A DNA stretch of 64,000 nt from the NCBI RefSeq assembly GCF_017357105.1, contig NZ_CP071596.1, forward strand, positions 3,472,001-3,536,000. The letters are read 5' to 3'. The stretch's first letter is position 1; each line of letters begins with the position of its first letter. The position numbers were made by a program, and so were the translations under genes. The notes under the pieces are model-generated. The model saw nothing but the letters and a program-made list of their open reading frames with translations. It searched no databases and had not been told where the DNA came from. This DNA comes from Natronosalvus caseinilyticus. Its GTDB lineage: Archaea; Halobacteriota; Halobacteria; Halobacteriales; Natrialbaceae. Shown in pieces: positions 1 through 64,000 of the stretch.

Positions 1-318
1 CTCCCGTTTCGGCAGTGCGAGTTCGAGCACCCCGCGGTCGACGCTCGCCGCGGCGTCGGATTCCGTCGCGTCGTCGGGTAGCGGGAGGTCGACGTCAACG
101 AAGAGGGGGCGGTTCTCCTCGAGGTAGTGGTACTCCTCGGGAAGATTCTTCTGGCGGCGAGCCTCGATCCGGATGCGGCCGTCTTCGACGGCGACATCCA
201 CGGTTTCGGCGGAAACCCCTGGCACGTCGAGTACGAGGAGGTAGGATTCGTCGCTTTCGAGGAGATCGAAGAACGCGGCGTCGGAGAGGTCCCGGAGGGC
301 GTCGCGCAGCGCTGACAT
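1..318 (-). CDS. Hsp20/alpha-crystallin small heat shock protein (partial)
   Basis: The reverse-strand frame opens at ATG 318 and is still open at base 1, so 106 residues are visible and the C-terminus lies outside the window. The visible part has a short N-terminal arm followed by a beta-rich stretch (LVLDVPGVSAETVDV, then a GRIRIEAR strand) and an LPLPDDA segment before RGVLELALPK, the usual order of an alpha-crystallin domain. Members are ATP-independent holdases that keep unfolding proteins soluble in the cytoplasm. No promoter could be fixed with confidence. The family assignment is fairly secure; the C-terminal extension that controls oligomer assembly cannot be judged. Confidence 0.75.
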   Translation of the reverse strand, partial: MSALRDALRDLSDAAFFDLLESDESYLLVLDVPGVSAETVDVAVEDGRIRIEARRQKNLPEEYHYLEENRPLFVDVDLPLPDDATESDAAASVDRGVLELALPKRE

Positions 319-463
319 AGTGACAGGTTCGAACGCCGTGACGAAAAAGGCCGCGGTCCCGACCGACCGTTTCCGTGCCGACTCACCGTACCTGTCTCGA
401 CCAATTATCCCGTACTGACCCACCGTTCCCGTATCGACCAACGTCTCCATACCCACGAACGGA

Positions 464-1288
464 TCAGAGGCCGCCGGCGCCGACGGCGAGAGAGATAACG
501 GTGAACAGGACGCCCGCGAGCGTCGAAAGCAGTCCTCGGACCGCGACGCGGCGTGCCGCACGGCGCTCGCTCACGTCGAAGAGCAGAAACGGCGGGCCGA
601 ACAGGCGGTGGCGAACGCAAGCCAGCAGGCCCGATTCCGGCGGGATCGACCGCTCGACGACGGCGTTCACCTGTCCCGTCTCTCGAGAGGCCGTCGTGTC
701 GCGCCGAGCCGTCCCGAGCAGGTGGACCGACTCCCCGACGTCCAGCCGGCGCTCGAGGTAGCGCCGATCCCGTCCGGTCGAAATCTCGAGCGGCCCGAGT
801 GAGAGGCTCGTGTTCTCGTCGGAGACGTCCTCGTCGCGCTCGATGTAGCGTGCGATCGGCACCGGCGGCGCCTCGCCTCCCTCGACGCGAATCCGCGCGT
901 CCTCAGTGAGCCGCAGGTCCGCCCCTCGCGGGTCGACCAGGACGTTCCCCGACTCGTCCTCGAGACGGAACGGCACGACCAGGGTCCCGCCGTCGATTTC
1001 GACCCACTTCGTGGTACTTCCGTTGTTGGTCGACTTCCGGCGTTTCTCCTCGACGGCGTACTCGACGGCGACACAGGCCGTCTCGGTGAACGGCGACTCG
1101 AGGACGTCGTCCCAGGCGAGTACGGTTCCGGACAGTTCGACGGACCCGCCGTTGGGCGTGTCGAGCACCGTGTGCGGGTCGCGTGCGAAGATGCGATAGG
1201 CGAAGCCCAGTTCGCGGAGGCCGTAGCCGAGAAGGACGAGGCCCAGGAGCACACCGAGGGCGGCCAGAGAGAGGACCAGGACGGACAT
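464..1288 (-). CDS. GIDE-domain membrane protein
   Basis: I place the start at ATG 1288 (274 residues) because a strong membrane segment begins directly there; the frame stays open upstream but that extension is arginine-rich and overlaps the divergent moeA. Visible layout: membrane helix at about residues 2-22, a soluble middle region, and a second hydrophobic helix in the last 20 residues. The middle resembles the GIDE domain of mitochondrial MULAN-type proteins: a TACVAVEY strand, a basic KRRK loop, then W-x5-G and VPFRLEDESG followed by VDPRGA. Unlike eukaryotic MULAN there is no C-terminal RING finger. Its function in archaea is not known. It is divergent from moeA with about 90 bases between starts. 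Confidence 0.6.
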   Translation of the reverse strand: MSVLVLSLAALGVLLGLVLLGYGLRELGFAYRIFARDPHTVLDTPNGGSVELSGTVLAWDDVLESPFTETACVAVEYAVEEKRRKSTNNGSTTKWVEIDGGTLVVPFRLEDESGNVLVDPRGADLRLTEDARIRVEGGEAPPVPIARYIERDEDVSDENTSLSLGPLEISTGRDRRYLERRLDVGESVHLLGTARRDTTASRETGQVNAVVERSIPPESGLLACVRHRLFGPPFLLFDVSERRAARRVAVRGLLSTLAGVLFTVISLAVGAGGL

Positions 1289-1379
1289 GTTCGGATTCCA
1301 ATTTGTAGGCGAGGACAAAAGTCGTCGGGTTCGCCGCCGACCCGCACGTTTTTCCTCCTCGGCCGTCCCTCTATGCGGT

Positions 1380-2681
1380 ATGAAGGGTGCCGACCACGAC
1401 CGCACGGAGTCAGGGTTCAGAGTCAGAACCCGCGTCGACGACGCCCAATCGACCCTCGAGGCCGCCCTCGAGGAGCGAAGCGTCCGGTGTGACCGGGAAC
1501 GCGTGACGCTCTCACGCGCCGACGGCCGCGTCCTGGCCGAGCCGATCACCGCCGACGTCGACGTCCCCCACTACGAGCGAGCGGCGATGGACGGCTACGC
1601 CTTGCGAGCGGCCGACACGTTCGGTGCGAGCGAACGCTCACCCGCGGTCTTGGCCCTCGAGGAGCAGCCCGACCCCGAAACCGCGCTCCCCCCGAAAACG
1701 GCCCGTCGGGTCCACACCGGGAGCGCCGTCCCCGCCGACGCCGACGCGGTCGTCATGCTCGAACACGCCGAATCGCTCGGGGCGACGGGCGAACTCGAGG
1801 TGCTCGACGCTGTCGCCGAGGGCGAAAACCTCGCGCCCGTCGGGGAAGACGTCGAGGCCGGCCAGAACCTGTACGAACCGGGCCATCGACTGCGCCCCTC
1901 GGACCTCGGCCTCCTTCGGTCGGCGGGGACCGACCGGCCACTCGTCTCGAGTCGGCCGTCCGTCGGCGTCGTGCCGACGGGCGAGGAGGTCGTCCAGGCC
2001 GATCCCGACCCCGGCGAGGTGATCGAGACCAACGGGCTGACGGTCTCGCATCTGGTCGAGCGCTGGGGTGGACACGCGACCCACCGCGAGGTCGTGACGG
2101 ACGACGCCGAGGCGCTTCGCGTGGCGATCCAGCGCGACCTGACGAAGGACGTCGTCGTCACGACCGGCGGCTCCTCGGTGGGCCAGCGGGATCTCCTACC
2201 GGAGGTGATCGACGACCTCGGCGAGGTGCTGGTCCACGGCGTCGCGCTGAAACCCGGTCACCCGGTCTGTCTCGGCATCGTCGAGGAAACGCCGGTGCTC
2301 GCGTTGCCGGGGTATCCGGTGGCGTGTCTCATCAACGCGGTCCAGTTCCTGCGGCCGACGCTCGCGTGGCTCCAGGGGACCGAGGCGACCCCGCATCCGA
2401 CGGTGACGGCGCGTCTCGAGCGAAAGATCGCCTCGGAGCCAGGAACGCGAACGTTCGCCCGGGTGTCGCTCGAGGCGGATGAGGGAGTCGAGCAGGCGCA
2501 CGAGCGACACGAGGAAGGGGAAGAAGGTGGGGAGCTGGTCGCGACCCCCACGCGAGCGAGCGGGTCGGGCGTACTCTCGAGCGTCGCGCTAGCCGATGGC
2601 TGGGTCGTCGTCCCGGAGGAGCGAGAGGGGATTCCGGCGGGCGAAACGGTAGCAGTGGAGAACTGGGAGCCCTGGTTCTGA
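1380..2681 (+). CDS. moeA: Molybdopterin molybdotransferase MoeA
   Basis: 433 residues from ATG 1380. MoeA inserts molybdate (or tungstate) into adenylylated molybdopterin in the cytoplasm. Visible family marks are the AMDGYA loop at residues 69-74, the STG/PTGEEV segment, the ETNG turn, VTTGGSSVG in the MPT-binding MoeB/MogA-like domain, the KPGHPVCLG strand and the LPGYPVAC loop, followed by the small C-terminal beta domain ending WVVVPEEREG. The length matches a single-domain-set MoeA. A longer in-frame opening to 1287 exists but lacks family similarity and crosses the divergent gene. A second moeA follows directly, and a Mo/W-pterin oxidoreductase lies at 8651, so cofactor maturation and use are linked locally. 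Confidence 0.88.
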   Translation: MKGADHDRTESGFRVRTRVDDAQSTLEAALEERSVRCDRERVTLSRADGRVLAEPITADVDVPHYERAAMDGYALRAADTFGASERSPAVLALEEQPDPETALPPKTARRVHTGSAVPADADAVVMLEHAESLGATGELEVLDAVAEGENLAPVGEDVEAGQNLYEPGHRLRPSDLGLLRSAGTDRPLVSSRPSVGVVPTGEEVVQADPDPGEVIETNGLTVSHLVERWGGHATHREVVTDDAEALRVAIQRDLTKDVVVTTGGSSVGQRDLLPEVIDDLGEVLVHGVALKPGHPVCLGIVEETPVLALPGYPVACLINAVQFLRPTLAWLQGTEATPHPTVTARLERKIASEPGTRTFARVSLEADEGVEQAHERHEEGEEGGELVATPTRASGSGVLSSVALADGWVVVPEEREGIPAGETVAVENWEPWF

Positions 2682-2911
2682 GGACCTAACGGCGAGGCGT
2701 CGGGCTGTGGCGAACAGGCGACACACTGCAACTGCGACCGCGACCGCGATCCGTCGTGTCGCACGACCGCCGCGCGGACCGCGTCTCGAGTCAGTTCACG
2801 CCGGGGGTGGCCGCTCCTTCGGATATAAACCTCGGCACATTGCTGGAGCGCAGTGGCCGAGCGCTCCGATGGACACTCGAGGTTTTTACCGCATCGCTTC
2901 CAAGAACGCCC

Positions 2912-4786
2912 ATGGACCGCAAGGAATTTCGGGATCTCGCGACGCCCGAGGAAGCCCACGAGGCGATCCGATCGCTGTCGCTCGAGGGCGGCATCGATCG
3001 CGTCCCCCTGTCGGAGGCGCGCGGCCGGGTACTGGTGACGCGCGTCGACGCCGAACTGGACGTGCCCGGGTTCGACCGCTCGAGTCTGGACGGCTATGCT
3101 CTCCGCGCGAGCGACACGTTCGGCGCGGACGAGGCCGACCCGGCTCGCCTCGAACTGGTGGGGGAGGTCCACGCCGGCGAAGAGCCGGGACTCGAGGTCG
3201 AATCGGGCGGCACGGTCGAAATCTCGACGGGGGCGGTGATGCCGCCGGGGGCCGACGCAATGGTTCCCGTCGAGCGGACGGACGTCGAGGACGGGACGGT
3301 CCTGGTCCGCACGAGCGTCGCGCCGGGAGACAACGTCATGTTCGCCGGGGCTGACGTCGCCGCCGGCGAGCGCGCGCTGGGGCCGGGGACGCAGCTGACG
3401 CCGCGGGAGATCGGCCTGCTCTCGGCACTGGGCGTCGGCGAGGTCCCCGTTCGCGCCCGTCCCCGCGTGGGAATCGTCTCGACCGGTGACGAACTCGTCC
3501 GCCCGGGCGGCGACCTCGAGAGTGCCCGCGGGCAGATCTACGACGTCAACAGCTACACGGTCGCCGCGGGCGTCGAGGACGCGGGCGGCGAGGCAGTGCT
3601 CTATCCCCACGCGGGCGACGATCCGGCAGAGATGGAGCGCGTGCTTCGGGACGCGGCCGACGAGTGCGATCTCGTGCTCTCGTCCGGATCGACAAGCGCG
3701 AGCGCGGTCGACGTGATTTACCGCGTGATCGAGGAGCGAGGGGACCTGCTGTTACACGGCGTGAGCGTCAAACCCGGGAAACCGATGCTGGTCGGGCGCC
3801 TCGAGCGGTCGGATTCGGCTGGACAGTCCGCCTACGTCGGCCTCCCCGGCTACCCCGTCTCGGCGATGATGGTCTTCCGGACGTTCGTCGCGCCCGCAAT
3901 CCGCGAGGCAGCCGGCGTTCCGGAACCCGAGACGGCGACGCTGACCGGCCGCCTGGCTCGAGAGGAACGATCCGAGCAGGGTCGACATCGCCTGCTGCCT
4001 GTCGGCGTCACGACCGACGGCGACGGCGAGTACCTGGTCTATCCCGTCGACAAGGGCAGCGGGGCGACGACCAGCCTCGTCGAAGCCGACGGCGTCGTCG
4101 AAATCGACGCCGACACGGACTACCTCGGGACGGGGGCGACACTCGAGATCCGACTGTTCTCGCCCGATCGTCGGCTCCCGACGCTGTTCGGCGTCGGTGA
4201 GGACGATCCGACCCTCAACCGCGTCCTCGACCGCCTCGAGCGACCACGATACCTCCCGATTGGGTCGCGCCCCGCACTGCGTCGGCTTCGGGCGGGAACG
4301 CCGGACGTGGCCGTGGTCGCCGGGCCGGTCGAGCCGGATCGCGAACCCGAGGGCACCGAACTCGGCTCCTGGGAGCGGGAGTGGGGGCTGATCGTGCCTG
4401 CGGGGAACCCGGCCGAGGTCGAAGGGCTCGAGTCGCTCGTCGACCGCGACCTGCGGTTCGTCAATCGGACGACTGACTCGGGGTTGCGAACGAGCCTGGG
4501 CGCCGCTCTCGCGGAACTCGCGGACGAACGTGGCCATGACCGCCACGATCTCACTACGGCTATCGACGGCTTCGACATAGGGCTCCGTGCTCACGAGAGT
4601 CCCGCTCGACGGGTCATCGGCGGGGATGCGGACGTTGCGCTCGGGCTCCGGGAGACCGCGGAGCGATTGAGCCTCGGATTCGTTTCCTGCGGCGACCAAC
4701 CCGTCCGGGTCTGGGCGGCGGCCGACCGCGTGGACAAACCGGGCGTTCGGGAACTCGAGTCGGCTCTCCACGAAAAACTCGAATAA
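2912..4786 (+). CDS. moeA: MoeA fused to a PBP-like domain
   Basis: 624 residues from ATG 2912. Residues 1 to about 420 are a second MoeA: SLDGYALRASDTF near residue 59, STGDELVRPGG, a QIYDVNSY turn, SSGSTSAS in the MPT-binding fold and KPGKPMLVG followed by LPGYPVSAMM. The remaining roughly 200 residues (from LFSPDRRLPTLFGVG) look like a periplasmic-binding-protein-like domain of the type fused to archaeal MoeA proteins, with an internal repeat of alpha/beta units and the VNRTTDSGLRTSL ligand-loop pattern. In such fusions the domain is presumed to sense molybdate or tungstate; this is inference. Two adjacent moeA genes suggest separate handling of Mo and W. A longer reading from 2756 exists but shows no family similarity. 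Confidence 0.85.
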   Translation: MDRKEFRDLATPEEAHEAIRSLSLEGGIDRVPLSEARGRVLVTRVDAELDVPGFDRSSLDGYALRASDTFGADEADPARLELVGEVHAGEEPGLEVESGGTVEISTGAVMPPGADAMVPVERTDVEDGTVLVRTSVAPGDNVMFAGADVAAGERALGPGTQLTPREIGLLSALGVGEVPVRARPRVGIVSTGDELVRPGGDLESARGQIYDVNSYTVAAGVEDAGGEAVLYPHAGDDPAEMERVLRDAADECDLVLSSGSTSASAVDVIYRVIEERGDLLLHGVSVKPGKPMLVGRLERSDSAGQSAYVGLPGYPVSAMMVFRTFVAPAIREAAGVPEPETATLTGRLAREERSEQGRHRLLPVGVTTDGDGEYLVYPVDKGSGATTSLVEADGVVEIDADTDYLGTGATLEIRLFSPDRRLPTLFGVGEDDPTLNRVLDRLERPRYLPIGSRPALRRLRAGTPDVAVVAGPVEPDREPEGTELGSWEREWGLIVPAGNPAEVEGLESLVDRDLRFVNRTTDSGLRTSLGAALAELADERGHDRHDLTTAIDGFDIGLRAHESPARRVIGGDADVALGLRETAERLSLGFVSCGDQPVRVWAAADRVDKPGVRELESALHEKLE

Positions 4787-4866
4787 CGTACAGAGACTGT
4801 CTCAGGGCGCCGGTAGTCAGGATCTTCGAAGTAGCAGTTTTACGCCCGAGCGGTGTAGTGTGTGTG

Positions 4867-5514
4867 ATGTCGACGATTGCCGAGTTTCGGATCCCGGCCT
4901 CGGATACGGCGATGGAGACGACGTTCGAGCGCGCCCCACAGGCCAGGCTCGAACTCGAGTCCTCCGTGTCGAAGACGCTCCCGTCGATCTGGGTCTCGGG
5001 GACGACCTGCGAGGCGATCGAGAACGCCTTCGCGGCCGACGACACGATCGAGCGATTCGAACTGGTCGCGAGCGCCGAAGACCGACTCCTCTACGACGTC
5101 GACTCCGAGCGCGGACAGTACCTCTACGACGAGTTGCTCTCCTCCGGCGGTTCGCTGCTCGAGGCGAGCGGCGTCGATTCCTGGTGGCAGTTCAAGATGC
5201 GGTTTCGGACGCGCGAGCACCTCGTCGATACTCACGAGACCCTCGAGAGCCAGGGGATTACGGTCGACCTGATCCGCGTCACTGACGTCTCGACGGTGTC
5301 GACGGGGAACACGCGGCTCACGCCGGAGCAACACGAGGCGTTGACGGCTGCGTTCGAGAAGGGGTACTTCAAGATTCCGCGCCAGATTTCGATGGAGGAA
5401 CTCGCGAGCGACCTCGGCATCTCCCATCAGGCGCTCTCGGAACGATTGCGCCGCGCGTACGGGACGCTGGTCGACGCGGAGGTACAACCGGTGACCGAGC
5501 AGACGACCGACTAG
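4867..5514 (+). CDS. Bat-like HTH-10 transcriptional regulator
   Basis: 215 residues. The start at ATG 4867 lies about 27 bases after a TTTTA element at 4838-4842, which fits a leaderless haloarchaeal transcript. The N-terminal roughly 140 residues form the bacterioopsin-activator-type regulatory region (STIAEFRIPAS opening, a DSWWQFKMRFRT segment). The last 60 residues form the HTH-10 DNA-binding domain: LTPEQHEALTAAFEKGYF, IPRQISMEELA, then DLGISHQALSERLRRA as the recognition helix. The ligand or signal is not visible. It is convergent with the HAD gene on the other strand; the two stop codons overlap at 5511-5514. Members regulate gene sets in haloarchaea, but the target here cannot be inferred. 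Confidence 0.8.
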   Translation: MSTIAEFRIPASDTAMETTFERAPQARLELESSVSKTLPSIWVSGTTCEAIENAFAADDTIERFELVASAEDRLLYDVDSERGQYLYDELLSSGGSLLEASGVDSWWQFKMRFRTREHLVDTHETLESQGITVDLIRVTDVSTVSTGNTRLTPEQHEALTAAFEKGYFKIPRQISMEELASDLGISHQALSERLRRAYGTLVDAEVQPVTEQTTD

Positions 5515-6140
5515 AACAGTTCTTCGAACGACTGGACGCGGTAGTCGCCGAGCACGCAGCGTCCGCGCCGGTCGTGGCCGACGCGTTCGACGTGAATCGC
5601 GTCGAGACCCGCGTTCCAGGCGGCGCCGACGTCCCCGGCACCGTCGCCAGCGAGGACGCCCTTGTGTCCGTTTTTCGCGACGCCCAGGTTCGTCATCACC
5701 CGTTCGACGGGCGTGGGGTCGGGCTTCCAGCCCGTCTCCGGGGTACAGCACAGCACGTCGTCGAACCAGTCGCGAATCCCGACGTGGTCGAGGACGGGAT
5801 CGGCCAGGAACTGCTGGCAGTGGGTGACGAGTCCGACTGGCGTCTCGAGGTCGCCGACGAACGCGGCGTCCTCGTGGAGGTACGTCTGTTCGGCGCGGAC
5901 GAGCGGATCCTCCTCGGCGTGGAAGGCGTCCCAGAACGCCGACGGCTCGATGCCCCAGGCCCTGAGCTGGGCGTCGCGAGAGCCGGTGAGCCCGTTCCAG
6001 AGGATGTCGGCCTCCCGGTCGGTGAACTCTCGACCGAGCCGGTCGCCGACGCGGTCGAACACGTCGCGGGTGTAGGACCACTCGACGTCGACTAGGGTTC
6101 CGTCGAGATCGAGGAGCCAGAAGTCGTACTCCGAGACCAT
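5511..6140 (-). CDS. HAD-superfamily hydrolase
   Basis: 209 residues from ATG 6140. HAD motif I is DLDGT at residues 11-15, with Asp11 as the nucleophile and Asp13 as the acid/base. Motif II is the VGLVTHCQQF strand, the motif III lysine lies in ETGWKPDPTP, and motif IV is AGDGAGDV. An alpha-helical cap sits between motif I and motif II (residues about 20-100), as in the phosphoglycolate-phosphatase/beta-phosphoglucomutase group. The enzyme should be a cytoplasmic Mg2+-dependent phosphatase; the substrate is unknown. It ends convergently against the Bat-like regulator with the stops overlapping. Confidence 0.8.
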   Translation of the reverse strand: MVSEYDFWLLDLDGTLVDVEWSYTRDVFDRVGDRLGREFTDREADILWNGLTGSRDAQLRAWGIEPSAFWDAFHAEEDPLVRAEQTYLHEDAAFVGDLETPVGLVTHCQQFLADPVLDHVGIRDWFDDVLCCTPETGWKPDPTPVERVMTNLGVAKNGHKGVLAGDGAGDVGAAWNAGLDAIHVERVGHDRRGRCVLGDYRVQSFEELF

Positions 6141-6271
6141 GTGGAGCTACCAGTAATCGCTCTGCTTATAAGTGTGTGTCGCCGCGAGCGCCGTCGGAGA
6201 CGGTTCCTCTGTTGGGCGTCGGGCGCCGGGCGTCACTCGCTCGAGGGCGCGGAACTCACAGGACCGTACCC

Positions 6272-6481
6272 TCACCGACGCGGTGTCTCGAGCCTGACTT
6301 CCCTCGTCTCGACGCCGGCACAGGAGGGACAGACGAACCGGTAGTGGACGGACCGTCCGGACGTCGTCACGTGCCAGCCCGCGTCGTCGCCGTCGTAGCC
6401 GCACTCTCGGCACCGGGCGCTGGTTCGGTCGAGTCGCTGGCGCAGTCGTTCGAACGGCGACCGACTTCGTTGTATAGACAT
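6272..6481 (-). CDS. Small zinc-ribbon protein (HVO_0649-like)
   Basis: 69 residues from ATG 6481. A basic N-terminus (SPFERLRQRLDRT) precedes a CRECG knuckle, a GWHVTTSGRSVHYRF spacer and a CPSC knuckle, so two CxxC pairs can bind one zinc ion. The pattern matches the haloarchaeal family of small CPxCG-related zinc-finger proteins, and I recall the HVO_0649 family as the closest; that identification is from memory. The function is unknown, with protein or RNA binding the usual suggestion. It lies divergent to the LOV-Bat regulator, 113 bases apart. Confidence 0.6.
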   Translation of the reverse strand: MSIQRSRSPFERLRQRLDRTSARCRECGYDGDDAGWHVTTSGRSVHYRFVCPSCAGVETREVRLETPRR

Positions 6482-6594
6482 GTGTTAACATACAACTCGA
6501 GGTCGTATAATTGTCCGCATCAGTCACGAACGAAGAATGTTCACCAGCACGACAGAGACTGGCGTTTTATGACCGGCCCGAAACTAGAACGGAC

Positions 6595-8157
6595 ATGGAC
6601 GACACGGACGGACGACACGGAGAAGGTGACGTTGACCGAGCCGTGATGGCGAGGGCTATTGACGAGGCACCGATCGGTGTCTCGCTCTCCGATCCGTCCC
6701 GCGAGGACAACCCGCTGGTGTACGTCAATCCGGCCTTCGAGCGACTCACCGGCTACGACGGCGAGGCGGTTCTCGGACGAAACTGTCGGTTCCTCCAGGG
6801 GCCGGACTCGAGCCCCGAAGTCGTCGCGGAAATGCGGGCCGCTATCGAGGAAGAACGGCCGACGACAGTCGAACTCCGGAACTACCGAGATGACGGCACC
6901 GAGTTCTGGAACGAGGTGACGATCGCCCCCGTTCGTGACGAGGCGGGAACCGTCACACACTACGTCGGCTTCCAGAACGACGTCACGGCCAGAAAGGCAG
7001 CCGAGTTCGCCCTCGAGGAACGAACCGAGGAACTGGAGTACATCCTCGATCGCGTCGAGGGCCTGATCCAGGACATGACCAGTGTCGTCGCCGGATCGAC
7101 CTCCCGGAGCGACCTCGAGACCGCAGTGTGTAGCCGAATCGCCGAGGAAGCCGCCTACGAGGGCGTCTGGATCGGCGAACGCAATCCCGCAACAGACACG
7201 CTCGAGGTGCGAGCGAGCGTCGGCGTCGATCCCGGCGACGTGCCGATCGAGGCCGACCACCCGGCGACGACCACCCTCGACACGGGGTCGGTCGCCGTCG
7301 ATACGATCGAGGGGTGGACCCACGCCTCGTTTCCGCTCGACTACAACGGCGTCGAGTACGGAACGCTGACGGTCTGCAGCGCCGCCGAACGCGACGTCGA
7401 CGACCGGGAAACGATCATCCTCTCGGCACTGACGCGAGCGGTCGCCAGCGGGATCAATGCCCGGGAGACGAGTCGCATGCTCGCGACGGACGCCGTCGTC
7501 GTCGTCGAACTCGAGATCCGCGACCGCGCCCTCGCGCCGGTCGCGATCAGCGCGGAGACGGACGGCCGCCTCGAGTACCGCCGATCGGTTCACCGAACGG
7601 GCGACGACACGGCATCGCTGTTTACGGTCACGAACGCCGACGCCGAAGAACTGGCGGCGGCCGCCGACGGTCTCGAGGGAATCGATCTCGCCGTTCTCGT
7701 CGAGCGGACGGACCGCACGCTGATCGAACTCGACGCCGAGGACGACCTCGTCGAGTGGCTCTCCGAACGCGGCATCCTCGTCCAGTCGATCGAGGCCGAA
7801 GACGGCCGTGCCCGGGTCAGCCTCGGGATTCCACACTCGACGAACGTTCGTGGCGTCGTCGAGGCGGTTCAGGCTCGCTACGACGGGGCGGACGTGCTCT
7901 CGTTTCGACAGCGCGAACGCGGCGGCGAGACCAGCGAGGAGTTCGCCGCCGGACTCGAGGACGCACTCACCGACCGCCAGTTCGCCTCCCTCCAGCGGGC
8001 CTACCTCGGCGGCTACTTCGAGTGGCCCCGTCCGACCACCGGTGAGGAACTCGCCAGTTCGATGGGGGTCTCCCGACCGACGTTTCACGAACACCTCAGA
8101 AATGCCGAAGCGAAACTCTGTCGGGCGTTCTTCGGCGACGAGCGGGCCGAAGAATGA
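6595..8157 (+). CDS. bat: LOV-GAF-HTH10 regulator (bacterio-opsin activator Bat type)
   Basis: 520 residues from ATG 6595, about 27 bases after a TTTTAT element at 6565-6570 (leaderless). The N-terminal PAS domain carries the LOV photosensor core GRNCRFLQG at residues 61-69 with the flavin-reactive cysteine at Cys64. It also has the later LOV flavin contacts: NYRDDGTEFWN (Asn96 and Asn106) and the FQND glutamine at about 127. A short helical linker (AEFALEERTEELEYI) leads to a GAF-like region (about 150-300), then the Bat regulatory region, and an HTH-10 domain at the end (LTDRQFASLQRAYLGGYF, then MGVSRPTFHEHLRNA). This is the domain order of Bat, which controls bacterio-opsin genes in Halobacterium; no opsin gene is in this window, so the regulon here is unknown. 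Confidence 0.82.
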   Translation: MDDTDGRHGEGDVDRAVMARAIDEAPIGVSLSDPSREDNPLVYVNPAFERLTGYDGEAVLGRNCRFLQGPDSSPEVVAEMRAAIEEERPTTVELRNYRDDGTEFWNEVTIAPVRDEAGTVTHYVGFQNDVTARKAAEFALEERTEELEYILDRVEGLIQDMTSVVAGSTSRSDLETAVCSRIAEEAAYEGVWIGERNPATDTLEVRASVGVDPGDVPIEADHPATTTLDTGSVAVDTIEGWTHASFPLDYNGVEYGTLTVCSAAERDVDDRETIILSALTRAVASGINARETSRMLATDAVVVVELEIRDRALAPVAISAETDGRLEYRRSVHRTGDDTASLFTVTNADAEELAAAADGLEGIDLAVLVERTDRTLIELDAEDDLVEWLSERGILVQSIEAEDGRARVSLGIPHSTNVRGVVEAVQARYDGADVLSFRQRERGGETSEEFAAGLEDALTDRQFASLQRAYLGGYFEWPRPTTGEELASSMGVSRPTFHEHLRNAEAKLCRAFFGDERAEE

Positions 8158-8228
8158 TCGGCTTATTCTCGCGGTCCATCGCGTAGTCGCCCCTTAGCGT
8201 CGAAAATCGAGTAGGACAGTCACCAGCG

Positions 8229-8236
8229 TTTATATA
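8229..8236 (+). promoter_or_regulatory. TATA element of the DUF1328 gene
   Basis: TTTATATA centred about 28 bases before ATG 8261, the spacing expected for a leaderless haloarchaeal transcript. It fixes the start of the short membrane protein that follows. Confidence 0.65.
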
Positions 8237-8260
8237 CTCGATTGTGGTGGCTGACCACAC

Positions 8261-8443
8261 ATGCTCGAGATCCCGCTTCAGATCGGTGGCGGCGGCTTCC
8301 TGTACTGGGCGATCATCTTCTTCGTCCTGGCGATTATCGCCGCGGCGGTCGGTGCCCGCGGCGTCGCCGGGGTGAGTATGGAGATCGCACGGATCTTCGT
8401 GTTGATCTTCATCATCCTCGCGATCGTCGCCCTGTTACTGTAG
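8261..8443 (+). CDS. DUF1328 small membrane protein
   Basis: 60 residues in two hydrophobic helices joined by a short polar loop: a glycine-rich start ([16 protein letters not shown]), the loop around [14 protein letters not shown], and a second helix running to the C-terminus. The GFLYWA opening and GVAG-x6-A loop are typical of DUF1328 (YtjA-like) inner-membrane proteins. The biochemical role is unknown. It appears monocistronic with its own strong TATA element. Confidence 0.8.
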
Positions 8444-8449
8444 CCGCCC

Positions 8450-8540
8450 TCGAGTCTCGACACACAGAAACCGAGACTCGAGACTCGAAAACCAGAGGCC
8501 AGAGACCCGAAACCAGAGAAGCGACGCCAGCGGACGGACT
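8450..8540 (+). repeat. Degenerate short purine-rich direct repeats
   Basis: The gap between the DUF1328 gene and the aldehyde oxidoreductase gene contains repeated GAGACTCGA and CCAGAG/CCGAAACCAGAG words in imperfect tandem. No reading frame or hairpin of note is present. It probably reflects simple-sequence slippage. Confidence 0.4.
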
Positions 8541-8650
8541 CGTCACCGAGCCGGGTCCGTCGACGGTTTCCACGACGTAAGGACAATTGGTTACGGACCC
8601 GTGGGAACGCCTAACAGGCTACGAAACGAATATAACGAAGAGAGTTTACC

Positions 8651-10570
8651 ATGACAGAACTCGGCGGCTTTCACGACAGGGTTGCTCGCATCGATCTCTC
8701 CTCGGGGTCGGTCGACTACGAGCCGATCGACGACGAGGACGCAAGGAAGTACATCGGGGCTCGCGGACTCGGCGTAAAGTACGTCTTCGAGAACGGACCA
8801 GACGTCGATCCCGAGGGGCCAGAGAACCTGCTCGCGTTCATGAACGGTCCGCTCACTGGCTCGCAGGTCCCGATGTCCGGTCGGATCGCGGTCTGTACCA
8901 AATCGCCGCTGACCGGCACCGTCACCGACAGCCACCACGGCGGCTGGTCCGGTGCACGGCTCAAGTGGGCCGGCTTCGACGGCCTGCTGTTCGAAGGCAA
9001 GGCCGACGAGCCCGTCTACGCCGTCGTCGAGGACGGCGAGGTCGAACTCCGTGACGCCGCTCACCTCTGGGGAAGCGGTGTCCACGAGACGCGCGACCGA
9101 CTCGAGGAGGAAGTAGACGGCTCCTACGGCAAGAACCTCTCGCTGATGGCCATCGGCCCGGGCGGCGAGAACGGCGTGAAGTACGCCTGCATTATGAACG
9201 AGGACGATCGGGCCTCCGGTCGGGGTGGCACCGGCTGCGTGATGGGGTCGAAGAACCTCAAGGCGGTCGTCGTCAAGTCGACGACGAAGATGCCAAAGCC
9301 CGCGGATCAGGAGACGTTCAGGGAGGGACACCAGCAAGCGATGAAGGCGATCCAGGAGTCGGACGTCACCGCACCCAACGAGGGCGGCCTCTCGATGTAC
9401 GGGACGAACGTCCTGATGAACATCGGCGAAGAGATGGACGGCCTCCCGACGAAGAACGCCCAGTACACCTCGACCGAGAGCATGCGCGAGGCCGAAGGCG
9501 TCGACATCGACGCCGAGCGCGTCTCCGGCGAGAACGTCCGCGAGAACATCCTCGTCGACGAACCGACCTGTCACTCCTGTCCGGTCGCCTGCAAGAAGGA
9601 AGTCGAGGTGCAGACCATGCACAAGGGCGAGGAGATGAACGTCCGGACGGAGTCCTACGAGTACGAGTCGGCCTACGCGCTCGGCCCGAACTCGGGACAC
9701 ACCGACCGCGACGCCGTCGCCCTCATGATCGAGCGCTGTAACGACGTGGGCGTCGACACCATCGAGACGGGCAACATGATGGCAATGGCCATGGAGATGT
9801 CCGAGCAGGGCAAACTCGAGGAAGGCGACCTCGAGTGGGGCGACTACGAGACGATGATCGACATGATCGACCGAATCGGTCGCCGCGAGGACGACCTCGC
9901 CGACCTGCTCGCGGAGGGGCCGCGCCGGGTCGCCGACCGCAAGGACGCCCAGGACAACTCGCTCGCAGTCAAGGGCCAGACCATCGCCGCTTACGACCCG
10001 CGCTGCATGAAGGGGATGGGCATCGGCTACGCCACCTCGAACCGGGGCGCGTGTCACCTGCGCGGGTACACGCCCGCCGCCGAAATTCTCGGCATTCCCG
10101 AGAAGGTCGATCCCTACGAGTGGGAGGGCAAGGGCGAGCTGACCGCCGCTTTCCAGGACCTCCACGCCATCTCCGACAGCTTCGACATCTGCAAGTTCAA
10201 CGCCTTCGCGGAGGGTATCGAGGAGTACGTCTCCCAGTACAACGGCATGACCGGCCTCGACGTGAGCGAGGACGAACTCATGGAGGCCGGCGAGCGCATC
10301 TACAACCTCGAGCGCTACTACAACAACCTCGCCGGCTTCGATGGCGCGGACGACTCCCTGCCGGACCGGTTCCTCGAGGACGGCATCCGCGGCCAGGGTG
10401 CCAGCGAGGGCGAGTACTGCGAACTCGAGGAGATGAAAGAAGAGTACTACGAGCACCGCGGCTGGGTCGACGGCGTCGTTCCCGACGAGAAACTCGACGA
10501 ACTGGGCATCGACATGGGCCCCGGCACCGGCGTCTCGGCGGGCGACTCGCCGGCTCCGGCCGACGACTGA
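8651..10570 (+). CDS. aor: Aldehyde ferredoxin oxidoreductase family protein
   Basis: 639 residues from ATG 8651, full length for the family. AOR enzymes carry a tungsten or molybdenum bis-pterin cofactor and a [4Fe-4S] cluster, and oxidise aldehydes to acids with ferredoxin as electron acceptor. Cluster ligands visible are Cys307, Cys310 and Cys314 (CHSCPVAC), with a likely fourth Cys in SDSFDICKFN. The RGGTGCVMGSKNLKAV segment at 191-205 and NRGACHLRG near residue 460 are the family's pterin-phosphate/Mg and active-site loops. An acidic, alanine/proline-rich tail closes the protein. Two moeA genes lie upstream in the window. The actual substrate and metal cannot be told from sequence. Confidence 0.9.
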   Translation: MTELGGFHDRVARIDLSSGSVDYEPIDDEDARKYIGARGLGVKYVFENGPDVDPEGPENLLAFMNGPLTGSQVPMSGRIAVCTKSPLTGTVTDSHHGGWSGARLKWAGFDGLLFEGKADEPVYAVVEDGEVELRDAAHLWGSGVHETRDRLEEEVDGSYGKNLSLMAIGPGGENGVKYACIMNEDDRASGRGGTGCVMGSKNLKAVVVKSTTKMPKPADQETFREGHQQAMKAIQESDVTAPNEGGLSMYGTNVLMNIGEEMDGLPTKNAQYTSTESMREAEGVDIDAERVSGENVRENILVDEPTCHSCPVACKKEVEVQTMHKGEEMNVRTESYEYESAYALGPNSGHTDRDAVALMIERCNDVGVDTIETGNMMAMAMEMSEQGKLEEGDLEWGDYETMIDMIDRIGRREDDLADLLAEGPRRVADRKDAQDNSLAVKGQTIAAYDPRCMKGMGIGYATSNRGACHLRGYTPAAEILGIPEKVDPYEWEGKGELTAAFQDLHAISDSFDICKFNAFAEGIEEYVSQYNGMTGLDVSEDELMEAGERIYNLERYYNNLAGFDGADDSLPDRFLEDGIRGQGASEGEYCELEEMKEEYYEHRGWVDGVVPDEKLDELGIDMGPGTGVSAGDSPAPADD

Positions 10571-10693
10571 CGATCCAGTCGTCGTCGACTGGTTTCCGAT
10601 CACCAGTCACTTTTCGACGGGAATTCGACCCGCTCGAGCGTCGTTCACCGGCTCGCTGGCACCCAGTCCGCGTCGAGACCTCGCTAAAACCCG

Positions 10694-11176
10694 CTAGCAG
10701 ATCGGCTCGCTCTCGCCGTACGCCGCCAGCACCACGGCCGTCGCGTAGCCGTCCGGTTCCCCCCGAACCGTCTCGATTCGCGTCTCGGGTTCGTCGAACA
10801 CCCACTCGCGCAGGGTCTGTCCGCCCGCCAGGCCCTCGAGTACCCGGGATTCGACGGATTCCGGGTCGGCTTCGCCTGCGTTCTCGTAGAACAGACCGGG
10901 ACCGTTCCCCGAATCGGACTGGGCCCACGCGAGCGCGGCGCTGGCGCGTCCCTCGCTGCGAACGGTGGCTCGAGCCTGTACTACGGTGAGTCGTTCCCCG
11001 GCGGGACCGAGGTCGGGCGCCGTGCCGACCGCCTCGACGTCGGCGGTTGCGGGAATCACCGACGAGACCGTCACGAGGTTGTAGTTTTCGACGCCAGCGT
11101 CGGCCAGGGCGGCGTCGTAGGAGGCCATCTCCGTCGAGGCGGTCGCCGATCCCCAGACGACGCGAATCGTGCTCAT
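10694..11176 (-). CDS. pdaD: Pyruvoyl-dependent arginine decarboxylase
   Basis: 160 residues from ATG 11176, the normal length. The enzyme makes agmatine and CO2 from arginine, the first step of archaeal polyamine or agmatidine synthesis. The proenzyme cleaves itself between two serines to form the pyruvoyl cofactor; the matching site here is Ser38-Ser39 in NLVTVSSVIP. A GPGLFYENAG segment and the C-terminal AVVLAAYGE strand also fit. It is convergent with the aor gene and transcribed separately from the downstream PAN gene (about 100 bases apart, same strand). Confidence 0.85.
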   Translation of the reverse strand: MSTIRVVWGSATASTEMASYDAALADAGVENYNLVTVSSVIPATADVEAVGTAPDLGPAGERLTVVQARATVRSEGRASAALAWAQSDSGNGPGLFYENAGEADPESVESRVLEGLAGGQTLREWVFDEPETRIETVRGEPDGYATAVVLAAYGESEPIC

Positions 11177-11277
11177 GAGCGGGAGTCGGGGACCGACGGC
11201 GTAAGGGCTTGCGATTTCGCTGGCGTCGTGCCAGTACGTAAATTGCGGGTCTCGAGTGTGTCGCTCGAAGGCGTAGC

Positions 11278-12504
11278 TCAGTCGAAGAAGTAGTTCGCCG
11301 ACGTGACGACTTCCCGATCACCGGCCTCGATCTTCTCGAGGGCGGCCTCGAAGTCCGATTGCCCGACGGTCGTCCGCTCGTCGCGGATGGCGAACATCCC
11401 GGCCTCGGTAGCGACGGATTCGATTTCCGCGCCCGTGAACCCGACCGTCTGTTCGGCGAGGTCCTCGAAGTCGACCTCGTCGTGGACGTTCATGGTCCGC
11501 GTGTGGATCTCGAAGATCTGCTGTCGTCCCTCGCCATCGGGTTCGGGGACCTCGATGAGACGGTCGAACCGACCTGGGCGGAGAATTGCGTCGTCGAGCA
11601 TGTCGAAGCGGTTCGTCGCGGCGATGATGCGGATGTCACCGCGCTCGTCGAAGCCGTCCATCTCGCTCAGGAGCTGCATCATCGTTCGCTGGACCTCGGC
11701 GTCGCCGGAGGTCTTCGACTCGGTACGCGTGGCGGCGATGGCGTCGATCTCGTCGATGAAGATGACGGCGGGTTCGCGCTCGCGGGCCATCTCGAAGAGG
11801 TCTCGAACCAGGCGGGACCCCTCACCGATGAACTTGCGGACGAGTTCGGAGCCGGCCATCTTGATGAATGTGGCGTCGGTCTGGGTGGCGACGGCTTTGG
11901 CGAGCATCGTCTTCCCCGTGCCCGGCGGCCCGTAGAGCAGGACGCCACTCGGCGGTTCGATCCCCACGTTCTCGAAGAGTTCGGGCTGGGCGAGCGGTTG
12001 CTCGACGGCCTCCCTGACTTCGCGAACCTGGTCGTCGATCCCCCCGATGTCGTCGTAGCTGACGTCGGGTTTTTCCGTAATCTCCATCGTCTGCGCGCGG
12101 GCGTCCGTCTCCGCCGAGAGGATCCGCTGGATACCGAAGGAATCGTTGACGGCGACGCGGTCACCGTACTCGAGTTCCTCGGCGAAGTCGGGACCGATTT
12201 CGGTGAGTACCTCCTGGTTATTCCCGTGTTGCTTGACGATGACCTCGTCGCCCAGGTGGTCCTCGACGGTCGCGAGGTACAGCGACGAACTCTTGAGGAC
12301 CTCGTTTTCGCGTTTGGTACGGTCGACCTGTTCCTTGAGGCGTGTTCGCCGGTCGCGGGCGGCGCCGAGTTGCTCTGACAGCTGCTCGCTGGCCGCTGTC
12401 AGCTGTAGAAAGTGGTCGTGGAGCGCTTCGAGCCGTTCTTCGTCCGAGAGATCGGGATCGATCTCCCGACTCGGTGTGTCGGGGAGCGAGGGACTTCGAG
12501 ACAT
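11278..12504 (-). CDS. pan: Proteasome-activating nucleotidase (PAN)
   Basis: 408 residues from ATG 12504; the longer opening to 12642 adds an unrelated arginine-rich stretch. Order: N-terminal coiled coil (about 21-70), OB-fold (about 80-135), AAA+ ATPase with Walker A GPPGTGKT at 192-199, Walker B VIFIDEIDAI, the second region of homology with RPGRFDR, and the C-terminal helical domain. PAN forms a hexamer that unfolds substrates and feeds them to the 20S proteasome. The C-terminus ends ANYFFD, so the last three residues do not give the canonical HbYX gate-opening motif, although an aromatic pair is nearby. Haloarchaea often have two pan genes; which one this is cannot be decided here. Confidence 0.92.
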   Translation of the reverse strand: MSRSPSLPDTPSREIDPDLSDEERLEALHDHFLQLTAASEQLSEQLGAARDRRTRLKEQVDRTKRENEVLKSSSLYLATVEDHLGDEVIVKQHGNNQEVLTEIGPDFAEELEYGDRVAVNDSFGIQRILSAETDARAQTMEITEKPDVSYDDIGGIDDQVREVREAVEQPLAQPELFENVGIEPPSGVLLYGPPGTGKTMLAKAVATQTDATFIKMAGSELVRKFIGEGSRLVRDLFEMAREREPAVIFIDEIDAIAATRTESKTSGDAEVQRTMMQLLSEMDGFDERGDIRIIAATNRFDMLDDAILRPGRFDRLIEVPEPDGEGRQQIFEIHTRTMNVHDEVDFEDLAEQTVGFTGAEIESVATEAGMFAIRDERTTVGQSDFEAALEKIEAGDREVVTSANYFFD

Positions 12505-12670
12505 CCTGACGACCGAGCATAACTGCCGACGGTACATCTGCCTTTGGGTCGCGGAGAGGACATCGACGTGGTCCCGATTCGCCGGCAAAAGCTCACGGCC
12601 CGGGCCCGGCACCCGTCGGCCGTCTGTCGCCGCCCGCGCCATTTAAGCGGCCGGGGTCCCCTTCCCCGAT

Positions 12671-13060
12671 ATGGCCACGGGTCTGCTCACGGACGAAACG
12701 GCCGATCAGATCGTCACCACCTGTCGAACCGCTGTCGGCGACAGCCTCCGGTCGGTGACGTACTTCACCCGGGACGACTTCGAACAGCTGTACCTCCGCG
12801 ACGACCTCGAGCGCGACGCCGACCTCACGAGCTTCATCGGTCACGAGTGGCGCGGCTTCAAGACCGCCCAGACCGCTTACGAGGGCTCCGAACTGGGCGA
12901 CTACGAGTACACCATCCGCGTATTCGAAAACGGGTTTCTCATCCGCGTGACGACCGATCGGGAGGGCGTCTTCGCGACGACCGACGGGCTGACAGTCAAG
13001 GACTTCGAAGAAGTCGCAACCGGGCTCGAGTCGTTCCTGGGCGAGCGCAATCGCGAGTAA
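12671..13060 (+). CDS. Conserved haloarchaeal protein (DUF7522-like)
   Basis: 129 residues from ATG 12671, 166 bases from the divergent PAN start. The protein is soluble and acidic, with alternating helices and strands: TVGDSLRSVTYF-type start, the DDFEQLYLRDDL helix, an EYTIRVFENGFLIRV beta pair and a final amphipathic helix. I recognise it as a conserved haloarchaeal family (recalled as DUF7522) with no assigned function. No catalytic or metal-binding pattern is visible. Confidence 0.6.
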   Translation: MATGLLTDETADQIVTTCRTAVGDSLRSVTYFTRDDFEQLYLRDDLERDADLTSFIGHEWRGFKTAQTAYEGSELGDYEYTIRVFENGFLIRVTTDREGVFATTDGLTVKDFEEVATGLESFLGERNRE

Positions 13061-13066
13061 GCGCCG

Positions 13067-13213
13067 TCAACACGCTTCCGACCGCTCGTCGTCGTCGCCT
13101 GACTCGCTCGGTCTGTCGGGGGAGCCGATCGGTAATCCCGAGCCGAGTTCCCCGTCGGTGCCGAGCAGCCGAGCGAACCGTCGCTTCTCCGCAGCGTACT
13201 TATCGAGTGCCAT
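13067..13213 (-). CDS. Possible 48-residue protein
   Basis: ATG 13213 to TGA 13067. The product begins MALDKYAAEKRRFARLLG and ends in an acidic, serine-rich tail (ESGDDDERSEAC). The composition (charged helix, acidic C-terminus) is haloarchaeal, and it fills the gap convergent with the upstream conserved gene. The sequence CATAACTA lies about 30 bases before the ATG on this strand. No family is recognised. The bases from 13214 to 13421 show nothing coding. Confidence 0.3.
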   Translation of the reverse strand: MALDKYAAEKRRFARLLGTDGELGSGLPIGSPDRPSESGDDDERSEAC

Positions 13214-13421
13214 GCTTCCGACGAACGGGCGACCCACGTGTAGTTATGCACGACATTAACGCTGTATCCCACCGTTGTTCGCGGCGAAACGGACGGGAAC
13301 CGGTCGAACGCCTGTGAAATGGTAGCCGAAGTGATGGGACGGTTCTATTGGACCCTGACATCGCAAGCCGAGGCCTACCGCTGGCGTAACACCCATTTTC
13401 GCACCCACCGTTCGCCCACGT

Positions 13422-13964
13422 ATGACGAAGCTACCGACGGCCGTCGCCGACGCACTCGAGGCGCACGAGGCGTTCTCGCCGGTCGACGACGCGACGTACG
13501 CGCTCGAGACCACGGTCTTCGAGGCGCGCGTGAGCGCAACTGCCGCCGAGGGGCCGCGAGACGGCTCGATTACCGTTACCGTCCGATTGCCGACGCTCGA
13601 CGCGGCGACCGCCGACCGCGTCGCCCCGGTGGTCGAAGACGGCTGGTTCGAGACGTTCGAGCGTCGACTCGCGGACGTGTTCACGGTCGCCGAAACCGGC
13701 ACGCACGACGCGCCGCGGATCGATCGCGACGACGGAGTCGTGACGGTCACCCTCGAGTACGTCGCCTGGGATGCCAGAGAGGGGATCGACGACGCCAAAG
13801 CGCTGATCGAGTACGTCGAGGGAACCTACGCGCAGGGGATCATTCCAGGCTACGAGTACGAGGGGCCCGCGGCAACGCTAGTCGAGAACGCCCAGACCGC
13901 GGGAGAGCGGGCTGCCGAAGGCGCTGCTGGCGACCACGGCGACGAGTACGACAGCCCGTTTTAA
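13422..13964 (+). CDS. DUF5813 family protein
   Basis: 180 residues from ATG 13422. A conserved haloarchaeal family without known function. Visible: an N-terminal helix (VADALEAHEAF), beta strands around TVTVRLPTLDAAT, the DGWFETFERRLADVF helix, a VTVTLEYVAWDAREGIDDAKALIEYVEG-like strand-helix unit, and a GYEYEGPAATL motif before an acidic tail. No membrane segment or metal ligands. A longer frame from 13319 belongs to a different reading frame and is not coding. Confidence 0.7.
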   Translation: MTKLPTAVADALEAHEAFSPVDDATYALETTVFEARVSATAAEGPRDGSITVTVRLPTLDAATADRVAPVVEDGWFETFERRLADVFTVAETGTHDAPRIDRDDGVVTVTLEYVAWDAREGIDDAKALIEYVEGTYAQGIIPGYEYEGPAATLVENAQTAGERAAEGAAGDHGDEYDSPF

Positions 13965-14106
13965 CGAGGGTTGATCGCCTCGAGTCGCGCCGCACGGATG
14001 CGTCCGCGTTCTGTTTCGAGGCGTATTATGTTCTCCTTAGATGTAGTCATCTACGAACTCGAGCGACGGGACCTGTCGCGCAGTACACAATCTCGCAAAC
14101 GTCGAT

Positions 14107-14337
14107 TCAGTCCATCGCGATGTAGGTCTTCGTATCCGAAACCCCGTCGAGACTCTGGATATCGCCCGAAGCCGCCTTCAGGACGCCGTACACCTCGTCG
14201 GCGTCGACCTCGGCGATGATGTCGTAATTGCCGGCGACGATGTGAGCGTCCGAAACGCTCTCGAGGTCGCGGATGCCCGCCAGGAGTCCTTCGGATTTGC
14301 CGGCAGCGGTCTTCACCATGATGAACGCGTGAACCAT
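14107..14337 (-). CDS. Stand-alone Lrp/AsnC ligand-binding domain protein
   Basis: 76 residues from ATG 14337. It consists only of the AsnC effector-binding (RAM) fold: the AFIMVKTAAG strand, a LAGIRDLESVSDAHIVAG unit, the NYDIIAEVDAD strand and a closing TKTYIAMD strand. There is no HTH, so it cannot bind DNA alone. Such proteins oligomerise like Lrp cores and may bind amino acids or associate with full-length Lrp proteins. A paralogue of identical length and ending lies at 24228. Confidence 0.8.
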   Translation of the reverse strand: MVHAFIMVKTAAGKSEGLLAGIRDLESVSDAHIVAGNYDIIAEVDADEVYGVLKAASGDIQSLDGVSDTKTYIAMD

Positions 14338-14498
14338 TACTTTCGTGTGGTACTCCTTGGCACGACTAAAGTGTTTGCCCGGCCACCGACGCCGACGCCT
14401 CGAGAATTCGCCGAAACTTTCGTATCAAAAGTCCCGCGGTGAGTGTAGCGAGAGGTCGAAGCAGTAACTGGCAAAAACCTGGAGCCCAAAGTGAGTGT

Positions 14499-14696
14499 AT
14501 GGCACGAACCATCACGGTAACTGGCATGAGCTGTGGCGGCTGCGAGGACACGGTCGAACGAGCGCTCGAGGACGTCGACGGCGTCGTCGAGGCGTCGGCG
14601 GACAACGAATCGGACGCCGTCACCGTCGAGGGTGACGCCAACGTCGACGCGATCGTCGAGGCGATCGAGAACGCCGGCTACGGCGCCTCTGCCTAA
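14499..14696 (+). CDS. Heavy-metal-associated domain protein (copper chaperone type)
   Basis: 65 residues from ATG 14499. A single ferredoxin-like HMA domain: ARTITVTGMSCGGCEDTVERALEDVDGV with the metal-binding MSCGGC loop at residues 10-15, then a VTVEGDANVDAIVEAIENAGY second half. It should carry Cu(I) to a P-type ATPase or regulator in the cytoplasm. No copper ATPase gene adjoins, so its partner lies elsewhere. Confidence 0.88.
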   Translation: MARTITVTGMSCGGCEDTVERALEDVDGVVEASADNESDAVTVEGDANVDAIVEAIENAGYGASA

Positions 14697-14750
14697 ACGC
14701 GGCTCGCCAGCGAACGCCCGTTCGTTCTACCGATTGATCGGACACTCGTT

Positions 14751-15359
14751 CTACCGGTCGACTGGATCGTCGATCCAGTTGTAACACCGAAAGTGCTCTG
14801 GCCGCTTTTCGCTCGTAAGCATCTCGAGGGGAATGAATCCCTCGCCGCCGCGAGCCCCCGCCTCGCGCTCGTCGGGGTCGTCGGAGAACGTCATGAGTTT
14901 CGCCTTCACCGAAAACGTGACCTCGAGCGTGCCGGTGTGATTTTCGTCGGGGTCGAACCGCATCGAGACGTCGCCGGCGCCGATGCCGAAGATGGCCCGG
15001 TCGGTCGGCGTCGAGACGCCCACGTCGTGACTGGCGAGGCCGCTCGAGAGGTCCTCGAGCCACGCGCGCATCTCCTCGCGGTCGAGCGGTTGCTCGAGGT
15101 CGAACCCGCCGTCCTCGTCCATCGACCCCGATTCGAACGCGAAGTCGGGGTAGGCGAGTTTCTCGTCGGGGAGAACGTGCGAGCTCGTTTCCGGGTCCGG
15201 CGGGGTTTCGGGGACGCCCAGTTCGTCGCTGATCGCCGACCGAACGGTCGCTTCGGCGTCCGTCGCATTCACCGGTGCCGTGTCGCTCGCTTCTTCCGTA
15301 TCGTCGGTCGGTCCTGCCGGGGAGTCGCCGTCCATTCTCTCGTCGCTATCTCGAGTCAT
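14751..15359 (-). CDS. Protein of unknown function coupled to the ABC operon
   Basis: 202 residues. ATG 15359 overlaps the TGA of the upstream ATPase gene (ATGA), so translation is coupled. The first 50 residues are acidic and probably disordered. The middle contains a conserved-looking DEKLAYPDFAFESGSMDEDGG-type region and a strand pair FDPDENHTGTLEV/FSVKAKLM, and the end contains PEHFRCYNWID. No family is recognised, and there is no signal peptide or membrane segment. Position as sixth gene of a peptide/nickel-type transporter operon suggests an accessory or regulatory role; this is inference only. Confidence 0.6.
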   Translation of the reverse strand: MTRDSDERMDGDSPAGPTDDTEEASDTAPVNATDAEATVRSAISDELGVPETPPDPETSSHVLPDEKLAYPDFAFESGSMDEDGGFDLEQPLDREEMRAWLEDLSSGLASHDVGVSTPTDRAIFGIGAGDVSMRFDPDENHTGTLEVTFSVKAKLMTFSDDPDEREAGARGGEGFIPLEMLTSEKRPEHFRCYNWIDDPVDR

Positions 15360-16411
15360 GACCCATAGTCCTGCTGGTCGTTCGCTCGAGCGACGCGCTC
15401 GGCGAAGTGGCACTTCGAAACCGTCCCCTCGAGGTCGACTGCGTCGGGAACATCCGTTCGACACTGGTCCTCGGCAATCGGACATCGCGTGTGGAAGACG
15501 CACCCACTCGGCGGATCCACTGGACTCGGGATGTCACCCTCGAGAATGGTTGCGTCGAGCACCGACGTGGTGGGATCGAGGTCGGGAATCGACGCGAGTA
15601 ACGCCTCCGTGTAGGGATGGGCTGGCGACTCGAAGAGTGGACCCGCTTCGCCGACCTCCATCAACTCGCCGAGGTACATGACGGCGATGCGATCGGCGAT
15701 ATGCTTGACGACGCTCAGGTCGTGGCTGATGAGGACGTAGGTGAGATCGAGTTCGCGCTGGAGACGCAACAGGAGGTTGATGATGCTCCCTTTCACCGAG
15801 GCATCGAGGGCGGATACCGGTTCGTCGAGGATGAGCACCCGTGGTTCTGTCGCGATCGCCCGGGCGATCGCGACTCGCTGGGCTTGACCACCCGAAAGTT
15901 CGTGGGCGTATCGATCAGCGTAGCGCTCCGAGAGGTTCACCTGTTCCAGCAATTCGGCGATGCGGTCTCTCCGATCAGCCCGCGACCATCCCTGCGTCTT
16001 GAGCGGTTCGGCGATCGCCTGCCTGACGGTCATCCGCGGATCGACGCTCGATTTGGCGTTCTGGAAGATGACCCCCACGTCGGCCAGCAGTTCGCTCGAG
16101 CGCTTCGTTACGGACCCAACGGGTTGCCCGTCGATCCGAATGTCACCTGCCGTCGGCGAGTGAAGCCCAGTAACGAGGTTCGCGAGCGTCGACTTTCCGC
16201 TGCCGCTCTCGCCGACGATTCCGAGCGTCTCGCCCTCGTACACGTCCAGCGAGACACCGGAGACGGCGGTGATCGTCGTCCGCGTACCGAACAGACGATC
16301 GAGTAGGGAGTCGTCAAGGGCGAACTCCTTCGTGACGTTCTCGAGTTCGACGACCCTGCTCGCGTCGCGCTCGTGATCGCGGTCGTCCGTCGATTCGACT
16401 CGCGTGCTCAT
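15356..16411 (-). CDS. ABC transporter ATP-binding protein (DppF/OppF type)
   Basis: 351 residues from ATG 16411. Walker A is GESGSGKS at residues 67-74, the Q-loop FQNAKSSVDPRMTVRQAI, the signature LSGGQAQRVAIARA, and Walker B LILDEPVSALD. The oligopeptide-specific C-terminal extension contains the cysteine set GCVFHTRCPIAEDQC, found in Opp/Dpp ATPases. It energises the membrane permease pair together with the upstream ATPase. It overlaps both neighbours by four bases. Confidence 0.9.
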   Translation of the reverse strand: MSTRVESTDDRDHERDASRVVELENVTKEFALDDSLLDRLFGTRTTITAVSGVSLDVYEGETLGIVGESGSGKSTLANLVTGLHSPTAGDIRIDGQPVGSVTKRSSELLADVGVIFQNAKSSVDPRMTVRQAIAEPLKTQGWSRADRRDRIAELLEQVNLSERYADRYAHELSGGQAQRVAIARAIATEPRVLILDEPVSALDASVKGSIINLLLRLQRELDLTYVLISHDLSVVKHIADRIAVMYLGELMEVGEAGPLFESPAHPYTEALLASIPDLDPTTSVLDATILEGDIPSPVDPPSGCVFHTRCPIAEDQCRTDVPDAVDLEGTVSKCHFAERVARANDQQDYGS

Positions 16412-17478
16412 TGTTCTCCCTCCGCGTCGAGGGTCGAGGCCAGCGTGGGATCGTCGTTCACCCGACGAATTTCACAGCACTTCGCCCGGTGATCCTCACC
16501 GCAGTCGATCGTCGGCATCGGTCCCGACCGACACGCCTCGCGAGCATAGTCACACCGAGACGCGAACGGACACCCCGTGACGTCGCCGAGTTGATCCGGA
16601 ACCTGCCCCTTGATCGTCTCCAATCGCTCCTTCCGCGCGGTTTCCTGGGGCATACATTCGAGTAACGCCTGCGTGTAGGGGTGTTTCGGTTCCTGCAGGA
16701 TCTCTTCGACCGGTCCACTCTCCATGACCTCGCCGCCGTACATCACGACAACACGGTCACAGATGTCGGCGACGACGCCAAGGTCGTGGGTGATCATTAC
16801 GACGGACATGTCACGTTCATCTCTGAGCCTGGCGATGATGCGAAGGATCTGCGCCTGAATTGTGACGTCGAGGGCCGTCGTCGGTTCGTCGGCGATCAGC
16901 AGATCAGGTTCGCTCGCGAGCGCGATGGCGAGCATCGCTCGTTGGCGCATCCCACCGGAGAACTCGTGGGGGTAGGCATCGAGTCGCTCGGCCGGGTTTG
17001 GAATGCCGACCTCTTCCATCAGGTCGACGACCCGCGCGCGCTTTTCTCGCCAGTCCGAGCGGTCGTGTAAGAGCGGCACACGAAGGTATTCTCGAAGCGT
17101 CTGCGATGTCGGGTCATCGTGGATCTTTAGCGATTCGACGATCTGTTCGCCGACCGTAAAGACCGGATTGAGCGTCGTCATCGGATCCTGAAACACCATC
17201 GAGAGACCGTCACCGCGGATCCGGCGGATCTCGCGGTCGTCGGCCGTCGTCAATTCGGTGTCTCTGAACCGTATTGACCCAGCGGCGATTCGTCCGGGGT
17301 CCTCGAGTCGCATCGTCGAGAGCGCGGTGACGGATTTCCCGCTTCCGCTCTCGCCGACGATGCCGAGGATCTCTCCCTTGTCGACGTCGAAACTCACGCC
17401 GTTGACGGCGTGAACGGTTCCTTCGTACGTATCGAAGCAGGTGTGTAAATTTTCGACCGAGAGCAGTGGTTCTGTCAT
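16408..17478 (-). CDS. ABC transporter ATP-binding protein (DppD/OppD type)
   Basis: 356 residues from ATG 17478. Walker A is GESGSGKS at 42-49, the Q-loop [14 protein letters not shown], the signature [14 protein letters not shown], and Walker [13 protein letters not shown]. The C-terminal oligopeptide-family extension has [15 protein letters not shown]. It forms a heterodimer with the product of the following gene. It starts two bases after the end of the permease gene and overlaps the next ATPase start by four bases. Confidence 0.9.
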
Positions 17479-17480
17479 GC

Positions 17481-18407
17481 TTAGAATCCCTCGTTCTGTA
17501 CCGCGTCCGTCTCCCGGGGGTCGAGGACGTCGCGAAGCCCGTCACCGAGCAAGTTGAATCCGAGAACCGCGAGCATGATCGCCAGGCCGGGGAAGTTCAC
17601 GACCCACCAGGCGTCCTGCAGGTAGTTTCGACCTTCGGATATCATCGTCCCCCACTCGGGCGTCGGCGGCTGAGCACCGAGACCCAGGAACGACAATCCG
17701 GCGGTCCCGAGGATTACGCCGGCCATGTCGATCGTCGCGAGGACGACCACCGGGCCGATGACGTTCGGCACGATGTGGCGACCGACGATCGTGAGACGAC
17801 CGACGCCCATCAACTGGCTGGCCTTGACGAACTCTTGTTCTTTGACCGAGAGTACGCTGCCGCGTATCACGCGAGCGTATCTGGTCCAGCCGACGACGGC
17901 GAGCGCGATCATGATGTTCGTCAGACTGGGCCCGAGGATGCCGGCGATGACGAGCGCGAGCAATAGCCCCGGAAACGCCAGCAGGACGTCGACGAACCGC
18001 ATCAGCGCTTCGTCCACGTAGCCGCCGGCGTACCCCGCCGTCACTCCCACCGCCGTACCGATAGCCAGCGAGATACCGACGACGGCGACGCCAATTCGCA
18101 GTGAGATGCGAGCACCGTAAAGCAATCGCGTCAGGATGTCACGGCCGAGCTGGTCGGTCCCCAGCGGGTGGTCGACCGACGGGGACTCGAGGCGGTTCTC
18201 GAGGTCCTGTTTGGCCGGCTCGTACGGCGTTAGAAACGGGGCGAGCAGGGCGCTGAAGAGGATGGTCAGAACGATCATCAGCCCGACGACGTTCAACGTA
18301 TTCGCCCGAAACTGTCGTGCCTTTCGTGAGTTGTACAGCGATCGTATCCGCTCACGGCGAGTTTGTCCTTCGAACGACGCGCGTTCGTCGAGGTTTGCGT
18401 CAGTCAT
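17481..18407 (-). CDS. ABC transporter permease (DppC/OppC type)
   Basis: 308 residues from ATG 18407. After a basic cytoplasmic N-terminus (RERIRSLYNSRKAR) there is a first membrane helix around LNVVGLMIVLTILFSALLA, then a DQLGRDILTRLLYGARISL segment typical of the DppC group and five further helices. The EAA cytoplasmic loop (KASQLMGVGRLTIVGRHIVPN) contacts the ATPases. It pairs with the DppB-type permease. Confidence 0.9.
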   Translation of the reverse strand: MTDANLDERASFEGQTRRERIRSLYNSRKARQFRANTLNVVGLMIVLTILFSALLAPFLTPYEPAKQDLENRLESPSVDHPLGTDQLGRDILTRLLYGARISLRIGVAVVGISLAIGTAVGVTAGYAGGYVDEALMRFVDVLLAFPGLLLALVIAGILGPSLTNIMIALAVVGWTRYARVIRGSVLSVKEQEFVKASQLMGVGRLTIVGRHIVPNVIGPVVVLATIDMAGVILGTAGLSFLGLGAQPPTPEWGTMISEGRNYLQDAWWVVNFPGLAIMLAVLGFNLLGDGLRDVLDPRETDAVQNEGF

Positions 18408-19351
18408 TTGGATGCACCTTCGAACGAGATTCGGGGGTCGACGTACCGGTAGGTGACGTCGACCAGGAAGTTCGTGACGACGAAGAACACCGCGATCACG
18501 AGGACGAGCCCCTGGACGATCGGGTAGTCGCGGGCGAAGATCGAGTCAATCAGCAGTCGGCCGAGACCTGGTCGCTGAAAGACCATCTCGATGATGACGG
18601 CTCCATTGAGGAGATACCCGAACTGAAGCCCGACGATCGTGATCACGGGGATGAGCGCGTTGCGCAGGGCGTGTTTGTAGACCACGATACGCTCACGCAA
18701 CCCCTTCGATCGCGCCGTGCGGATGTACTCCTCGTCGAGCACCTCGAGCATGGACGACCGGAGCAGGCGGGTGACAATCGCCGCCATGCCAGTACCGAGC
18801 GTGATCGCCGGCAAGACGAGTTGATCGGCCGTGCCGTACCCGGACGTTGGTAACACGCCCAACTGAATCGCGAAGACGAGCATGAGCAGGTAACCCAGCC
18901 AGAAGTTCGGCATTGATAGTCCGAGGAGCGCGGCAAGTTGGCTCCCGTAGTCGAGTCGACCGCCCTTGTGAACGGCGCTGATGACGCCCGTCGGGACGGC
19001 GATAACGAGGGCGACGAACAGTCCGGCGAGAGCCAGCTCGAACGTCGGCCAGAGGTTTTCGAAAATCAACTGGACGACCGAGGCGTCGTTGTGGTAGGAC
19101 TGGCCGAGGTCCCCCTGCAGGATGTTCGCGACCCAGTCTCCGTACTGAACGAGTATCGGATCGTTCAGCCCTTGTTCTATTCGAAACTGTTCGATCGCTG
19201 CATCCGGTGGCGTCCGTCCGCCCATCTGCTGACGGAGAATCGTCTCCGCGGGGTCCCCCGGCGTGAAAAACACCATGAGGAAGGTCAGGACTGACACCCC
19301 GAAGAGGACGAACAGAGACGTTACAGACCGTCTGAGAACGAATTTCCACAT
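18404..19351 (-). CDS. ABC transporter permease (DppB/OppB type)
   Basis: 315 residues from ATG 19351. The N-terminal helix reads KFVLRRSVTSLFVLFGVSVLTF, followed by the usual large extracytoplasmic loop (about 30-95) and five more helices. The EAA-type loop is RTARSKGLRERIVVYKHALRN. Its stop overlaps the dppC-type start (ATGA). It sits 30 bases downstream of the substrate-binding protein gene. Confidence 0.9.
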   Translation of the reverse strand: MWKFVLRRSVTSLFVLFGVSVLTFLMVFFTPGDPAETILRQQMGGRTPPDAAIEQFRIEQGLNDPILVQYGDWVANILQGDLGQSYHNDASVVQLIFENLWPTFELALAGLFVALVIAVPTGVISAVHKGGRLDYGSQLAALLGLSMPNFWLGYLLMLVFAIQLGVLPTSGYGTADQLVLPAITLGTGMAAIVTRLLRSSMLEVLDEEYIRTARSKGLRERIVVYKHALRNALIPVITIVGLQFGYLLNGAVIIEMVFQRPGLGRLLIDSIFARDYPIVQGLVLVIAVFFVVTNFLVDVTYRYVDPRISFEGASK

Positions 19352-19381
19352 CGTTTATCTATTCTGGAAGAGACTCGTGGG

Positions 19382-20983
19382 CTACTCCCAGTGCTCGAGG
19401 TTTGTCCAGCGTGAGAACTGAGGAATAGCACCCAGTTCGGCACCGTCGATGTTCGCGTGGGCCGCCGCGATGTACTCGCTGTAATAGAGCGGAATCGTCA
19501 CGGCCTGGTCGGCGATGTGCTGCTGGGCCTCCTTGTAGGCCGACGCTTTCTCCTCCTCGTCGCCCGTCTGGAATCCCTGTTCGATCAGTTCGTCGACTTC
19601 GCCACCGAGGTTGTGCAGCCCCGTCCCGTCCTCCCCATAGAGGCGCTGGTTGACGTCGCCCTCCGAGTGGAATCCCTCGTAGATGATGTAATCAGCGTCA
19701 CCGCTGTTCGAGCCGCTCTCCTTGAGGATGAGGTGGGCTTCGCCGTTACGGACGGCCTCCGAATACGCGGCCCGTTCGAGGGCCTGAATCTCGGAGTTGA
19801 CGCCGATTCCGTCGATCGCTCCCTGGACGACCTGGGCCATCTCTCGACCGTCAACCATGTCGTTCGCCACGAGGATCGAGAGCTCCTGGCCGTCGTAACT
19901 CGAATCCGAGACGAGGTCGGAGGCGCGGTCGTCGTCTTTCTCGTAGCCGTCAATGTCGTCGTGGGCCGACCAGTAGATGACCGGCGAGATCGGGCCGCGT
20001 GCGGGTTCGCCGACGCCCTCGAGGATCGTCTCGACGATGGTCTCCTGGGAGACGGCGTGATTCAGTGCGCGACGGAGGTCCGCGTCGTCGGTCGGCGACT
20101 TGTAGAGGTTGATGCCGACGTACCCGGCGCCGGGGCGGTTCTGGCGCTCGAGATAGAGCGAGTCGTCGTCCTCAATCGACGAGACTCGCGTGCGAGGCGG
20201 CGCGAGCGCGAGGTCGATTTCGCGATTCTCGAGCGCGAGCGTTCGCGTGTTGGGATCCTCGATCACGCGGAACGTGAGTTCTTCGAGGACTGGTTCGTCG
20301 TTCCAGTAGTCTTCGAAGGCCGTCGTCCTGACTTCCTGCTGTTTTTCGATCTCGTCGACCTGGAACGGTCCGGTGCCGATGACAGTGCCGGACTCGTGGT
20401 CCCGGTCGGGGTGCTGGATTGCGACCATATTGTGTGCGATCGTCCCTGGGAACGTCGGGAATGGATCCGTCGTCGTGAACTCGACCGTGTAATCGTCGAG
20501 CGCCACGATGTCACCCGACTCGACGTGGATCCACCCAGGGGCCCATGCCCACTCCTCGAGGATGCCCTCGAACGAGAAGACGACATCGTCGGCGGTCATC
20601 TCCTCGCCGTTGTGGAACGTGACGCCCTCGCGGAGCGAGAACTCCCAGACCGTGTCTTCGACCTGTTCCCAGTCGGTCGCGAGCCACGGTTCCAGTTCCA
20701 TATCCGTCGAGACCCAGACGAGTGGTTCGAGGATGTTTGTCCAGTACGGTGTTACGCCACCGTAGAGGTTCCAGTCGTCTCTCGTCGGGTCGTCGTTCAG
20801 CGCTATCGTCGCGCTTGGAAGTTGTTCACTCCGGTCCTGATCGTCCGGGTCACCGTTGCCGTTCCCGTTTCCGTTGTCGTCGTCCGAACCGCCGCCAAGA
20901 CATCCTGCTAAGGAGACGATACCAGCGCCACCCAGAGTCTTCAGTACTGTCCGTCTATCGTTCAATTGCGTGTTGCGTGTCAT
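19382..20983 (-). CDS. ABC transporter solute-binding lipoprotein (family 5)
   Basis: 533 residues from ATG 20983. A Tat-type twin-arginine signal (NDRRTVLKTLGG) precedes the lipobox LAGC with lipidation at Cys28, then a low-complexity linker (GNGNGNGD) typical of haloarchaeal lipoproteins. The mature part has family-5 solute-binding marks: WNLYGGVTPYWTNILEPLV, EFSLREGVTFHNGEEMTADDVVFS and AYKEAQQHIADQAVTIPLYY. Substrates could be peptides, nickel or other small solutes; the sequence does not decide. A TATA-like ATATAAA on this strand at about 21061-21067 would give a leader of roughly 50 bases. Confidence 0.9.
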   Translation of the reverse strand: MTRNTQLNDRRTVLKTLGGAGIVSLAGCLGGGSDDDNGNGNGNGDPDDQDRSEQLPSATIALNDDPTRDDWNLYGGVTPYWTNILEPLVWVSTDMELEPWLATDWEQVEDTVWEFSLREGVTFHNGEEMTADDVVFSFEGILEEWAWAPGWIHVESGDIVALDDYTVEFTTTDPFPTFPGTIAHNMVAIQHPDRDHESGTVIGTGPFQVDEIEKQQEVRTTAFEDYWNDEPVLEELTFRVIEDPNTRTLALENREIDLALAPPRTRVSSIEDDDSLYLERQNRPGAGYVGINLYKSPTDDADLRRALNHAVSQETIVETILEGVGEPARGPISPVIYWSAHDDIDGYEKDDDRASDLVSDSSYDGQELSILVANDMVDGREMAQVVQGAIDGIGVNSEIQALERAAYSEAVRNGEAHLILKESGSNSGDADYIIYEGFHSEGDVNQRLYGEDGTGLHNLGGEVDELIEQGFQTGDEEEKASAYKEAQQHIADQAVTIPLYYSEYIAAAHANIDGAELGAIPQFSRWTNLEHWE

Positions 20984-21412
20984 ATTCTAACACTCTCGCG
21001 ATCGATACCATGAATCTGGCGCCCCCATCCATAAGTCTTGTATGTCCGTAGGGCGGGTTATTTATATACGGTCGTGATTTCGGCCGTCTAATAATTTACT
21101 ATATAATATTAATCTCTAAAAAACGCCTGAAACAATATGGTGCTCACTGGTATGACTTACTTACTGGAGTGAATCATTCCAATCGCATTGTTCCAATAAG
21201 TTTAGAAGACATTAATTAGGGAAACGAAGTCGATAACGGACCATTGGACGGAAGAGCACGTTTCAGTTCTTCGCTTGCCTCCCGAACCGGCCACTTGCAG
21301 CGTTAAGTCGTCGAACCTCGGCGTCACCTCACGTGGCGCCGGCACTTTACATCCATAGGAATAGAAGCGGCCAAGGTAAATTATATAATGGTTGGTTCGA
21401 AAATCCCCCACT
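20984..21412. promoter_or_regulatory. Divergent control region between transporter operon and AsnC-TRASH regulator
   Basis: 429 bases without a gene. The core at about 21055-21200 is strikingly A+T rich compared with its surroundings and contains overlapping TATA-like words on both strands (TTTATATACG at 21061-21070; TACTATATAATATTAA near 21098-21113). TTATATAAT at 21381-21389 lies about 27 bases before ATG 21413 and should drive the regulator. A regulator facing its target operon is a common arrangement. Confidence 0.55.
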
Positions 21413-22009
21413 ATGAAAAATTTCGACGAGACGGACCTCGAGATTCTCCGTCTTCTAGCGGAGGACGGACGACGGCCTTTCAACGAGGTTGCGAGCGCCG
21501 TGGACCTCTCGGCTCCCGCCGTCTCGGATCGCGTCAGCAAACTCGAAGAACAGGGGATCATTCGCCAGTTTACCATCGACATCGACCGCTCGCAGCTTCG
21601 ACGGAGCCTCCCGATTCTCGTCACCGTTTCCACTCGGCCCGAGTGTTTCGACATCGTCAAACAGCAGTTAACGACGATTCCTGAAGTCGAACACATCTAT
21701 GCGACGATAGGTTCAGATCTCGTCTTTTACGCGAACGCCCCGGAGACGAATCCTCGAGAGTGGATCCTCGCGCAGTTCGATCAGACGATGATCACCGAAT
21801 ATGAGGTCGCGCTCCTCACGGAAACCGATCGATCGTTTACGTTGAGCGGGACGGAATTCGCGCTCTCATGTGCCGAATGCGGGAATACCGTAACCAGCGA
21901 GGGTGTCGTAAACCGCGTCGGCGGCAAACTCAAACAATTCTGTTGTACGTCGTGTGAAAATCACTTTACGAAACGTCACGACCGGCTTAGCCCACAGTCC
22001 GAAAGCTAA
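21413..22009 (+). CDS. Lrp/AsnC-family regulator with C-terminal TRASH metal-binding domain
   Basis: 198 residues from ATG 21413, chosen because TTATATAAT sits at leaderless distance; a TTG at 21392 would add seven residues. Order: AsnC-type winged HTH (DETDLEILRLLAEDGRRPF, then LSAPAVSDRVSKLEEQGII), an AsnC-like ligand-binding domain (LPILVTVSTRP to about residue 140), and a TRASH-type cysteine knuckle at the end (LSCAECGNTV, then QFCCTSCENHF). TRASH domains bind or sense metals such as copper. The likely target is the divergent ABC operon, which would make this a metal-responsive transporter switch; this is inference. Confidence 0.82.
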   Translation: MKNFDETDLEILRLLAEDGRRPFNEVASAVDLSAPAVSDRVSKLEEQGIIRQFTIDIDRSQLRRSLPILVTVSTRPECFDIVKQQLTTIPEVEHIYATIGSDLVFYANAPETNPREWILAQFDQTMITEYEVALLTETDRSFTLSGTEFALSCAECGNTVTSEGVVNRVGGKLKQFCCTSCENHFTKRHDRLSPQSES

Positions 22010-22132
22010 GAGATACCGCGCGGAAAGAGCGGCCCACTTTCTGTACCGAAAGCGGTAGCAACGAGGTATTACGGAATCGCGATCGCTGTCATAACAAGAT
22101 TCATGCTCGATAGCTGACCTCGGTTTAGTACG

Positions 22133-23374
22133 ATGGCTTTCAAAGGCAGTTTGTCGATTTCACCTACGATCCTAAAGTACTACTTCTACAAATCGACGAA
22201 AGCTGTCGAGTTCTATAGACCCATCATGTACCTCTACTTTCTCTCTCAAGGGCTCTCGTTTACGCAAGTCGTGATTCTCGAGGCGGCGTACAACCTGACC
22301 ACCCTGTTGGGCGAGGTGCCGACCGGTTACGTGAGCGACCGGTTCGGTCGCCGACCGTCGTTACTGATCGGGTCGGTACTCATCACAGCGACTCTCGTTG
22401 CGATCGGTTTCGCGGACTCGTTTCTTGAGTTACTGGTACTGTTCGTCACCTGGTCGATGGGCTATAACTTCCGGTCCGGGAGCGAGGACGCGTGGCTGTA
22501 CGACAGTCTAACTGACCTGAACCGAAGCGATCACTTTCCTCACGTTCGTGGACGGGGCGAAGCGCTCGCGCTCGCTATCGGCGCCGGTGCGTCAGTCATC
22601 GGTGGCTACATCGGCGGAATAAACCTCGCGTATCCGTTCTTTCTCGCCGCGGGGGTGATGGCTATCGGCATCGTCGTCGTGTTTACGATGCCCGAACCGA
22701 AGAGCTACCGGCGCGCTACTCCCGATCGATTACGGTTTCGGGAATCGGTGAACCTGATTAAAAAGACCATCGGCATCCGCCGGATTAGAGCGTTCGTCCT
22801 GTACTACTTTGTCCTCTTTGCAGCGGTCCTATACGTCACTTCAATATTCCTCCAGCCCGTCTTCGAAACGGCCGTCCTCGAGTTAGGCGCCTCGCAGTCG
22901 ACCGTCGAGCCGCTTCTCGGCTGGTTCTACGCGATTGTGAGCCTCGTATCCGCCGGGCTGAGCTATCACACCGGTCGAATTTACGAGACTGTCGGCGTCA
23001 AAGGCTGGTTCGCCACGGTCCCGTTTCTCGTCGGTACGGGGTTAGTGGCACTCTGGTTCGCACCAGTACTCGCCATCCCGGTCCTCCTGGGCGCGCGTAG
23101 CGTCGTCGAAACATCGCGCTCGCTCGCGATCCAGCACGTCAATATCCACGTCGGAACGACCGGCCGTGCCTCCGTGTTGAGCGCGATGGCGATGGTCAGT
23201 TCGGTCACCGTGATCCCGTTCCAGCTCGGAAGCGGCGTCATCTCGGACGTGACGGGCCCGATTCTGGCCCTCTCTCTGGCCGGTCTCGTCCTCATAGCTG
23301 GCTCGGGGGCATTGCTCGCGTTGAGTTCTCCGCTTCGAAGTGACGACACGGTAGCCAAGATTTCGTCGGATTAA
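22133..23374 (+). CDS. Major facilitator superfamily transporter
   Basis: 413 residues from ATG 22133 with about 12 hydrophobic helices. The MFS motif A is GYVSDRFGRRP in the loop between helices 2 and 3. A charged central loop around PEPKSYRRATPDRLRF separates the two six-helix halves. The substrate is unknown. The upstream regulator gene is on the same strand, 123 bases away. Confidence 0.8.
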   Translation: MAFKGSLSISPTILKYYFYKSTKAVEFYRPIMYLYFLSQGLSFTQVVILEAAYNLTTLLGEVPTGYVSDRFGRRPSLLIGSVLITATLVAIGFADSFLELLVLFVTWSMGYNFRSGSEDAWLYDSLTDLNRSDHFPHVRGRGEALALAIGAGASVIGGYIGGINLAYPFFLAAGVMAIGIVVVFTMPEPKSYRRATPDRLRFRESVNLIKKTIGIRRIRAFVLYYFVLFAAVLYVTSIFLQPVFETAVLELGASQSTVEPLLGWFYAIVSLVSAGLSYHTGRIYETVGVKGWFATVPFLVGTGLVALWFAPVLAIPVLLGARSVVETSRSLAIQHVNIHVGTTGRASVLSAMAMVSSVTVIPFQLGSGVISDVTGPILALSLAGLVLIAGSGALLALSSPLRSDDTVAKISSD

Positions 23375-23482
23375 CGGCTCACGGGCCTCGTTAGAACGAC
23401 GAATGATCTCGTCTACTTGCTCCCTCGAACGAAGCTGTGAACCGGGGTAACATTATTCACGGCTGCCGGCGTAGCCCACTCC

Positions 23483-24226
23483 ATGCGGTTCGTCATCATC
23501 GGCGCCGGTCGGGTCGGCCTCCGCACTGCGCGCGTCTTACGTGAGGAGGGCCACGAGGTAACGCTGGTCGAGTACGACGAGGCGAAGGTCCGCCGGGCGC
23601 GCGGCCAGGACTTCGAGGTCGTCCAGGGCGACGGTTCCCGCGAGGAGAACCTTGAGGAAGCGGGCGTCCATCGGGCCGACGCCCTCGGCGCACTGACGGG
23701 CGACCTGAACGTCAACTTCGCGGCGTGCATGATCGCCAAACACCACGGCTGTCGGACGATCATGCGCATCGACGAGGACTACCGCGAGGAGATCTACCGC
23801 AAGTACGCCGACGAGGTCGACGACGTGATCTATCCCGAGCGACTGGGCGCGATGGGCGCGAAGAACGCCCTGCTGGGCGGGACGATTCGTGCTATCGCGG
23901 ACATCGCCCAGCACCTCCAGGTCGTCGAGTTGACGATCACCGACGAGGCCCCGGTTCGAGGGTACACGATCAGCGAACTCCAGCTGCCGGCCAACGCGAC
24001 CCTGCTCGCGTTCGGCAAGGCGGGTCACCAGCTCGCGATTCCGACCGAGGACGAGTCGCTCGAGACCGGTGACCGACTGGTCGTCCTGGCGGATTTCGAC
24101 GTGTTGAGCGACGTCAGGCAGATTCTCGTGGGCGAGTCACCGGATCGGGCGGTGTCGGCCGACGGCGGAATCGTCGACCAGATCCCGGATGCAGCGAACG
24201 ACGGCGAACACGACGGAGGCAACTAG
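23483..24226 (+). CDS. trkA: TrkA-type NAD-binding K+ channel/transporter regulator
   Basis: 247 residues from ATG 23483. The RCK-N/TrkA-N Rossmann domain opens the protein (RFVIIGAGRVGLRTARVL, acidic end of strand 2 in VTLVEYDEAK, VVQGDGSREENL). The RCK-C/TrkA-C domain covers about residues 140-220 (VVELTITDEAPVRGYTISEL, ETGDRLVVLADFDVL). It gates potassium uptake in response to nucleotide binding. Only one RCK pair is present, so it would dimerise. The next gene starts one base after its stop and is probably cotranscribed. Confidence 0.85.
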   Translation: MRFVIIGAGRVGLRTARVLREEGHEVTLVEYDEAKVRRARGQDFEVVQGDGSREENLEEAGVHRADALGALTGDLNVNFAACMIAKHHGCRTIMRIDEDYREEIYRKYADEVDDVIYPERLGAMGAKNALLGGTIRAIADIAQHLQVVELTITDEAPVRGYTISELQLPANATLLAFGKAGHQLAIPTEDESLETGDRLVVLADFDVLSDVRQILVGESPDRAVSADGGIVDQIPDAANDGEHDGGN

Positions 24227-24227
24227 T

Positions 24228-24458
24228 ATGGTCACTGCGTTCATCATGATCAAGGCGAATACGGGCGAGGCGGATCGACTCAGGGACACCGTCGAAGCGA
24301 TCGAGGGCGTCGAATCGGCGCACATCGTCGCGGGCGACGTCGACATCATCGCGAAGGCGCGCGTCGAGACGCCCGCTGCAGTGAAGGAAATCTCCGCGAC
24401 GCGGATCCAGGGCATTCAGGGTGTCGAGGACACCCAGACGTACATCGCGATGGACTGA
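24228..24458 (+). CDS. Stand-alone Lrp/AsnC ligand-binding domain protein next to trkA
   Basis: 76 residues from ATG 24228, one base after the trkA stop. It is an AsnC effector-domain-only protein (AFIMIKANTGEADRL, GVESAHIVAGDVDIIAKA, DTQTYIAMD), paralogous to the gene at 14107 with the same length and C-terminal TYIAMD. Tight linkage suggests that it works with TrkA or senses an effector for potassium transport; this is inference. Confidence 0.82.
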   Translation: MVTAFIMIKANTGEADRLRDTVEAIEGVESAHIVAGDVDIIAKARVETPAAVKEISATRIQGIQGVEDTQTYIAMD

Positions 24459-24531
24459 TCTGCTATCACGATGTCGCCAGGCGATCGGTTCGACCTCGGT
24501 GTTTTATACTACATCTTCGCGTGAAACCCGT

Positions 24532-26055
24532 ATGCAGGAGTTCGACTTTCTCGTCGTCGGATCGGGTTCGGGCCTCGACGTGGCGAACGCGGCCGTCAAC
24601 CAGGGACAGTCCGTCGCCGTGGTCGAAAAGGGGCGTCTCGGCGGGACGTGTCTCAATCGTGGCTGCATCCCCTCGAAGATGCTGCTCTATCACGCCGACG
24701 TCCTCGAGACGATCGAGTCCGCCGGCGAGTTCGGGATCGATGCGAGCGTCGACGACGTCGACTTCGCTGGTATCGTTCGTGAGGTCAACCAAGACGTGAA
24801 AGCGGACGCCGAATCGATCCGCCGCGGCCTGCGCTCTTCGTCCGATCACGCGCTGTTCGAGGCCGAGGGACGGTTCGTCGACGACCGAACGCTCGAGGTC
24901 TCCGGCGGCGACGACGACGGCGTACAGCTCCGGGCCGACACGATCCTCATCGCGGCCGGGACTCGCCCGACGATCCCGCCGATCGATGGCATTCAGGACG
25001 TCGAGTACCTGACCAGTACCGAGGCACTCCGCCTCGAGAGCCCACCGGAACACCTGGTGATCGTAGGAGGTGGATACATCGCAGCCGAACTGGGGCACTT
25101 CTTCGGCACGTTCGGCAGCGACGTGACGATCGTCGGGAGGCGGCCGATGCTCCTCCCCGAGGCCGACGACGAGGTCGCCGAGGCGTTCACCGACCGATTC
25201 GCCGACCGGTTCACCGTCTACACCGGCCACGAGGCGACCGCCGTCTCGGCTTCCGACGGCCAGGTCACCGCCGAGGCGAAGCCCTACGAGTACGGCGACG
25301 GACTCCTCGAGGACGCGCAGCCGGTGACCGCCACCGGCGATGCCCTGTTGGTCGCCGCCGGTCGCTGCCCGAACACGGACGCCCTGAACCTCGAGGCGAC
25401 GGGCGTCGAGACGGACGCTCGAGGCTTCGTCGAGACCGACGAGTACCTGCGGACGGACGCCGAGGGCGTGTGGGCGCTGGGCGACATCGTCGGCGAGTAC
25501 CTGCTGAAACACAGTGCGAACCACGAAGCCCAGGCGGTCGCCCGCAACCTCTTCGGGGACCACCCACAGCCGGTCGATTACGACGCGATGCCGTTCGCCG
25601 TCTTCACCTCGCCCGAAGTCGCCGGTGTCGGCGCTCGCGAGGCCGACCTCCGAGACGACGGCCGGGAGTACGCGACGAACACGTACCGCTACGAGGACAC
25701 CGCCCGCGGCGCGGCGATGAAAGCCGAGGGGTTCGTGAAGGTGGTCATCGACCTCGAGGGAACGATCCTGGGGTGTCACATCGTGGGGTCGGACGCCTCG
25801 ACGCTGATCCAGGAGGTCGTCGTCGCTATGAAGTCCGGCACGGGGACGGTCCAGGACGTTCGGAGTGCGGTCCACGTTCACCCGGCGCTCCCCGAAGTCG
25901 TCCAGCGCGCGTTTACCGGGCAGTTCACCCGGGGTGACAATCACGATCACGACGGCCATTCCGGCCATCATCACGGTGACGATCACCAGCACGACGCCGA
26001 CCACCATCACGATCACGGCGACGACCAGCAGCACGACCCCGACCACCAGCACTGA
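24532..26055 (+). CDS. Dihydrolipoamide dehydrogenase-like flavoenzyme with His-rich tail
   Basis: 507 residues from ATG 24532. A class-I pyridine nucleotide disulfide oxidoreductase: FAD-binding VVGSGSGLDVANAAV, redox-active pair in GGTCLNRGCIPSKM, central NAD(P)-binding VIVGGGYIAAELGHF, ALGDIVGEYLLKHSANHEA for FAD, and the dimer-interface ending HPALPEVVQRAF with the catalytic His-Pro. The final 40 or so residues (after TRGDNHDHD) are almost only His, Asp and Gly, an extension not present in standard Lpd. That tail should bind divalent metals. Mercuric-reductase-like or mycothione/trypanothione-type roles are alternatives, because no E1-E2 genes adjoin directly. A longer reading from 24421 has no homology. 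Confidence 0.85.
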   Translation: MQEFDFLVVGSGSGLDVANAAVNQGQSVAVVEKGRLGGTCLNRGCIPSKMLLYHADVLETIESAGEFGIDASVDDVDFAGIVREVNQDVKADAESIRRGLRSSSDHALFEAEGRFVDDRTLEVSGGDDDGVQLRADTILIAAGTRPTIPPIDGIQDVEYLTSTEALRLESPPEHLVIVGGGYIAAELGHFFGTFGSDVTIVGRRPMLLPEADDEVAEAFTDRFADRFTVYTGHEATAVSASDGQVTAEAKPYEYGDGLLEDAQPVTATGDALLVAAGRCPNTDALNLEATGVETDARGFVETDEYLRTDAEGVWALGDIVGEYLLKHSANHEAQAVARNLFGDHPQPVDYDAMPFAVFTSPEVAGVGAREADLRDDGREYATNTYRYEDTARGAAMKAEGFVKVVIDLEGTILGCHIVGSDASTLIQEVVVAMKSGTGTVQDVRSAVHVHPALPEVVQRAFTGQFTRGDNHDHDGHSGHHHGDDHQHDADHHHDHGDDQQHDPDHQH

Positions 26056-26225
26056 TGCCCGTATCTGCCGAGTGACCCTCTTGAGAAGCGGCCACGACGA
26101 TCGCACGTTCGCGACTCGACCGTATCGTCCAGGCCGTCCCCGTCCAGCCCATTCCGTATCGATCGAGTCCGCGGCCGGTCGATGCAAGTCCCGGCTTTTT
26201 CGAACGGCGCGTCGTATCGCCCCGT

Positions 26226-26579
26226 ATGTCGGACGAACGCCCGGAACCGGAGTACCTCGAGGACCAACCACTCGACGACAACCCCGAGATTCACTGGCCC
26301 GAAGATCGTTCAGGAGAACCGCCGGAAGATGCCCGATTCGTCGGCATCTCGAATCCCGGCACGCCCGTGCTCTACAGCCGGGAATCGGGGACGCTGTTTC
26401 AGGGAGACGTGACCGACGACGGCCGGGTCACCCCCAGAGCTGGAAGCGACGCGGAGATGAAGGTCGAATCGACCGATCGTCTCGGGGAGGCCATCCGCTC
26501 ATTCGGCGACCGGATCGGCTGGGAGTCGCTCTCGCAGTTCGGGAAGGAACACTGGGAAAGCGAGAAATCGTCGCGGTGA
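26226..26579 (+). CDS. Acidic haloarchaeal protein of unknown function
   Basis: 117 residues from ATG 26226, following a CTTTTTCG element about 30 bases upstream. The first 40 residues are acidic and proline-rich. The middle (RFVGISNPGTPVLYSRESGTLF) resembles a small beta unit, and the end is an amphipathic helix (STDRLGEAIRSFGDRIGWESL). No catalytic residues, cysteines or membrane helix. I do not recognise the family. Confidence 0.55.
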   Translation: MSDERPEPEYLEDQPLDDNPEIHWPEDRSGEPPEDARFVGISNPGTPVLYSRESGTLFQGDVTDDGRVTPRAGSDAEMKVESTDRLGEAIRSFGDRIGWESLSQFGKEHWESEKSSR

Positions 26580-26618
26580 CTGCTCCTGGGGGCGCGGAGA
26601 CTCGACGTCGCTCGAGCG

Positions 26619-27665
26619 TCAGTGCTCGAGTTCCTGCACGTCGTGGTCGGTGAGAAAGCCCTCGAGCCAGGCGCGTTGCTCCTCGAGCCGAGGGGTCGGC
26701 TCGTCGTAGACGGGGTCGAACACGTCCGACGGGTCGAGGGCCGGCGCATCCTCGGCCGTCTCGACGGCCGCCTCGACTTCGGCCTCGACGTCCTCGCGGA
26801 CCGACTCGACGAGATCGTCGTCGAGGACACCTTGCTCGCGGAGATACGTCTCGTATCGCTCGAGCGGGTCCGCGGTGCGCCACTCGGGGAGGTCCTCGCG
26901 GTCGTCGCGGTAGCGCGAGGGGTCGTCGCTGGTCGTGTGGGCGCCCTGGCGGTAGGTCAGGCTCTCGACGAGCATCGGTTCGCCGTCGTGGGCGCGCTCG
27001 AGGGCGCGCTTCGTGACGCCCAGAACGGCCAGCGGGTCGTTCCCGTCGACCTGGACGCCGGCGAATCCGTAGGCCTCGGCCTTCTGGGCGATGGTGGCGC
27101 TCGCGGTCTGTTTCTCCCGGGGGAGCGAAATCGCCCAGTCGTTGTTCTCACAGAAGAAGACGGTGGGCGCGTCGAAGACGCCCGCGAAGTTGAGCCCCTC
27201 GTGGAAGTCGCCCTCGCTCGTGGCGCCGTCGCCGAAGTAACAGAGGATGGCCTCGTCGGACGCGCGGTAGTTCGCGGCCATTCCCAGTCCTGCCGCGTGG
27301 GGGATCTGTGTTGCGATGGGGACCGACTGCGGGAACACGTTGAGGTCGTGGTTCGAGGCGTACTCGGGGTGGCCCCGTCGAAAGAGGAAAATGTCGCTCA
27401 TCGGGACGCCGTGGGCGATCTGGAGGGCGTTCGAGCGGTAGGTGGGGACGACCCAGTCGTCCTCGTCCAGGGCGTGTGCGGCCCCTACCTGCGAGGCCTC
27501 TTGTCCCTTGTAGGGCGGGTAGCCGCTCATCCAGCCCCGGCGCTGGAGGGCCAGCGCTCGCTCGTCGAAGCGCCGCGTCCGGACCAGGTCCCGGTAACAC
27601 GCGAGCGCCTCCGTCTCGCCAAACGGCGTCTCCTCGAGGTCGTACTCCCCGATGATTCGGTGCAT
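26619..27665 (-). CDS. Thiamine-diphosphate 2-oxoacid dehydrogenase E1, alpha subunit
   Basis: 348 residues from ATG 27665. The thiamine-diphosphate motif is intact: CYFGDGATSEGDFHEGLNFA through to CENNDWAIS. Other marks are RRFDERALALQRRGWMSGYPPYKGQE at the N-terminus and the phosphorylation-loop-like RQGAHTTSDDPSRYR. It would decarboxylate a 2-oxoacid (branched-chain oxoacid, pyruvate or acetoin) in an E1-E2-E3 complex. No beta-subunit or E2 gene is next to it; the E3-like gene at 24532 lies on the opposite strand. The final residues are acidic. The upstream opening to 27836 is a proline/glycine-rich extension without similarity. Confidence 0.85.
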   Translation of the reverse strand: MHRIIGEYDLEETPFGETEALACYRDLVRTRRFDERALALQRRGWMSGYPPYKGQEASQVGAAHALDEDDWVVPTYRSNALQIAHGVPMSDIFLFRRGHPEYASNHDLNVFPQSVPIATQIPHAAGLGMAANYRASDEAILCYFGDGATSEGDFHEGLNFAGVFDAPTVFFCENNDWAISLPREKQTASATIAQKAEAYGFAGVQVDGNDPLAVLGVTKRALERAHDGEPMLVESLTYRQGAHTTSDDPSRYRDDREDLPEWRTADPLERYETYLREQGVLDDDLVESVREDVEAEVEAAVETAEDAPALDPSDVFDPVYDEPTPRLEEQRAWLEGFLTDHDVQELEH

Positions 27666-27798
27666 GGCGGGTGGGTCTCTCGCGGTGGTGAAAGTGGTTC
27701 TGGTTCCGACTTCCGACGCGCTCGCCGCGAGTCCGGGTCCGGGTCCAGGTTCAGGTTCAGGTCGACAGGGAAAAGAGCCCCCGGCCGATACTCGAGGT

Positions 27799-28119
27799 AT
27801 GGTGTCGCCCCTCGACGCGATCGGGCTCCTCGTCATCGTCGGCGTTCACACGCTGTTTGCCGCCGTCTCGACCCGGTTTTTCAGGATTCGACTCGAGACC
27901 GACTGGGGGACGCTCGTCTACGTCGCGCTCGTGATCCCCGTCGTGCTGTTCGTCTCGCTGCTGGTTCTCTCCGGCCCGCTGGGACTGGGGCCGAATCTCG
28001 GCTCGGCAGTGACGGCGTTCGTCGTCGCCATCGCCCTGCCAATCGTGCTGGGGTACACGATCGACGTGTTCTGGATGCCACACCCGGAGGAAGTCGAGCT
28101 CCCAGACACCGCGAAGTGA
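27799..28119 (+). CDS. Three-helix membrane protein of unknown function
   Basis: 106 residues from ATG 27799. Hydrophobic helices at about 6-26 (DAIGLLVIVGVHTLFAAV), 42-62 (LVYVALVIPVVLFVSLLVL) and 72-92 (AVTAFVVAIALPIVLGYTI), then a short acidic tail HPEEVELPDTAK. A haloarchaeal conserved small membrane protein by style; I do not recognise a named family. It is divergent from the E1-alpha gene. Confidence 0.6.
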   Translation: MVSPLDAIGLLVIVGVHTLFAAVSTRFFRIRLETDWGTLVYVALVIPVVLFVSLLVLSGPLGLGPNLGSAVTAFVVAIALPIVLGYTIDVFWMPHPEEVELPDTAK

Positions 28120-28152
28120 CGTCCCCGTCGAATCGTCGAACCTGCGGCGCGA

Positions 28153-28782
28153 TCAGCGCGCGTTTGCGCCCGGGTCCGCATCCGTGTCCGCTTCGAGGCG
28201 ATCCGCCAGCACCGATTCGACGGCCTCGAGGACGTCCTCCGGGGGCTGGCTGGCGTCGACCCGGACGAATCGATCCGGTTCGTTCTCGAGCAGGCGTTCG
28301 TAGTTCGCCCGTACCTGCGAGAGGTAGGCGGCGTGTTCGAACTTGTTCGTCGCGCCCGCTCGAGCGGCGGCCGTCTCGGGGTCGAGATCCAGGTAGATCG
28401 TCAGGTCAGGATCGGTCGTGAACGCCCGGTGGATGCCCACGATGTACTCCATCGGACGGGTGATCCGCCCCTCGAGGGTCGCGCCCTGGTAGGCGTAGCG
28501 CGAGTCAGAGTACCGGTCGGAGATCACGAGGTCGCCGCGCTTGAGGGCAGGTTCGATCACGCGCGAGAGGTGATCGGCGTGATCGGCGGTGTACAGGAAG
28601 AGTTCGGCGAGGGAGTCGGCATCGTCGTCCTCGATCGAGCGGTAGACGGCCTTGCCGTACCACGATCCGGTCTCGCCCGACGTCGGTTCTCGGGTGAACG
28701 TCGCGTCGGGATAGACGTCGTGGAGCGCCTCCCAGACCGTCGTCTTGCCGGTGCCGTCCAGTCCCTCGAGCGTGACCAACAT
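28153..28782 (-). CDS. tmk: Thymidylate kinase
   Basis: 209 residues from ATG 28782. P-loop [10 protein letters not shown] at residues 6-15, the DRY-type motif [13 protein letters not shown], and [12 protein letters not shown] before the lid. The enzyme phosphorylates dTMP to dTDP in the cytoplasm. Length is normal. A start nine codons upstream (28809) is possible but would place residues in front of the usual MLVTLEG opening. It is convergent with the three-helix membrane gene. Confidence 0.9.
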
Positions 28783-28811
28783 ACACGGATATCCTGCCGT
28801 GGGGTACAATT

Positions 28812-28849
28812 ATGTGTCGGCGGCGGGTCGATGTGTCGGCGGCGGGCCG
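28812..28849 (+). repeat. 19-base tandem repeat upstream of tmk
   Basis: Two adjacent copies beginning ATGTGTCGGCGGCGGG differ by one base (28812-28830 and 28831-28849). They lie between the divergent tmk and epimerase starts, 30-67 bases before the tmk ATG, so they could be a regulatory site or slippage. Confidence 0.6.
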
Positions 28850-28926
28850 TCACTCGAGACCGCGCTGCACGCTGACGTACGCTGTAAGGCCGTACTTATA
28901 AGCCGTCCGACATCCTTTCTCGACCC

Positions 28927-29868
28927 ATGAACGTACTGGTCGCTGGCGGAACCGGCTTCATCGGCACGAACCTGTGTCGCGAGTTGCGAGATCGCGGCCA
29001 CGACGTGACGGCCCTCGCTCGAGAGCCGAACCCCGACTCGGTCCCGGAGGGCGTCGAAACCGCGGTGGGCGACGTGAGCGCGTACGACTCGATCGTCGAG
29101 ACGGTTGCCGCTCAGGACGCCGTCGTCAACCTCGTCGCGCTGTCGCCGCTGTTCGAACCGCCGAGCGGGACCAGCCACGAGGAGGTCCACCTCGGCGGGA
29201 CGGAGAATCTCGTGCGCGCGGCTGAAGAGGGTGGCGTCGAGCGGTTCGTCCAGATGAGCGCCCTCGACGCCGACCCCGACGCCCCGACCGAGTACCTCCG
29301 GACGAAAGGCCTCGCGGAGGACGTGGTGACGGCGTCGGCACTCGAGTGGACGATCTTTCGTCCTTCGGTGGTCTTTGGGGAAGGTGACGAGTTCGTCAGA
29401 TTCACGAAGAAGCTGACGACTCCGTACCTCACGGGGTTGCCGGGCGGCGGAGAAACACCGTTCCAGCCAATCTGGGTCGGCGATCTGGCTCCCATGATGG
29501 CCGACGCTCTCGAGGACGACCGCCACATCGGTCAGTATTACGAGATCGGTGGTCCAGACGTCCTGACGATGGAACGGGTGGCGGAGCTGGCCTACGAGGC
29601 TGACGGGCGGTCGGTCACCGTGCTCCCGATCCCGATGGTGCTGGCCAAACTCGGCGCCGCCGCCGTTGGACCGGTCCCGTTCGTTCCGTTCGGCCCGGAC
29701 CAGGTTCGGTCACTGAACGTCGACAACACCGTCGCGGACAACGACGTGACGGCGTTCGGCCGCACCGAGGATGACCTTCGCACGCTCGAGGAGTACCTCG
29801 GGCTCTCTGGGTCGGGGCCGGAGTCGTCGGAGTCACCACCCTCGAGTCACCGATCGGAAGCCGCCTGA
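28927..29868 (+). CDS. NAD(P)-dependent epimerase/atypical SDR (NDUFA9-like)
   Basis: 313 residues from ATG 28927. Rossmann motif VAGGTGFIGTNLCREL, then GDVSAYDSIVETV and VVNLVALSP; the protein follows the NDUFA9/complex I 39-kDa-like atypical short-chain dehydrogenase pattern, with VQMSALDADPDAPTEYLRTKG and FRPSVVFGEGD. The YxxxK-type residues are the Tyr and Lys in TEYLRTKG. The C-terminal 30 residues are serine/proline-rich. The substrate is unknown; a sugar-nucleotide epimerase or a respiratory-complex accessory role are both possible. Confidence 0.82.
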   Translation: MNVLVAGGTGFIGTNLCRELRDRGHDVTALAREPNPDSVPEGVETAVGDVSAYDSIVETVAAQDAVVNLVALSPLFEPPSGTSHEEVHLGGTENLVRAAEEGGVERFVQMSALDADPDAPTEYLRTKGLAEDVVTASALEWTIFRPSVVFGEGDEFVRFTKKLTTPYLTGLPGGGETPFQPIWVGDLAPMMADALEDDRHIGQYYEIGGPDVLTMERVAELAYEADGRSVTVLPIPMVLAKLGAAAVGPVPFVPFGPDQVRSLNVDNTVADNDVTAFGRTEDDLRTLEEYLGLSGSGPESSESPPSSHRSEAA

Positions 29869-29890
29869 CGGGCACCGACCATCAGCGTGG

Positions 29891-30139
29891 TCACAGCCCG
29901 GTAATCGTTCCGTCGGGCCCGAAGTCGAGTGCTTTCGCCGCCGGTTCGGCCGGGAGCCCCGTCTTCGTCATCACGTCGCCGGTGAGCTCGACGACGAAAC
30001 CCGGCCCCGCAGTGGTGCTCGAGATCCGTCGGCTCGAGGCCGAGGTCCGCGGCGAGTCTTCGATGAGACGATACGTCGCGGCGTTGGAGCTCTCGGCGTC
30101 GCCGGATATCGCGTCGAACCGTGGATCCGTACTGGTCAT
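29891..30139 (-). pseudogene. Remnant of formate-tetrahydrofolate ligase C-terminus
   Basis: An 82-codon frame from ATG 30139. Its second half ([20 protein letters not shown] then [19 protein letters not shown]) closely matches my recollection of the C-terminal end of formyltetrahydrofolate synthetase (AGAGF, ITG-DIMTMPGLP, PAA, DG-ISGL). The stretch [10 protein letters not shown] may correspond to the QYSLSDDP segment a little earlier in that enzyme. The full enzyme is about 550 residues, so almost all of it, including the P-loop, is missing. GGTAAAATAG on the opposite strand reads CTATTTTACC about 30 bases before the ATG, so the fragment might still be transcribed. Alternatively it is a small domain protein. 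Confidence 0.5.
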
Positions 30140-30371
30140 AGGGAGTACTCGACCAGCCGAAGCGGTAAAATAGACGCCTGATTGTTACGCGTTGGGAACG
30201 GCATACGGCGGCGACGTGAGGTGGTTTCGGCGTGTGGAGCGACCTCCCCTCAGTTCAAATAATCGACCAGTGTAGGGGTTTCACAGCGACGTTCTCGACG
30301 TGCCCACATCGATGCCGTCTGCCAATTTTTGGCGACTTTCAGGGGTGTGAGACTTTCAGACTAACACAAAG

Positions 30372-30378
30372 TTTATAT
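30372..30378 (+). promoter_or_regulatory. TATA element of cetZ
   Basis: TTTATAT preceded by AAAG, 45-51 bases before ATG 30423, predicting a short leader of about 20 bases. The rest of the 283-base gap upstream shows no gene. Confidence 0.55.
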
Positions 30379-30422
30379 CCCTCATCGCTCTGTTTTCGAG
30401 TCAACGGAGCCCCCTACTAACA

Positions 30423-31604
30423 ATGAAGCTGGCGATGATTGGATTCGGACAGGCCGGTGGGAAGGTCGTCGATCGATTTCTCGATTTCGACGACCGGACC
30501 AACAGCGGAATCGTCCGTGCGGCGATCGCTGTAAACTCCGCGAAAGCGGACCTCATCGGACTCGAGAATATACCCCAGGAGAATCGCGTGCTCATCGGCC
30601 AGGCCCGGGTGAAGGGCCACGGCGTGGGCGCAGACAACGAACTCGGCGCGGAAATCGCCGAGGAAGACATCGACGAGGTGCAAAACGCCGTCGACGCCAT
30701 CCCGACTCACGAGGTCGACGCGTTCCTCGTCGTCTCGGGCATGGGCGGCGGCACGGGTTCGGGCGGCGCGCCCGTCCTCGCGAAGCACCTCAAACGCATC
30801 TACACGATCCCCGTCTACGGTCTGGGCATCCTGCCCGGGACGGACGAGGGTGGCATCTACACGCTGAACGCCGCCCGGTCGTTCCAGACGTTCGTCCGCG
30901 AGGTCGACAACCTGCTCGTCTTCGACAACGACTCCTGGCGACAGACCGGCGAGTCCGTCGAGGGCGGCTACGACCAGATCAACGAGGAGATCGTCCGTCG
31001 CTTCGGCATCCTCTTCGGTGCCGGCGAGGTCGGCGAGGGCCAAGAAGTCGCCGAGAGCGTCGTCGACTCCTCGGAGATCATCAACACCCTCTCGGGTGGC
31101 GGCGTCTCCACGGTCGGCTACGCCTCCGAGGACGTCGAACTCAACACCAGTGGTGGGCTCCTCTCCCGATTTACCGGCGGTGGCGCCGGCGCCGACGACG
31201 GCCTCGACGCGGCCAACACGACCAACCGCATCACGAGCCTCGTCCGCAAGGCCGCCCTCGGGCGCTTGACTCTGCCCTGCGAGATCGAAGGCGCCGAACG
31301 CGCCCTGCTCGTTCTCTCCGGCCCCAGCGAGTACCTGAACCGGAAAGGAATCGAGCGCGGGCGGAAGTGGCTCGAGGAGGAAACCGGCAGCATGGAGGTC
31401 CGCGGCGGGGACTACCCCCAGAACGTCCCCGAAGTGTCGGCGGCGATCTTGCTCTCGGGCGTGACGAACGTCCCGCGAATCAAGCGCCTCCAGCAGGTGG
31501 CCATCGAGGCCCAGGACAACATGGAGGACATCGAGTCCCAGAGCAAGGAGAATCTCGAGACCCTCGTCGAGGACGACGAGGACGAACTCGAGCCGCTGTT
31601 CTGA
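30423..31604 (+). CDS. cetZ: Tubulin/FtsZ-superfamily protein CetZ
   Basis: 393 residues from ATG 30423. N-terminal FGQAGGKVVDRFLDF, the tubulin signature GMGGGTGSG at 106-114 for GTP phosphate binding, ILPGTDEGGIYTLNAARS and FDNDSW for the nucleotide base region, then a glycine-rich loop (GGGAGADDG) and the C-terminal domain with LSGVTNVPRIKRLQQVA. The acidic C-terminal tail ends DEDELEPLF. CetZ proteins are haloarchaeal GTP-dependent cytoskeletal proteins that affect cell shape and motility. It looks like the CetZ1 type, which I infer from overall length and lack of a long tail. Confidence 0.92.
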   Translation: MKLAMIGFGQAGGKVVDRFLDFDDRTNSGIVRAAIAVNSAKADLIGLENIPQENRVLIGQARVKGHGVGADNELGAEIAEEDIDEVQNAVDAIPTHEVDAFLVVSGMGGGTGSGGAPVLAKHLKRIYTIPVYGLGILPGTDEGGIYTLNAARSFQTFVREVDNLLVFDNDSWRQTGESVEGGYDQINEEIVRRFGILFGAGEVGEGQEVAESVVDSSEIINTLSGGGVSTVGYASEDVELNTSGGLLSRFTGGGAGADDGLDAANTTNRITSLVRKAALGRLTLPCEIEGAERALLVLSGPSEYLNRKGIERGRKWLEEETGSMEVRGGDYPQNVPEVSAAILLSGVTNVPRIKRLQQVAIEAQDNMEDIESQSKENLETLVEDDEDELEPLF

Positions 31605-31702
31605 GCTGACCGGCTACGTTTTCGTTTCGTGGGTCGACGGTTTCAGTCTGCTCGACGCCGACTCCGAGGCGCTTTTACTCCCCGGTTCGAAAGAGTCGAC
31701 GA

Positions 31703-32338
31703 ATGCAGGTCGTCGTCCCGTTCGCCGAGGAATCCCCCAAATCCCGCCTCGCGCCCGTCCTCGAGCGCGAAGAGCGACGGCGACTCGCCCGAGCGATGCT
31801 CGCTGACGTCTGCTCGGCGCTCCGGGCGGTGGGTCGAGAGCCGACGATTCTCGCGACGGAGCCGCTCTCGGCATCGACGCTGAACGCGCTCGAGGATCCC
31901 GACGTGAACGTGATCGTCGACGACCGGGCGCTCACACCGGCGGTCAACGCCGTCCTCGAGTCCGTTGACGACACGGTCGCAATCGTCATGGCGGATCTCG
32001 CGCTCGCGACGCCCGCGGCGCTCGAGACGCTGTTCGAGACGCCCGGCGAGGTGGTCGTCGCACCGGGACGCGGCGGCGGCACCAACGCGCTCGTCGTTCG
32101 TCACCCCGCGTTCCGAACGGACTACCACGGCGCGTCCATTCTCGACCATCGGCGGCAGGCCCGCGAGATCGAAGCCAGCCTCGAGACGGTCGACTCCTTC
32201 CGGCTGGCGACCGACGTCGACGAGCCAGCGGACCTGGTCGAGGGGTGGCTCCACGGCGGCGACCACACGCGAGCGGCGCTCGAGGCGTTCGGCTTCGACC
32301 TCGAGACGACCGAGGGGCGGGTTCGGCTGGTCCGGTAG
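31703..32338 (+). CDS. cofC: 2-phospho-L-lactate guanylyltransferase CofC
   Basis: 211 residues from ATG 31703, with CTTTTAC about 28 bases upstream (leaderless). Nucleotidyltransferase fold: VVVPFAEESPKSRLAPVLEREERRRLARAML, the VMADLALATPAAL metal/GTP region and APGRGGGTNALVVR. It activates phospholactate (or phosphoenolpyruvate) for coenzyme F420 synthesis. The cofG gene follows, 93 bases on. Confidence 0.9.
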   Translation: MQVVVPFAEESPKSRLAPVLEREERRRLARAMLADVCSALRAVGREPTILATEPLSASTLNALEDPDVNVIVDDRALTPAVNAVLESVDDTVAIVMADLALATPAALETLFETPGEVVVAPGRGGGTNALVVRHPAFRTDYHGASILDHRRQAREIEASLETVDSFRLATDVDEPADLVEGWLHGGDHTRAALEAFGFDLETTEGRVRLVR

Positions 32339-32431
32339 ACGACAGTGTGTATTCGCATCGGCTGGCGTCACCCCGTCGACGGTAAAGTGAAGCGTTTTAG
32401 GCCCGGGAGGACTCCGTCCAGACGAGAGCCG

Positions 32432-33613
32432 ATGACGACGATTCCGGGGACTGCAGAGTACGACGTCGAGGTGTCGATAGCCGAATCGGACGTCGAGCGC
32501 CTGCTCGAGGTGACGCCGAGCGACGTCGAACCCGCCCCCGAACTCTCGTTTTGCCGGAACGTGTTCATCCCGCTCACGACGGCTTGCCGGTACACCTGCA
32601 CCTACTGCACGTACTTCGATCCGCCGGGTCAGGCCTCGCTCCTCTCGCTCGAGGAAGTCCGAGACATCTGCCGACGAGGGGCCGACGCCGGCTGTACCGA
32701 GGCGCTGTTCACGTTCGGCGACGACCCCGACGACCGGTACACGCAGATTCACGACCAGCTCGCCGACTGGGGCTACCACTCGATCCACGAGTACCTGCGT
32801 GCGGCCTGCGAGGTCGCCCTCGAGGAGGGACTGCTCCCACACTCGAATCCCGGCGATCAGACGCTCGAGCAGATGGCCGAGGTAGCGGACGTCAACGCCA
32901 GCATGGGCGTGATGCTCGAGACGACGGCCGACGTGGACGCCCACGCAGGGCCGCGACGAAAGCTGCCCGGTCAGCGCCTGCGGACGATTCGGAACGCGGG
33001 CGAACTCGACGTGGCGTTCACGACCGGGATCCTGGTGGGTATCGGTGAGTCCTGGCGCGACCGCGCTGAGAGCCTGCTCGCGATTCGTGAGCTGCACGAG
33101 CGCTACGATCACGTCCAGGAGGTGATCGTCCAGCCCGTCGCGAACAACGAGCGCTGGACGGACGGGTCGCCCGGCCTCGAGACGATGCGACGGGTGACGG
33201 CGATGGCGCGGGTCGGGCTCCCCGAGGAGGTGTCGGTCCAGGTGCCGCCGAACCTCGCACCTGCCCGGGATCTGGTCGACTGCGGCATCGACGACCTCGG
33301 CGGCGTCTCGCCGGTGACCGACGACCACGTCAACCCGGACTACGCCTGGCCCGCGCTGGACGAACTCGAGGCCGTCGCCGAGCACGCCGGCGTCCCGCTC
33401 CGCGAGCGGCTGCCGGTCTACGAGCGGTTCCTGCCCGCCGGACTGCGAAGTGACGATTTCAATGGGGTTCTGGCCGACGGCGTCGACGGCGTCAGCGGGG
33501 GAACGCAACAGGCGAGCGTCGCTGACGGTCGAGCGTGGCTCTCGCCGACGATTCGGCGAGCCCTCGAGGCCAACGACGACGCCGGGCGGCGCTTTCGAGC
33601 GACGCTCGAGTAG
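32432..33613 (+). CDS. cofG: FO synthase subunit CofG (radical SAM)
   Basis: 393 residues from ATG 32432. The radical SAM cluster is CRYTCTYC, ligands Cys52, Cys56 and Cys59, followed by YFDPPGQASLLS. Other marks: TEALFTFGDDPD, LPHSNPGDQTLEQM, MLETTADVDAHAGPRRK and GIGESWRDRAESLLAI. CofG works with CofH to make 7,8-didemethyl-8-hydroxy-5-deazariboflavin, the F420 chromophore; no cofH is in the window. A TTTTAG element at about 32394 gives a short leader. Confidence 0.9.
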   Translation: MTTIPGTAEYDVEVSIAESDVERLLEVTPSDVEPAPELSFCRNVFIPLTTACRYTCTYCTYFDPPGQASLLSLEEVRDICRRGADAGCTEALFTFGDDPDDRYTQIHDQLADWGYHSIHEYLRAACEVALEEGLLPHSNPGDQTLEQMAEVADVNASMGVMLETTADVDAHAGPRRKLPGQRLRTIRNAGELDVAFTTGILVGIGESWRDRAESLLAIRELHERYDHVQEVIVQPVANNERWTDGSPGLETMRRVTAMARVGLPEEVSVQVPPNLAPARDLVDCGIDDLGGVSPVTDDHVNPDYAWPALDELEAVAEHAGVPLRERLPVYERFLPAGLRSDDFNGVLADGVDGVSGGTQQASVADGRAWLSPTIRRALEANDDAGRRFRATLE

Positions 33614-33724
33614 CCTGCTGATTCCAGGGTGCTGTTTACTCGAAATCGAGTTCTGGAACGGCGCTGTCAGCAACGGTGACCGGTGTGACTGGGTTTTATG
33701 TACGAGTATAACTAATTGAGTAGT

Positions 33725-33844
33725 ATGGCAACAGTCAGCGCCTGCCCGAAGTGCGGTTCCAGTTCGCTCGATCTCGAACAGCGCGGCTTCGCGTGTGACG
33801 ATTGCGACTGGGTCGCCTGTCCAGAGTACCTGATGGAAGTGTAG
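33725..33844 (+). CDS. 39-residue zinc-finger micro-protein
   Basis: ATG 33725 to TAG 33844. The product opens MATVSACPKCGSSSLDLEQR and has a second knuckle CDDC followed by DWVACPEYL, giving two CxxC pairs for one zinc. TTTTATG at 33694-33700 stands at leaderless distance. The style is that of haloarchaeal micro-proteins shorter than 70 residues with two zinc knuckles, many of which remain uncharacterised. It is convergent with ubaA. Confidence 0.75.
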   Translation: MATVSACPKCGSSSLDLEQRGFACDDCDWVACPEYLMEV

Positions 33845-33862
33845 GCGCCGCGTCGGTGGCGG

Positions 33863-34708
33863 TTACTCGGCCGGTAGCGAGCAGGTTTCTTCGTAGCTCG
33901 CGTCACGAACTGACTCGATAGCTGGCTCTTCGCCACAGACTGGACAGTCCGGATTGTGCCTGATTTCGACGGTCTCGAAGGTCATGCCCATCGCGTCGTA
34001 CAGCATGAGCCGTCCCTCGAGCGTCTCGCCCGTCTCGAGGAGGAGTTTTACGACCTCGGTCGCCTGAATGCAGCCGACGGTTCCTGGAAGGACGCCGAGC
34101 ACGCCGGTCGTCGTGCAGTCGGGAACCGTGCCGGGTTCGGGAGCTTCCGGGAAGAGACAGCGGTAACACGGCGGCGTCGGTTCCGACGCTGCCTCGCGGT
34201 TCCGGTTGTCGAACGTCGTGATCTGCCCCTCGAACCGGTAAATCGCGCCGTGAGAGAGCGGCGTCCCCGTCAGGACGCAGTGATCGTTGAGGAGGTACCG
34301 GGTCGCGAAGTTGTCGCTGGCGTCGAGGACGACGTCGTAGTGGGCAACCAGGTCCGCGACGTTCGCCGGTGTGAGCCGCTGTTCGTGTTTCTCGACGGTG
34401 ACGTCCGGGTTGAGCTGTGCGACGTAGTCGGCCGCACTGTCGACCTTCGGTCGGCCCACGTCGTCGTCGCCGTGAACGATCTGACGCTGGAGGTTCGACC
34501 GCTCGACGACGTCGTCGTCGACGATGCCGAGCCGGCCGACGCCCGCCGCGGCGAGGTACTGAATCGCTGGCGACCCGAGGCCACCCGCTCCGACGATCAG
34601 GACCGAGCCCTCGAGCAGCCGCTGCTGGCCTTCGGGGCCGACTTCGTCCATGATGACGTGTCTCGAGTAGCGGTCGAGCTGGGTGGGATCGAAGCGAAGG
34701 TCGCTCAT
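33863..34708 (-). CDS. ubaA: E1-like SAMP-activating enzyme UbaA (ThiF/MoeB family)
   Basis: 281 residues from ATG 34708. Adenylation domain with GAGGLGSPAIQYLAAAG near residues 40-56, DDDVVERSNLQRQ and the active-site Cys198 in VPDCTTTGVLG. Structural zinc ligands are CYRC (181/184) and CPVC near the C-terminus. UbaA adenylates ubiquitin-like SAMP proteins for protein modification and also for sulfur transfer to molybdopterin and tRNA; this ties it to the Mo/W cofactor genes elsewhere in the window. The longer frame to 34849 crosses the divergent gene's promoter. Confidence 0.9.
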   Translation of the reverse strand: MSDLRFDPTQLDRYSRHVIMDEVGPEGQQRLLEGSVLIVGAGGLGSPAIQYLAAAGVGRLGIVDDDVVERSNLQRQIVHGDDDVGRPKVDSAADYVAQLNPDVTVEKHEQRLTPANVADLVAHYDVVLDASDNFATRYLLNDHCVLTGTPLSHGAIYRFEGQITTFDNRNREAASEPTPPCYRCLFPEAPEPGTVPDCTTTGVLGVLPGTVGCIQATEVVKLLLETGETLEGRLMLYDAMGMTFETVEIRHNPDCPVCGEEPAIESVRDASYEETCSLPAE

Positions 34709-34830
34709 GCCCTCTACTTCGGACGGGAACGAGAAAAGTCCGCGGGACCGAACGCGTCGTCGCTCTCGAGTGTGACTGATAATGACTGTCACTACCCGAT
34801 GCTTTATGTGCGTGTATGGTGTGTTGTAGC

Positions 34831-35022
34831 ATGACCATGGCATCATCACCCAACGGTGCCGGAGACGACGTTTTCGATCAGTTCCTCGCCGACAACGGCC
34901 ACTCTACGGAGCGAACAGGCTGGAAACGTGATTACAACAAGAAGCAGTGTCCGGACTGCGGCGGCCTTCACGATACGTCCGCGACGACCTGTACCGTCTG
35001 TGGGTGGGATCCGCGACCGTAG
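34831..35022 (+). CDS. Small zinc-finger protein (HVO_0416-like)
   Basis: 63 residues from ATG 34831, with TTTATG at 34803-34808 about 26 bases ahead; ATG 34837 is an alternative two codons later. An acidic helix (DDVFDQFLADNGH) and a basic patch (GWKRDYNKKQ) precede CPDCGGLHDTSATTCTVCGW, a two-knuckle zinc site. It matches the haloarchaeal HVO_0416-type zinc-finger family as I remember it. Function unknown. It is divergent from ubaA. Confidence 0.75.
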   Translation: MTMASSPNGAGDDVFDQFLADNGHSTERTGWKRDYNKKQCPDCGGLHDTSATTCTVCGWDPRP

Positions 35023-35250
35023 CCAGGGACAGGTTCGCATCGCTTTTTCGCCGAACTCGAGTCGATCGTAGCGATCGCCACCGCCTGGTGTGCGTACCGC
35101 GGCCGTACACGGTGACGCTGAGCAGTGATTGCGATACGCACCGCGGTGCCGTGGTATTGCGCTATTCCCTCCCGACCCTCATAATTTCATATGTTCATAG
35201 TCGATAGAATTATTACGACGTGTCGCTGACCGAGAGACGAGGGATCATCA

Positions 35251-35409
35251 ATGCCGAAATGCCAGAACTGCGGTGCGTTCGTGACGGACGCTTATGCGAG
35301 AGTGTTTACCCCTCGGAACGTCGACAATCCGCGCGTCTGTCCGGAGTGTACGGACAAGATACGTGACGGTGCAGAGATTCGTCGGGCACGATCGCCCCGG
35401 AATAATTGA
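35251..35409 (+). CDS. DUF7563-type small zinc-finger protein
   Basis: 52 residues from ATG 35251. Begins MPKCQNCGAFVTDAYARV, with a second knuckle CPEC in NPRVCPECTDKIRDGAEIRRA. The CxxC pairs can hold one zinc. I recognise the pattern as a conserved haloarchaeal family (recalled as DUF7563). Function unknown. The 228-base gap before it is A+T rich near 35160-35220 and holds its promoter. Confidence 0.7.
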   Translation: MPKCQNCGAFVTDAYARVFTPRNVDNPRVCPECTDKIRDGAEIRRARSPRNN

Positions 35410-35634
35410 ATCACGTTTCCGAGAGCGTCCCCGGAATCGCCCCCTCTACTCCCTCCCCCGGAACAACTATCGGAAATATCCGGAGGATCCTGTCGACGAA
35501 CCGCACCGAGACTCTGTAGTCTCGAGGTCGACGAGAAAGCGAATGTACCGTGATTCCCCGACTCGTCAAATATTCGCCCGTTCGTCGGATGAAACCCACG
35601 TGACTTATAGGAGTTGCGTCCCTGATATGGTACA

Positions 35635-37575
35635 ATGGCTACAACGGAGACGGACGCGGATGCTGAGGCGGGGGCACACGTCACTCGGCTGTTCGGCGGC
35701 CCCGGCAGCGGGAAGACGACGGCACTCCTCGATCACGTCGAAGAGATCCTCGAGGCAGACGACGTGACGTTTCGTGACATCCTCGTCGTCTCCTACACGC
35801 GAGCGGCCGCCCAGGAGATTCGAGAACGGCTGGCCGAGCGCCTCGACGAGAGTCCACGCGCCCTCCAGGGCAACGTCTGTACGATGCACGCCAAGGCGTA
35901 CAACCTGCTCGACCTCTCTCGTGGTGACGTCATCGGCGAGAAGGACAAAGAGGAGTTCTGCGAGGACTACGGACTCGAGTACGAGGACGAGTACAGCGGC
36001 GCCGGACGGCGTACCGCACGGTCGACGACCATCGGGAACAAGATCATTGCGACGAGTCAGTGGCTCCAGCGCACCCGTCGGGAGGTCGCCGACTGGTACG
36101 ACGTGCCGTTCCAGTGGGACGTCGAGGAGGTTCGACTCCCGCCCGAAATCGACCCGAACGCCCAGGAGGGGAACAAGTACACGCCGACGTGGCCCTCCGA
36201 CGACGACCGGATCGACGTCCCCGAGGCGATCCGCGCCTGGCGCAACTACAAGGGACAGGAAGGCAAGATCGGGTTCGCGGACATGCTCGAGCGGGTGAAA
36301 CAGCGCTCGCTCGTCCCGAACGTCGACTACCTGATCATCGACGAGTTCCAGGACATCACGACCTTGCAGTACGACGTCTACGAGGAGTGGAAACCCCACG
36401 TCGAGCGCGTCCTGATCGCCGGTGACGACGACCAGGTCGTCTACTCCTGGCAGGGAGCCGACCCCGCGCTCTTGCTCGAGGAGGAGGTCGACGAGGACGT
36501 CATCCTCCCGAACTCCTACCGGCTACCGTCGAACGTGCTCAACGCGGTCAACCAGGAGATTCGCCACATCGAGGTTCGCCAGGACAAGGACCTCAACCCA
36601 CGCAAGGAGGGTGGCCTCGTCGAGGCCTACCAGAACCGGTCGATGCTCGATCTGGTGCGGATGGTCCGCCAGACGCTGGTCGAGGACGACGGGACGATCA
36701 TGCTGCTCTTCCGAGCGCGCTACCAGATGTTCCAGTTCATCGACGAGTTCATCACCGAGGGGATCCCCTTTACCGCGCTGACCGACCAGCGCATGTGGAC
36801 CGATCGACTGACCCAGTACGTCCGCGCCATCGAGGCCATCGACGCGGACGAAGACGTCACGGGCCTGCAGGCCCGGCGTCTCGCCGACATGCTCATGGAC
36901 TCGGCGTTCGGCACCAATGAGCGCGACGCCCTCTTCGACGAGATCGACGAGCGTCAGGAAGAGGCGGGCATCGACAACCTCGAGGAACTCATGATCCCGG
37001 TCGACGTGATCAGAGACTACGCCCCGTTCCTCCCCGATCCGGCCTCGGCCTCGGACATGGTTCGGAAGGTGACGAACTTCCAGAAGAAGTCGATCAAGGC
37101 CTACTTCGCCATCGGCACCTACCAGGGGATGGCCACCGATCAGGTCCGCGTCGGCACGATCCACTCAGCGAAAGGGCGCGAGGCCGACCACGTCTTCGTC
37201 GGCACCGACCTCACCGAGAAAGTGGTCGAGCAGATGGTTGCCACGGTCGACGACCCCGAGGACGTCCCCGGCGTCGAGGAGTTCACCAAGACCAGTTCGC
37301 CCGTGCCCGTCCTGACGGACAACGAGCGCCGCGTCTTCTACGTCGGCATGTCCCGCGCCCGGGAACGCCTCGTCCTCCTCGAGAACCTCGTCGACGGTGC
37401 ACCGACGCTCTCGATCGACGTCCTGCTCAACAATCGCCAAACTGGGGCCGACCTCGAGGAACTCGTCGAGCAGGCCCAGCTGTCAGAGGCGGAGCGACTC
37501 GACGGCGAAAGTGAGGTCGACGCAGACGCCGAAGCCGACGTCGACGTCGACGAAGCCGAAGTCGAAGCGCCGTGA
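35635..37575 (+). CDS. UvrD/Rep-family superfamily I DNA helicase
   Basis: 646 residues from ATG 35635. Motif I is FGGPGSGKTTALL (21-33), motif Ia VVSYTRAAAQEIRERL, motif II LIIDEFQDIT, motif III GDDDQVVYSWQGAD, motif IV NSYRLPSNVL, motif V VGTIHSAKGREADHVFV, and motif VI RRVFYVGMSRARERLVL. A 3'-5' helicase for DNA repair or replication restart. The acidic C-terminal tail (DADAEADVDVDEAEVE) is a haloarchaeal adaptation. The next gene starts with GTG at 37572 inside its stop (GTGA), so the two are coupled. TTATAG at about 35602 could be its TATA element. Confidence 0.9.
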   Translation: MATTETDADAEAGAHVTRLFGGPGSGKTTALLDHVEEILEADDVTFRDILVVSYTRAAAQEIRERLAERLDESPRALQGNVCTMHAKAYNLLDLSRGDVIGEKDKEEFCEDYGLEYEDEYSGAGRRTARSTTIGNKIIATSQWLQRTRREVADWYDVPFQWDVEEVRLPPEIDPNAQEGNKYTPTWPSDDDRIDVPEAIRAWRNYKGQEGKIGFADMLERVKQRSLVPNVDYLIIDEFQDITTLQYDVYEEWKPHVERVLIAGDDDQVVYSWQGADPALLLEEEVDEDVILPNSYRLPSNVLNAVNQEIRHIEVRQDKDLNPRKEGGLVEAYQNRSMLDLVRMVRQTLVEDDGTIMLLFRARYQMFQFIDEFITEGIPFTALTDQRMWTDRLTQYVRAIEAIDADEDVTGLQARRLADMLMDSAFGTNERDALFDEIDERQEEAGIDNLEELMIPVDVIRDYAPFLPDPASASDMVRKVTNFQKKSIKAYFAIGTYQGMATDQVRVGTIHSAKGREADHVFVGTDLTEKVVEQMVATVDDPEDVPGVEEFTKTSSPVPVLTDNERRVFYVGMSRARERLVLLENLVDGAPTLSIDVLLNNRQTGADLEELVEQAQLSEAERLDGESEVDADAEADVDVDEAEVEAP

Positions 37576-38960
37576 CCGAACGGGCATCACACCCGACGGC
37601 AACCGACGAGGCGATACGAACGCGGGTGAGAGACACTATTCGAACGCGCCTCGAGGACGAATCGGCGAGGGCGTTCGTTCATTGCGGTCCGGTTCGCGAT
37701 CCGTTGATCCGGTACTGTCTACTTGCCGGCATCAACGGCGCTCGGGAATCGGACGCGAACTCGAATGCGAGCACGCTCGCGACCGCGAACGGGAGGGCGA
37801 AGCATGCCGATTCGACGCCAACAGCGAACGCGCTGACAACGAACGCGCCGACCGCCACCGGAACGACAGTCGCGATCGCTGTCGACCGCGAGCACGAGCC
37901 CGAACGCGAGCACTGGTACCTCGAGACGGCGACCCGAAAACAGCGGGCGAACGGAGCGACCCACCCCGCGGAAGCCGTGGCGAAGGCGATTTCGGAGACA
38001 CACGGAGACGGCGAGAGTGGCGAACGCGTCCTAACACCGGCCACGATACTACACGACGCCGCCTGCTACCTCGAACGGGCCGGATTCATCCTCGCCTCGA
38101 GCGACGTCCTGTCGACGCTTCGAACGACCAAAGACAACTTCGAACTGGCGGCGCTCGAGCGCGCCCAGACGGCCGCTCGCGACGGCCTCGAGCGAGCGAG
38201 GTCGATGCTGGCGACGGCGACGGTCGTGAGGGGTGATGGTGATTCCGAGGCGAAATGCGACGGCCTGCGAACGCGAACGCGAACGGAAACGGGAACGAAA
38301 ACGGAAACAGGAACACACTCGCTCGAGCTCAGGGCCGAAGTCGAGGTCGAGGGTGAAGGCGAGGATAGGGTCGAAGGAGAAGGTAGAAGCGAGAGTGAAA
38401 GTAACCCCCTCACACCAGCCGACATCTCTAGCGCCGTCGACCAGGCCGTTCTCGACGCCGGATGCCGACCGGTGTCGACGACCGTGACGGGCGACGATCG
38501 GCTAGCGGCCGACCGACCGATCGAAATCGATGCCCTGGTTCGGACGCCGTCGGGCTACCACGGCCGCCTCGTTCGAACCCTCGTCGTCGATCCAGACGGC
38601 GGAGCCGAACGGCGAGCACACGTCGCGCTCACCCACGCCTTCCGGTCGGTTCGGACGATGGCCAGCGCCAGCGAGCACACGGTCTCAGCCCTCGAGGCCG
38701 ACCTCGAGGCGGAAATTCGCGCGTTCGGGTTCGGCGAGTCGGACGCGATCGACGTTCAGGTGACGGGGATCGGACTCGAGCCTCGAGAGCGGCCGATCGG
38801 CAGCGGTGAGTCAGTCGCCGTCGGGACCACGATCTGTGTCGATGCGGCGGTGGGGACGGACGCCGGACGCGTTCGCCTCGCGGACGTTCTGGTTCGAACC
38901 GAAGACGACGCACAGTGGCTCTCGCCGGCCTCGTGGTCGATGCGGCCCTCGAACGAGTAG
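37572..38960 (+). CDS. Degenerate M24 aminopeptidase-like protein with low-complexity insert
   Basis: 462 residues from GTG 37572, overlapping the helicase stop by four bases. The fold resembles Xaa-Pro dipeptidase/M24: a variable N-terminal domain, a TKDNFELAALERAQTAARDGLERA helix pair, and a pita-bread half with IEIDALVRTPSGYHGRLVRTLVVD and VTGIGLEPRERPIGSGE. At the positions where active M24 enzymes carry metal-binding Asp and His residues (D-x-G..D, and GHG-GLE) this protein has other residues, so catalysis is unlikely. Two low-complexity stretches, ANSNASTLATANG-like and RTRTRTETGTKTETG-like, derive from hexanucleotide-type repeats. The role with the helicase is unknown. Confidence 0.65.
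   Translation: MTERASHPTATDEAIRTRVRDTIRTRLEDESARAFVHCGPVRDPLIRYCLLAGINGARESDANSNASTLATANGRAKHADSTPTANALTTNAPTATGTTVAIAVDREHEPEREHWYLETATRKQRANGATHPAEAVAKAISETHGDGESGERVLTPATILHDAACYLERAGFILASSDVLSTLRTTKDNFELAALERAQTAARDGLERARSMLATATVVRGDGDSEAKCDGLRTRTRTETGTKTETGTHSLELRAEVEVEGEGEDRVEGEGRSESESNPLTPADISSAVDQAVLDAGCRPVSTTVTGDDRLAADRPIEIDALVRTPSGYHGRLVRTLVVDPDGGAERRAHVALTHAFRSVRTMASASEHTVSALEADLEAEIRAFGFGESDAIDVQVTGIGLEPRERPIGSGESVAVGTTICVDAAVGTDAGRVRLADVLVRTEDDAQWLSPASWSMRPSNE
38268..38405 (+). repeat. Hexanucleotide-type low-complexity tract inside the M24-like gene
   Basis: Repeated CGAACG/GAAACG words followed by GAGGTCGAGGGTGAAGGCGAGG-type words encode alternating Arg-Thr, Glu-Thr, Glu-Val and Glu-Gly. 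The frame stays open, so the tract is tolerated as a disordered linker, and length variation between strains would be expected. Confidence 0.6.
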
Positions 38961-39009
38961 TGGTTTCGTGGTGGTTGTGGCTCGTGGTAGTGGGTCGACA
39001 TCCGACACT

Positions 39010-39082
39010 CATGAACCGTGAGTCGGCACCCCTGATTCGGCAGGGATGAATCGAGAACCGTGAACAGCAAATCGTGAACCGT
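39010..39082 (+). repeat. Three imperfect AACCGTGA repeats
   Basis: GAACCGTGA occurs three times within about 75 bases (near 39012, 39055 and 39075) in the gap between the M24-like gene and the convergent thioesterase gene. No gene is present in this 166-base gap. Significance unknown. Confidence 0.4.
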
Positions 39083-39126
39083 GACTCTCCTGAGACTGAG
39101 CGCTGGCTACGGCCACAGGACGGGGG

Positions 39127-39597
39127 TCACTCCGGCCGAAAGAGCCGATAGGATCCCTGTCCGGTCGCGACTTCTCGCGTCTCCCCGTCCGGCGTCGTGC
39201 TCGCGACGGTCACCTCGCTCACGCCGACGCTGCTTCCCGCTCTGACGATCTCCGCCGTCGCCTCGAGGTCGCCGGTCGCCGGCCGGAGGTAGTTCACGTT
39301 GAGATTGATGGTCGCCGAACCCGCCTCGAGGGGTTTCTCGAAGGTGGTGTGAAAGACGAGGCCACCGACGGTGTCGACGAGCGTCGCGGCGACGCCGCCG
39401 TGGATGTCCGGACGGCGATCGCTTCCGTCGGCCCGCGACGGGCGCGTGTTCGTCAGCTTCTCGTCGTAGGGGATGGCCATGGTCATCCGCCCCTCGGCGA
39501 CGTCCTCGACCGTCGTTCCTAGCCACGAGAGGAACTCGTGGTTCTCGTCGATGTATCCCTGTAGAACGGCGGCGATGTCGTCGTAGGACGCGGTCAT
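39127..39597 (-). CDS. PaaI-type hotdog thioesterase
   Basis: 156 residues from ATG 39597. Hotdog fold with the family's DIHGGVAATLVDTVGGLVF helix, in which the HGG turn and the acidic residue contact the thioester, and the strands SATINLNVNYLRPATGDL and VGVSEVTVAST. It should hydrolyse acyl-CoA thioesters in the cytoplasm; substrate unknown. A short insert (KLTNTRPSRADGSDRRPD) precedes the active-site helix. Confidence 0.82.
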   Translation of the reverse strand: MTASYDDIAAVLQGYIDENHEFLSWLGTTVEDVAEGRMTMAIPYDEKLTNTRPSRADGSDRRPDIHGGVAATLVDTVGGLVFHTTFEKPLEAGSATINLNVNYLRPATGDLEATAEIVRAGSSVGVSEVTVASTTPDGETREVATGQGSYRLFRPE

Positions 39598-39835
39598 ACC
39601 CTCGAGTGGGAAAGCCAGCGATTTGGTTCCTGCGTTTGTGCGTTCGTCCGGTCGGGTTCGTTTCTATGCGTTCTCCGTCTATCGAGAGTGCAGTCTACTC
39701 GCACGCCCTCCACAGGTGCCACCCTCTCGAGGAGCGACCGCGCTGTCACGCTCTATCCGGGGTTTTCCGTCGGATTCTCTCTCCAATGCACAAAAACACG
39801 AACTATCAATAGGACTCAGTGTAGCCCTCTACGTA

Positions 39836-41308
39836 ATGCGAATCGTTTCCAAACTGGTCTCCAGGATCGGCGGTCGGCGGACAATCCTGTATCTCGGCGG
39901 TTTCTACGTGGTGGCCGCCGCCGGATTTCCGCTGACGTACGCCTTCGAGCTACGATTGCTCGACGACGTGATCACCATCTCGATTCTGTCAGGATTGGCC
40001 GGATTGACCCTTCTCTACGGCGGGTACCAGTTACCGAGCACCGATATCAGGCCCGACGCGTACGAGAGCGTGGCCAAATGGTGTCTTCGCGCGATCGGGA
40101 TGATACTCGCTATCTTGCTGTTCATCCACGTCGTTTCGGGTCTCAGCGACGTCGTCGCGAACCTCCTCATCCTCACGTCGCTCGCCGCGACAGCCGGTCT
40201 CGGGATGGGATACCACGATGGACGGGCGAAGACCCGAACGCTGGACGCGCGGGAACGCCGACGCGAAGCCGAACGCTACAGCCAGGAACTCGAGCGCTAC
40301 AAGACGATCGTCGAGACCGTCAACGACGGCATCTTCGTCGTCGACGACGACGGGTACTTCCTGCTGGTCAACGACACCTACGCCGAGATGGTCGGGTACT
40401 CGCGCGACGAACTCGTTGGGTCGCACTCCTCGATGCTCATAGAGGACTCGGACGCGGACCCGGAGGTCCTGATGGAACGGGCGAAGCGGGACGTCGAGGA
40501 CGAATCGGACGACCGACTCTCCTACGAGATGGCGCTCGAGACTGCCTCCGGCGAGACGGTCGACGTCGAGTGGACGATTTCACCGCTTCCGGGCGAGAAC
40601 GGCGACCGGGACCTCGCCGGCGTCGTCCGCGACGTCACCGAACGGAACCGCCGGAAACGACAACTCGAGAAACAGAACGAACGCCTCGAGAGCTTCGCGG
40701 GGATGGTCGCTCACGAGCTTCGCAACCCCGTCTCGATCGGACAGATCTACAGCCGCGAGCTTTCGGCAGACGAGAATCCGGAGGCACACGCCTACGTCAC
40801 CGAGGCCTTCGACCGTATTGAAGACATCATCGAGATCATGCTCGTGCTCACCCAGGGACGAAGCGTCCACGCCGAGCGCACGCCCATGGAACTCGCGGCG
40901 GTCGCCCACGAGGCCTGGGACGAAATCGATGGCGGTGAGGCGACCATCGACATTGCGACCGACCGGACGGCGGTAATCGACGAGACGTACGTCCAGCACC
41001 TCTTTCGCAACCTCTTCGAAAACGCCATCGAACACGGCGGTAGCGACGTCACGATTACGGTCGGCAATCTCCCGACCGGGTTTTACGTCGCCGACGACGG
41101 GGTCGGCATCACCGAAAGCGAGCGCGAGGAAATCTTCAAGACGGGGTACACGACGGCCGGCGACCACGGTGGGATGGGCCTCGGGCTCACGTTCGTCCAG
41201 GAACTGGTCGACGCCTACGGCTGGAAGTGTTCAGTGACCGACAGCGAATCCGGCGGCGCTCGATTCGAGTTCGAGAACGTCACTGAGGTCGAGCCCGTCA
41301 CCAACTGA
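39836..41308 (+). CDS. PAS-domain membrane sensor histidine kinase
   Basis: 490 residues from ATG 39836; the frame opens further upstream but the added part lacks any domain. Four hydrophobic helices fall within residues 15-125 (TILYLGGFYVVAAAG, ITISILSGLAGLTLL, AIGMILAILLFIHVV, VVANLLILTSLAATA). A short coiled coil leads to a PAS domain (IVETVNDGIFVVDDDGYFLLVN). The dimerisation histidine is in MVAHELRNPVS; the ATPase has the N-box NLFENAIEHGG, G1 DDGVGI and G2 GGMGLGL. It phosphorylates a response regulator or a REC/HalX protein encoded elsewhere. It is the last chromosomal gene before the integrated element. Confidence 0.88.
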   Translation: MRIVSKLVSRIGGRRTILYLGGFYVVAAAGFPLTYAFELRLLDDVITISILSGLAGLTLLYGGYQLPSTDIRPDAYESVAKWCLRAIGMILAILLFIHVVSGLSDVVANLLILTSLAATAGLGMGYHDGRAKTRTLDARERRREAERYSQELERYKTIVETVNDGIFVVDDDGYFLLVNDTYAEMVGYSRDELVGSHSSMLIEDSDADPEVLMERAKRDVEDESDDRLSYEMALETASGETVDVEWTISPLPGENGDRDLAGVVRDVTERNRRKRQLEKQNERLESFAGMVAHELRNPVSIGQIYSRELSADENPEAHAYVTEAFDRIEDIIEIMLVLTQGRSVHAERTPMELAAVAHEAWDEIDGGEATIDIATDRTAVIDETYVQHLFRNLFENAIEHGGSDVTITVGNLPTGFYVADDGVGITESEREEIFKTGYTTAGDHGGMGLGLTFVQELVDAYGWKCSVTDSESGGARFEFENVTEVEPVTN

Positions 41309-41923
41309 GTGTCTCCCGCCCGCTGCGACACACTCGCGCTCGCCCACGCTCTCGACTACGAACAGCGTGCACGACCCTCGAATGGCTGTGACTCGGTTCC
41401 GGATCAGGCGGGCGCGTCGACCACGCTGGCGTCCGCATCGAGTCGGTGTAGCGCGACAGCGGACGTACTCGAGCGTCGAGGGTCCATGAGGGCGAGATGC
41501 CAGGTTTCTTTCCGGTCGCCTGCGGCGGGTGGACTCGTCGCAGATGGTGGTAATGGTAGACTCGTCGAAGAGCGAGACGATGAGCAGGACGAGATCAGTC
41601 GGTCCAGGAACGGTCTACTCGGCTAAAGAAGCAGCGCGGGGCTAACAATGATGTGGTAGCTGATCCGCAGTGAGGGCGACGTTGGCAACGACAAACCCCC
41701 TCCCCGCGCTGATAGATAGTTATCCTCGAGCGTCGTAATCGTATCGGCCGAGTTGGGCCATCTTCACACCCGCTCGAGCCCCCGATAGTGTGGCGATACC
41801 GCCGTCCAAAGGACGTTGATGGGGCGGTGGTCCCTCGCCGATCGGCTACCCATCGTCGAGTCCGTGCTCTGGTATATAAGCGACTCGGCGTTGTTCACTG
41901 GATTCGAATCGGGCGGCGAAGGG
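41309..41923. other. Non-coding chromosomal flank left of the element
   Basis: 615 bases without a convincing gene. It contains a possible structured RNA (41633-41710), a TATATAAG word at about 41873 and a GATTCGAATC palindrome at about 41901, and it ends at the tRNA 3' fragment. Confidence 0.5.
41633..41710 (+). ncRNA. Candidate structured RNA closed by a 9-bp stem
   Basis: AGCGCGGGG at 41633-41641 is exactly complementary to CCCCGCGCT at 41702-41710. Between them lie ATGATG and CTGA words (the C- and D-box/kink-turn type), a CGTT-GGC-AACG mini-hairpin and GGG/CCC pairing options. This could be a C/D or H/ACA-like guide RNA or a terminator. The box spacing is not standard, so the call is tentative. 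Confidence 0.25.
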
Positions 41924-41942
41924 ATGGGCGCTACAGGATTTG
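41924..41942. repeat. Distal attachment site (tRNA-Arg 3' fragment)
   Basis: Nineteen bases identical to 59472-59490, covering the acceptor stem, T-stem and part of the T-loop of tRNA-Arg plus two flanking bases. A further 14 bases of the same tRNA (ACCCGTGACAACTT) recur at 42018-42031, so the original fragment was probably longer and is now split. Confidence 0.8.
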
Positions 41943-41950
41943 GAACCACG

Positions 41951-41987
41951 GGAAGAGAACCTGCAACAAAGTTGCAGAACCTCTTCC
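41951..41987. repeat. Palindrome inside the distal attachment region
   Basis: GGAAGAG-AAC-CTGCAAC-AAA-GTTGCAG-AAC-CTCTTCC: two 7-bp stems separated by a symmetric AAC/AAC internal loop, with an AAA apical loop. It lies in the 75 bases that separate the two tRNA-derived pieces (41924-41942 and 42018-42031). It could be an integrase arm site, a terminator or the core of a small inserted element. Confidence 0.6.
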
Positions 41988-42189
41988 ATAACTCGCGCTT
42001 CGCGCTGCTCAGCGCTCACCCGTGACAACTTCCCAGTTCCGGGGTGCTCGGCACTCCGTGCCTGCGCGCCCGGGCTCCTGACGCGGTGGGCCAAGCAGGC
42101 CCCCGACCCCACGTGGAAGCGCCAGTCGGCCACCGCGGCGTGGTTCGGCGGGGGTGGCTCGAGGCACCGTGGTCTTCCTCACAGAGACT

Positions 42190-43206
42190 ATGACCACGAC
42201 ACTCGACCCGATCGACCCAGACGAAGCGTACGACATGTACCTCACCGACCGCGAGCCCGACGTCACCACCAGCACGCTCTACGCCCACCGCTCACGACTC
42301 GGCCACTTCCTTCGGTGGTGTGACGAAACTGGTATCGAGACGATCGCCGACCTGACCGGTCGCGATCTCCACGCCTATCGGCTGTGGCGGCGTGACGACG
42401 GTGACCTCAACCGCGTGAGCGAGAAAACGCAGATGGATACCCTTCGGGTGTTCATCCGCTGGTGTGAACAGCTCGGCTTCGCGCCGACCGACCTGCACCT
42501 TGCCGTCCAGAGCCCGACGCTCGAACCGGAGGACAACGTCCGCACGCAGATGCTCGACGCCGAGCGCGCCGAGGCAATCCTCGAGTACCTCGAGCGCTAC
42601 GAGCACGCCTCCTTCGATCACGTTGTCCTTACCCTCTTCTGGCACTGTGGACTCCGTATCGGTGCCCTGCATACGCTCGACGTCGAGGACTACGATCCAA
42701 CGAGCCGCTCGCTCGAGGTTCATCACCGGCCCGAGAGCGAGACTCCCCTGAAGAACAAGGGCGGTGGTGAGCGCCATATCGCCCTCGCTGACGACACCTG
42801 TGCGATCCTCGACGACTGGCTGGCCGATCGTCGACCAGCGGTGACCGACGCCTTCGATCGTGAGCCGCTGTGCGCCTCGCCACACGGTCGCAGTCACAAG
42901 ACCAACCTTCGGAAGGTGGTATACATGTGGACGCGTCCCTGCGTCGTCACCGGAGACTGTCCCCATGGGCGGACGATCGACGACTGTGACGCCGCTGGCT
43001 CGACGAAACCCTACGCGTGTCCGTCATCAGTGTCGCCGCACGCGATCCGGCGTGGCGCGATCACCCACTGGCTGAAATCGGAGTGGCCCGATCACGCCGT
43101 GAGCGATCGGGCGAACGTCTCGCGAGAAGTGCTCGAGGTTCACTACGACCAGCGCTCGGAATCGGAGAAGATGGAACAGCGACGCCAGTATCTGGATACC
43201 ATCTAA
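42190..43206 (+). CDS. Tyrosine site-specific integrase
   Basis: 338 residues from ATG 42190. An N-terminal SAM-like core-binding domain (DEAYDMYLTDREP, STLYAHRSRLGHFLRWC) is followed by the catalytic domain: Arg156 in CGLRIGAL, Lys190 in LKNKGGG, His284/Arg287 in PHAIRRGAITHWL, and the nucleophile Tyr319 in VLEVHYDQ. A cysteine/histidine insert (CVVTGDCPHGRTIDDC, then ACP) between the catalytic boxes looks like a zinc-binding loop, as in many haloarchaeal integrases. The gene lies about 250 bases inside the distal attachment site and points into the element. Confidence 0.9.
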   Translation: MTTTLDPIDPDEAYDMYLTDREPDVTTSTLYAHRSRLGHFLRWCDETGIETIADLTGRDLHAYRLWRRDDGDLNRVSEKTQMDTLRVFIRWCEQLGFAPTDLHLAVQSPTLEPEDNVRTQMLDAERAEAILEYLERYEHASFDHVVLTLFWHCGLRIGALHTLDVEDYDPTSRSLEVHHRPESETPLKNKGGGERHIALADDTCAILDDWLADRRPAVTDAFDREPLCASPHGRSHKTNLRKVVYMWTRPCVVTGDCPHGRTIDDCDAAGSTKPYACPSSVSPHAIRRGAITHWLKSEWPDHAVSDRANVSREVLEVHYDQRSESEKMEQRRQYLDTI

Positions 43207-43214
43207 TCCCTTCC

Positions 43215-43232
43215 GGCTCTGTTGAAACCCTT
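43215..43232. repeat. IS-like terminal sequence (left arm)
   Basis: GGCTCTGTTGAAACCCTT is the near-inverse of 46107-46123 (AAGGATTTCAACAGAGC), with one difference over the 17 shared bases. Ends of this type (GGCTCTGTTGAAA) are familiar from haloarchaeal insertion sequences, as far as I recall. No transposase gene lies directly inside. Confidence 0.55.
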
Positions 43233-43440
43233 GATAGGTGATATGATTCGAGAGACGTGCTGCATACAGAGCGCGAATGTTGCACGGGATGAGGAAGGAC
43301 CAACGCGGAAGACCGAACGCTCAGTACAGGCGGGGTACTCCCTGTCCAGCCAAGACTACGCATCTCTCACAGGAGTACCTACAGCCCCTCTTTTAGTTAT
43401 CCAAATAACTATTTCCGGGCGGGTCTAAATAATTCAACAA

Positions 43441-44229
43441 ATGAGACGACGACGGTATCTCCTTGGATTGCTCACGGCACCAGCTGCTGGCGTAGCGGGG
43501 TGTCTTTCACGTGATTCAAGTCCGGATGACGGAACTGAATTGGCCCCCGAGGATGACCGAGACGTCGACACGGTTGCCACGGAGACGTTCGACGACGATT
43601 TCACCCCAATCTGTGCCGACGGTGAATCTCTCGAATCGGATCTTGAGGGATTATACGCGGAACTCGTGACCGATCACGAGTTTTTCAGAGACACAGAGAG
43701 CGGTCGATACGGCGTTCGTGGTCGAATTGCGGCGAGGGAAGATGGGAGTTTCCCGGAGGTCCAAGCAGAATTTTCCGACGAGTCCCATGCAAAGGATACA
43801 GGATTCAGCGTTGCTGAGGACGAGACGTATTTGTTCACGGTGGTGACTTCTGAAGGCGAGCCCAACGCGATAGATGGGTATTCGCTCACCGTCGAAGAAG
43901 GCGGGGTTGACGATATCGGGACTGTCCCTGAGGAGTACGCAACGATTGATGGGGAGTGGGGCCAGATTGGAACGTACGCTGACGTTTCGGTGTATGGATA
44001 CGCTGGGACAGTTACCAATGATCACACGAAGGATGTCAGGCTATACCCACACCTGAAGGCGTACCTCGATGAGACGACAGTGGCATACGCTGGCAAAAGT
44101 ACTGAATTTTTTGACGATCTCGCTCCGGGAGACACGCAAACAGTCTACTTCCCCTATCCACGATGCGATCCCGCGAAAATTGACCACGTTGAGGGATGGC
44201 TCGAGTGGTCGACGATGAATAACCCGTAG
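43441..44229 (+). CDS. Lipoprotein with FxLYD-like domain
   Basis: 262 residues from ATG 43441. The signal is MRRRRYLLGLLTAPAAG followed by the lipobox VAGC (Cys21), a Tat-style start with an arginine cluster. After an acidic linker, the last roughly 90 residues form a beta sandwich typical of FxLYD-type domains (YGYAGTVTNDHTKDVRLYP, KSTEFFDDLAPGDTQTVYF). It is expected to be anchored outside the membrane. TAAATAATTC just upstream supplies the promoter region. Part of the lower-G+C segment of the element. Confidence 0.7.
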   Translation: MRRRRYLLGLLTAPAAGVAGCLSRDSSPDDGTELAPEDDRDVDTVATETFDDDFTPICADGESLESDLEGLYAELVTDHEFFRDTESGRYGVRGRIAAREDGSFPEVQAEFSDESHAKDTGFSVAEDETYLFTVVTSEGEPNAIDGYSLTVEEGGVDDIGTVPEEYATIDGEWGQIGTYADVSVYGYAGTVTNDHTKDVRLYPHLKAYLDETTVAYAGKSTEFFDDLAPGDTQTVYFPYPRCDPAKIDHVEGWLEWSTMNNP

Positions 44230-44610
44230 CTCGCTTCGCGGAAGAAACGAAGAATCTCTCTTGAAGCCAGCAACTCCAATCAGTCTCTCGCAATAGTGTT
44301 GATCACTGGCCATAATTCAAAGCCAGATATAATTGGGTGACACAACCAGTAAGCAGATCTACGGAACAGCTGGTTCATTGGACTCAGTGTGAAACAAACG
44401 AAGCCATCGTGCTGTACTCATCCTCTGTATCTCGCACACCGATTCTGACAGCAGCTCGATAGTCCGTAGAGTCCCTGCGAGATACAAGGCGCGTATCTCA
44501 CACGAGCACCACGGTTGAAGGGTATAGTTCCCTCACACTCAGAAGGTGGGCCCCACTGCGAATCAGCGTCGGGGAAAGGTGTTAATGCCTGCCACGCCGA
44601 CGTTCGATAC
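44230..44610. other. Intergenic stretch before the AsnC regulator
   Basis: 381 bases. A minus-strand frame at 44418-44612 is open but has no similarity or sensible composition. No repeat of note. Probably regulatory or decayed DNA. Confidence 0.4.
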
Positions 44611-45132
44611 ATGGGACGCGACTTGGACGACGTTGACCGGAGTATCCTCTACCTGTTACAGCGGGACGCTCGGGGCACGACAGCCGAAGCAATGGGCGAC
44701 AAGGTGGGCGTCTCGGCCAGTACCATCCGCAATCGTATCGACCAACTCGAAGATGACGGTATTATCAAAGGCTATCACCCGGAGATAGATTACGAAGCGG
44801 CCAATCTCCCTTTGCAAATCACGTTCGTTATCTCCGTGCTGCCAACTGAACTACAAAACTACTCGGAGCAAATTCGACAGATTCAGGGTGTTATCGACGT
44901 TCGTGAAATGCTAACTGGCCGACGGAACGTCCACGTCGATGTGGTCGGGACGAATTCGAGGGATGTTACCCGAATCACCGACGCCATCCACGAGATCGGC
45001 GTACAAATCGAGTCGTCAGAGATGATGAGGCAGCGGTACGTCCAACCGTTCAACCACTTCTTCCTGCAAAGTGCAGAGAAGGACGCGCGCGACAAGACAC
45101 CAGACGAAGAAGACGAGTCTGCAACTGAATGA
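44611..45132 (+). CDS. Lrp/AsnC family transcriptional regulator
   Basis: 173 residues from ATG 44611; an upstream opening from 44515 adds 32 unconserved residues. N-terminal winged HTH (DDVDRSILYLLQRDARGTTAEAM, then VSASTIRNRIDQLEDDGII) and an effector domain (LPLQITFVISVLPTELQNYSEQI, VIDVREMLTGRRNVHVDVVG). The last 25 residues are charged (KDARDKTPDEEDES). It probably regulates genes of the element or host metabolism; the target is unknown. Confidence 0.82.
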   Translation: MGRDLDDVDRSILYLLQRDARGTTAEAMGDKVGVSASTIRNRIDQLEDDGIIKGYHPEIDYEAANLPLQITFVISVLPTELQNYSEQIRQIQGVIDVREMLTGRRNVHVDVVGTNSRDVTRITDAIHEIGVQIESSEMMRQRYVQPFNHFFLQSAEKDARDKTPDEEDESATE

Positions 45133-45358
45133 GCGGTGTTGATTTCCGTATTCCACAGTTTTTCAGCCGCATATCGTGTAATCAGCAACAGCCAATCCGG
45201 AAATACGCAATAAATTCTGGCGAATCTGTGTTATCTCGAATATGCACATCTATTGTTACAAAACGGTTATACCGCTACTCGCTCTATCGGCTACCAAAAA
45301 TGTAACCACCGGAGTCCGACGGCCCCTCACCCCTCACAGTGGACGCCTCACCAAAACA

Positions 45359-45649
45359 ATGAACGACAACACCTTCAACGCACTCGCACACGAACAGCGC
45401 CGAACACTCTTGCTTGACCTTCTCGAATCGAATCCGCAGGATGCAGGGATTGAATCACTCACAGGAGAATCAGTACTGACTGACGCCGAACAACGTTTGC
45501 AGACCGGGATGTATCACGTCCACTTGCCCAAACTCGAAGACTACGGCTACATCGAGTGGAACGAAGAGACAAATGAAATCATCAAGGGGCCACAGTTCGA
45601 TGAGATTCGGTCGTTGCTCAAATTTATCGCGTCCGAAGGTGTAGAGTGA
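45359..45649 (+). CDS. Small HTH regulator (ArsR-like/DUF7344 type)
   Basis: 96 residues from ATG 45359. The sequence FNALAHEQRRTLLLDLLESNP opens a winged-helix fold, followed by MYHVHLPKLEDYGYIEWNEE as recognition helix plus wing. This composition is common among the many haloarchaeal regulators of about 100 residues. No metal ligands are seen. Upstream DNA is A+T rich. Confidence 0.75.
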   Translation: MNDNTFNALAHEQRRTLLLDLLESNPQDAGIESLTGESVLTDAEQRLQTGMYHVHLPKLEDYGYIEWNEETNEIIKGPQFDEIRSLLKFIASEGVE

Positions 45650-45707
45650 CGACGAAGAGGCCGCCTTCGCCGCCACATTAAGCGTAGTCGCACAATCAGA
45701 CTTACAC

Positions 45708-45950
45708 ATGAGTCCGTCGTCACCCACTTCTTCAAACAATGTATTGAGCAATGCCGTAATTGAGGCTGTTGCCAAGGAAATGGATGTTCACCCCACTGAA
45801 CTGCCCGAGAAACTGCACGACGTAATCGACCCCGACTCATTAGATTCGCTATTCGCCAGCAGGAACCCGACAGGCGGAACTGTGACGTTCACTTACTGCG
45901 GCTACGAAGTCACCGTCACCGCAGACGGCGACGTGAGCCTTGAAGAATAA
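45708..45950 (+). CDS. HalOD1 output-domain protein
   Basis: 80 residues from ATG 45708. A helix (LSNAVIEAVAKEMDVHPTELPEKL), then IDPDSLDSLFAS, then the beta hairpin GTVTFTYCGYEVTVTADGDV, the layout of the haloarchaeal HalOD1 domain often found as an output module in signalling. It stands alone here. The next 40 codons in another frame (RYNVLAGKELDPHAPGAVVSR, ending near 46046) look like the tail of a decayed gene. Confidence 0.75.
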   Translation: MSPSSPTSSNNVLSNAVIEAVAKEMDVHPTELPEKLHDVIDPDSLDSLFASRNPTGGTVTFTYCGYEVTVTADGDVSLEE

Positions 45951-46294
45951 CGGTTCACTCCGGCGCTACAACGTCCTCGCAGGAAAGGAACTCGACCCAC
46001 ACGCCCCCGGTGCCGTCGTTTCTCGTATAGACGAAGATGAAAACTAAGCCACCGAGTTCTGCTGAGTACACCCCCTATATTCAGCAGGCGAATCCAATAA
46101 GATACTAAGGATTTCAACAGAGCTTCCCTTCCCTATCTTTCTCGACTCCTTTCTCACAACTCCACAGTGACTTCCCTATTCATGTTGTCGAAGAAGCAAC
46201 TCTTCACGACGAGAGAGCCATCTTCTCTATGAAATATTCCGATGGTAACAATTGTGTTTGGACTATGTGTAATGGTGCTGTAGTATGAGATTGC
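45951..46294. other. Intergenic stretch with IS-like end
   Basis: 344 bases. Contains a gene-tail-like short frame at its start, a hairpin (CTGCTGA 46059-46065 / TCAGCAG 46081-46087) and AAGGATTTCAACAGAGC at 46107-46123, the inverse of the sequence at 43215. No complete gene. Confidence 0.5.
46107..46123. repeat. IS-like terminal sequence (right arm)
   Basis: Inverse complement of 43215-43231 with one difference. With the adjacent hairpin at 46059-46087 it looks like the end of a haloarchaeal insertion sequence or MITE. The two arms enclose the lower-G+C genes at 43.4-46.0 kb. Confidence 0.55.
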
Positions 46295-46792
46295 ATGGCA
46301 CGAAAAACAGCAAGCGGTGAGATCGGGGAAGAATCGTTCGACACAGTACCCACGGGGCGCCGAATCGCGGTGATGAAACTTGTTCCAGCCGTCGTGCTGG
46401 GCGTGCTCATCGGTGGCCTCGTGGCCCTTTCGTTGTCGAATATCGGCGGTGCGGCGGCCGGGTTCGTCGTGGCTACGTTGCTGTCGGCATACTATCTCTA
46501 CCGAAAGCCCCTCCCGAGTGCTGTGTTCGGGACGGGACTGTATCTGACCGCCGGCCTACTGGTCTTGGCGCCGATCCTCTTCTACGTCCCGACGATCCTC
46601 GCCCCCGATAGCAGCTCTGGGGCGGAAGAGGCTGGTGCGTTCGTCGGCAGTATCCTCGGTCTGTTTCTCTGGGGGTTCGTCTTCTTCCTCATCGCCCTCG
46701 TGGTGTTCACGCTGGGCTACTTCAGTAACCGACGCGCTAAGAAGAAACTCAGTGCTCGAGCGAGCGCCTCACAGGAGAGCTATGATCCGTAG
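46295..46792 (+). CDS. Membrane protein, translationally coupled to DUF4352 protein
   Basis: 165 residues from ATG 46295. A soluble start (MARKTASGEIGEESF) is followed by about four hydrophobic helices (MKLVPAVVLGVLIGGLVAL, GGAAAGFVVATLLSAYYLY, FGTGLYLTAGLLVLAPILF, FVGSILGLFLWGFVFFLIAL) and a basic end (NRRAKKKLSARAS). Its stop overlaps the next start by 11 bases in another frame. Function unknown. Confidence 0.7.
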   Translation: MARKTASGEIGEESFDTVPTGRRIAVMKLVPAVVLGVLIGGLVALSLSNIGGAAAGFVVATLLSAYYLYRKPLPSAVFGTGLYLTAGLLVLAPILFYVPTILAPDSSSGAEEAGAFVGSILGLFLWGFVFFLIALVVFTLGYFSNRRAKKKLSARASASQESYDP

Positions 46793-47705
46793 AGTCTTCC
46801 TCGGCGTCCTCGGCTCGCTCGTCGCCACTGCGGGCACGAGCGCCTCAGCAGCCGCACAGGAGGACACGAGCGCGGTCGTCGGCGAGTTGATCGAAGGAGA
46901 CCCGTTACACCTCCTCGTCGAAGGAGCGCGGCTGACGGACTCGCTCGACGAGTTCACGGAGGCCGAGGCAGGGTCCGAGTTCCTCGTCGTCCGGATCGCC
47001 TACAAGAACACCAGCGACGAGTTCCATACGGTGAGCGGCCTGCTGAGCACACGCATTCGCGACGATGAGTCCTACACCTACGACCAGAGTTTCTACGGGA
47101 CGGCCGAGGCCCTCAATGACGGCCAGATCGCGCCGGGCGAGGTCGAACGCGGGGATCTCGTCTACGAGGTGCCCGAGGATGCGTCGGGATTCGTCCTCGA
47201 GTTCGACTTCGATATCGGTCTGTTCGGCGATCTCGAGCGGGCGGTGATCGATCTCGAAACCACGAGTGACGAGCCGGCGACGCTCGAGCAGGAGCTCGCG
47301 ATCGACGTCCACGGGGTCGGTGACACCGTCGAGCACGAGGGGACGGCCGTCACCGTCAACGAGACAACCACGGAGACACAGCTTGACGAGTTCACGGAGG
47401 CCGCAGCCGACCACGAGTACGTCATCGTCGACCTCACGGTCGCAAACGCCACAGGCGAGGAACAGCTCGTCTCGACGCTGTTGCAGATGCAACTCAAGGA
47501 TGGCGAGGGACTGAGTTACGACGAGGATCTGGGCGCGACGTCGTCCCTTGAGCGCGCCTTCGAGGAGGGGGCGCCGATCGCGGATGGAGACGAGCGCCGA
47601 GGCCAGCTCGCTTACGAGGCCGAGGCGGAGCGCGAGCCACTGTACTGGGTGTTCGAGTTCTCGCTGTTCGCCGAGGGGGACAAGACGTTCTGGCAACTCC
47701 GTTAA
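46782..47705 (+). CDS. Secreted protein with two DUF4352-like domains
   Basis: 307 residues from ATG 46782. Signal-type N-terminus MIRRVFLGVLGSLVATAGTSASAAAQ with a likely cleavage after the alanine run. Two tandem beta-sandwich repeats follow: LTDSLDEFTEAEAGSEFLVV with YKNTSDEFHTV, and QLDEFTEAAADHEYVIVD with VANATGEEQLV. The LDEFTEA-x-A word is repeated. DUF4352 domains are extracellular and often bind or stabilise surface proteins; the role here is unknown. Coupled to the upstream membrane protein. Confidence 0.75.
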   Translation: MIRRVFLGVLGSLVATAGTSASAAAQEDTSAVVGELIEGDPLHLLVEGARLTDSLDEFTEAEAGSEFLVVRIAYKNTSDEFHTVSGLLSTRIRDDESYTYDQSFYGTAEALNDGQIAPGEVERGDLVYEVPEDASGFVLEFDFDIGLFGDLERAVIDLETTSDEPATLEQELAIDVHGVGDTVEHEGTAVTVNETTTETQLDEFTEAAADHEYVIVDLTVANATGEEQLVSTLLQMQLKDGEGLSYDEDLGATSSLERAFEEGAPIADGDERRGQLAYEAEAEREPLYWVFEFSLFAEGDKTFWQLR

Positions 47706-48246
47706 TAGAATTGCCTTCGTATTTTCTTTCCACCATGTCGAGTAATGTATAGCGCTAATTGACACATCACGTGTAGTTTTCTTCTGTAGGTTACACCTGC
47801 GCGATCCACCTGCAAATCACATCAGAGAATGCGCCGCCCTCGGGGGGTTTAAAGAGGTTTAGCGAACGAGTTATACATTCCGAGCAATATACTCAAATAG
47901 AGAAATGTAGACTAAACTCTCGCTCGCGTGACATCTCATTGGTACGGGTCTCTCACGCGAGCTTGAAGTGATGAGTTCGAGGAACTCAGAGGAGTTCCCC
48001 ATGGTCAGTTAGCCCCGGCTCTACTTAGCCTTGCGGGCTCCTGCGACCAAACGGCGTCTCTGGGTTTCTCTTGACGGCAGTGACGCGCCGTAGAGATAGG
48101 TCATCGACACAGCTGGAGATGTACGCTCGGAAATTCACCGCGGTAGAACACCCCGCACCCTCGAACACGAACGGTAGCAAGTTCCTGCTTTCACGGCCGG
48201 AATTGTTGGATATTCAGGATAAACTGGTTTTCTGGAGGCGGTTCGC
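47706..48246. other. Intergenic region with two strong hairpins
   Basis: 541 bases. Hairpin one: CTCGCGTGA (47923-47931) with TCACGCGAG (47953-47961). Hairpin two: GGAACTC (47981-47987) with GAGTTCC (47992-47998), four-base loop. The arrangement reminds me of the 3' end of IS200/IS605-type elements or the RNA made there, but no transposase or tnpB frame is next to it. A 60-codon frame at 48071-48253 is open without known similarity. Confidence 0.45.
47923..47998. repeat. Tandem hairpins (possible IS200/IS605-type end)
   Basis: Two perfect stems of 9 and 7 bp in 76 bases, separated by GCTTGAAGTGATGAGTTCGA. Possible remnant transposon end, structured RNA or terminator for the DUF4352 operon. 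Confidence 0.4.
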
Positions 48247-49938
48247 GTGGTAACGAACGCGGACCGTAGCAGGAGGTCGCCCTCTAAGCCGGCTTACGCG
48301 GTCATAGGCTGCTCTGAGTGCTCACAGCTGTGGATTGTCTACCAGCTCCGGGAAAAAGACACCATCTTGTGTCCTCGATGCGAGAAGGAATTTCCTGCCC
48401 GAAAGCGTCGAATACTGTCCGAGCACGATCGATTCGAAGCCGCGCGTAAATCACGGACTCGAAGACTGGCCGAGCGAGCAAATGCGCCAGTGCCGGAGTT
48501 CAAACCTGTTGCTGACGAACTCCTCTTCGCGGAGGTTTTCGCAGAGGAAGTTGATGATCGGCCGTTCTACGCTGACGTGTTCGCTGAGGAGGTTGACCTC
48601 CAGATTCCGGAAGCAGATGCGTTTGAAGCGCTGGTTGATGATCGGCCGTTCTACGCTGACGCGTTCGCTGAGGCGGTTGATGATCAGCTGTCTTCCGTCA
48701 ATGAACACGACGTCGACGAGAGTTCCTCGCGCCCGTCCAAAAGAACTGGGCGAGTTCCGTATCTGGACCTCTCTGATGCAGAGGTGCCGTGGAAGGGCGA
48801 TCAACGAGCGATGAAGAAAACGCTACTGCTCAAAACCGCAGTACTGCACCCAGATCGGGCAGCTAAGGGGATCCCGTTTTCAGTACTGCTGGATGAGGTA
48901 TTCGGCGATGAATGGGAGACTGGTGATCGAAACTATCACCTGTTGCACGACTTCATCGCTCAATACCCGGAATATCTCGAAAAGTCGAAGCTCTCTGGCG
49001 ATTTCGTATGGGTCCGCCCGGCTGAGAAAGGGGTCACCTTGATACGTAGCATAGACGAGTTAGGAAACGGAGACGGCGGCGGGGTAGCCACGACAAGTCG
49101 GGATAGTGCAAGTAGCGCTCTCCCAAGGGAGCGAGTCGAGAGAGTGTTACGGTCAACCCGTCGGATTCAGACAGATCCTCAACGGGCGCTGTTGCTGAGA
49201 CAACTGGCTGAACACGGGGAAACGATGATCGATGAAAAAGGGGAGCCGAAGACGATCGAACCTCACGGAAAGCCAGTGGAGGCAGTATGTAGATTTACCG
49301 ATTCGGGAGAGGCAAACCGGACGCGTGCAGTGTATGAGTGCGCCGCTGACGTATTAGAAGAATTCTACGACTACGCAACGTGGGTAACGTATACGACCCC
49401 GCGAGAGTGTATCTCGTCAGTGTATGATTCAGTACGAGTTATAAGAGAGACGCTAACCCGTCTCCATCGGGATCGTTTCACCTATGATGCCCAGTCGCGC
49501 CCCCGACCGGGGTACACCCCAGACTATGTGTGCGTGCTCGAGCCACACCGTGATCTGGTGGCTCATCTCCACGTCGTCTATGGAGGTGAACAACAAGTGA
49601 TGAAGCCTGCAGACCTACAGGCTGACTGGCATGAGTTGCTGAATGCACCGGCTGGGAAACCTGCTCAAGTGGCTGTTCGATCGCTCTCCTTAGAACCGTC
49701 AGGGTGGTGGGTAACTGATTCTGAGGATCATGAGACAGACATCCGTGACTACCACCGGTCGGAGCTCCGAAATCTCGCACGGTTAGCGTCGATGACCCCG
49801 CAGGAGATTTATGGACTTGCGGATGACCTCGAGAACGGAACTCGAGTATCGGAAGGCCGTGACCTCGCTGGTTTGGCCTTACCCTTTGCTACAGATACGC
49901 GATTCACGTCAGCATCGAAAACGCTCACACAGGGATGA
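48247..49938 (+). CDS. Zinc-ribbon (DUF5817-like) protein with Rep-like HUH region
   Basis: 563 residues from GTG 48247. Residues 17-80 form a zinc ribbon (CSEC at 22-25, CPRC at 42-45) followed by a basic helix, like DUF5817 proteins of haloarchaeal plasmids. Residues about 92-146 contain two near-identical copies of VDDRPFYAD-x-FAE-x-VD. Residues about 185-265 look like a winged-helix unit (KTLLLKTAVLHPDRA, GIPFSVLLDEVFG). The C-terminal half resembles rolling-circle Rep proteins: WVTYTTP at 379-385 (motif I), YVCVLEPHRDLVAHLHVVYGG (HUH pair His440/His442, motif II), then DLQADWHELLNAPAGKPAQVAVRSL. A YxxKY motif III is not obvious; Tyr502 or Tyr522 are candidates. It may start replication of the excised element; this is inference. 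Confidence 0.6.
   Translation: MVTNADRSRRSPSKPAYAVIGCSECSQLWIVYQLREKDTILCPRCEKEFPARKRRILSEHDRFEAARKSRTRRLAERANAPVPEFKPVADELLFAEVFAEEVDDRPFYADVFAEEVDLQIPEADAFEALVDDRPFYADAFAEAVDDQLSSVNEHDVDESSSRPSKRTGRVPYLDLSDAEVPWKGDQRAMKKTLLLKTAVLHPDRAAKGIPFSVLLDEVFGDEWETGDRNYHLLHDFIAQYPEYLEKSKLSGDFVWVRPAEKGVTLIRSIDELGNGDGGGVATTSRDSASSALPRERVERVLRSTRRIQTDPQRALLLRQLAEHGETMIDEKGEPKTIEPHGKPVEAVCRFTDSGEANRTRAVYECAADVLEEFYDYATWVTYTTPRECISSVYDSVRVIRETLTRLHRDRFTYDAQSRPRPGYTPDYVCVLEPHRDLVAHLHVVYGGEQQVMKPADLQADWHELLNAPAGKPAQVAVRSLSLEPSGWWVTDSEDHETDIRDYHRSELRNLARLASMTPQEIYGLADDLENGTRVSEGRDLAGLALPFATDTRFTSASKTLTQG
48550..48681 (+). repeat. 84-base-period direct repeat within the Rep-like gene
   Basis: A 48-base unit starting GTTGATGATCGGCCGTTCTA occurs at 48550-48597 and again at 48634-48681 with few differences, in the same frame (28 codons apart). 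The near-identity at DNA level implies a recent duplication. Confidence 0.75.
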
Positions 49939-50434
49939 TTTACGATGGCACGGTTTGGTACCGTCTCCTGTTAGTTACTAACGCGAAGAGCAAAGAATAG
50001 CGTAGAACGCGTTGGCTGGAGAACGTCAGTAGCAAGTAGTCCGGCTGACTGAACAAATCGACCCCCTACGCAAAACGACGGGGGTGGTATCATGAACACG
50101 GGTGGGCTGGCCGCCGGACAAGTCTATCTCTCTTCCCAACTGGAGTATATGAACCTTTCAGGGACGAAATCTCGTTCCTTACAACCAGTAGTTCGTGAAC
50201 TATCGGGGATGACTACGTCATCCCCGGCAATCGAATCATGAAGGACGTATAGGTTGTATATCACCCATCTGCGCTCAGGTACGGACTCCGATTTCGCGAA
50301 TCGGCCGGTTCCTGTTTCTCCCCGCAAGTGAATTGGATGTCCAACATTATTTCTTTCACTGATCGAAGGGTACGATACGCCCAGCTGCATCTGCGCCCTC
50401 TCACGCCCGTCAGCGTGTTCTTGCTCTGGGCTGG
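49939..50434. other. Intergenic region with hairpins, candidate origin
   Basis: 496 bases downstream of the Rep-like gene. Contains ACCCCC (50061-50066)/GGGGGT (50080-50085) around a 13-base A-rich loop and a stronger hairpin at 50204-50226. A minus-strand frame (50124-50438) is open but unlike any protein. Rolling-circle origins are often hairpins close to rep, so an origin is possible. Confidence 0.4.
50204..50226. repeat. Perfect 10-bp hairpin
   Basis: CGGGGATGAC (50204-50213), loop TAC, GTCATCCCCG (50217-50226). Either a bidirectional terminator between the convergent Rep-like and HTH genes or a nick-site hairpin. Confidence 0.6.
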
Positions 50435-50755
50435 TCATCCATCATTCTCGGCTGCAGACGCGCTCTCGGCGTCTGTGGGGCCCTCCTCGCCGTCACTGGT
50501 GGCTGACTGCGCGATGAGCGTCTCGAGATCGACGCCGTGATCGTCCGGGATCCACCAGACGCGCCCCCGAGCGCCGACCTGCTTCGAGGCGAGAACCCCC
50601 CGATCGGCGAGCTCCTCAAGCTTCTTGTGTGCCGTCCGACGCGCGATCCCGACTGCCTCGGCGACCTCGCTGGAGGTCAGCGGCTCCGCGGCATCCTCGC
50701 GATCGACGAATGCCTCGAGGCACGCGTCGGCCTCAACTCTGTACGGTCGTGTCAT
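50435..50755 (-). CDS. Winged-HTH transcriptional regulator
   Basis: 106 residues from ATG 50755. An N-terminal helix (PYRVEADACLEAFVDRED) leads to the HTH: EPLTSSEVAEAVGIARRTAHKKLEELADRGVLASKQVG, then a wing (GRVWWIPD). The C-terminal 25 residues are acidic and disordered. Comparable small repressors sit at the control regions of haloarchaeal plasmids and proviruses. It faces the SWIM gene across a region with repeated operator-like sites, so it is likely to control that switch. Confidence 0.78.
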   Translation of the reverse strand: MTRPYRVEADACLEAFVDREDAAEPLTSSEVAEAVGIARRTAHKKLEELADRGVLASKQVGARGRVWWIPDDHGVDLETLIAQSATSDGEEGPTDAESASAAENDG

Positions 50756-50794
50756 CGATGATTTGGACTACACTGCCGAGTGCCTTAGATCGTT

Positions 50795-50884
50795 CCGTTG
50801 TGGGCAATGCCGTTGTAGGTTTATCACCAATAACGACAGTCTCAGGTGTCGTGAAAGGGCTTTATAGTCTATGCCGTTGTAGGT
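50795..50884. promoter_or_regulatory. Repeated operator-like sites in the HTH/SWIM control region
   Basis: ATGCCGTTGTAGGT occurs exactly at 50807-50820 and 50871-50884, and a partial copy CCGTTGTGGG lies at 50795-50804. TTTATAG at 50861-50867 is a TATA element for the rightward gene, so the third site falls between TATA and the likely transcription start, a repressing position. The other sites lie near the leftward promoter of the HTH gene. Confidence 0.6.
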
Positions 50885-50974
50885 ATAGATGAGGACAGAC
50901 GGCCGCCTCGGCGTGTTTCGGAACGCGCGGGTGGTAGGACACCCGCGGCCGGTCCTCAATAGGGAGCAAGGACC

Positions 50975-51544
50975 ATGTCAACCTACGCAACCGACCGCAA
51001 AAACAGTACCGCCGGCGACCGACTTGACCGCCGCGACGTGCGTGCGCTCACCGAATGCATGACGGTGATGGAACACGCCCCCGAGGTGGCGGGCGCTGAC
51101 GGGCTGTTCGTCGTCGTCACCCAGAGCGGCAAGACGTACACGGTCGATGTGCTCGACGAGCCCCGCTGTACGTGCCCGGACGCCCAGTACAATCTTCCGA
51201 CCGCCGATGGTCGGCGGACGTGCAAGCACGCCGCCCGCGTCACCTACGAGACGGGAATGCGGCCAATCCCGGCGTGGGTGAACCGCGACGCGCTCGAGAG
51301 CCAGTTGCTTGAGGCCACCCACGTCGACGGCGAGCCCATCTTCGCCGCTGGTCACGTGGCTGGCGACGGTGACGATGTCGAGGCCGGCAGTGACGGGCGT
51401 GGCACCCCACGGCGTGCGATCGCCGACGGCGGCCGTGAGCGCCCGGCCGACTGCTGTTGTGTCGGCGAGCTTCCGTGCTTCATGTGCTGGCGGGCTGGCT
51501 TCCGAACGCCGGCGGACGAGAGCACGAGGGAAGCCGATGAGTAG
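50975..51544 (+). CDS. SWIM zinc-finger protein
   Basis: 189 residues from ATG 50975. The SWIM motif CxCx(n)CxH is C65-x-C67 (CTCPDAQYN) and C83-x-H85 (CKH). A second cysteine-rich patch near the end (CCCVGELPCFMCW) could bind another metal. SWIM domains bind DNA or proteins; in haloarchaea they are frequent on plasmids and proviruses, sometimes coupled to recombination. The next small gene starts eight bases before its stop. Confidence 0.75.
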   Translation: MSTYATDRKNSTAGDRLDRRDVRALTECMTVMEHAPEVAGADGLFVVVTQSGKTYTVDVLDEPRCTCPDAQYNLPTADGRRTCKHAARVTYETGMRPIPAWVNRDALESQLLEATHVDGEPIFAAGHVAGDGDDVEAGSDGRGTPRRAIADGGRERPADCCCVGELPCFMCWRAGFRTPADESTREADE

Positions 51545-51755
51545 TGCATCAGCCACGACTCAGGCAACGTGCGCCGACTGCGGGCGGCTGGTCGATTCGG
51601 GCGTGCTCGAGATCGTCTCGACGGGGTTCGGCCCCGGCAACAAGTATACGCTCGACTTTTGCTCGATCACGTGTCGAGCGCGCTGGCGGGGTGACGACGT
51701 CGTCCTCGCAACGACCCGACAAACGACGCTTTCGGCGAATGGTTGGATGGGTTAG
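51537..51755 (+). CDS. Small zinc-finger protein coupled to SWIM gene
   Basis: 72 residues from ATG 51537, overlapping the SWIM gene's end by eight bases. CADCG and FCSITC supply two CxxC-type pairs (the second with three-residue spacing, C-x3-C) around VSTGFGPGNKYTLD. A short zinc-binding adaptor by appearance; function unknown. Confidence 0.6.
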   Translation: MSSASATTQATCADCGRLVDSGVLEIVSTGFGPGNKYTLDFCSITCRARWRGDDVVLATTRQTTLSANGWMG

Positions 51756-51789
51756 AGGTAAGTCACTCTACCTTGTATATTCGGATGAA

Positions 51790-52677
51790 ATGGTAGTAGT
51801 GTTACTTGAATATTTATTGGCACTCCTGCTTATCCCTGCCTTCATACTTCATATTCTTCACTTCGAATGGTTCAAAAAGTACGTCTCCATCGTTTCTCGC
51901 TCTCTGTTCTCTGTTTTACAGATCTTTGTTGGGGTGATGTTTGGGGTGGTGTTGGTGATTCCGAAGTTAGTAGTTGGATCACTGAAAGCAGTCCTAATCG
52001 CTATCCTTTCCGTCGTTTTAGCAGCAATCTATCTGGTCACATTCGTGGTTCCATATGTTGGTGGGAAAGGGAATGTCTGGAGAGAGTCGCTGACGAACGG
52101 AGTGGTAGCGTCATACCTCGCCGTTCAGGTTCGTACTATGCGAGACATGATGGTTCGGATTGTAGCAGAAGAGGATGAACGACATCTCAGCTTCGACGAG
52201 CCAGAAAGGTACCGGACAGAGCTGGATCGAGTAAAGCAGGATGCGACAAACAGACTTGAATCGGGGGAGACACGATTGTCGATACTTCTTGGAGCCATAC
52301 TAATAGCAGCTCAGTTGGCAGGAGTAAAGGTGCTACAGGCCTCAATATATGGAATTCCTATGGATGTGGTAATCGAAGGCTGGCTATTAGTTATCGCGGT
52401 GTCGATAATTTACCGGTCTTCTGTGCTGGAATTCTTGGCATACAGTCCAGATGATGACTTTGAGTCTCTCGACAAGATGGATGCCGCATTAGGCTATCAA
52501 AAAGTTGTATCGCTTGTTGGGTTCGTTCAGGGATTGATGTTTTTGTTGGTGCTCATGGCGGCAGTTTCAAAAGTGAAATACAGTATAATCGAGGACGCGT
52601 TGAGGGCGATGTATACCGATGAACCTTGGGTGTCTTTCACGTGGGAAAGGCTGACTAACTCATCAAACGAACGATAG
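51790..52677 (+). CDS. Multi-pass membrane protein of unknown function
   Basis: 295 residues from ATG 51790; ATG 51739 in the same frame is an alternative. Lower G+C than the neighbours. Hydrophobic segments: VVVLLEYLLALLLIPAFILHI, the LFSVLQIFVGVMFGVVLVIP/LKAVLIAILSVVLAAIYLVTF pair, then a soluble charged region (EEDERHLSFDEPERYRTELDRVKQDATNRLESGETR), a further pair (LSILLGAILIAAQLAGVKVLQ, VIEGWLLVIAVSIIY) and a last helix (VSLVGFVQGLMFLLVLMA). No family is recognised. It ends seven bases from the convergent metallopeptidase gene of the restriction operon. A role in defence is speculation based on position. Confidence 0.6.
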   Translation: MVVVLLEYLLALLLIPAFILHILHFEWFKKYVSIVSRSLFSVLQIFVGVMFGVVLVIPKLVVGSLKAVLIAILSVVLAAIYLVTFVVPYVGGKGNVWRESLTNGVVASYLAVQVRTMRDMMVRIVAEEDERHLSFDEPERYRTELDRVKQDATNRLESGETRLSILLGAILIAAQLAGVKVLQASIYGIPMDVVIEGWLLVIAVSIIYRSSVLEFLAYSPDDDFESLDKMDAALGYQKVVSLVGFVQGLMFLLVLMAAVSKVKYSIIEDALRAMYTDEPWVSFTWERLTNSSNER

Positions 52678-52684
52678 CGAGGTC

Positions 52685-53413
52685 TCAAACCACGAGCGAA
52701 TTGCCGTTCACACGAAGCCACTCCCGCCGGTCCTTATAGTCGGGGGTCAACGTCCCAACGGTATTCCAAAACGCGTCTGAGTGGTCGTCGTGGACATTGT
52801 GCGCCAGCTCGTGAACGATCACATAATCTTGGATGCGAACAGGCGCGAGAATCAGTCGCCAGTTCAACCGGATCGTGCCGTCGAGGTACTCGCCCCAGCT
52901 CCCCTCGAGCTCGCCGACCTCGATCGGGACCGATGAGAGGCCGAGCTTCGCCTCGTAGCGCTCACTCCGCTCGGGGAGATCGGCATCGGCTCGTTGGAGG
53001 TACCAGTCGACGATGGCTTGACGCTTGCGGCGGATGCTGACGTGATCGCTCGGCGCGTCGAACCGATGAGTGCGGAGGGTGAACTCGTTGCCATCGAACG
53101 AGAGCTGTGGCTCGGGGACGTCGGCTTCGATTACGTCGAGGCGGTACTGGCGGCCTCGGTAGGGGAGTTTCTCGCCGCTCAGATACTCACGGGGGTAAGG
53201 TGGCTCCGACTGCTCTTTGAGGTGATAGAGCTTCTCGAGGAGCCACTCACGGCGGCTCTCGAGGACGTCCTCGACCTCGTCGATGGTCATCGTCATCGGC
53301 GCCCGAACGGTTAGCTCGAGGGAGTGGTCAAGCGAGAGGTCAAGCGTTTCGCGATCCGCGACCCAGTCGATCTCGTAGGGGATGACGGTCTGGCCGATAT
53401 GAAACGTTCTCAT
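52685..53413 (-). CDS. YgjP/DUF45-like zinc metallopeptidase of the hsd operon
   Basis: 242 residues from ATG 53413, whose first bases overlap the hsdR stop (ATGA). The gluzincin motif HELAH is at 201-205 with a third His in HDDHSDAF. The N-terminal half is beta-rich with a DVLESRREWLLEKL helix, as in the DUF45 (YgjP-like, M48-related) family often located in type I restriction operons. The exact role in restriction is not established; coupling suggests stoichiometric or regulatory linkage to HsdR. Confidence 0.82.
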   Translation of the reverse strand: MRTFHIGQTVIPYEIDWVADRETLDLSLDHSLELTVRAPMTMTIDEVEDVLESRREWLLEKLYHLKEQSEPPYPREYLSGEKLPYRGRQYRLDVIEADVPEPQLSFDGNEFTLRTHRFDAPSDHVSIRRKRQAIVDWYLQRADADLPERSERYEAKLGLSSVPIEVGELEGSWGEYLDGTIRLNWRLILAPVRIQDYVIVHELAHNVHDDHSDAFWNTVGTLTPDYKDRREWLRVNGNSLVV

Positions 53414-56382
53414 TCGTAGTGGGCACGAGCCAGCTGGATGACGCGATTCGTCAGCTCGTCGCGCTCGGCAGACGTTAAGTCGACCTCGGTCTTGTAGAGT
53501 GCGATCTTCACTCGCTTGCGGATCTTCTGGAGAACGCCCACACGCTCTTTCCACTCGACGAACGTCACTGACTCCTCGACAGCGGCCACGAGCCGCCCCG
53601 TGAGCTCGAGCACGACCTCCTCGTCGAGCTCGGCTTTCTGCTCGCCGAGGACGTCCTCGAGGGCGTGGTAGAACGAGAGTTCGGTCGTCCCGTCGAGGCC
53701 CTTGCGGCGGGCGCGCTGGTGGCGTGACTGCATCTCATTGAGCACCTCTCGAAGCTCTTCGATGATCTCGCGATCGGAGAGGCGCTGTTGTTTGTACTTC
53801 TCGATGAGCTCCTCGACGCGTTCCTGTAGCGAGCCATAGTGGACGGGGTCCTCGTCGAAGCGTACGTTTAGCTCGTGTTTGATGGCGTGTTGCATCTCAC
53901 TCGCTCGAGCTTCGTCGCTCTCTAACGTATCAAGTTTCGCGTCAAACTCGCTCTTGTCCATCACCGAGACGGGCTCGTCGTTCAATACCTCGATTCCCGA
54001 GGAGCGGATGTGGTCCTGAATCAACTCCCGGACCTGCTCGCCGGTCCCCTCGAGGTTCATCTCCTCGTCACGGTAGCGTTGCTTTGTTTGAGCGTAGACG
54101 TCGCTCAGGCGCTCGAGATCCTCTTTGTACGGGTTCGCCATCGGATCCGGGAGGACGATATCCATGAGCGTCGAGAAGCGCTTGAACGCGTTGTTGAACT
54201 CGATGCGGGTGTCCTCGGGCTCGAGCGTCTGGACGCACGCCTCAACGTCGTCGAGATCATCGAAGAACATGATGGCCTTTCGGTGGGCGGCCTCGAGCTC
54301 AGCTCCTTTATCCTCGAGGGGGACCAGTGCGCGCTCGACCTCGTCGGCGCTGAACATCGCGAGCGCTTCGCGGAGATCGTTCGACACGCCGTAGTAGTCG
54401 ATGATCAGCCCGTAGTTCTTGTCGGTGAACGGCCGGTTCACCCGGGCGATCGCCTGTAGGAGGGTGTGCTCTTTCAGTGGCTTGTCAATATACATGACCT
54501 GTGCGACAGGGGCGTCGAAGCCGGTCAACAGCATGTCACAGACGATGAGGAGCTCGACCTCGCCATCGGGATCGACGAACGACTCCTTGTACTCGGCGAG
54601 CTCCGAATCGCTTGGTGCCCAGCGTTTCACGGCCTCGGGGTCGTTGTGGCCGTGCGAGATTACGACGCGTGACTCTGGGCCGTTCAACCGATCGAGTTTC
54701 TCTTTGTAGGTGATGGCCGCGCGCTTGCTCGTGGTGACGACCATTCCCTTGAACGTGTCCGCGATTTCGTTCTCGTAGTGGTCGATGATATCGAGGGCGA
54801 CCTGCTCGATGCGTGACTCGGCTTCGGCGAGATCCTGTGTACGAGCGTAGCGCTTCTTGATCTCCGCTTTCTCGGCGTCGGTGTAGTCGGCGAAAATCCG
54901 ATCGAACATGCGATCGAGCGTCTCCCCCTCGAGGTGCATGTCGGCGAGGCGGCCCTGATAGAGGATCTCGACGGTCGTGTCGTCGGCGAGCGACTGGTCG
55001 ATCGTGTACGTATCAATGTAGTTGCCGAACGTTCGCCGGGTGTCGCGATCGTCCTTCTCGATCGGCGTCCCCGTGAAGCCGATGTAGAACGCGTTCGGGA
55101 GCGCCGTCCGCATGTTATTCGCGAGGTGCTTGTACTGAGTCCGATGGGCCTCGTCGACCATCACGTAAATGTCGTCGTCCGTCGAGAGCTCGGGGAAGTC
55201 ACCCTCCTCGTGCTCCTCGAGCTGGAACTTCTGGATGAGGGTGGTGATCGTCCCACCCGCGTTACTCGAGAGTTTATCGCGGAGGTCGTCGATCCCTTCG
55301 GCGCGCTCAGGGTTCGGGAAGCCACAGCGTTCGAACGTTGCGTGGATCTGTCGATCCAGTGCCTGTCGATCGGTGACGAGGACGAGCGTGGGATCGGCCT
55401 TCTCGCGGCGAAGCTTGAGGCCGAGGAAGAGCATCGTGAGCGACTTCCCTGACCCTTGAGTGTGCCAGACGACGCCACCCGGTGCTTCGCGTTGGTGACG
55501 CTTCTCGATCCGCTCGATGGCTTTGTGTACTGCCCGGTACTGCTGGTAGCGAGCAACCAGTTTCACGCGCTTGTTCTGCTTGTTCTCGAAGACAGTGAAA
55601 TGGCGGAGCTGATCGAGCAAGCGCTCGGGCTCGAACAGCGCGTAAAGCATCCGGTACTGGTCGGGAACGTAGCCGTCGAGATCGAAGCGATCGGCGAGGT
55701 ACTCGTCGTCGACGGGGTAGGGATCGCGCCACGGCTTGTACTGGCCTTTCGGCGTGCCGTAGGTGCCCATCACCGCGCCCTCGTACCACGTCGCGACTGA
55801 GAACTGGTTGTATCGAAAAAGTCGCTCAGCGCCTTCTGAGCCGGTTTCAGTCCGTTCGTTCTGGTAGCGCTGGAGTTGCTCGAGTGCCTCGCTTCGTGGT
55901 TCTTTGATTGTCGGAGCCTTGCATTCGATCACGCCGAGCGGGATGCCGTTGACGAAGAGTACGATGTCCGGCTTGATCGTCTCGATCGGTCCCTCGACGC
56001 GGAATTGGTTGAGCGCGAAGAAGTCGTTATTCTCGGGGTGCTCGTAGTCGATGTACTTGACCGTCTGGTGTTTCTTGCCGTGGCCGCGATCCTGTTTGAC
56101 CGTTGTATGTCGCACGAGCAGCTCGTGAATCTGCTCGTTCTCGTGCATTGTGCTCGTCCCCGCAGTCTGCTGAATCTCGCGGACGACCTTGTTCAGGTTG
56201 TTCTCGTCAAGCCAAGGGTTCAAGCGTTCGACGGCATTACGAAGGCAGGGCTCGAGTACAACAGAGGATAGCGTTTCACGGGATTCATTCCATCCCGTTT
56301 CCTGCTGATCAACGACTTTCCAACCGAGTTGCGCAAGGGTCTTGAGGGCGGGGCGTTCGGTCTCGGCATACTCGTTGGACAT
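53410..56382 (-). CDS. hsdR: Type I restriction enzyme, R subunit
   Basis: 990 residues from ATG 56382. The N-terminal nuclease has Asp139 and Glu153-x-Lys155 in PDIVLFVNGIPLGVIECKAP. The SF2 translocase motor has Walker A TQGSGKSLTM (about 308-317), the DEAH box in VMVDEAHRTQYK, and motif VI near LLQAIARVNRP. The C-terminal helical domain begins near residue 800 and links to the methylase. It cleaves DNA at a distance after ATP-driven translocation when HsdS sites are unmethylated. It starts one base after the hsdS stop. Confidence 0.93.
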   Translation of the reverse strand: MSNEYAETERPALKTLAQLGWKVVDQQETGWNESRETLSSVVLEPCLRNAVERLNPWLDENNLNKVVREIQQTAGTSTMHENEQIHELLVRHTTVKQDRGHGKKHQTVKYIDYEHPENNDFFALNQFRVEGPIETIKPDIVLFVNGIPLGVIECKAPTIKEPRSEALEQLQRYQNERTETGSEGAERLFRYNQFSVATWYEGAVMGTYGTPKGQYKPWRDPYPVDDEYLADRFDLDGYVPDQYRMLYALFEPERLLDQLRHFTVFENKQNKRVKLVARYQQYRAVHKAIERIEKRHQREAPGGVVWHTQGSGKSLTMLFLGLKLRREKADPTLVLVTDRQALDRQIHATFERCGFPNPERAEGIDDLRDKLSSNAGGTITTLIQKFQLEEHEEGDFPELSTDDDIYVMVDEAHRTQYKHLANNMRTALPNAFYIGFTGTPIEKDDRDTRRTFGNYIDTYTIDQSLADDTTVEILYQGRLADMHLEGETLDRMFDRIFADYTDAEKAEIKKRYARTQDLAEAESRIEQVALDIIDHYENEIADTFKGMVVTTSKRAAITYKEKLDRLNGPESRVVISHGHNDPEAVKRWAPSDSELAEYKESFVDPDGEVELLIVCDMLLTGFDAPVAQVMYIDKPLKEHTLLQAIARVNRPFTDKNYGLIIDYYGVSNDLREALAMFSADEVERALVPLEDKGAELEAAHRKAIMFFDDLDDVEACVQTLEPEDTRIEFNNAFKRFSTLMDIVLPDPMANPYKEDLERLSDVYAQTKQRYRDEEMNLEGTGEQVRELIQDHIRSSGIEVLNDEPVSVMDKSEFDAKLDTLESDEARASEMQHAIKHELNVRFDEDPVHYGSLQERVEELIEKYKQQRLSDREIIEELREVLNEMQSRHQRARRKGLDGTTELSFYHALEDVLGEQKAELDEEVVLELTGRLVAAVEESVTFVEWKERVGVLQKIRKRVKIALYKTEVDLTSAERDELTNRVIQLARAHYE

Positions 56383-56383
56383 A

Positions 56384-57583
56384 TCAGTTATTTATGTTAA
56401 CGCGCACTTTTCCAGTGAGGAGGTCCTGCATGAGACCGCGTTTAAGTTCTTGAAGTATTGTGCGTCTTTTGTATTCTTGTTCAATCTTAGCTGTCACCTG
56501 ATTTAGAACATCTGCAATTTCGTCTTGTTCTGATTTTGGTGGTTTGGGGACCTTGAGCGAGTTTAATACTTTTTGATTCAACTTTGGTTGCGCTGTTCCA
56601 GTTGCGTATGGCTCATAGCTTAATACTTCAAAATAGTTCAATAAATAAACAAGGGACATATCACTGTTTGGTTTCAGAACATGTGCGTGGTTATTAACCC
56701 ATGATTTTCCACTTACTTTAAATGAAATGGGCTTGTTTCTTGATAATAGGTTTTCTCCATCTTCTGCTAGTAGTAAGAGTTCGTCGTTAAATAACCAGTC
56801 ATCGACAGTATCAATTTGCCCCGATGCACCGTAATAAGGAATGTCTCCCTCCATCTCCTCACGGTCGGTTTTCTTTACAGGAATTCGTTGGCTATCCAAA
56901 TTGTCAACACATTCACTAACGGTGCATACATCCCAACTACTTGGTATTTTAAAATCAAAGGGCCCCACTCTAAATGGTTGGTACTCTTTGTGTGTTAACC
57001 CATTAATGATTAGATCATTTCTAAGACCGCGTTTCAATTCTTCTGTTTTCTCAATAATCTCGTCTGTTTGCTGGATCTCCTGATCAACTACTGAGAGTAT
57101 ATTAGTGATTTGCTGCTGTTCTGAGAGCGGCGGAGCAGGCATTTGATAATTTTCTAAACGGTTTCTGTCCAAACTTGGAATCGATGTTTGTTCAAGTTCA
57201 TCTGATAGAGAATGTAATGACATATGGTGATAAACAAACCCTAAATCTATTTTATCATGTTTAAATTCCGATAAATAAAAAGCCGTATCTGACGGCCAAC
57301 ATGGTTCACGAAGTAGATAAGCTTCTCCTGCTGAACCTTTCCGCCCGATTACAATCGTGTCATCATCGATCAGGGATTTGTTTACATAATCGTATAATCC
57401 ACTTGAACCCACTGCTGGGATTTCTCCGCCAGTATCAGGGAGTGATTTTCCATATTTTACTTCCGATATTTCTGATATTTTTGTCACACACCATTCTTTA
57501 GGTATTTGGATAGATTTTGGCCCGAGTTGTGCAAATTTGTACCCTTCTTGGAGAGATTTTTCACTGAATTGTCCGCTGGTCAT
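56384..57583 (-). CDS. hsdS: Type I restriction enzyme, S (specificity) subunit
   Basis: 399 residues from ATG 57583, overlapping the hsdM stop (ATGA). Two half-molecules: target recognition domain 1 from about residue 25, first conserved helix with [16 protein letters not shown], target recognition domain 2 ([17 protein letters not shown]), and second conserved helix with [17 protein letters not shown]. The two TRDs decide the bipartite DNA sequence. The gene is visibly A+T rich relative to hsdM and hsdR, a usual sign of separate exchange of S genes. The recognised site cannot be read off. Confidence 0.93.
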
Positions 57584-59142
57584 CGGTATTGTAAGTCCTC
57601 CATATACTGCTGCAGTTTTTCATCATTCTTCTTCCGCTCTTCCGCTAATTCATCTAACTCTCGAAGCTTCTCGCTTACGTCGATTGGTTCCTCAGGTTCA
57701 GTGGTATCAATATACCGTGAGACACTAAGATTCCAGTCGTTCTCCTCAATCTCCTTTAAGTTGACTAATCGGCTGTGATGATCCTCCTTTCGACCTGAGA
57801 GGTATGTCTCGGCGAGATGATCGACGCCATCCTGTAGAAGTTCGTTCTGATTCGAAAGTTCTTCGTATACCTGTACTCCAGACTCTCGAAGCGTTTGATC
57901 TTCGGCGTAGATGAAGAGGACCTTTTCTTCGCGCTCCTTAGGCTTGTCCTTGTTGAGAATGAGTATACACCCCGGCGAGGACGTATTGTAGAACAAATTC
58001 TCTGGAAGCGCAATCACAGCTTCAACGATGTCGGCCTCGAGTATTGGTTTCCGAATTTTCTTCTCAGATCGTGAGCGGAACAGTACGCCATTGTCCATTA
58101 CGACGCCCGCCTTCCCTGTCTCGTTCAGGCTCGAGATCATCAACTGGATCCACGCCCAGTCACCGCGGTTCGACGGTGGCAATCCATGTTGGAAGCGGCC
58201 GTAGGGCTCGTTCTCTTCGACCCACTCTTTGCTCCATTCCTTCTGATTCCACATAGGATTCGCAATCACTTTGTCGAAGAGCTCGAGCTCGTCGTGTTCG
58301 GTGACGTGCTTGGGTTCGGTGATCGTGTCGCCCTTCGCGATCTTCGCGTCCTTCACCTCGTGAAGGAGCATGTTCATCTGGCCGATTGCCCACGTGTCGA
58401 GGTTGCGCTCTTGTCCGTAGAGGGCGAGATCGTCCATACTGCCGCCGTTGTCGGCGACGTGCTGGGCTGAGTAGATGAGCATCCCACCAGAGCCACAGCA
58501 CGGATCGTAGACGCGATCACCCTCTTCGGGGTTCACACACTCGACGATCAGCTGGACGACCTCACGCGGCGTATAGAACTCCCCACCTTTCTTCCCGGCG
58601 TCGTCGGCGAACTGCCGGATCAGGTACTCGTAGGCACGCCCGAAAATGTCGGGATCTTCAAGGTCCTCGTTGCGATACCGATATGTCCCGAAGTGGCGGA
58701 CGAGCTTGTCGAGCACCTGATCGGGCAGGCGGTCTTTGTCATTGAAGTCGATACTGCTGAGGACGCGATCGTCGATCTCGTCGTTCTCGTCTTCGATCGC
58801 CTCGAGGGCCTTGTTCAACGTCGCGCCGATGTCGGTCGACTGTGCGCTGATGTGTTCCCAGCGAGCGCGTTCGGGCACCCAGAACTCCTCGTGGAGGTCG
58901 CGATCGTCGCGAACCATCCCCTCGGGGATGGCGTGCTCGTCGGCGATCTCAAGGGTTTCCTCGTCGAAGCGGTCGTTGACCCGCTTGAGGAAGAGCATGC
59001 CGAAGATGTAGTTCTTGTAGTCAGAGGAGTCAATGCTACCGCGTAGAATATCAGCGGCCTCCCAGAGATGCGTACGCAGATCGGGGAGGGAGAGCGTGTG
59101 ATCTTCGTCGACGCTCTCGAGCGTCTGCTGTTCTGGATCCAT
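57580..59142 (-). CDS. hsdM: Type I restriction enzyme, M (methyltransferase) subunit
   Basis: 520 residues from ATG 59142. An N-terminal helical domain ([18 protein letters not shown]) precedes the N6-adenine methyltransferase: SAM motif I DPCCGSGG at 213-220 and catalytic NPMW at 295-298 (family NPPF/NPPY). It methylates adenine at the HsdS site and, with HsdS and HsdR, forms the restriction complex. Gene order hsdM-hsdS-hsdR-metallopeptidase is one operon on the minus strand. Confidence 0.93.
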
Positions 59143-59473
59143 ACCCCTATCCAGTCATTGATGCTATGTGTAACTTTCCGTTCCGAGAGAGAATATCTGG
59201 GGATCGCTCTTGATGGTGTTCGACCTCCGAGCTCGTGGCTTCTTTGGGCCTTCATGCGCGGGCGCGTGCTGATCAATCAGTATCAGTATCGTCGCGACCC
59301 CGATGTATGTAGCCCGTGATTTATGTCCCTGCGCGTGGGTGTAACTCTCGAGGAATTCGCACGACAGCCTCGACCCCCGTGCCAGATCGTCATGAACTCT
59401 CGAGCCGGAATCGACCGATCGTTTATACGGCCTCGCCGCTTTCGGTCAACTTCCAATCGGTTAAATTGAGTAT
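59143..59473. other. Intergenic region between hsdM and tRNA-Arg
   Basis: 331 bases. Holds the hsdM promoter (a TTACAC element about 30 bases before ATG 59142 on the minus strand) and ends with the proximal attachment site at 59472-59490. No gene or strong repeat seen. Confidence 0.45.
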
Positions 59474-59547
59474 GGGCGCTACAGGATTTGAACCCGTGAC
59501 AACTTGGTCCGAAGCCAAGCACTCTGTCCAGACTGAGCTAAGCGCCC
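59474..59547 (-). tRNA. tRNA-Arg (anticodon UCG)
   Basis: Folds as a full cloverleaf on the minus strand: 7-bp acceptor GGGCGCT/AGCGCCC, D-stem GCTC/GAGT, anticodon stem CTTGG/CCAAG with loop CTTCGGA (anticodon TCG, codon CGA), T-stem ACGGG/CCTGT with TTCAAAT loop. No intron; the 3' CCA is not encoded. Its 3' half served as the attachment site for the adjacent element. Confidence 0.92.
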
Positions 59548-59570
59548 ACACCACCTGCTTTTCGTCGACC

Positions 59571-59579
59571 CGGTATAAG
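59571..59579 (-). promoter_or_regulatory. TATA element of tRNA-Arg
   Basis: On the minus strand this reads CTTATACCG, about 25 bases before the tRNA 5' end at 59547, the expected archaeal spacing. Confidence 0.55.
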
Positions 59580-59702
59580 TCACTCGATTCGGGTCGTCCG
59601 AGTCACGTGATCTCACTCTCGAGGCCACCGCCGGCCCCTGTTCCCAGGTAGTGATAATCACCAGCATAGATACCAGTAACGGTGACCAACCCGTAAGTAA
59701 GC

Positions 59703-59885
59703 ATGACTGTCTCCGAATCCCCGGTCGAGTCACCGACCGACCGATCAGCCGACGTCCTCGAGTTGCTCACCGACGAGGAAGGCACCTGGACGATGGTCCC
59801 CGTGGGTGCGACCGGTGACGAGCGAATGACCCAGTGGATTTCCGTCGATAGCGGGGTGCTGTGTGAACTCGAGGAGATGCGCTGA
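59703..59885 (+). CDS. DUF7511-type small protein
   Basis: 60 residues from ATG 59703. Acidic/serine-rich start, a DVLELLTDEEGTWTMVPVG segment and GDERMTQWISVDSGVLCELEEM ending. I recognise it as a haloarchaeal conserved small protein (recalled as DUF7511), without known function. Confidence 0.6.
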   Translation: MTVSESPVESPTDRSADVLELLTDEEGTWTMVPVGATGDERMTQWISVDSGVLCELEEMR

Positions 59886-60047
59886 TTATCGGAGGCAGGT
59901 AGCAGCCTCCAGTGAACCAGGGTCCTCCAGGCTCACTCCGAATTTTTCGTGGCAATGGCGGCGTCTCCAGACATCCTCGAGCAACCTCGAACACCCACAG
60001 ATGGACGTATCGGTCCGTTTATACGGAATCGATGAGCACACCAGCAC

Positions 60048-60893
60048 ATGGCGACGGGAGAGACGATCCGCGGGCTACTCGAACTGACGCGGCCGATGAA
60101 CGTCGTCGCGGCCTCAGTGTTGACGTTCATCGGCGGGTTCGTCGCCGGCGGAGTCGGCGAGGCGCCGCCGCACCTGGGCGCGGCAATCGGGGCGACGGCG
60201 TTCGCCGTCGGTGCAGGCAACGCGATCAACGACTACTTCGACCGGGAGATCGACCGGATCAATCAGCCAGAGCGACCGATTCCTCGAGACGCGGTGTCCC
60301 CACGAGGGGCGCTGGCGTTCAGCCTCGCGATGTTCCTCGCGGCCGTCGCGATCGCAGTCACGTTACCGCCGATTGCGATCGCCATCGCGGTGATCAACCT
60401 CCTCGTGCTGATCACGTACACGGAGTACTTCAAGGGGCTGCCCGGAATCGGCAACGCGCTCGTGGCCTACCTCGTCGGAAGTACGTTCCTGTTCGGTGCG
60501 GCCGCCGTCGGCGACGTCCGGGCGGCGGTCGTCCTGTTCCTGCTCGCCGGCGTGTCGACGCTGACGCGGGAGATCATCAAGGACGTCGAGGACGTCGACG
60601 GCGACCGCGAAGAGGGGCTCAACACGTTGCCCATTGCAATCGGCGAACGATCGGCGCTCCACGTCGCGACGGTCTTGCTCGTCGTCGCGGTGGTGGCCAG
60701 CCCAGTTCCGTACCTGAACGGCTATTTCGGCCTCGCGTACCTGCTCGTCGTCGTCCCCGCTGATCTCGTCATGCTGTACGCGGCCGTCGAGAGTTACCGG
60801 AATCCAACGGCGGGACAATCACACCTCAAGTACGGCATGTTCCTCGCGGCGCTGGCGTTCATCGTCGGTCGCGCCGCGTTGCTCCTTACGTAG
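60048..60893 (+). CDS. Digeranylgeranylglyceryl phosphate synthase (UbiA family)
   Basis: 281 residues from ATG 60048. First Asp-rich motif NAINDYFDREID at 58-69, second DVEDVDGD, and about eight hydrophobic helices. It transfers geranylgeranyl diphosphate to GGGP, the second ether bond of archaeal membrane lipids. Located in the cytoplasmic membrane. Related UbiA enzymes for quinones are an alternative, but the length and the KDVEDVDGD motif fit DGGGPS. Confidence 0.85.
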   Translation: MATGETIRGLLELTRPMNVVAASVLTFIGGFVAGGVGEAPPHLGAAIGATAFAVGAGNAINDYFDREIDRINQPERPIPRDAVSPRGALAFSLAMFLAAVAIAVTLPPIAIAIAVINLLVLITYTEYFKGLPGIGNALVAYLVGSTFLFGAAAVGDVRAAVVLFLLAGVSTLTREIIKDVEDVDGDREEGLNTLPIAIGERSALHVATVLLVVAVVASPVPYLNGYFGLAYLLVVVPADLVMLYAAVESYRNPTAGQSHLKYGMFLAALAFIVGRAALLLT

Positions 60894-61121
60894 TCCACCG
60901 ACCACCGACCACGCCGCCTCGAGACCGGGGCGGTCAGTCTGTAGCGTTGCCAGTCCTGTTCGCCGTTCAGTATTCTCGTTTCCGACGCGAAACACACGCA
61001 GACAACTGTATAATCAAAAGTACTATATCCCGCTTGCTGCATCTACATACCATACGTCAGTGCAGCCGCTGGGAAGTACCGTCGACCGTGACCGTGGCTG
61101 CCGACGAACGGGGTATCTGGT

Positions 61122-61745
61122 ATGTACGATCTCGCAGACGTCCGCCCGGAGGAGTCGATCACCCCGGGGACGAACGTGCTGATTGCTGGCCCGCCGCTCA
61201 CGGGGAAGCGCAATCTCGCGCTCGACGTGCTCGCGAGCGGCGCCGACGGGGGAGAGGGGACGATAATCGTCACAACGAAGGACAGCGCCGAGAAAGTTCT
61301 CACCGAGTTTACAACGCGGACGGTGAACGAGGATCCCGACGTGGGGGTCGTCGACTGCGTGACCAAACAGCGAGGGATCGGCACGGCCGACGACGACCCG
61401 CGGATCAAGTACGCGTCCTCGCCGGTCGACATGACCGGAATCGGGATCAAACTCTCTGAGTACCTCCAGGACTTCTACGAGGTTCGCGGATTGACCGAAA
61501 ATCGCATCCTCCTCCACTCGATTTCGACGCTGCTCATGTACTCGGACCTCCAGACCGTCTTTCGGTTTCTCCACGTCTTTACCGGCCGAATCCAGAGCGC
61601 CGACGCCCTGGGCGTCTACGTCATCGACTCGACGGCCCACGACGACCAGACGATGAACACGCTCAAACAACTCTTCGACGGCGTCGTCGAGATCGACGAA
61701 GGAGGCGACGGCGAGCAGACGATCCGGACGGCTGGATTGTCCTGA
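61122..61745 (+). CDS. RecA-superfamily ATPase (RadA/KaiC-like, HTR-like)
   Basis: 207 residues from ATG 61122. Walker A-like GPPLTGKRNLALDVL, with a Lys but no Ser/Thr directly after it (Arg instead). A Walker B-type strand is ALGVYVIDST. The layout is that of haloarchaeal KaiC/RAD55-like single-domain ATPases (SVTPGTNVLIAGPP-style start, LLHSISTLLMYSD). It is about 200 residues, half a KaiC. ATPase activity is uncertain given the P-loop. It is the second gene after the lipid synthase, 229 bases downstream. Confidence 0.72.
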   Translation: MYDLADVRPEESITPGTNVLIAGPPLTGKRNLALDVLASGADGGEGTIIVTTKDSAEKVLTEFTTRTVNEDPDVGVVDCVTKQRGIGTADDDPRIKYASSPVDMTGIGIKLSEYLQDFYEVRGLTENRILLHSISTLLMYSDLQTVFRFLHVFTGRIQSADALGVYVIDSTAHDDQTMNTLKQLFDGVVEIDEGGDGEQTIRTAGLS

Positions 61746-61987
61746 TCGAGAGTACGTCTCGAGTGGAACTGCTTTTCCGGCTAGTCTCATCGTTCGGTTG
61801 CTGACTGCCTGGAGGACGCCTTCGACTCGAGTCCCCTGTCGAATCACCGTCCAGTGCTCATCGAACCCACGTCGAATCCACGTCGAGTCCTCATCGAATC
61901 TCCGTCGGGCCCCAGTCACGACCCCATCTGCTTCCCGCCCGCCAGAAAATAGATACGTTGACCCGCTTCCGGCACGAAGCCCACGTG
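61746..61987. repeat. Degenerate CGTCGAAT-type repeats
   Basis: In this 242-base gap the words CATCGAAC/CGTCGAATC/CGTCGAGTC/CATCGAATC recur in imperfect tandem (about 61835-61910). No gene. It appears to be simple-sequence slippage. Confidence 0.4.
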
Positions 61988-62398
61988 ATGCCAGTAACCG
62001 ACGATGCCACGCTGCGGGAGATTCTCGAGCGAGAGACGATTGCCGTCGTCGGCTGCTCGGGTACGCCCGGAAAGGCGGCCCACGACGTGCCGACGTACTT
62101 ACACCAGCACGGTTACGACGTGGTCCCGGTCAACCCGTACGCCGACGAACTCCTCGGTCGCGAGGCGGTCGACGAACTCGCCGACGTCGACGAGGCGATC
62201 GACGTCGTCTGCGTGTTTCGACCCAGCGAGGAGGTGTCGGGAATCGTCGACGCGGCCCTCGAGCGGGCGGACGCCGACGTCATCTGGACCCAGCTCGGAA
62301 TTGTCGATCAGGACGCCGCCGAGCGAGCCGAGGACGCGGGGCGGACGGTCGTCCAGGATCGGTGTATGAAAGTCGAGCACCCGCGGTTGATGGCGTAG
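61988..62398 (+). CDS. CoA-binding domain protein
   Basis: 136 residues from ATG 61988. Rossmann-like fold with ETIAVVGCSGTPGKAAHDVPTYLHQHGYDVVPVNPYAD, VFRPSEEVSGIVDAALE, WTQLGI and a final VVQDRCMKVEHPRL. This is the single-domain YccU-type CoA-binding family. Metabolic role undetermined. Confidence 0.85.
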   Translation: MPVTDDATLREILERETIAVVGCSGTPGKAAHDVPTYLHQHGYDVVPVNPYADELLGREAVDELADVDEAIDVVCVFRPSEEVSGIVDAALERADADVIWTQLGIVDQDAAERAEDAGRTVVQDRCMKVEHPRLMA

Positions 62399-62447
62399 CT
62401 TGGGCAGTAGTAGAGGTTAGCAGGTTAGCGAACGAATCCGCGTTTCG

Positions 62448-63428
62448 TCACCCGTCCCACTCCTCGAACGAGCGATAGATCCCCTTCGAGAGGTAGCGCT
62501 CGCTCGAGTCGGGGAACACCGTGACGACCGACTGGTGAGGGGCGTCGATCTCGCCGCTGGCGATCCCTTCGGCGACGTGTCGCGCGGCGACGCTGGCCGC
62601 GCCGGCGCTCGAGGCGACGAGGTGGCCCTCCTCGGCGGCGAGACGGGCGAGTTCGTCGTGGGCCGCTCGGTCGCCAACTGCGAAGACGTCGTCGACGAGG
62701 TCGGGGTCGAACAGTTCGTTCGTCTCCACGTTGTGCGTCCCGATGCCCTCGATCTTGTACTCGCCCTCCTCGCGATCCTCGCCGAGGAACTCGCCGTAGA
62801 GAGAGCCCTCGGGTTCGACGGCGGCGACGTAGGTATCGGGGTCCCGTTCACGGGCGTAGCGAGCGAGACCCATGAGCGTCCCGGCCGTCCCACAGCCGGC
62901 GACGACGGCGCCGACGCTTCCCTCGAGCGCCTCGTAGATTTCGGGGGCGGTCGTCTCGTAGTGGGCTTCGGTGTTGAGTGGGTTGGAGAACTGCTGGGGG
63001 ACGACGGCGTCGTCGAGTTCTTCGGCCAGCTGATGGGCCCGTTCGATTGCCCCGCCCATCCCGTCCGAGGTCGGCGTGTTGATGATCTCGGCGTCGAGCG
63101 CGGCCATCAGCTGCTGTTTCTCGACGCTGAAGCGCTCGGGGACGACGAAAATCGCGTCGAGTCCCAACTGGCCGGCGGCGACGGCGATGCCGATACCGGT
63201 GTTGCCGGCGGTCGGTTCGATGATCGTCCCGCCGGGTTCGACGTCGCCGCGCTCGAGCATCCGTTCGAGCATGTAGCGGCCGATACGGTCCTTGACGCTT
63301 CCCCCCGGGTTGAACGTCTCGAGTTTCGCGTAGATCGGGACGTCGGTCGGTCCCTCGTGGATCCGCACGAGCGGCGTTTCACCGATCGTCTCGAGCACCG
63401 AATCCAACGGTCGCTCGTAGGTCGTCAT
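62448..63428 (-). CDS. PLP-dependent cysteine synthase
   Basis: 326 residues from ATG 63428. Fold type II: Lys46 in NPGGSVKDRIG makes the Schiff base, TAGNTG binds the substrate carboxylate, and GCGTAGTLMG holds the PLP phosphate. Cystathionine beta-synthase-type archaeal homologues share this core. It should make cysteine from O-acetylserine or O-phosphoserine. There are 168 bases between its start and the next gene on the same strand. Confidence 0.88.
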   Translation of the reverse strand: MTTYERPLDSVLETIGETPLVRIHEGPTDVPIYAKLETFNPGGSVKDRIGRYMLERMLERGDVEPGGTIIEPTAGNTGIGIAVAAGQLGLDAIFVVPERFSVEKQQLMAALDAEIINTPTSDGMGGAIERAHQLAEELDDAVVPQQFSNPLNTEAHYETTAPEIYEALEGSVGAVVAGCGTAGTLMGLARYARERDPDTYVAAVEPEGSLYGEFLGEDREEGEYKIEGIGTHNVETNELFDPDLVDDVFAVGDRAAHDELARLAAEEGHLVASSAGAASVAARHVAEGIASGEIDAPHQSVVTVFPDSSERYLSKGIYRSFEEWDG

Positions 63429-63596
63429 CGTGCTGGCAAATGTTACCCCTGTTGTTAGGTCTTCTCATCACCACTGGCGCGGGCGTCAGTTCGGAGCGCG
63501 AACTGCAGAAAAGGAGCGCTGAATCGAAACGTTTGACTCGAGCGGTGGCCGATACCGACACTGGATCGAATACCGACGCCGGATCGAAGCCGGTCG

Positions 63597-63935
63597 TTAC
63601 TCGCTCGGTTGGGCTGGCGCGTCGGTGTCTGCGTCTCCTTTCGCGTCCCCTTCCGACTGGGCTGATTCCTCCTCGGCGTCCGTTCCCTCCGGGTCGTCGA
63701 TCGCCGCATCGGCGAGGATCTGCTCGCCGTCGATTCCGTGCTCGTCGGCGATCGCGAGCAGGAGCGCCCGCTGTTCGGTGACGTTGTGGTCGAGCTTCGT
63801 CACCGTGTCGTGGGTGTCGTCGACTTCCTCCTCGAGGTGGATGATTCGCTGCTGGAGTTCCTGCACCTGGCGATACATGGCTTCCGCGCGATCCGAGAGG
63901 TTCTGGATCTTCTTGGCCGTACTACCGAGTCCCAT
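63597..63935 (-). CDS. DUF5798 coiled-coil protein
   Basis: 112 residues from ATG 63935. Residues 5-60 form a coiled coil (AKKIQNLSDRAEAMYRQVQEL then RIIHLEEEVDDTHDTVTKLD); the C-terminal 45 residues are acidic and low-complexity (GTDAEEESAQSEGDAKGDAD). Matches the conserved haloarchaeal DUF5798 family by appearance. Function unknown. The 65 bases to the right edge hold its promoter but no further gene. Confidence 0.65.
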   Translation of the reverse strand: MGLGSTAKKIQNLSDRAEAMYRQVQELQQRIIHLEEEVDDTHDTVTKLDHNVTEQRALLLAIADEHGIDGEQILADAAIDDPEGTDAEEESAQSEGDAKGDADTDAPAQPSE

Positions 63936-64000
63936 ACCAGCCGATGTGCGCGCCAGCGGGTTGAGTGTTGTCCTCTGTCTCGAGCCAATCGTCGCAATTA

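What the first reader, a model, noticed from the sequence alone, without database searches (positions are those of the whole stretch)
48247..49938. Zinc-ribbon protein with rolling-circle-Rep HUH motifs
Motif I-like WVTYTTP and motif II HLHVVYGG occur in the right order and spacing, and the segment after them (DLQADWHELL and AVRSL) matches Rep-style continuation. They are preceded by a DUF5817-like zinc ribbon and a winged-helix-like region. The usual YxxKY motif III is missing, so the catalytic tyrosine may be unusual or lost.
Basis: partly seen in the sequence, partly recalled or inferred. Interest (0 to 1): 0.65.

Follow-up and report, generated by a model that had tools for sequence, protein, structure and literature searches.

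The report
Zinc-ribbon HUH Rep of integrated plasmid
The gene most likely encodes the rolling-circle replication starter of a small plasmid-like element inserted in a haloarchaeal chromosome; it belongs to a known viral and plasmid enzyme family but carries an extra zinc-binding front end also found on an unrelated class of haloarchaeal replication starters.

Summary
ORF 48247-49938 (+, 563 aa) has a DUF5817 zinc ribbon, an acidic repeat linker, a winged helix and an HUH endonuclease domain. A profile built from pTP2, HRPV-1 ORF1 and similar Reps, leaving out this protein and its two nearest relatives, scores it 156 bits (E 9e-45) over residues 177-562. The gene sits in a 17.5-kb element in tRNA-Arg(TCG), with attL at 41924-41947, an integrase at 42154-43206 and a type I restriction-modification cargo. 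A relative in the same genus has a sister element at the same tRNA, in which exactly the rep cassette (about 47713-50203) is replaced by an unrelated gene. The ribbon and linker best match the N-terminus of a RepH-like plasmid protein. I file it as a divergent pTP2-like/alphapleolipovirus-type HUH Rep of an integrative plasmid. It is a new variant of a known kind through the ribbon fusion and Lys-less motif III. Nicking activity is inferred, not shown.

The parts
48247..49938 (+). rep gene, 563 aa HUH replication initiator with N-terminal DUF5817 zinc ribbon
   Evidence: GGAGG at 48234-48238
48295..48471 (+). DUF5817 zinc ribbon, residues 17-75, Cys22/25/42/45
   Evidence: Pfam PF19134 E 2.8e-15; closest to N-terminus of a Natrinema thermotolerans plasmid RepH-like protein
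48529..48680 (+). tandem 42-nt repeats encoding the acidic 'VDDRPFYAD-FAE-' linker
   Evidence: the repeat finder D1; same kind of repeats in RepH-like L053 and in Rep L091
48808..49020 (+). winged-helix region, residues about 188-258
   Evidence: family profile covers 177-562; model helices 188-239 and strands 244-258; MarR/SSV1 F-93/RosR-like PDB matches
49303..49890 (+). HUH endonuclease domain and following helices, residues 353-548
49381..49401 (+). motif I WVTYTTP (379-385), aligned to LTLTTDP of the family
49564..49587 (+). motif II HLHVVYGG (440-447), His440 and His442
   Evidence: invariant in 25 of 25
49750..49752 (+). Tyr502, motif III tyrosine (YHRS; Lys position 505 is Ser)
   Evidence: Tyr invariant in 25 of 25; Lys present in 20 of 25
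47713..50203 (.). rep cassette: the stretch replaced by an unrelated gene in the sister element L082 of the same genus
   Evidence: blastn blocks end at about 47712 and restart at 50204
47922..47962 (.). 10-bp perfect inverted repeat (GCTCGCGTGA/TCACGCGAGC, 21-nt loop) upstream of rep; weak candidate origin hairpin
   Evidence: z -2.3; roughly 0.1 such repeats expected by chance (own estimate)
42154..43206 (+). tyrosine-recombinase integrase of the element
   Evidence: PF00589 E 2.9e-9; phrog_1 integrase E 8e-28
41924..41947 (+). attL: 24-nt copy (22/24) of the 3' end of tRNA-Arg
   Evidence: homology with sister element L082 starts exactly here
59472..59495 (+). attR: 3' end of tRNA-Arg(TCG) (tRNA 59472-59548, - strand)
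53410..59142 (-). type I restriction-modification cargo (hsdR 53410-56382, hsdS 56384-57583, hsdM 57580-59142)

Best explanation
This is the replication-initiation protein of a 17.5-kb integrative plasmid-like element inserted in tRNA-Arg(TCG). After the integrase excises and circularises the element, the winged helix (and probably the zinc ribbon) would bind the origin. His440/His442 would hold a divalent metal, with Glu432 nearby, and Tyr502 would nick one strand, stay covalently attached to the 5' end, and start rolling-circle replication. Shown here: the domain make-up, membership of the pTP2-like/HRPV-1-ORF1 HUH Rep family, conservation of the catalytic residues, the element boundaries, and exchange of the rep cassette in a sister element. 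Inferred: metal binding, nicking at Tyr502, the location of the origin, the role of the ribbon, and that the element still excises and replicates.
For: Family profile without the query or near relatives: 156 bits, E 9e-45, residues 177-562. R349, T383, E432, H440, H442, W461 and Y502 identical in 25 of 25 members, including HRPV-1 ORF1, HRPV-2 ORF1, Halfgib1 rep and pTP2. Top viral structural match HRPV-1 ORF1, E 4.7e-15, with microvirus GpA/A* and Rep proteins lower in the list. Weak PDB matches repeatedly name HUH enzymes: Helitron, wheat dwarf virus Rep, parvovirus NS1, AAV Rep, pMV158 RepB. Att sites, integrase and tRNA. In G250 the same tRNA has no related element, and in G277 it has a sister element that starts exactly at attL and swaps the rep cassette. 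The relative L057 is a roughly 5-kb tRNA-to-tRNA stretch with rep, a few small genes and an integrase. The literature places alphapleolipovirus and pTP2-like Reps in one HUH cluster (PMC10599561; PMC6668415).
Against: Motif III lacks the Lys found in 20 of 25 members. The PDB structural matches are individually not significant (best E above 0.02). No close orthologue (best 38-40% identity) was found to test selection. One of the two nearest relatives (L005/L059) is frame-broken, so genes of this branch can decay. No origin was identified with confidence, and no data show excision or single-stranded intermediates.
Confidence: 0.86

Rival explanations
1. The HUH domain has lost or weakened catalysis and the protein now works as a DNA-binding regulator or a decaying remnant; loss of the motif III Lys and the added ribbon are signs of this.
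For: Lys505 replaced by Ser, and by an acidic residue in four relatives; a near relative is frame-broken.
Against: All other catalytic positions are invariant, the reading frame is intact and it has a Shine-Dalgarno sequence. Lys-less members occur in several lineages, all keeping Tyr and both His. In the unrelated Rep-Arvir initiator of SNJ2 only the tyrosine of the motif III region was essential (PMC13107129).
Confidence: 0.1
2. It is a relaxase or an HUH transposase rather than a replication initiator.
For: These enzymes share the HUH core; Helitron and REP-associated transposase appear among the weak PDB matches.
Against: The nearest characterised kin are replication genes of small viruses and a 2-kb plasmid. 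The element is bounded by tRNA-derived att sites with its own integrase, the gene is single copy in the genome, and none of the element proteins scanned matched a conjugation family.
Confidence: 0.04

Closest known systems
Alphapleolipovirus RCR endonuclease (HRPV-1 ORF1, HRPV-2 ORF1, Halfgib1 rep) and pTP2-like plasmid Reps
   Same: winged-helix region (absent from the short pTP2 open frame), HUH core, invariant catalytic residues, motif order
   Different: adds a DUF5817 ribbon and acidic repeat linker, lacks the motif III Lys, has GG in place of FG or FD after the HxH strand, and sits in an element without recognised capsid genes that carries a type I R-M system
RepH-type haloarchaeal initiators (ChaoS9 RepH, Natrinema plasmid RepH-like protein)
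   Same: N-terminal DUF5817 ribbon and repeat linker (40% identity over about 150 residues to the Natrinema plasmid protein)
   Different: the roughly 800-residue RepH body is absent here, and RepH proteins do not match the HUH family profile
Pfam PF23343 REP_ORF2-G2P
   Same: same HUH region; HRPV-1 ORF1 just passes its cut-off
   Different: the query scores 15.1 bits against a cut-off of 27.8
Rep-Arvir (DUF7845) of SNJ2
   Same: archaeal initiator joined to a wHTH domain, integrative context, atypical motif III
   Different: non-HUH TBP-like fold according to the paper; no DUF7845 match here

Membership tests
pTP2-like / alphapleolipovirus HUH Rep | significant sequence similarity over the catalytic domain | tested here: met
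   E 9e-45, residues 177-562
pTP2-like / alphapleolipovirus HUH Rep | motif II HxH (HUH metal ligands) | tested here: met
   His440/His442, invariant in 25 of 25
pTP2-like / alphapleolipovirus HUH Rep | motif III tyrosine | tested here: met
   Tyr502
pTP2-like / alphapleolipovirus HUH Rep | motif III Lys (YxxK), present in most members but not universal in this set, so not treated as defining | tested here: not met
   Ser505; Lys in 20 of 25; also absent in L003, L009, L039, L091
pTP2-like / alphapleolipovirus HUH Rep | HUH fold | tested here: met
   model topology, domain pLDDT 78 and pTM 0.78; HRPV-1 ORF1 best match E 4.7e-15; PDB matches alone not significant
pTP2-like / alphapleolipovirus HUH Rep | Tyr502 close to His440/His442 in space | not testable with these tools
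   no coordinates are returned
pTP2-like / alphapleolipovirus HUH Rep | nicks an origin and produces ssDNA intermediates | not testable with these tools
   needs bench work
Pfam REP_ORF2-G2P (PF23343) | score above the gathering cut-off | tested here: not met
   15.1 against 27.8 bits
RepH | N-terminal DUF5817 ribbon (seen in the RepH-like proteins examined) | tested here: met
RepH | roughly 800-residue RepH body | tested here: not met
   protein too short; RepH proteins not hit by the HUH profile
Pleolipovirus provirus | VP3/VP4 spike and ATPase gene block next to rep | tested here: inconclusive
   neighbouring genes are DUF4352, HTH, SWIM, membrane and R-M proteins with no VP or spike family match; no direct search with VP3/VP4 was run

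The most novel reading that the evidence does not exclude
The DUF5817 ribbon plus repeat linker is a portable targeting module that has moved between two unrelated classes of haloarchaeal replication initiators (RepH and HUH Rep), probably captured from a nearly universal chromosomal DUF5817 protein, and it goes with a switch to Lys-less motif III catalysis: 3 of 3 ribbon-bearing Reps lack the Lys, against 2 of 22 others (these are not independent lineages).
Probability: 0.35. Interest if true: 0.6.

Novelty: new variant of a known kind. Interest (0 to 1): 0.42.

Why it matters
It turns an unannotated protein into a testable plasmid initiator and shows that pTP2-like Reps occur in integrative elements that carry restriction systems and no recognised capsid genes. 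The DUF5817 ribbon links two otherwise unrelated initiator classes to a chromosomal protein family matched in 383 of 391 haloarchaeal genomes sampled, so finding the ribbon's partner could reveal how haloarchaeal replicons engage the host replication machinery.

Tried and rejected
Single-protein scans of genome contigs and viral contigs found no relatives, and alignment A1 was too diverse to search with. RepH as a homologue of the HUH part was rejected. The hairpin at 50204-50226 as a Rep-specific origin was rejected: it is kept, with a compensating stem change, in the sister element that lacks this rep. A zinc ribbon hidden upstream of the nearest relative L057 was looked for and is not there. 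PDB structure search on its own gave nothing significant. No paper in the library mentions DUF5817.

Full report
OBSERVATION. The ORF at 48247-49938 (+) is intact, 563 aa, with a GTG start and GGAGG 8 nt upstream. Pfam finds DUF5817 at residues 17-75 (E 2.8e-15) and only a sub-threshold hint of REP_ORF2-G2P at 405-461 (E 0.03). PHROG 12863 gives E 1.7e-5; HRPV-1 ORF1 matches the same PHROG at E 1e-176.

FAMILY. The C-terminal 231 residues have homologues in a small minority of haloarchaeal genomes: 15 of 391 listed at E <= 0.01, the weakest of them doubtful, while DUF5817 itself occurs almost everywhere (383 of 391 genomes match the full protein, mostly through the ribbon). Through the relative L006 the family connects to HRPV-1 ORF1, HRPV-2/6 ORF1, Halfgib1 rep and Thermococcus prieurii plasmid pTP2. 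A profile made from these and other members, without the query, L003 and L005, scores the query 155.9 bits, E 9.3e-45 for 100,000 sequences, covering residues 177-562; none of 2000 shuffled queries and no RepH protein was reported. In a 25-sequence alignment R349, T383, E432, H440, H442, W461 and Y502 are identical in every member. The motif III Lys is present in 20 of 25 and absent in the query (YHRS), L003 (YFGE), L009 (YLED), L039 (YLKE) and L091 (YLSE). In the tree the query groups with L003 and L005 (100/99), apart from the ribbon-bearing pair L039/L091 (100/99); a single origin of the fusion is not ruled out.

STRUCTURE. The full-length AlphaFold2 model has mean pLDDT 62, with 80-86 in most of the HUH core. 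The domain model reaches pLDDT 78 and pTM 0.78. Strand and helix order is that of HUH enzymes, with Tyr502 on the helix after the fourth and fifth strands. The best viral match is HRPV-1 ORF1 (E 4.7e-15), with microvirus GpA, A* and Rep proteins lower in the list. PDB matches are weak, but HUH enzymes recur among them, and the winged-helix part matches SSV1 F-93 and RosR. The Tyr-His distance could not be measured.

ZINC RIBBON. Residues 1-170 match best (82 bits, 40% identity over 149 residues, including the 'VDDRPFYADAF' linker) the N-terminus of a RepH-like protein on a Natrinema thermotolerans plasmid, ahead of chromosomal DUF5817 proteins (about 62 bits). That RepH-like reading frame starts upstream of the annotated start. 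DUF5817 is also at the N-terminus of ChaoS9 RepH, of a Halocatena plasmid protein and of the HUH Rep L039, and by eye of L091, whose linker repeats 'SDRPLLSDLYAAQV'. So the same front end sits on two unrelated initiator bodies. What the ribbon binds is unknown.

ELEMENT. tRNA-Arg(TCG) lies at 59472-59548 (-), and a 22/24 copy of its 3' end lies at 41924-41947. Next to it is an integrase at 42154-43206. The 17.5 kb between holds rep, small regulators and a type I R-M operon. In the same genus, G250 has the same tRNA without a related element, and G277 has a sister element at the same tRNA. Homology between the two elements begins exactly at 41924, covers the integrase (96%) and other stretches, and breaks at about 47712, just after the stop codon of the upstream gene. 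It resumes at 50204. In the sister element the rep cassette is replaced by a 395-aa protein (phrog_29021) with homologues on small haloarchaeal plasmids, one of them phage-like. Rep and its flanks therefore behave as one exchangeable replicon module. The relative L057 (Halapricum hydrolyticum) is a stretch of about 5 kb between tRNA-Thr and tRNA-Leu with rep and an integrase, and L060 rep also starts next to a tRNA.

MECHANISM. By homology with HUH initiators: binding at the origin, metal held by His440/His442, nicking by Tyr502, rolling-circle synthesis by host enzymes. The missing Lys is not decisive, since it is absent in several lineages that keep all other residues, and in the unrelated SNJ2 initiator only the tyrosine of that region was essential (PMC13107129). 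A 10-bp inverted repeat at 47922-47962 inside the cassette is a weak origin candidate. The stronger hairpin at 50204-50226 is shared with the sister element lacking this rep and is better read as a terminator or other element-level site.

KNOWN VERSUS NEW. Exchange of pTP2-like and pGRB1-like Reps among archaeal plasmids and pleolipoviruses is published (PMC6668415; PMC10599561). I found no paper naming DUF5817, and the searches made here returned none describing its sharing between RepH and HUH Reps; the library held is limited. The verdict is a new variant of a known kind.

Noticed in passing
41924-59495: A 17.5-kb integrated element in tRNA-Arg(TCG); the same tRNA in genome G277 holds a sister element with a different restriction cargo (a 1002-aa methylase-nuclease-like protein in place of the type I R-M operon).
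   Followed up: partly
50204-50226: Perfect 10-bp hairpin with a 3-nt loop (z -3.9), conserved with a compensating stem change in sister element L082, exactly at the right edge of the swapped rep cassette.
   Followed up: partly
43216-43250 and 46089-46123: 35-nt inverted repeat (GCTCTGTTGAAA ends, IS/MITE-like). In L082 the same arms lie about 600 bp apart instead of about 2.9 kb, suggesting a cargo insertion or exchange between them.
   Followed up: partly
L082:8320-9507: 395-aa protein (phrog_29021) occupying the rep position; homologues on several haloarchaeal plasmids, most of 17-50 kb; a candidate replication protein of unknown type.
   Followed up: partly
L053:5007-8054: The Natrinema thermotolerans plasmid RepH-like protein is annotated about 200 nt too short; the frame extends upstream to include the DUF5817 ribbon.
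   Followed up: partly
L049:791-1549: The pTP2 Rep reading frame is not among the genes listed for the plasmid record (the PLSDB gene table is incomplete).
   Followed up: no
L091 (587-aa ORF) and L039:520-2187: Two further DUF5817-HUH Rep fusions in the same family of haloarchaea, with similar DRP-type repeat linkers.
   Followed up: partly
52685-53554: YgjP-like metallopeptidase gene directly after hsdR in the type I R-M operon.
   Followed up: no
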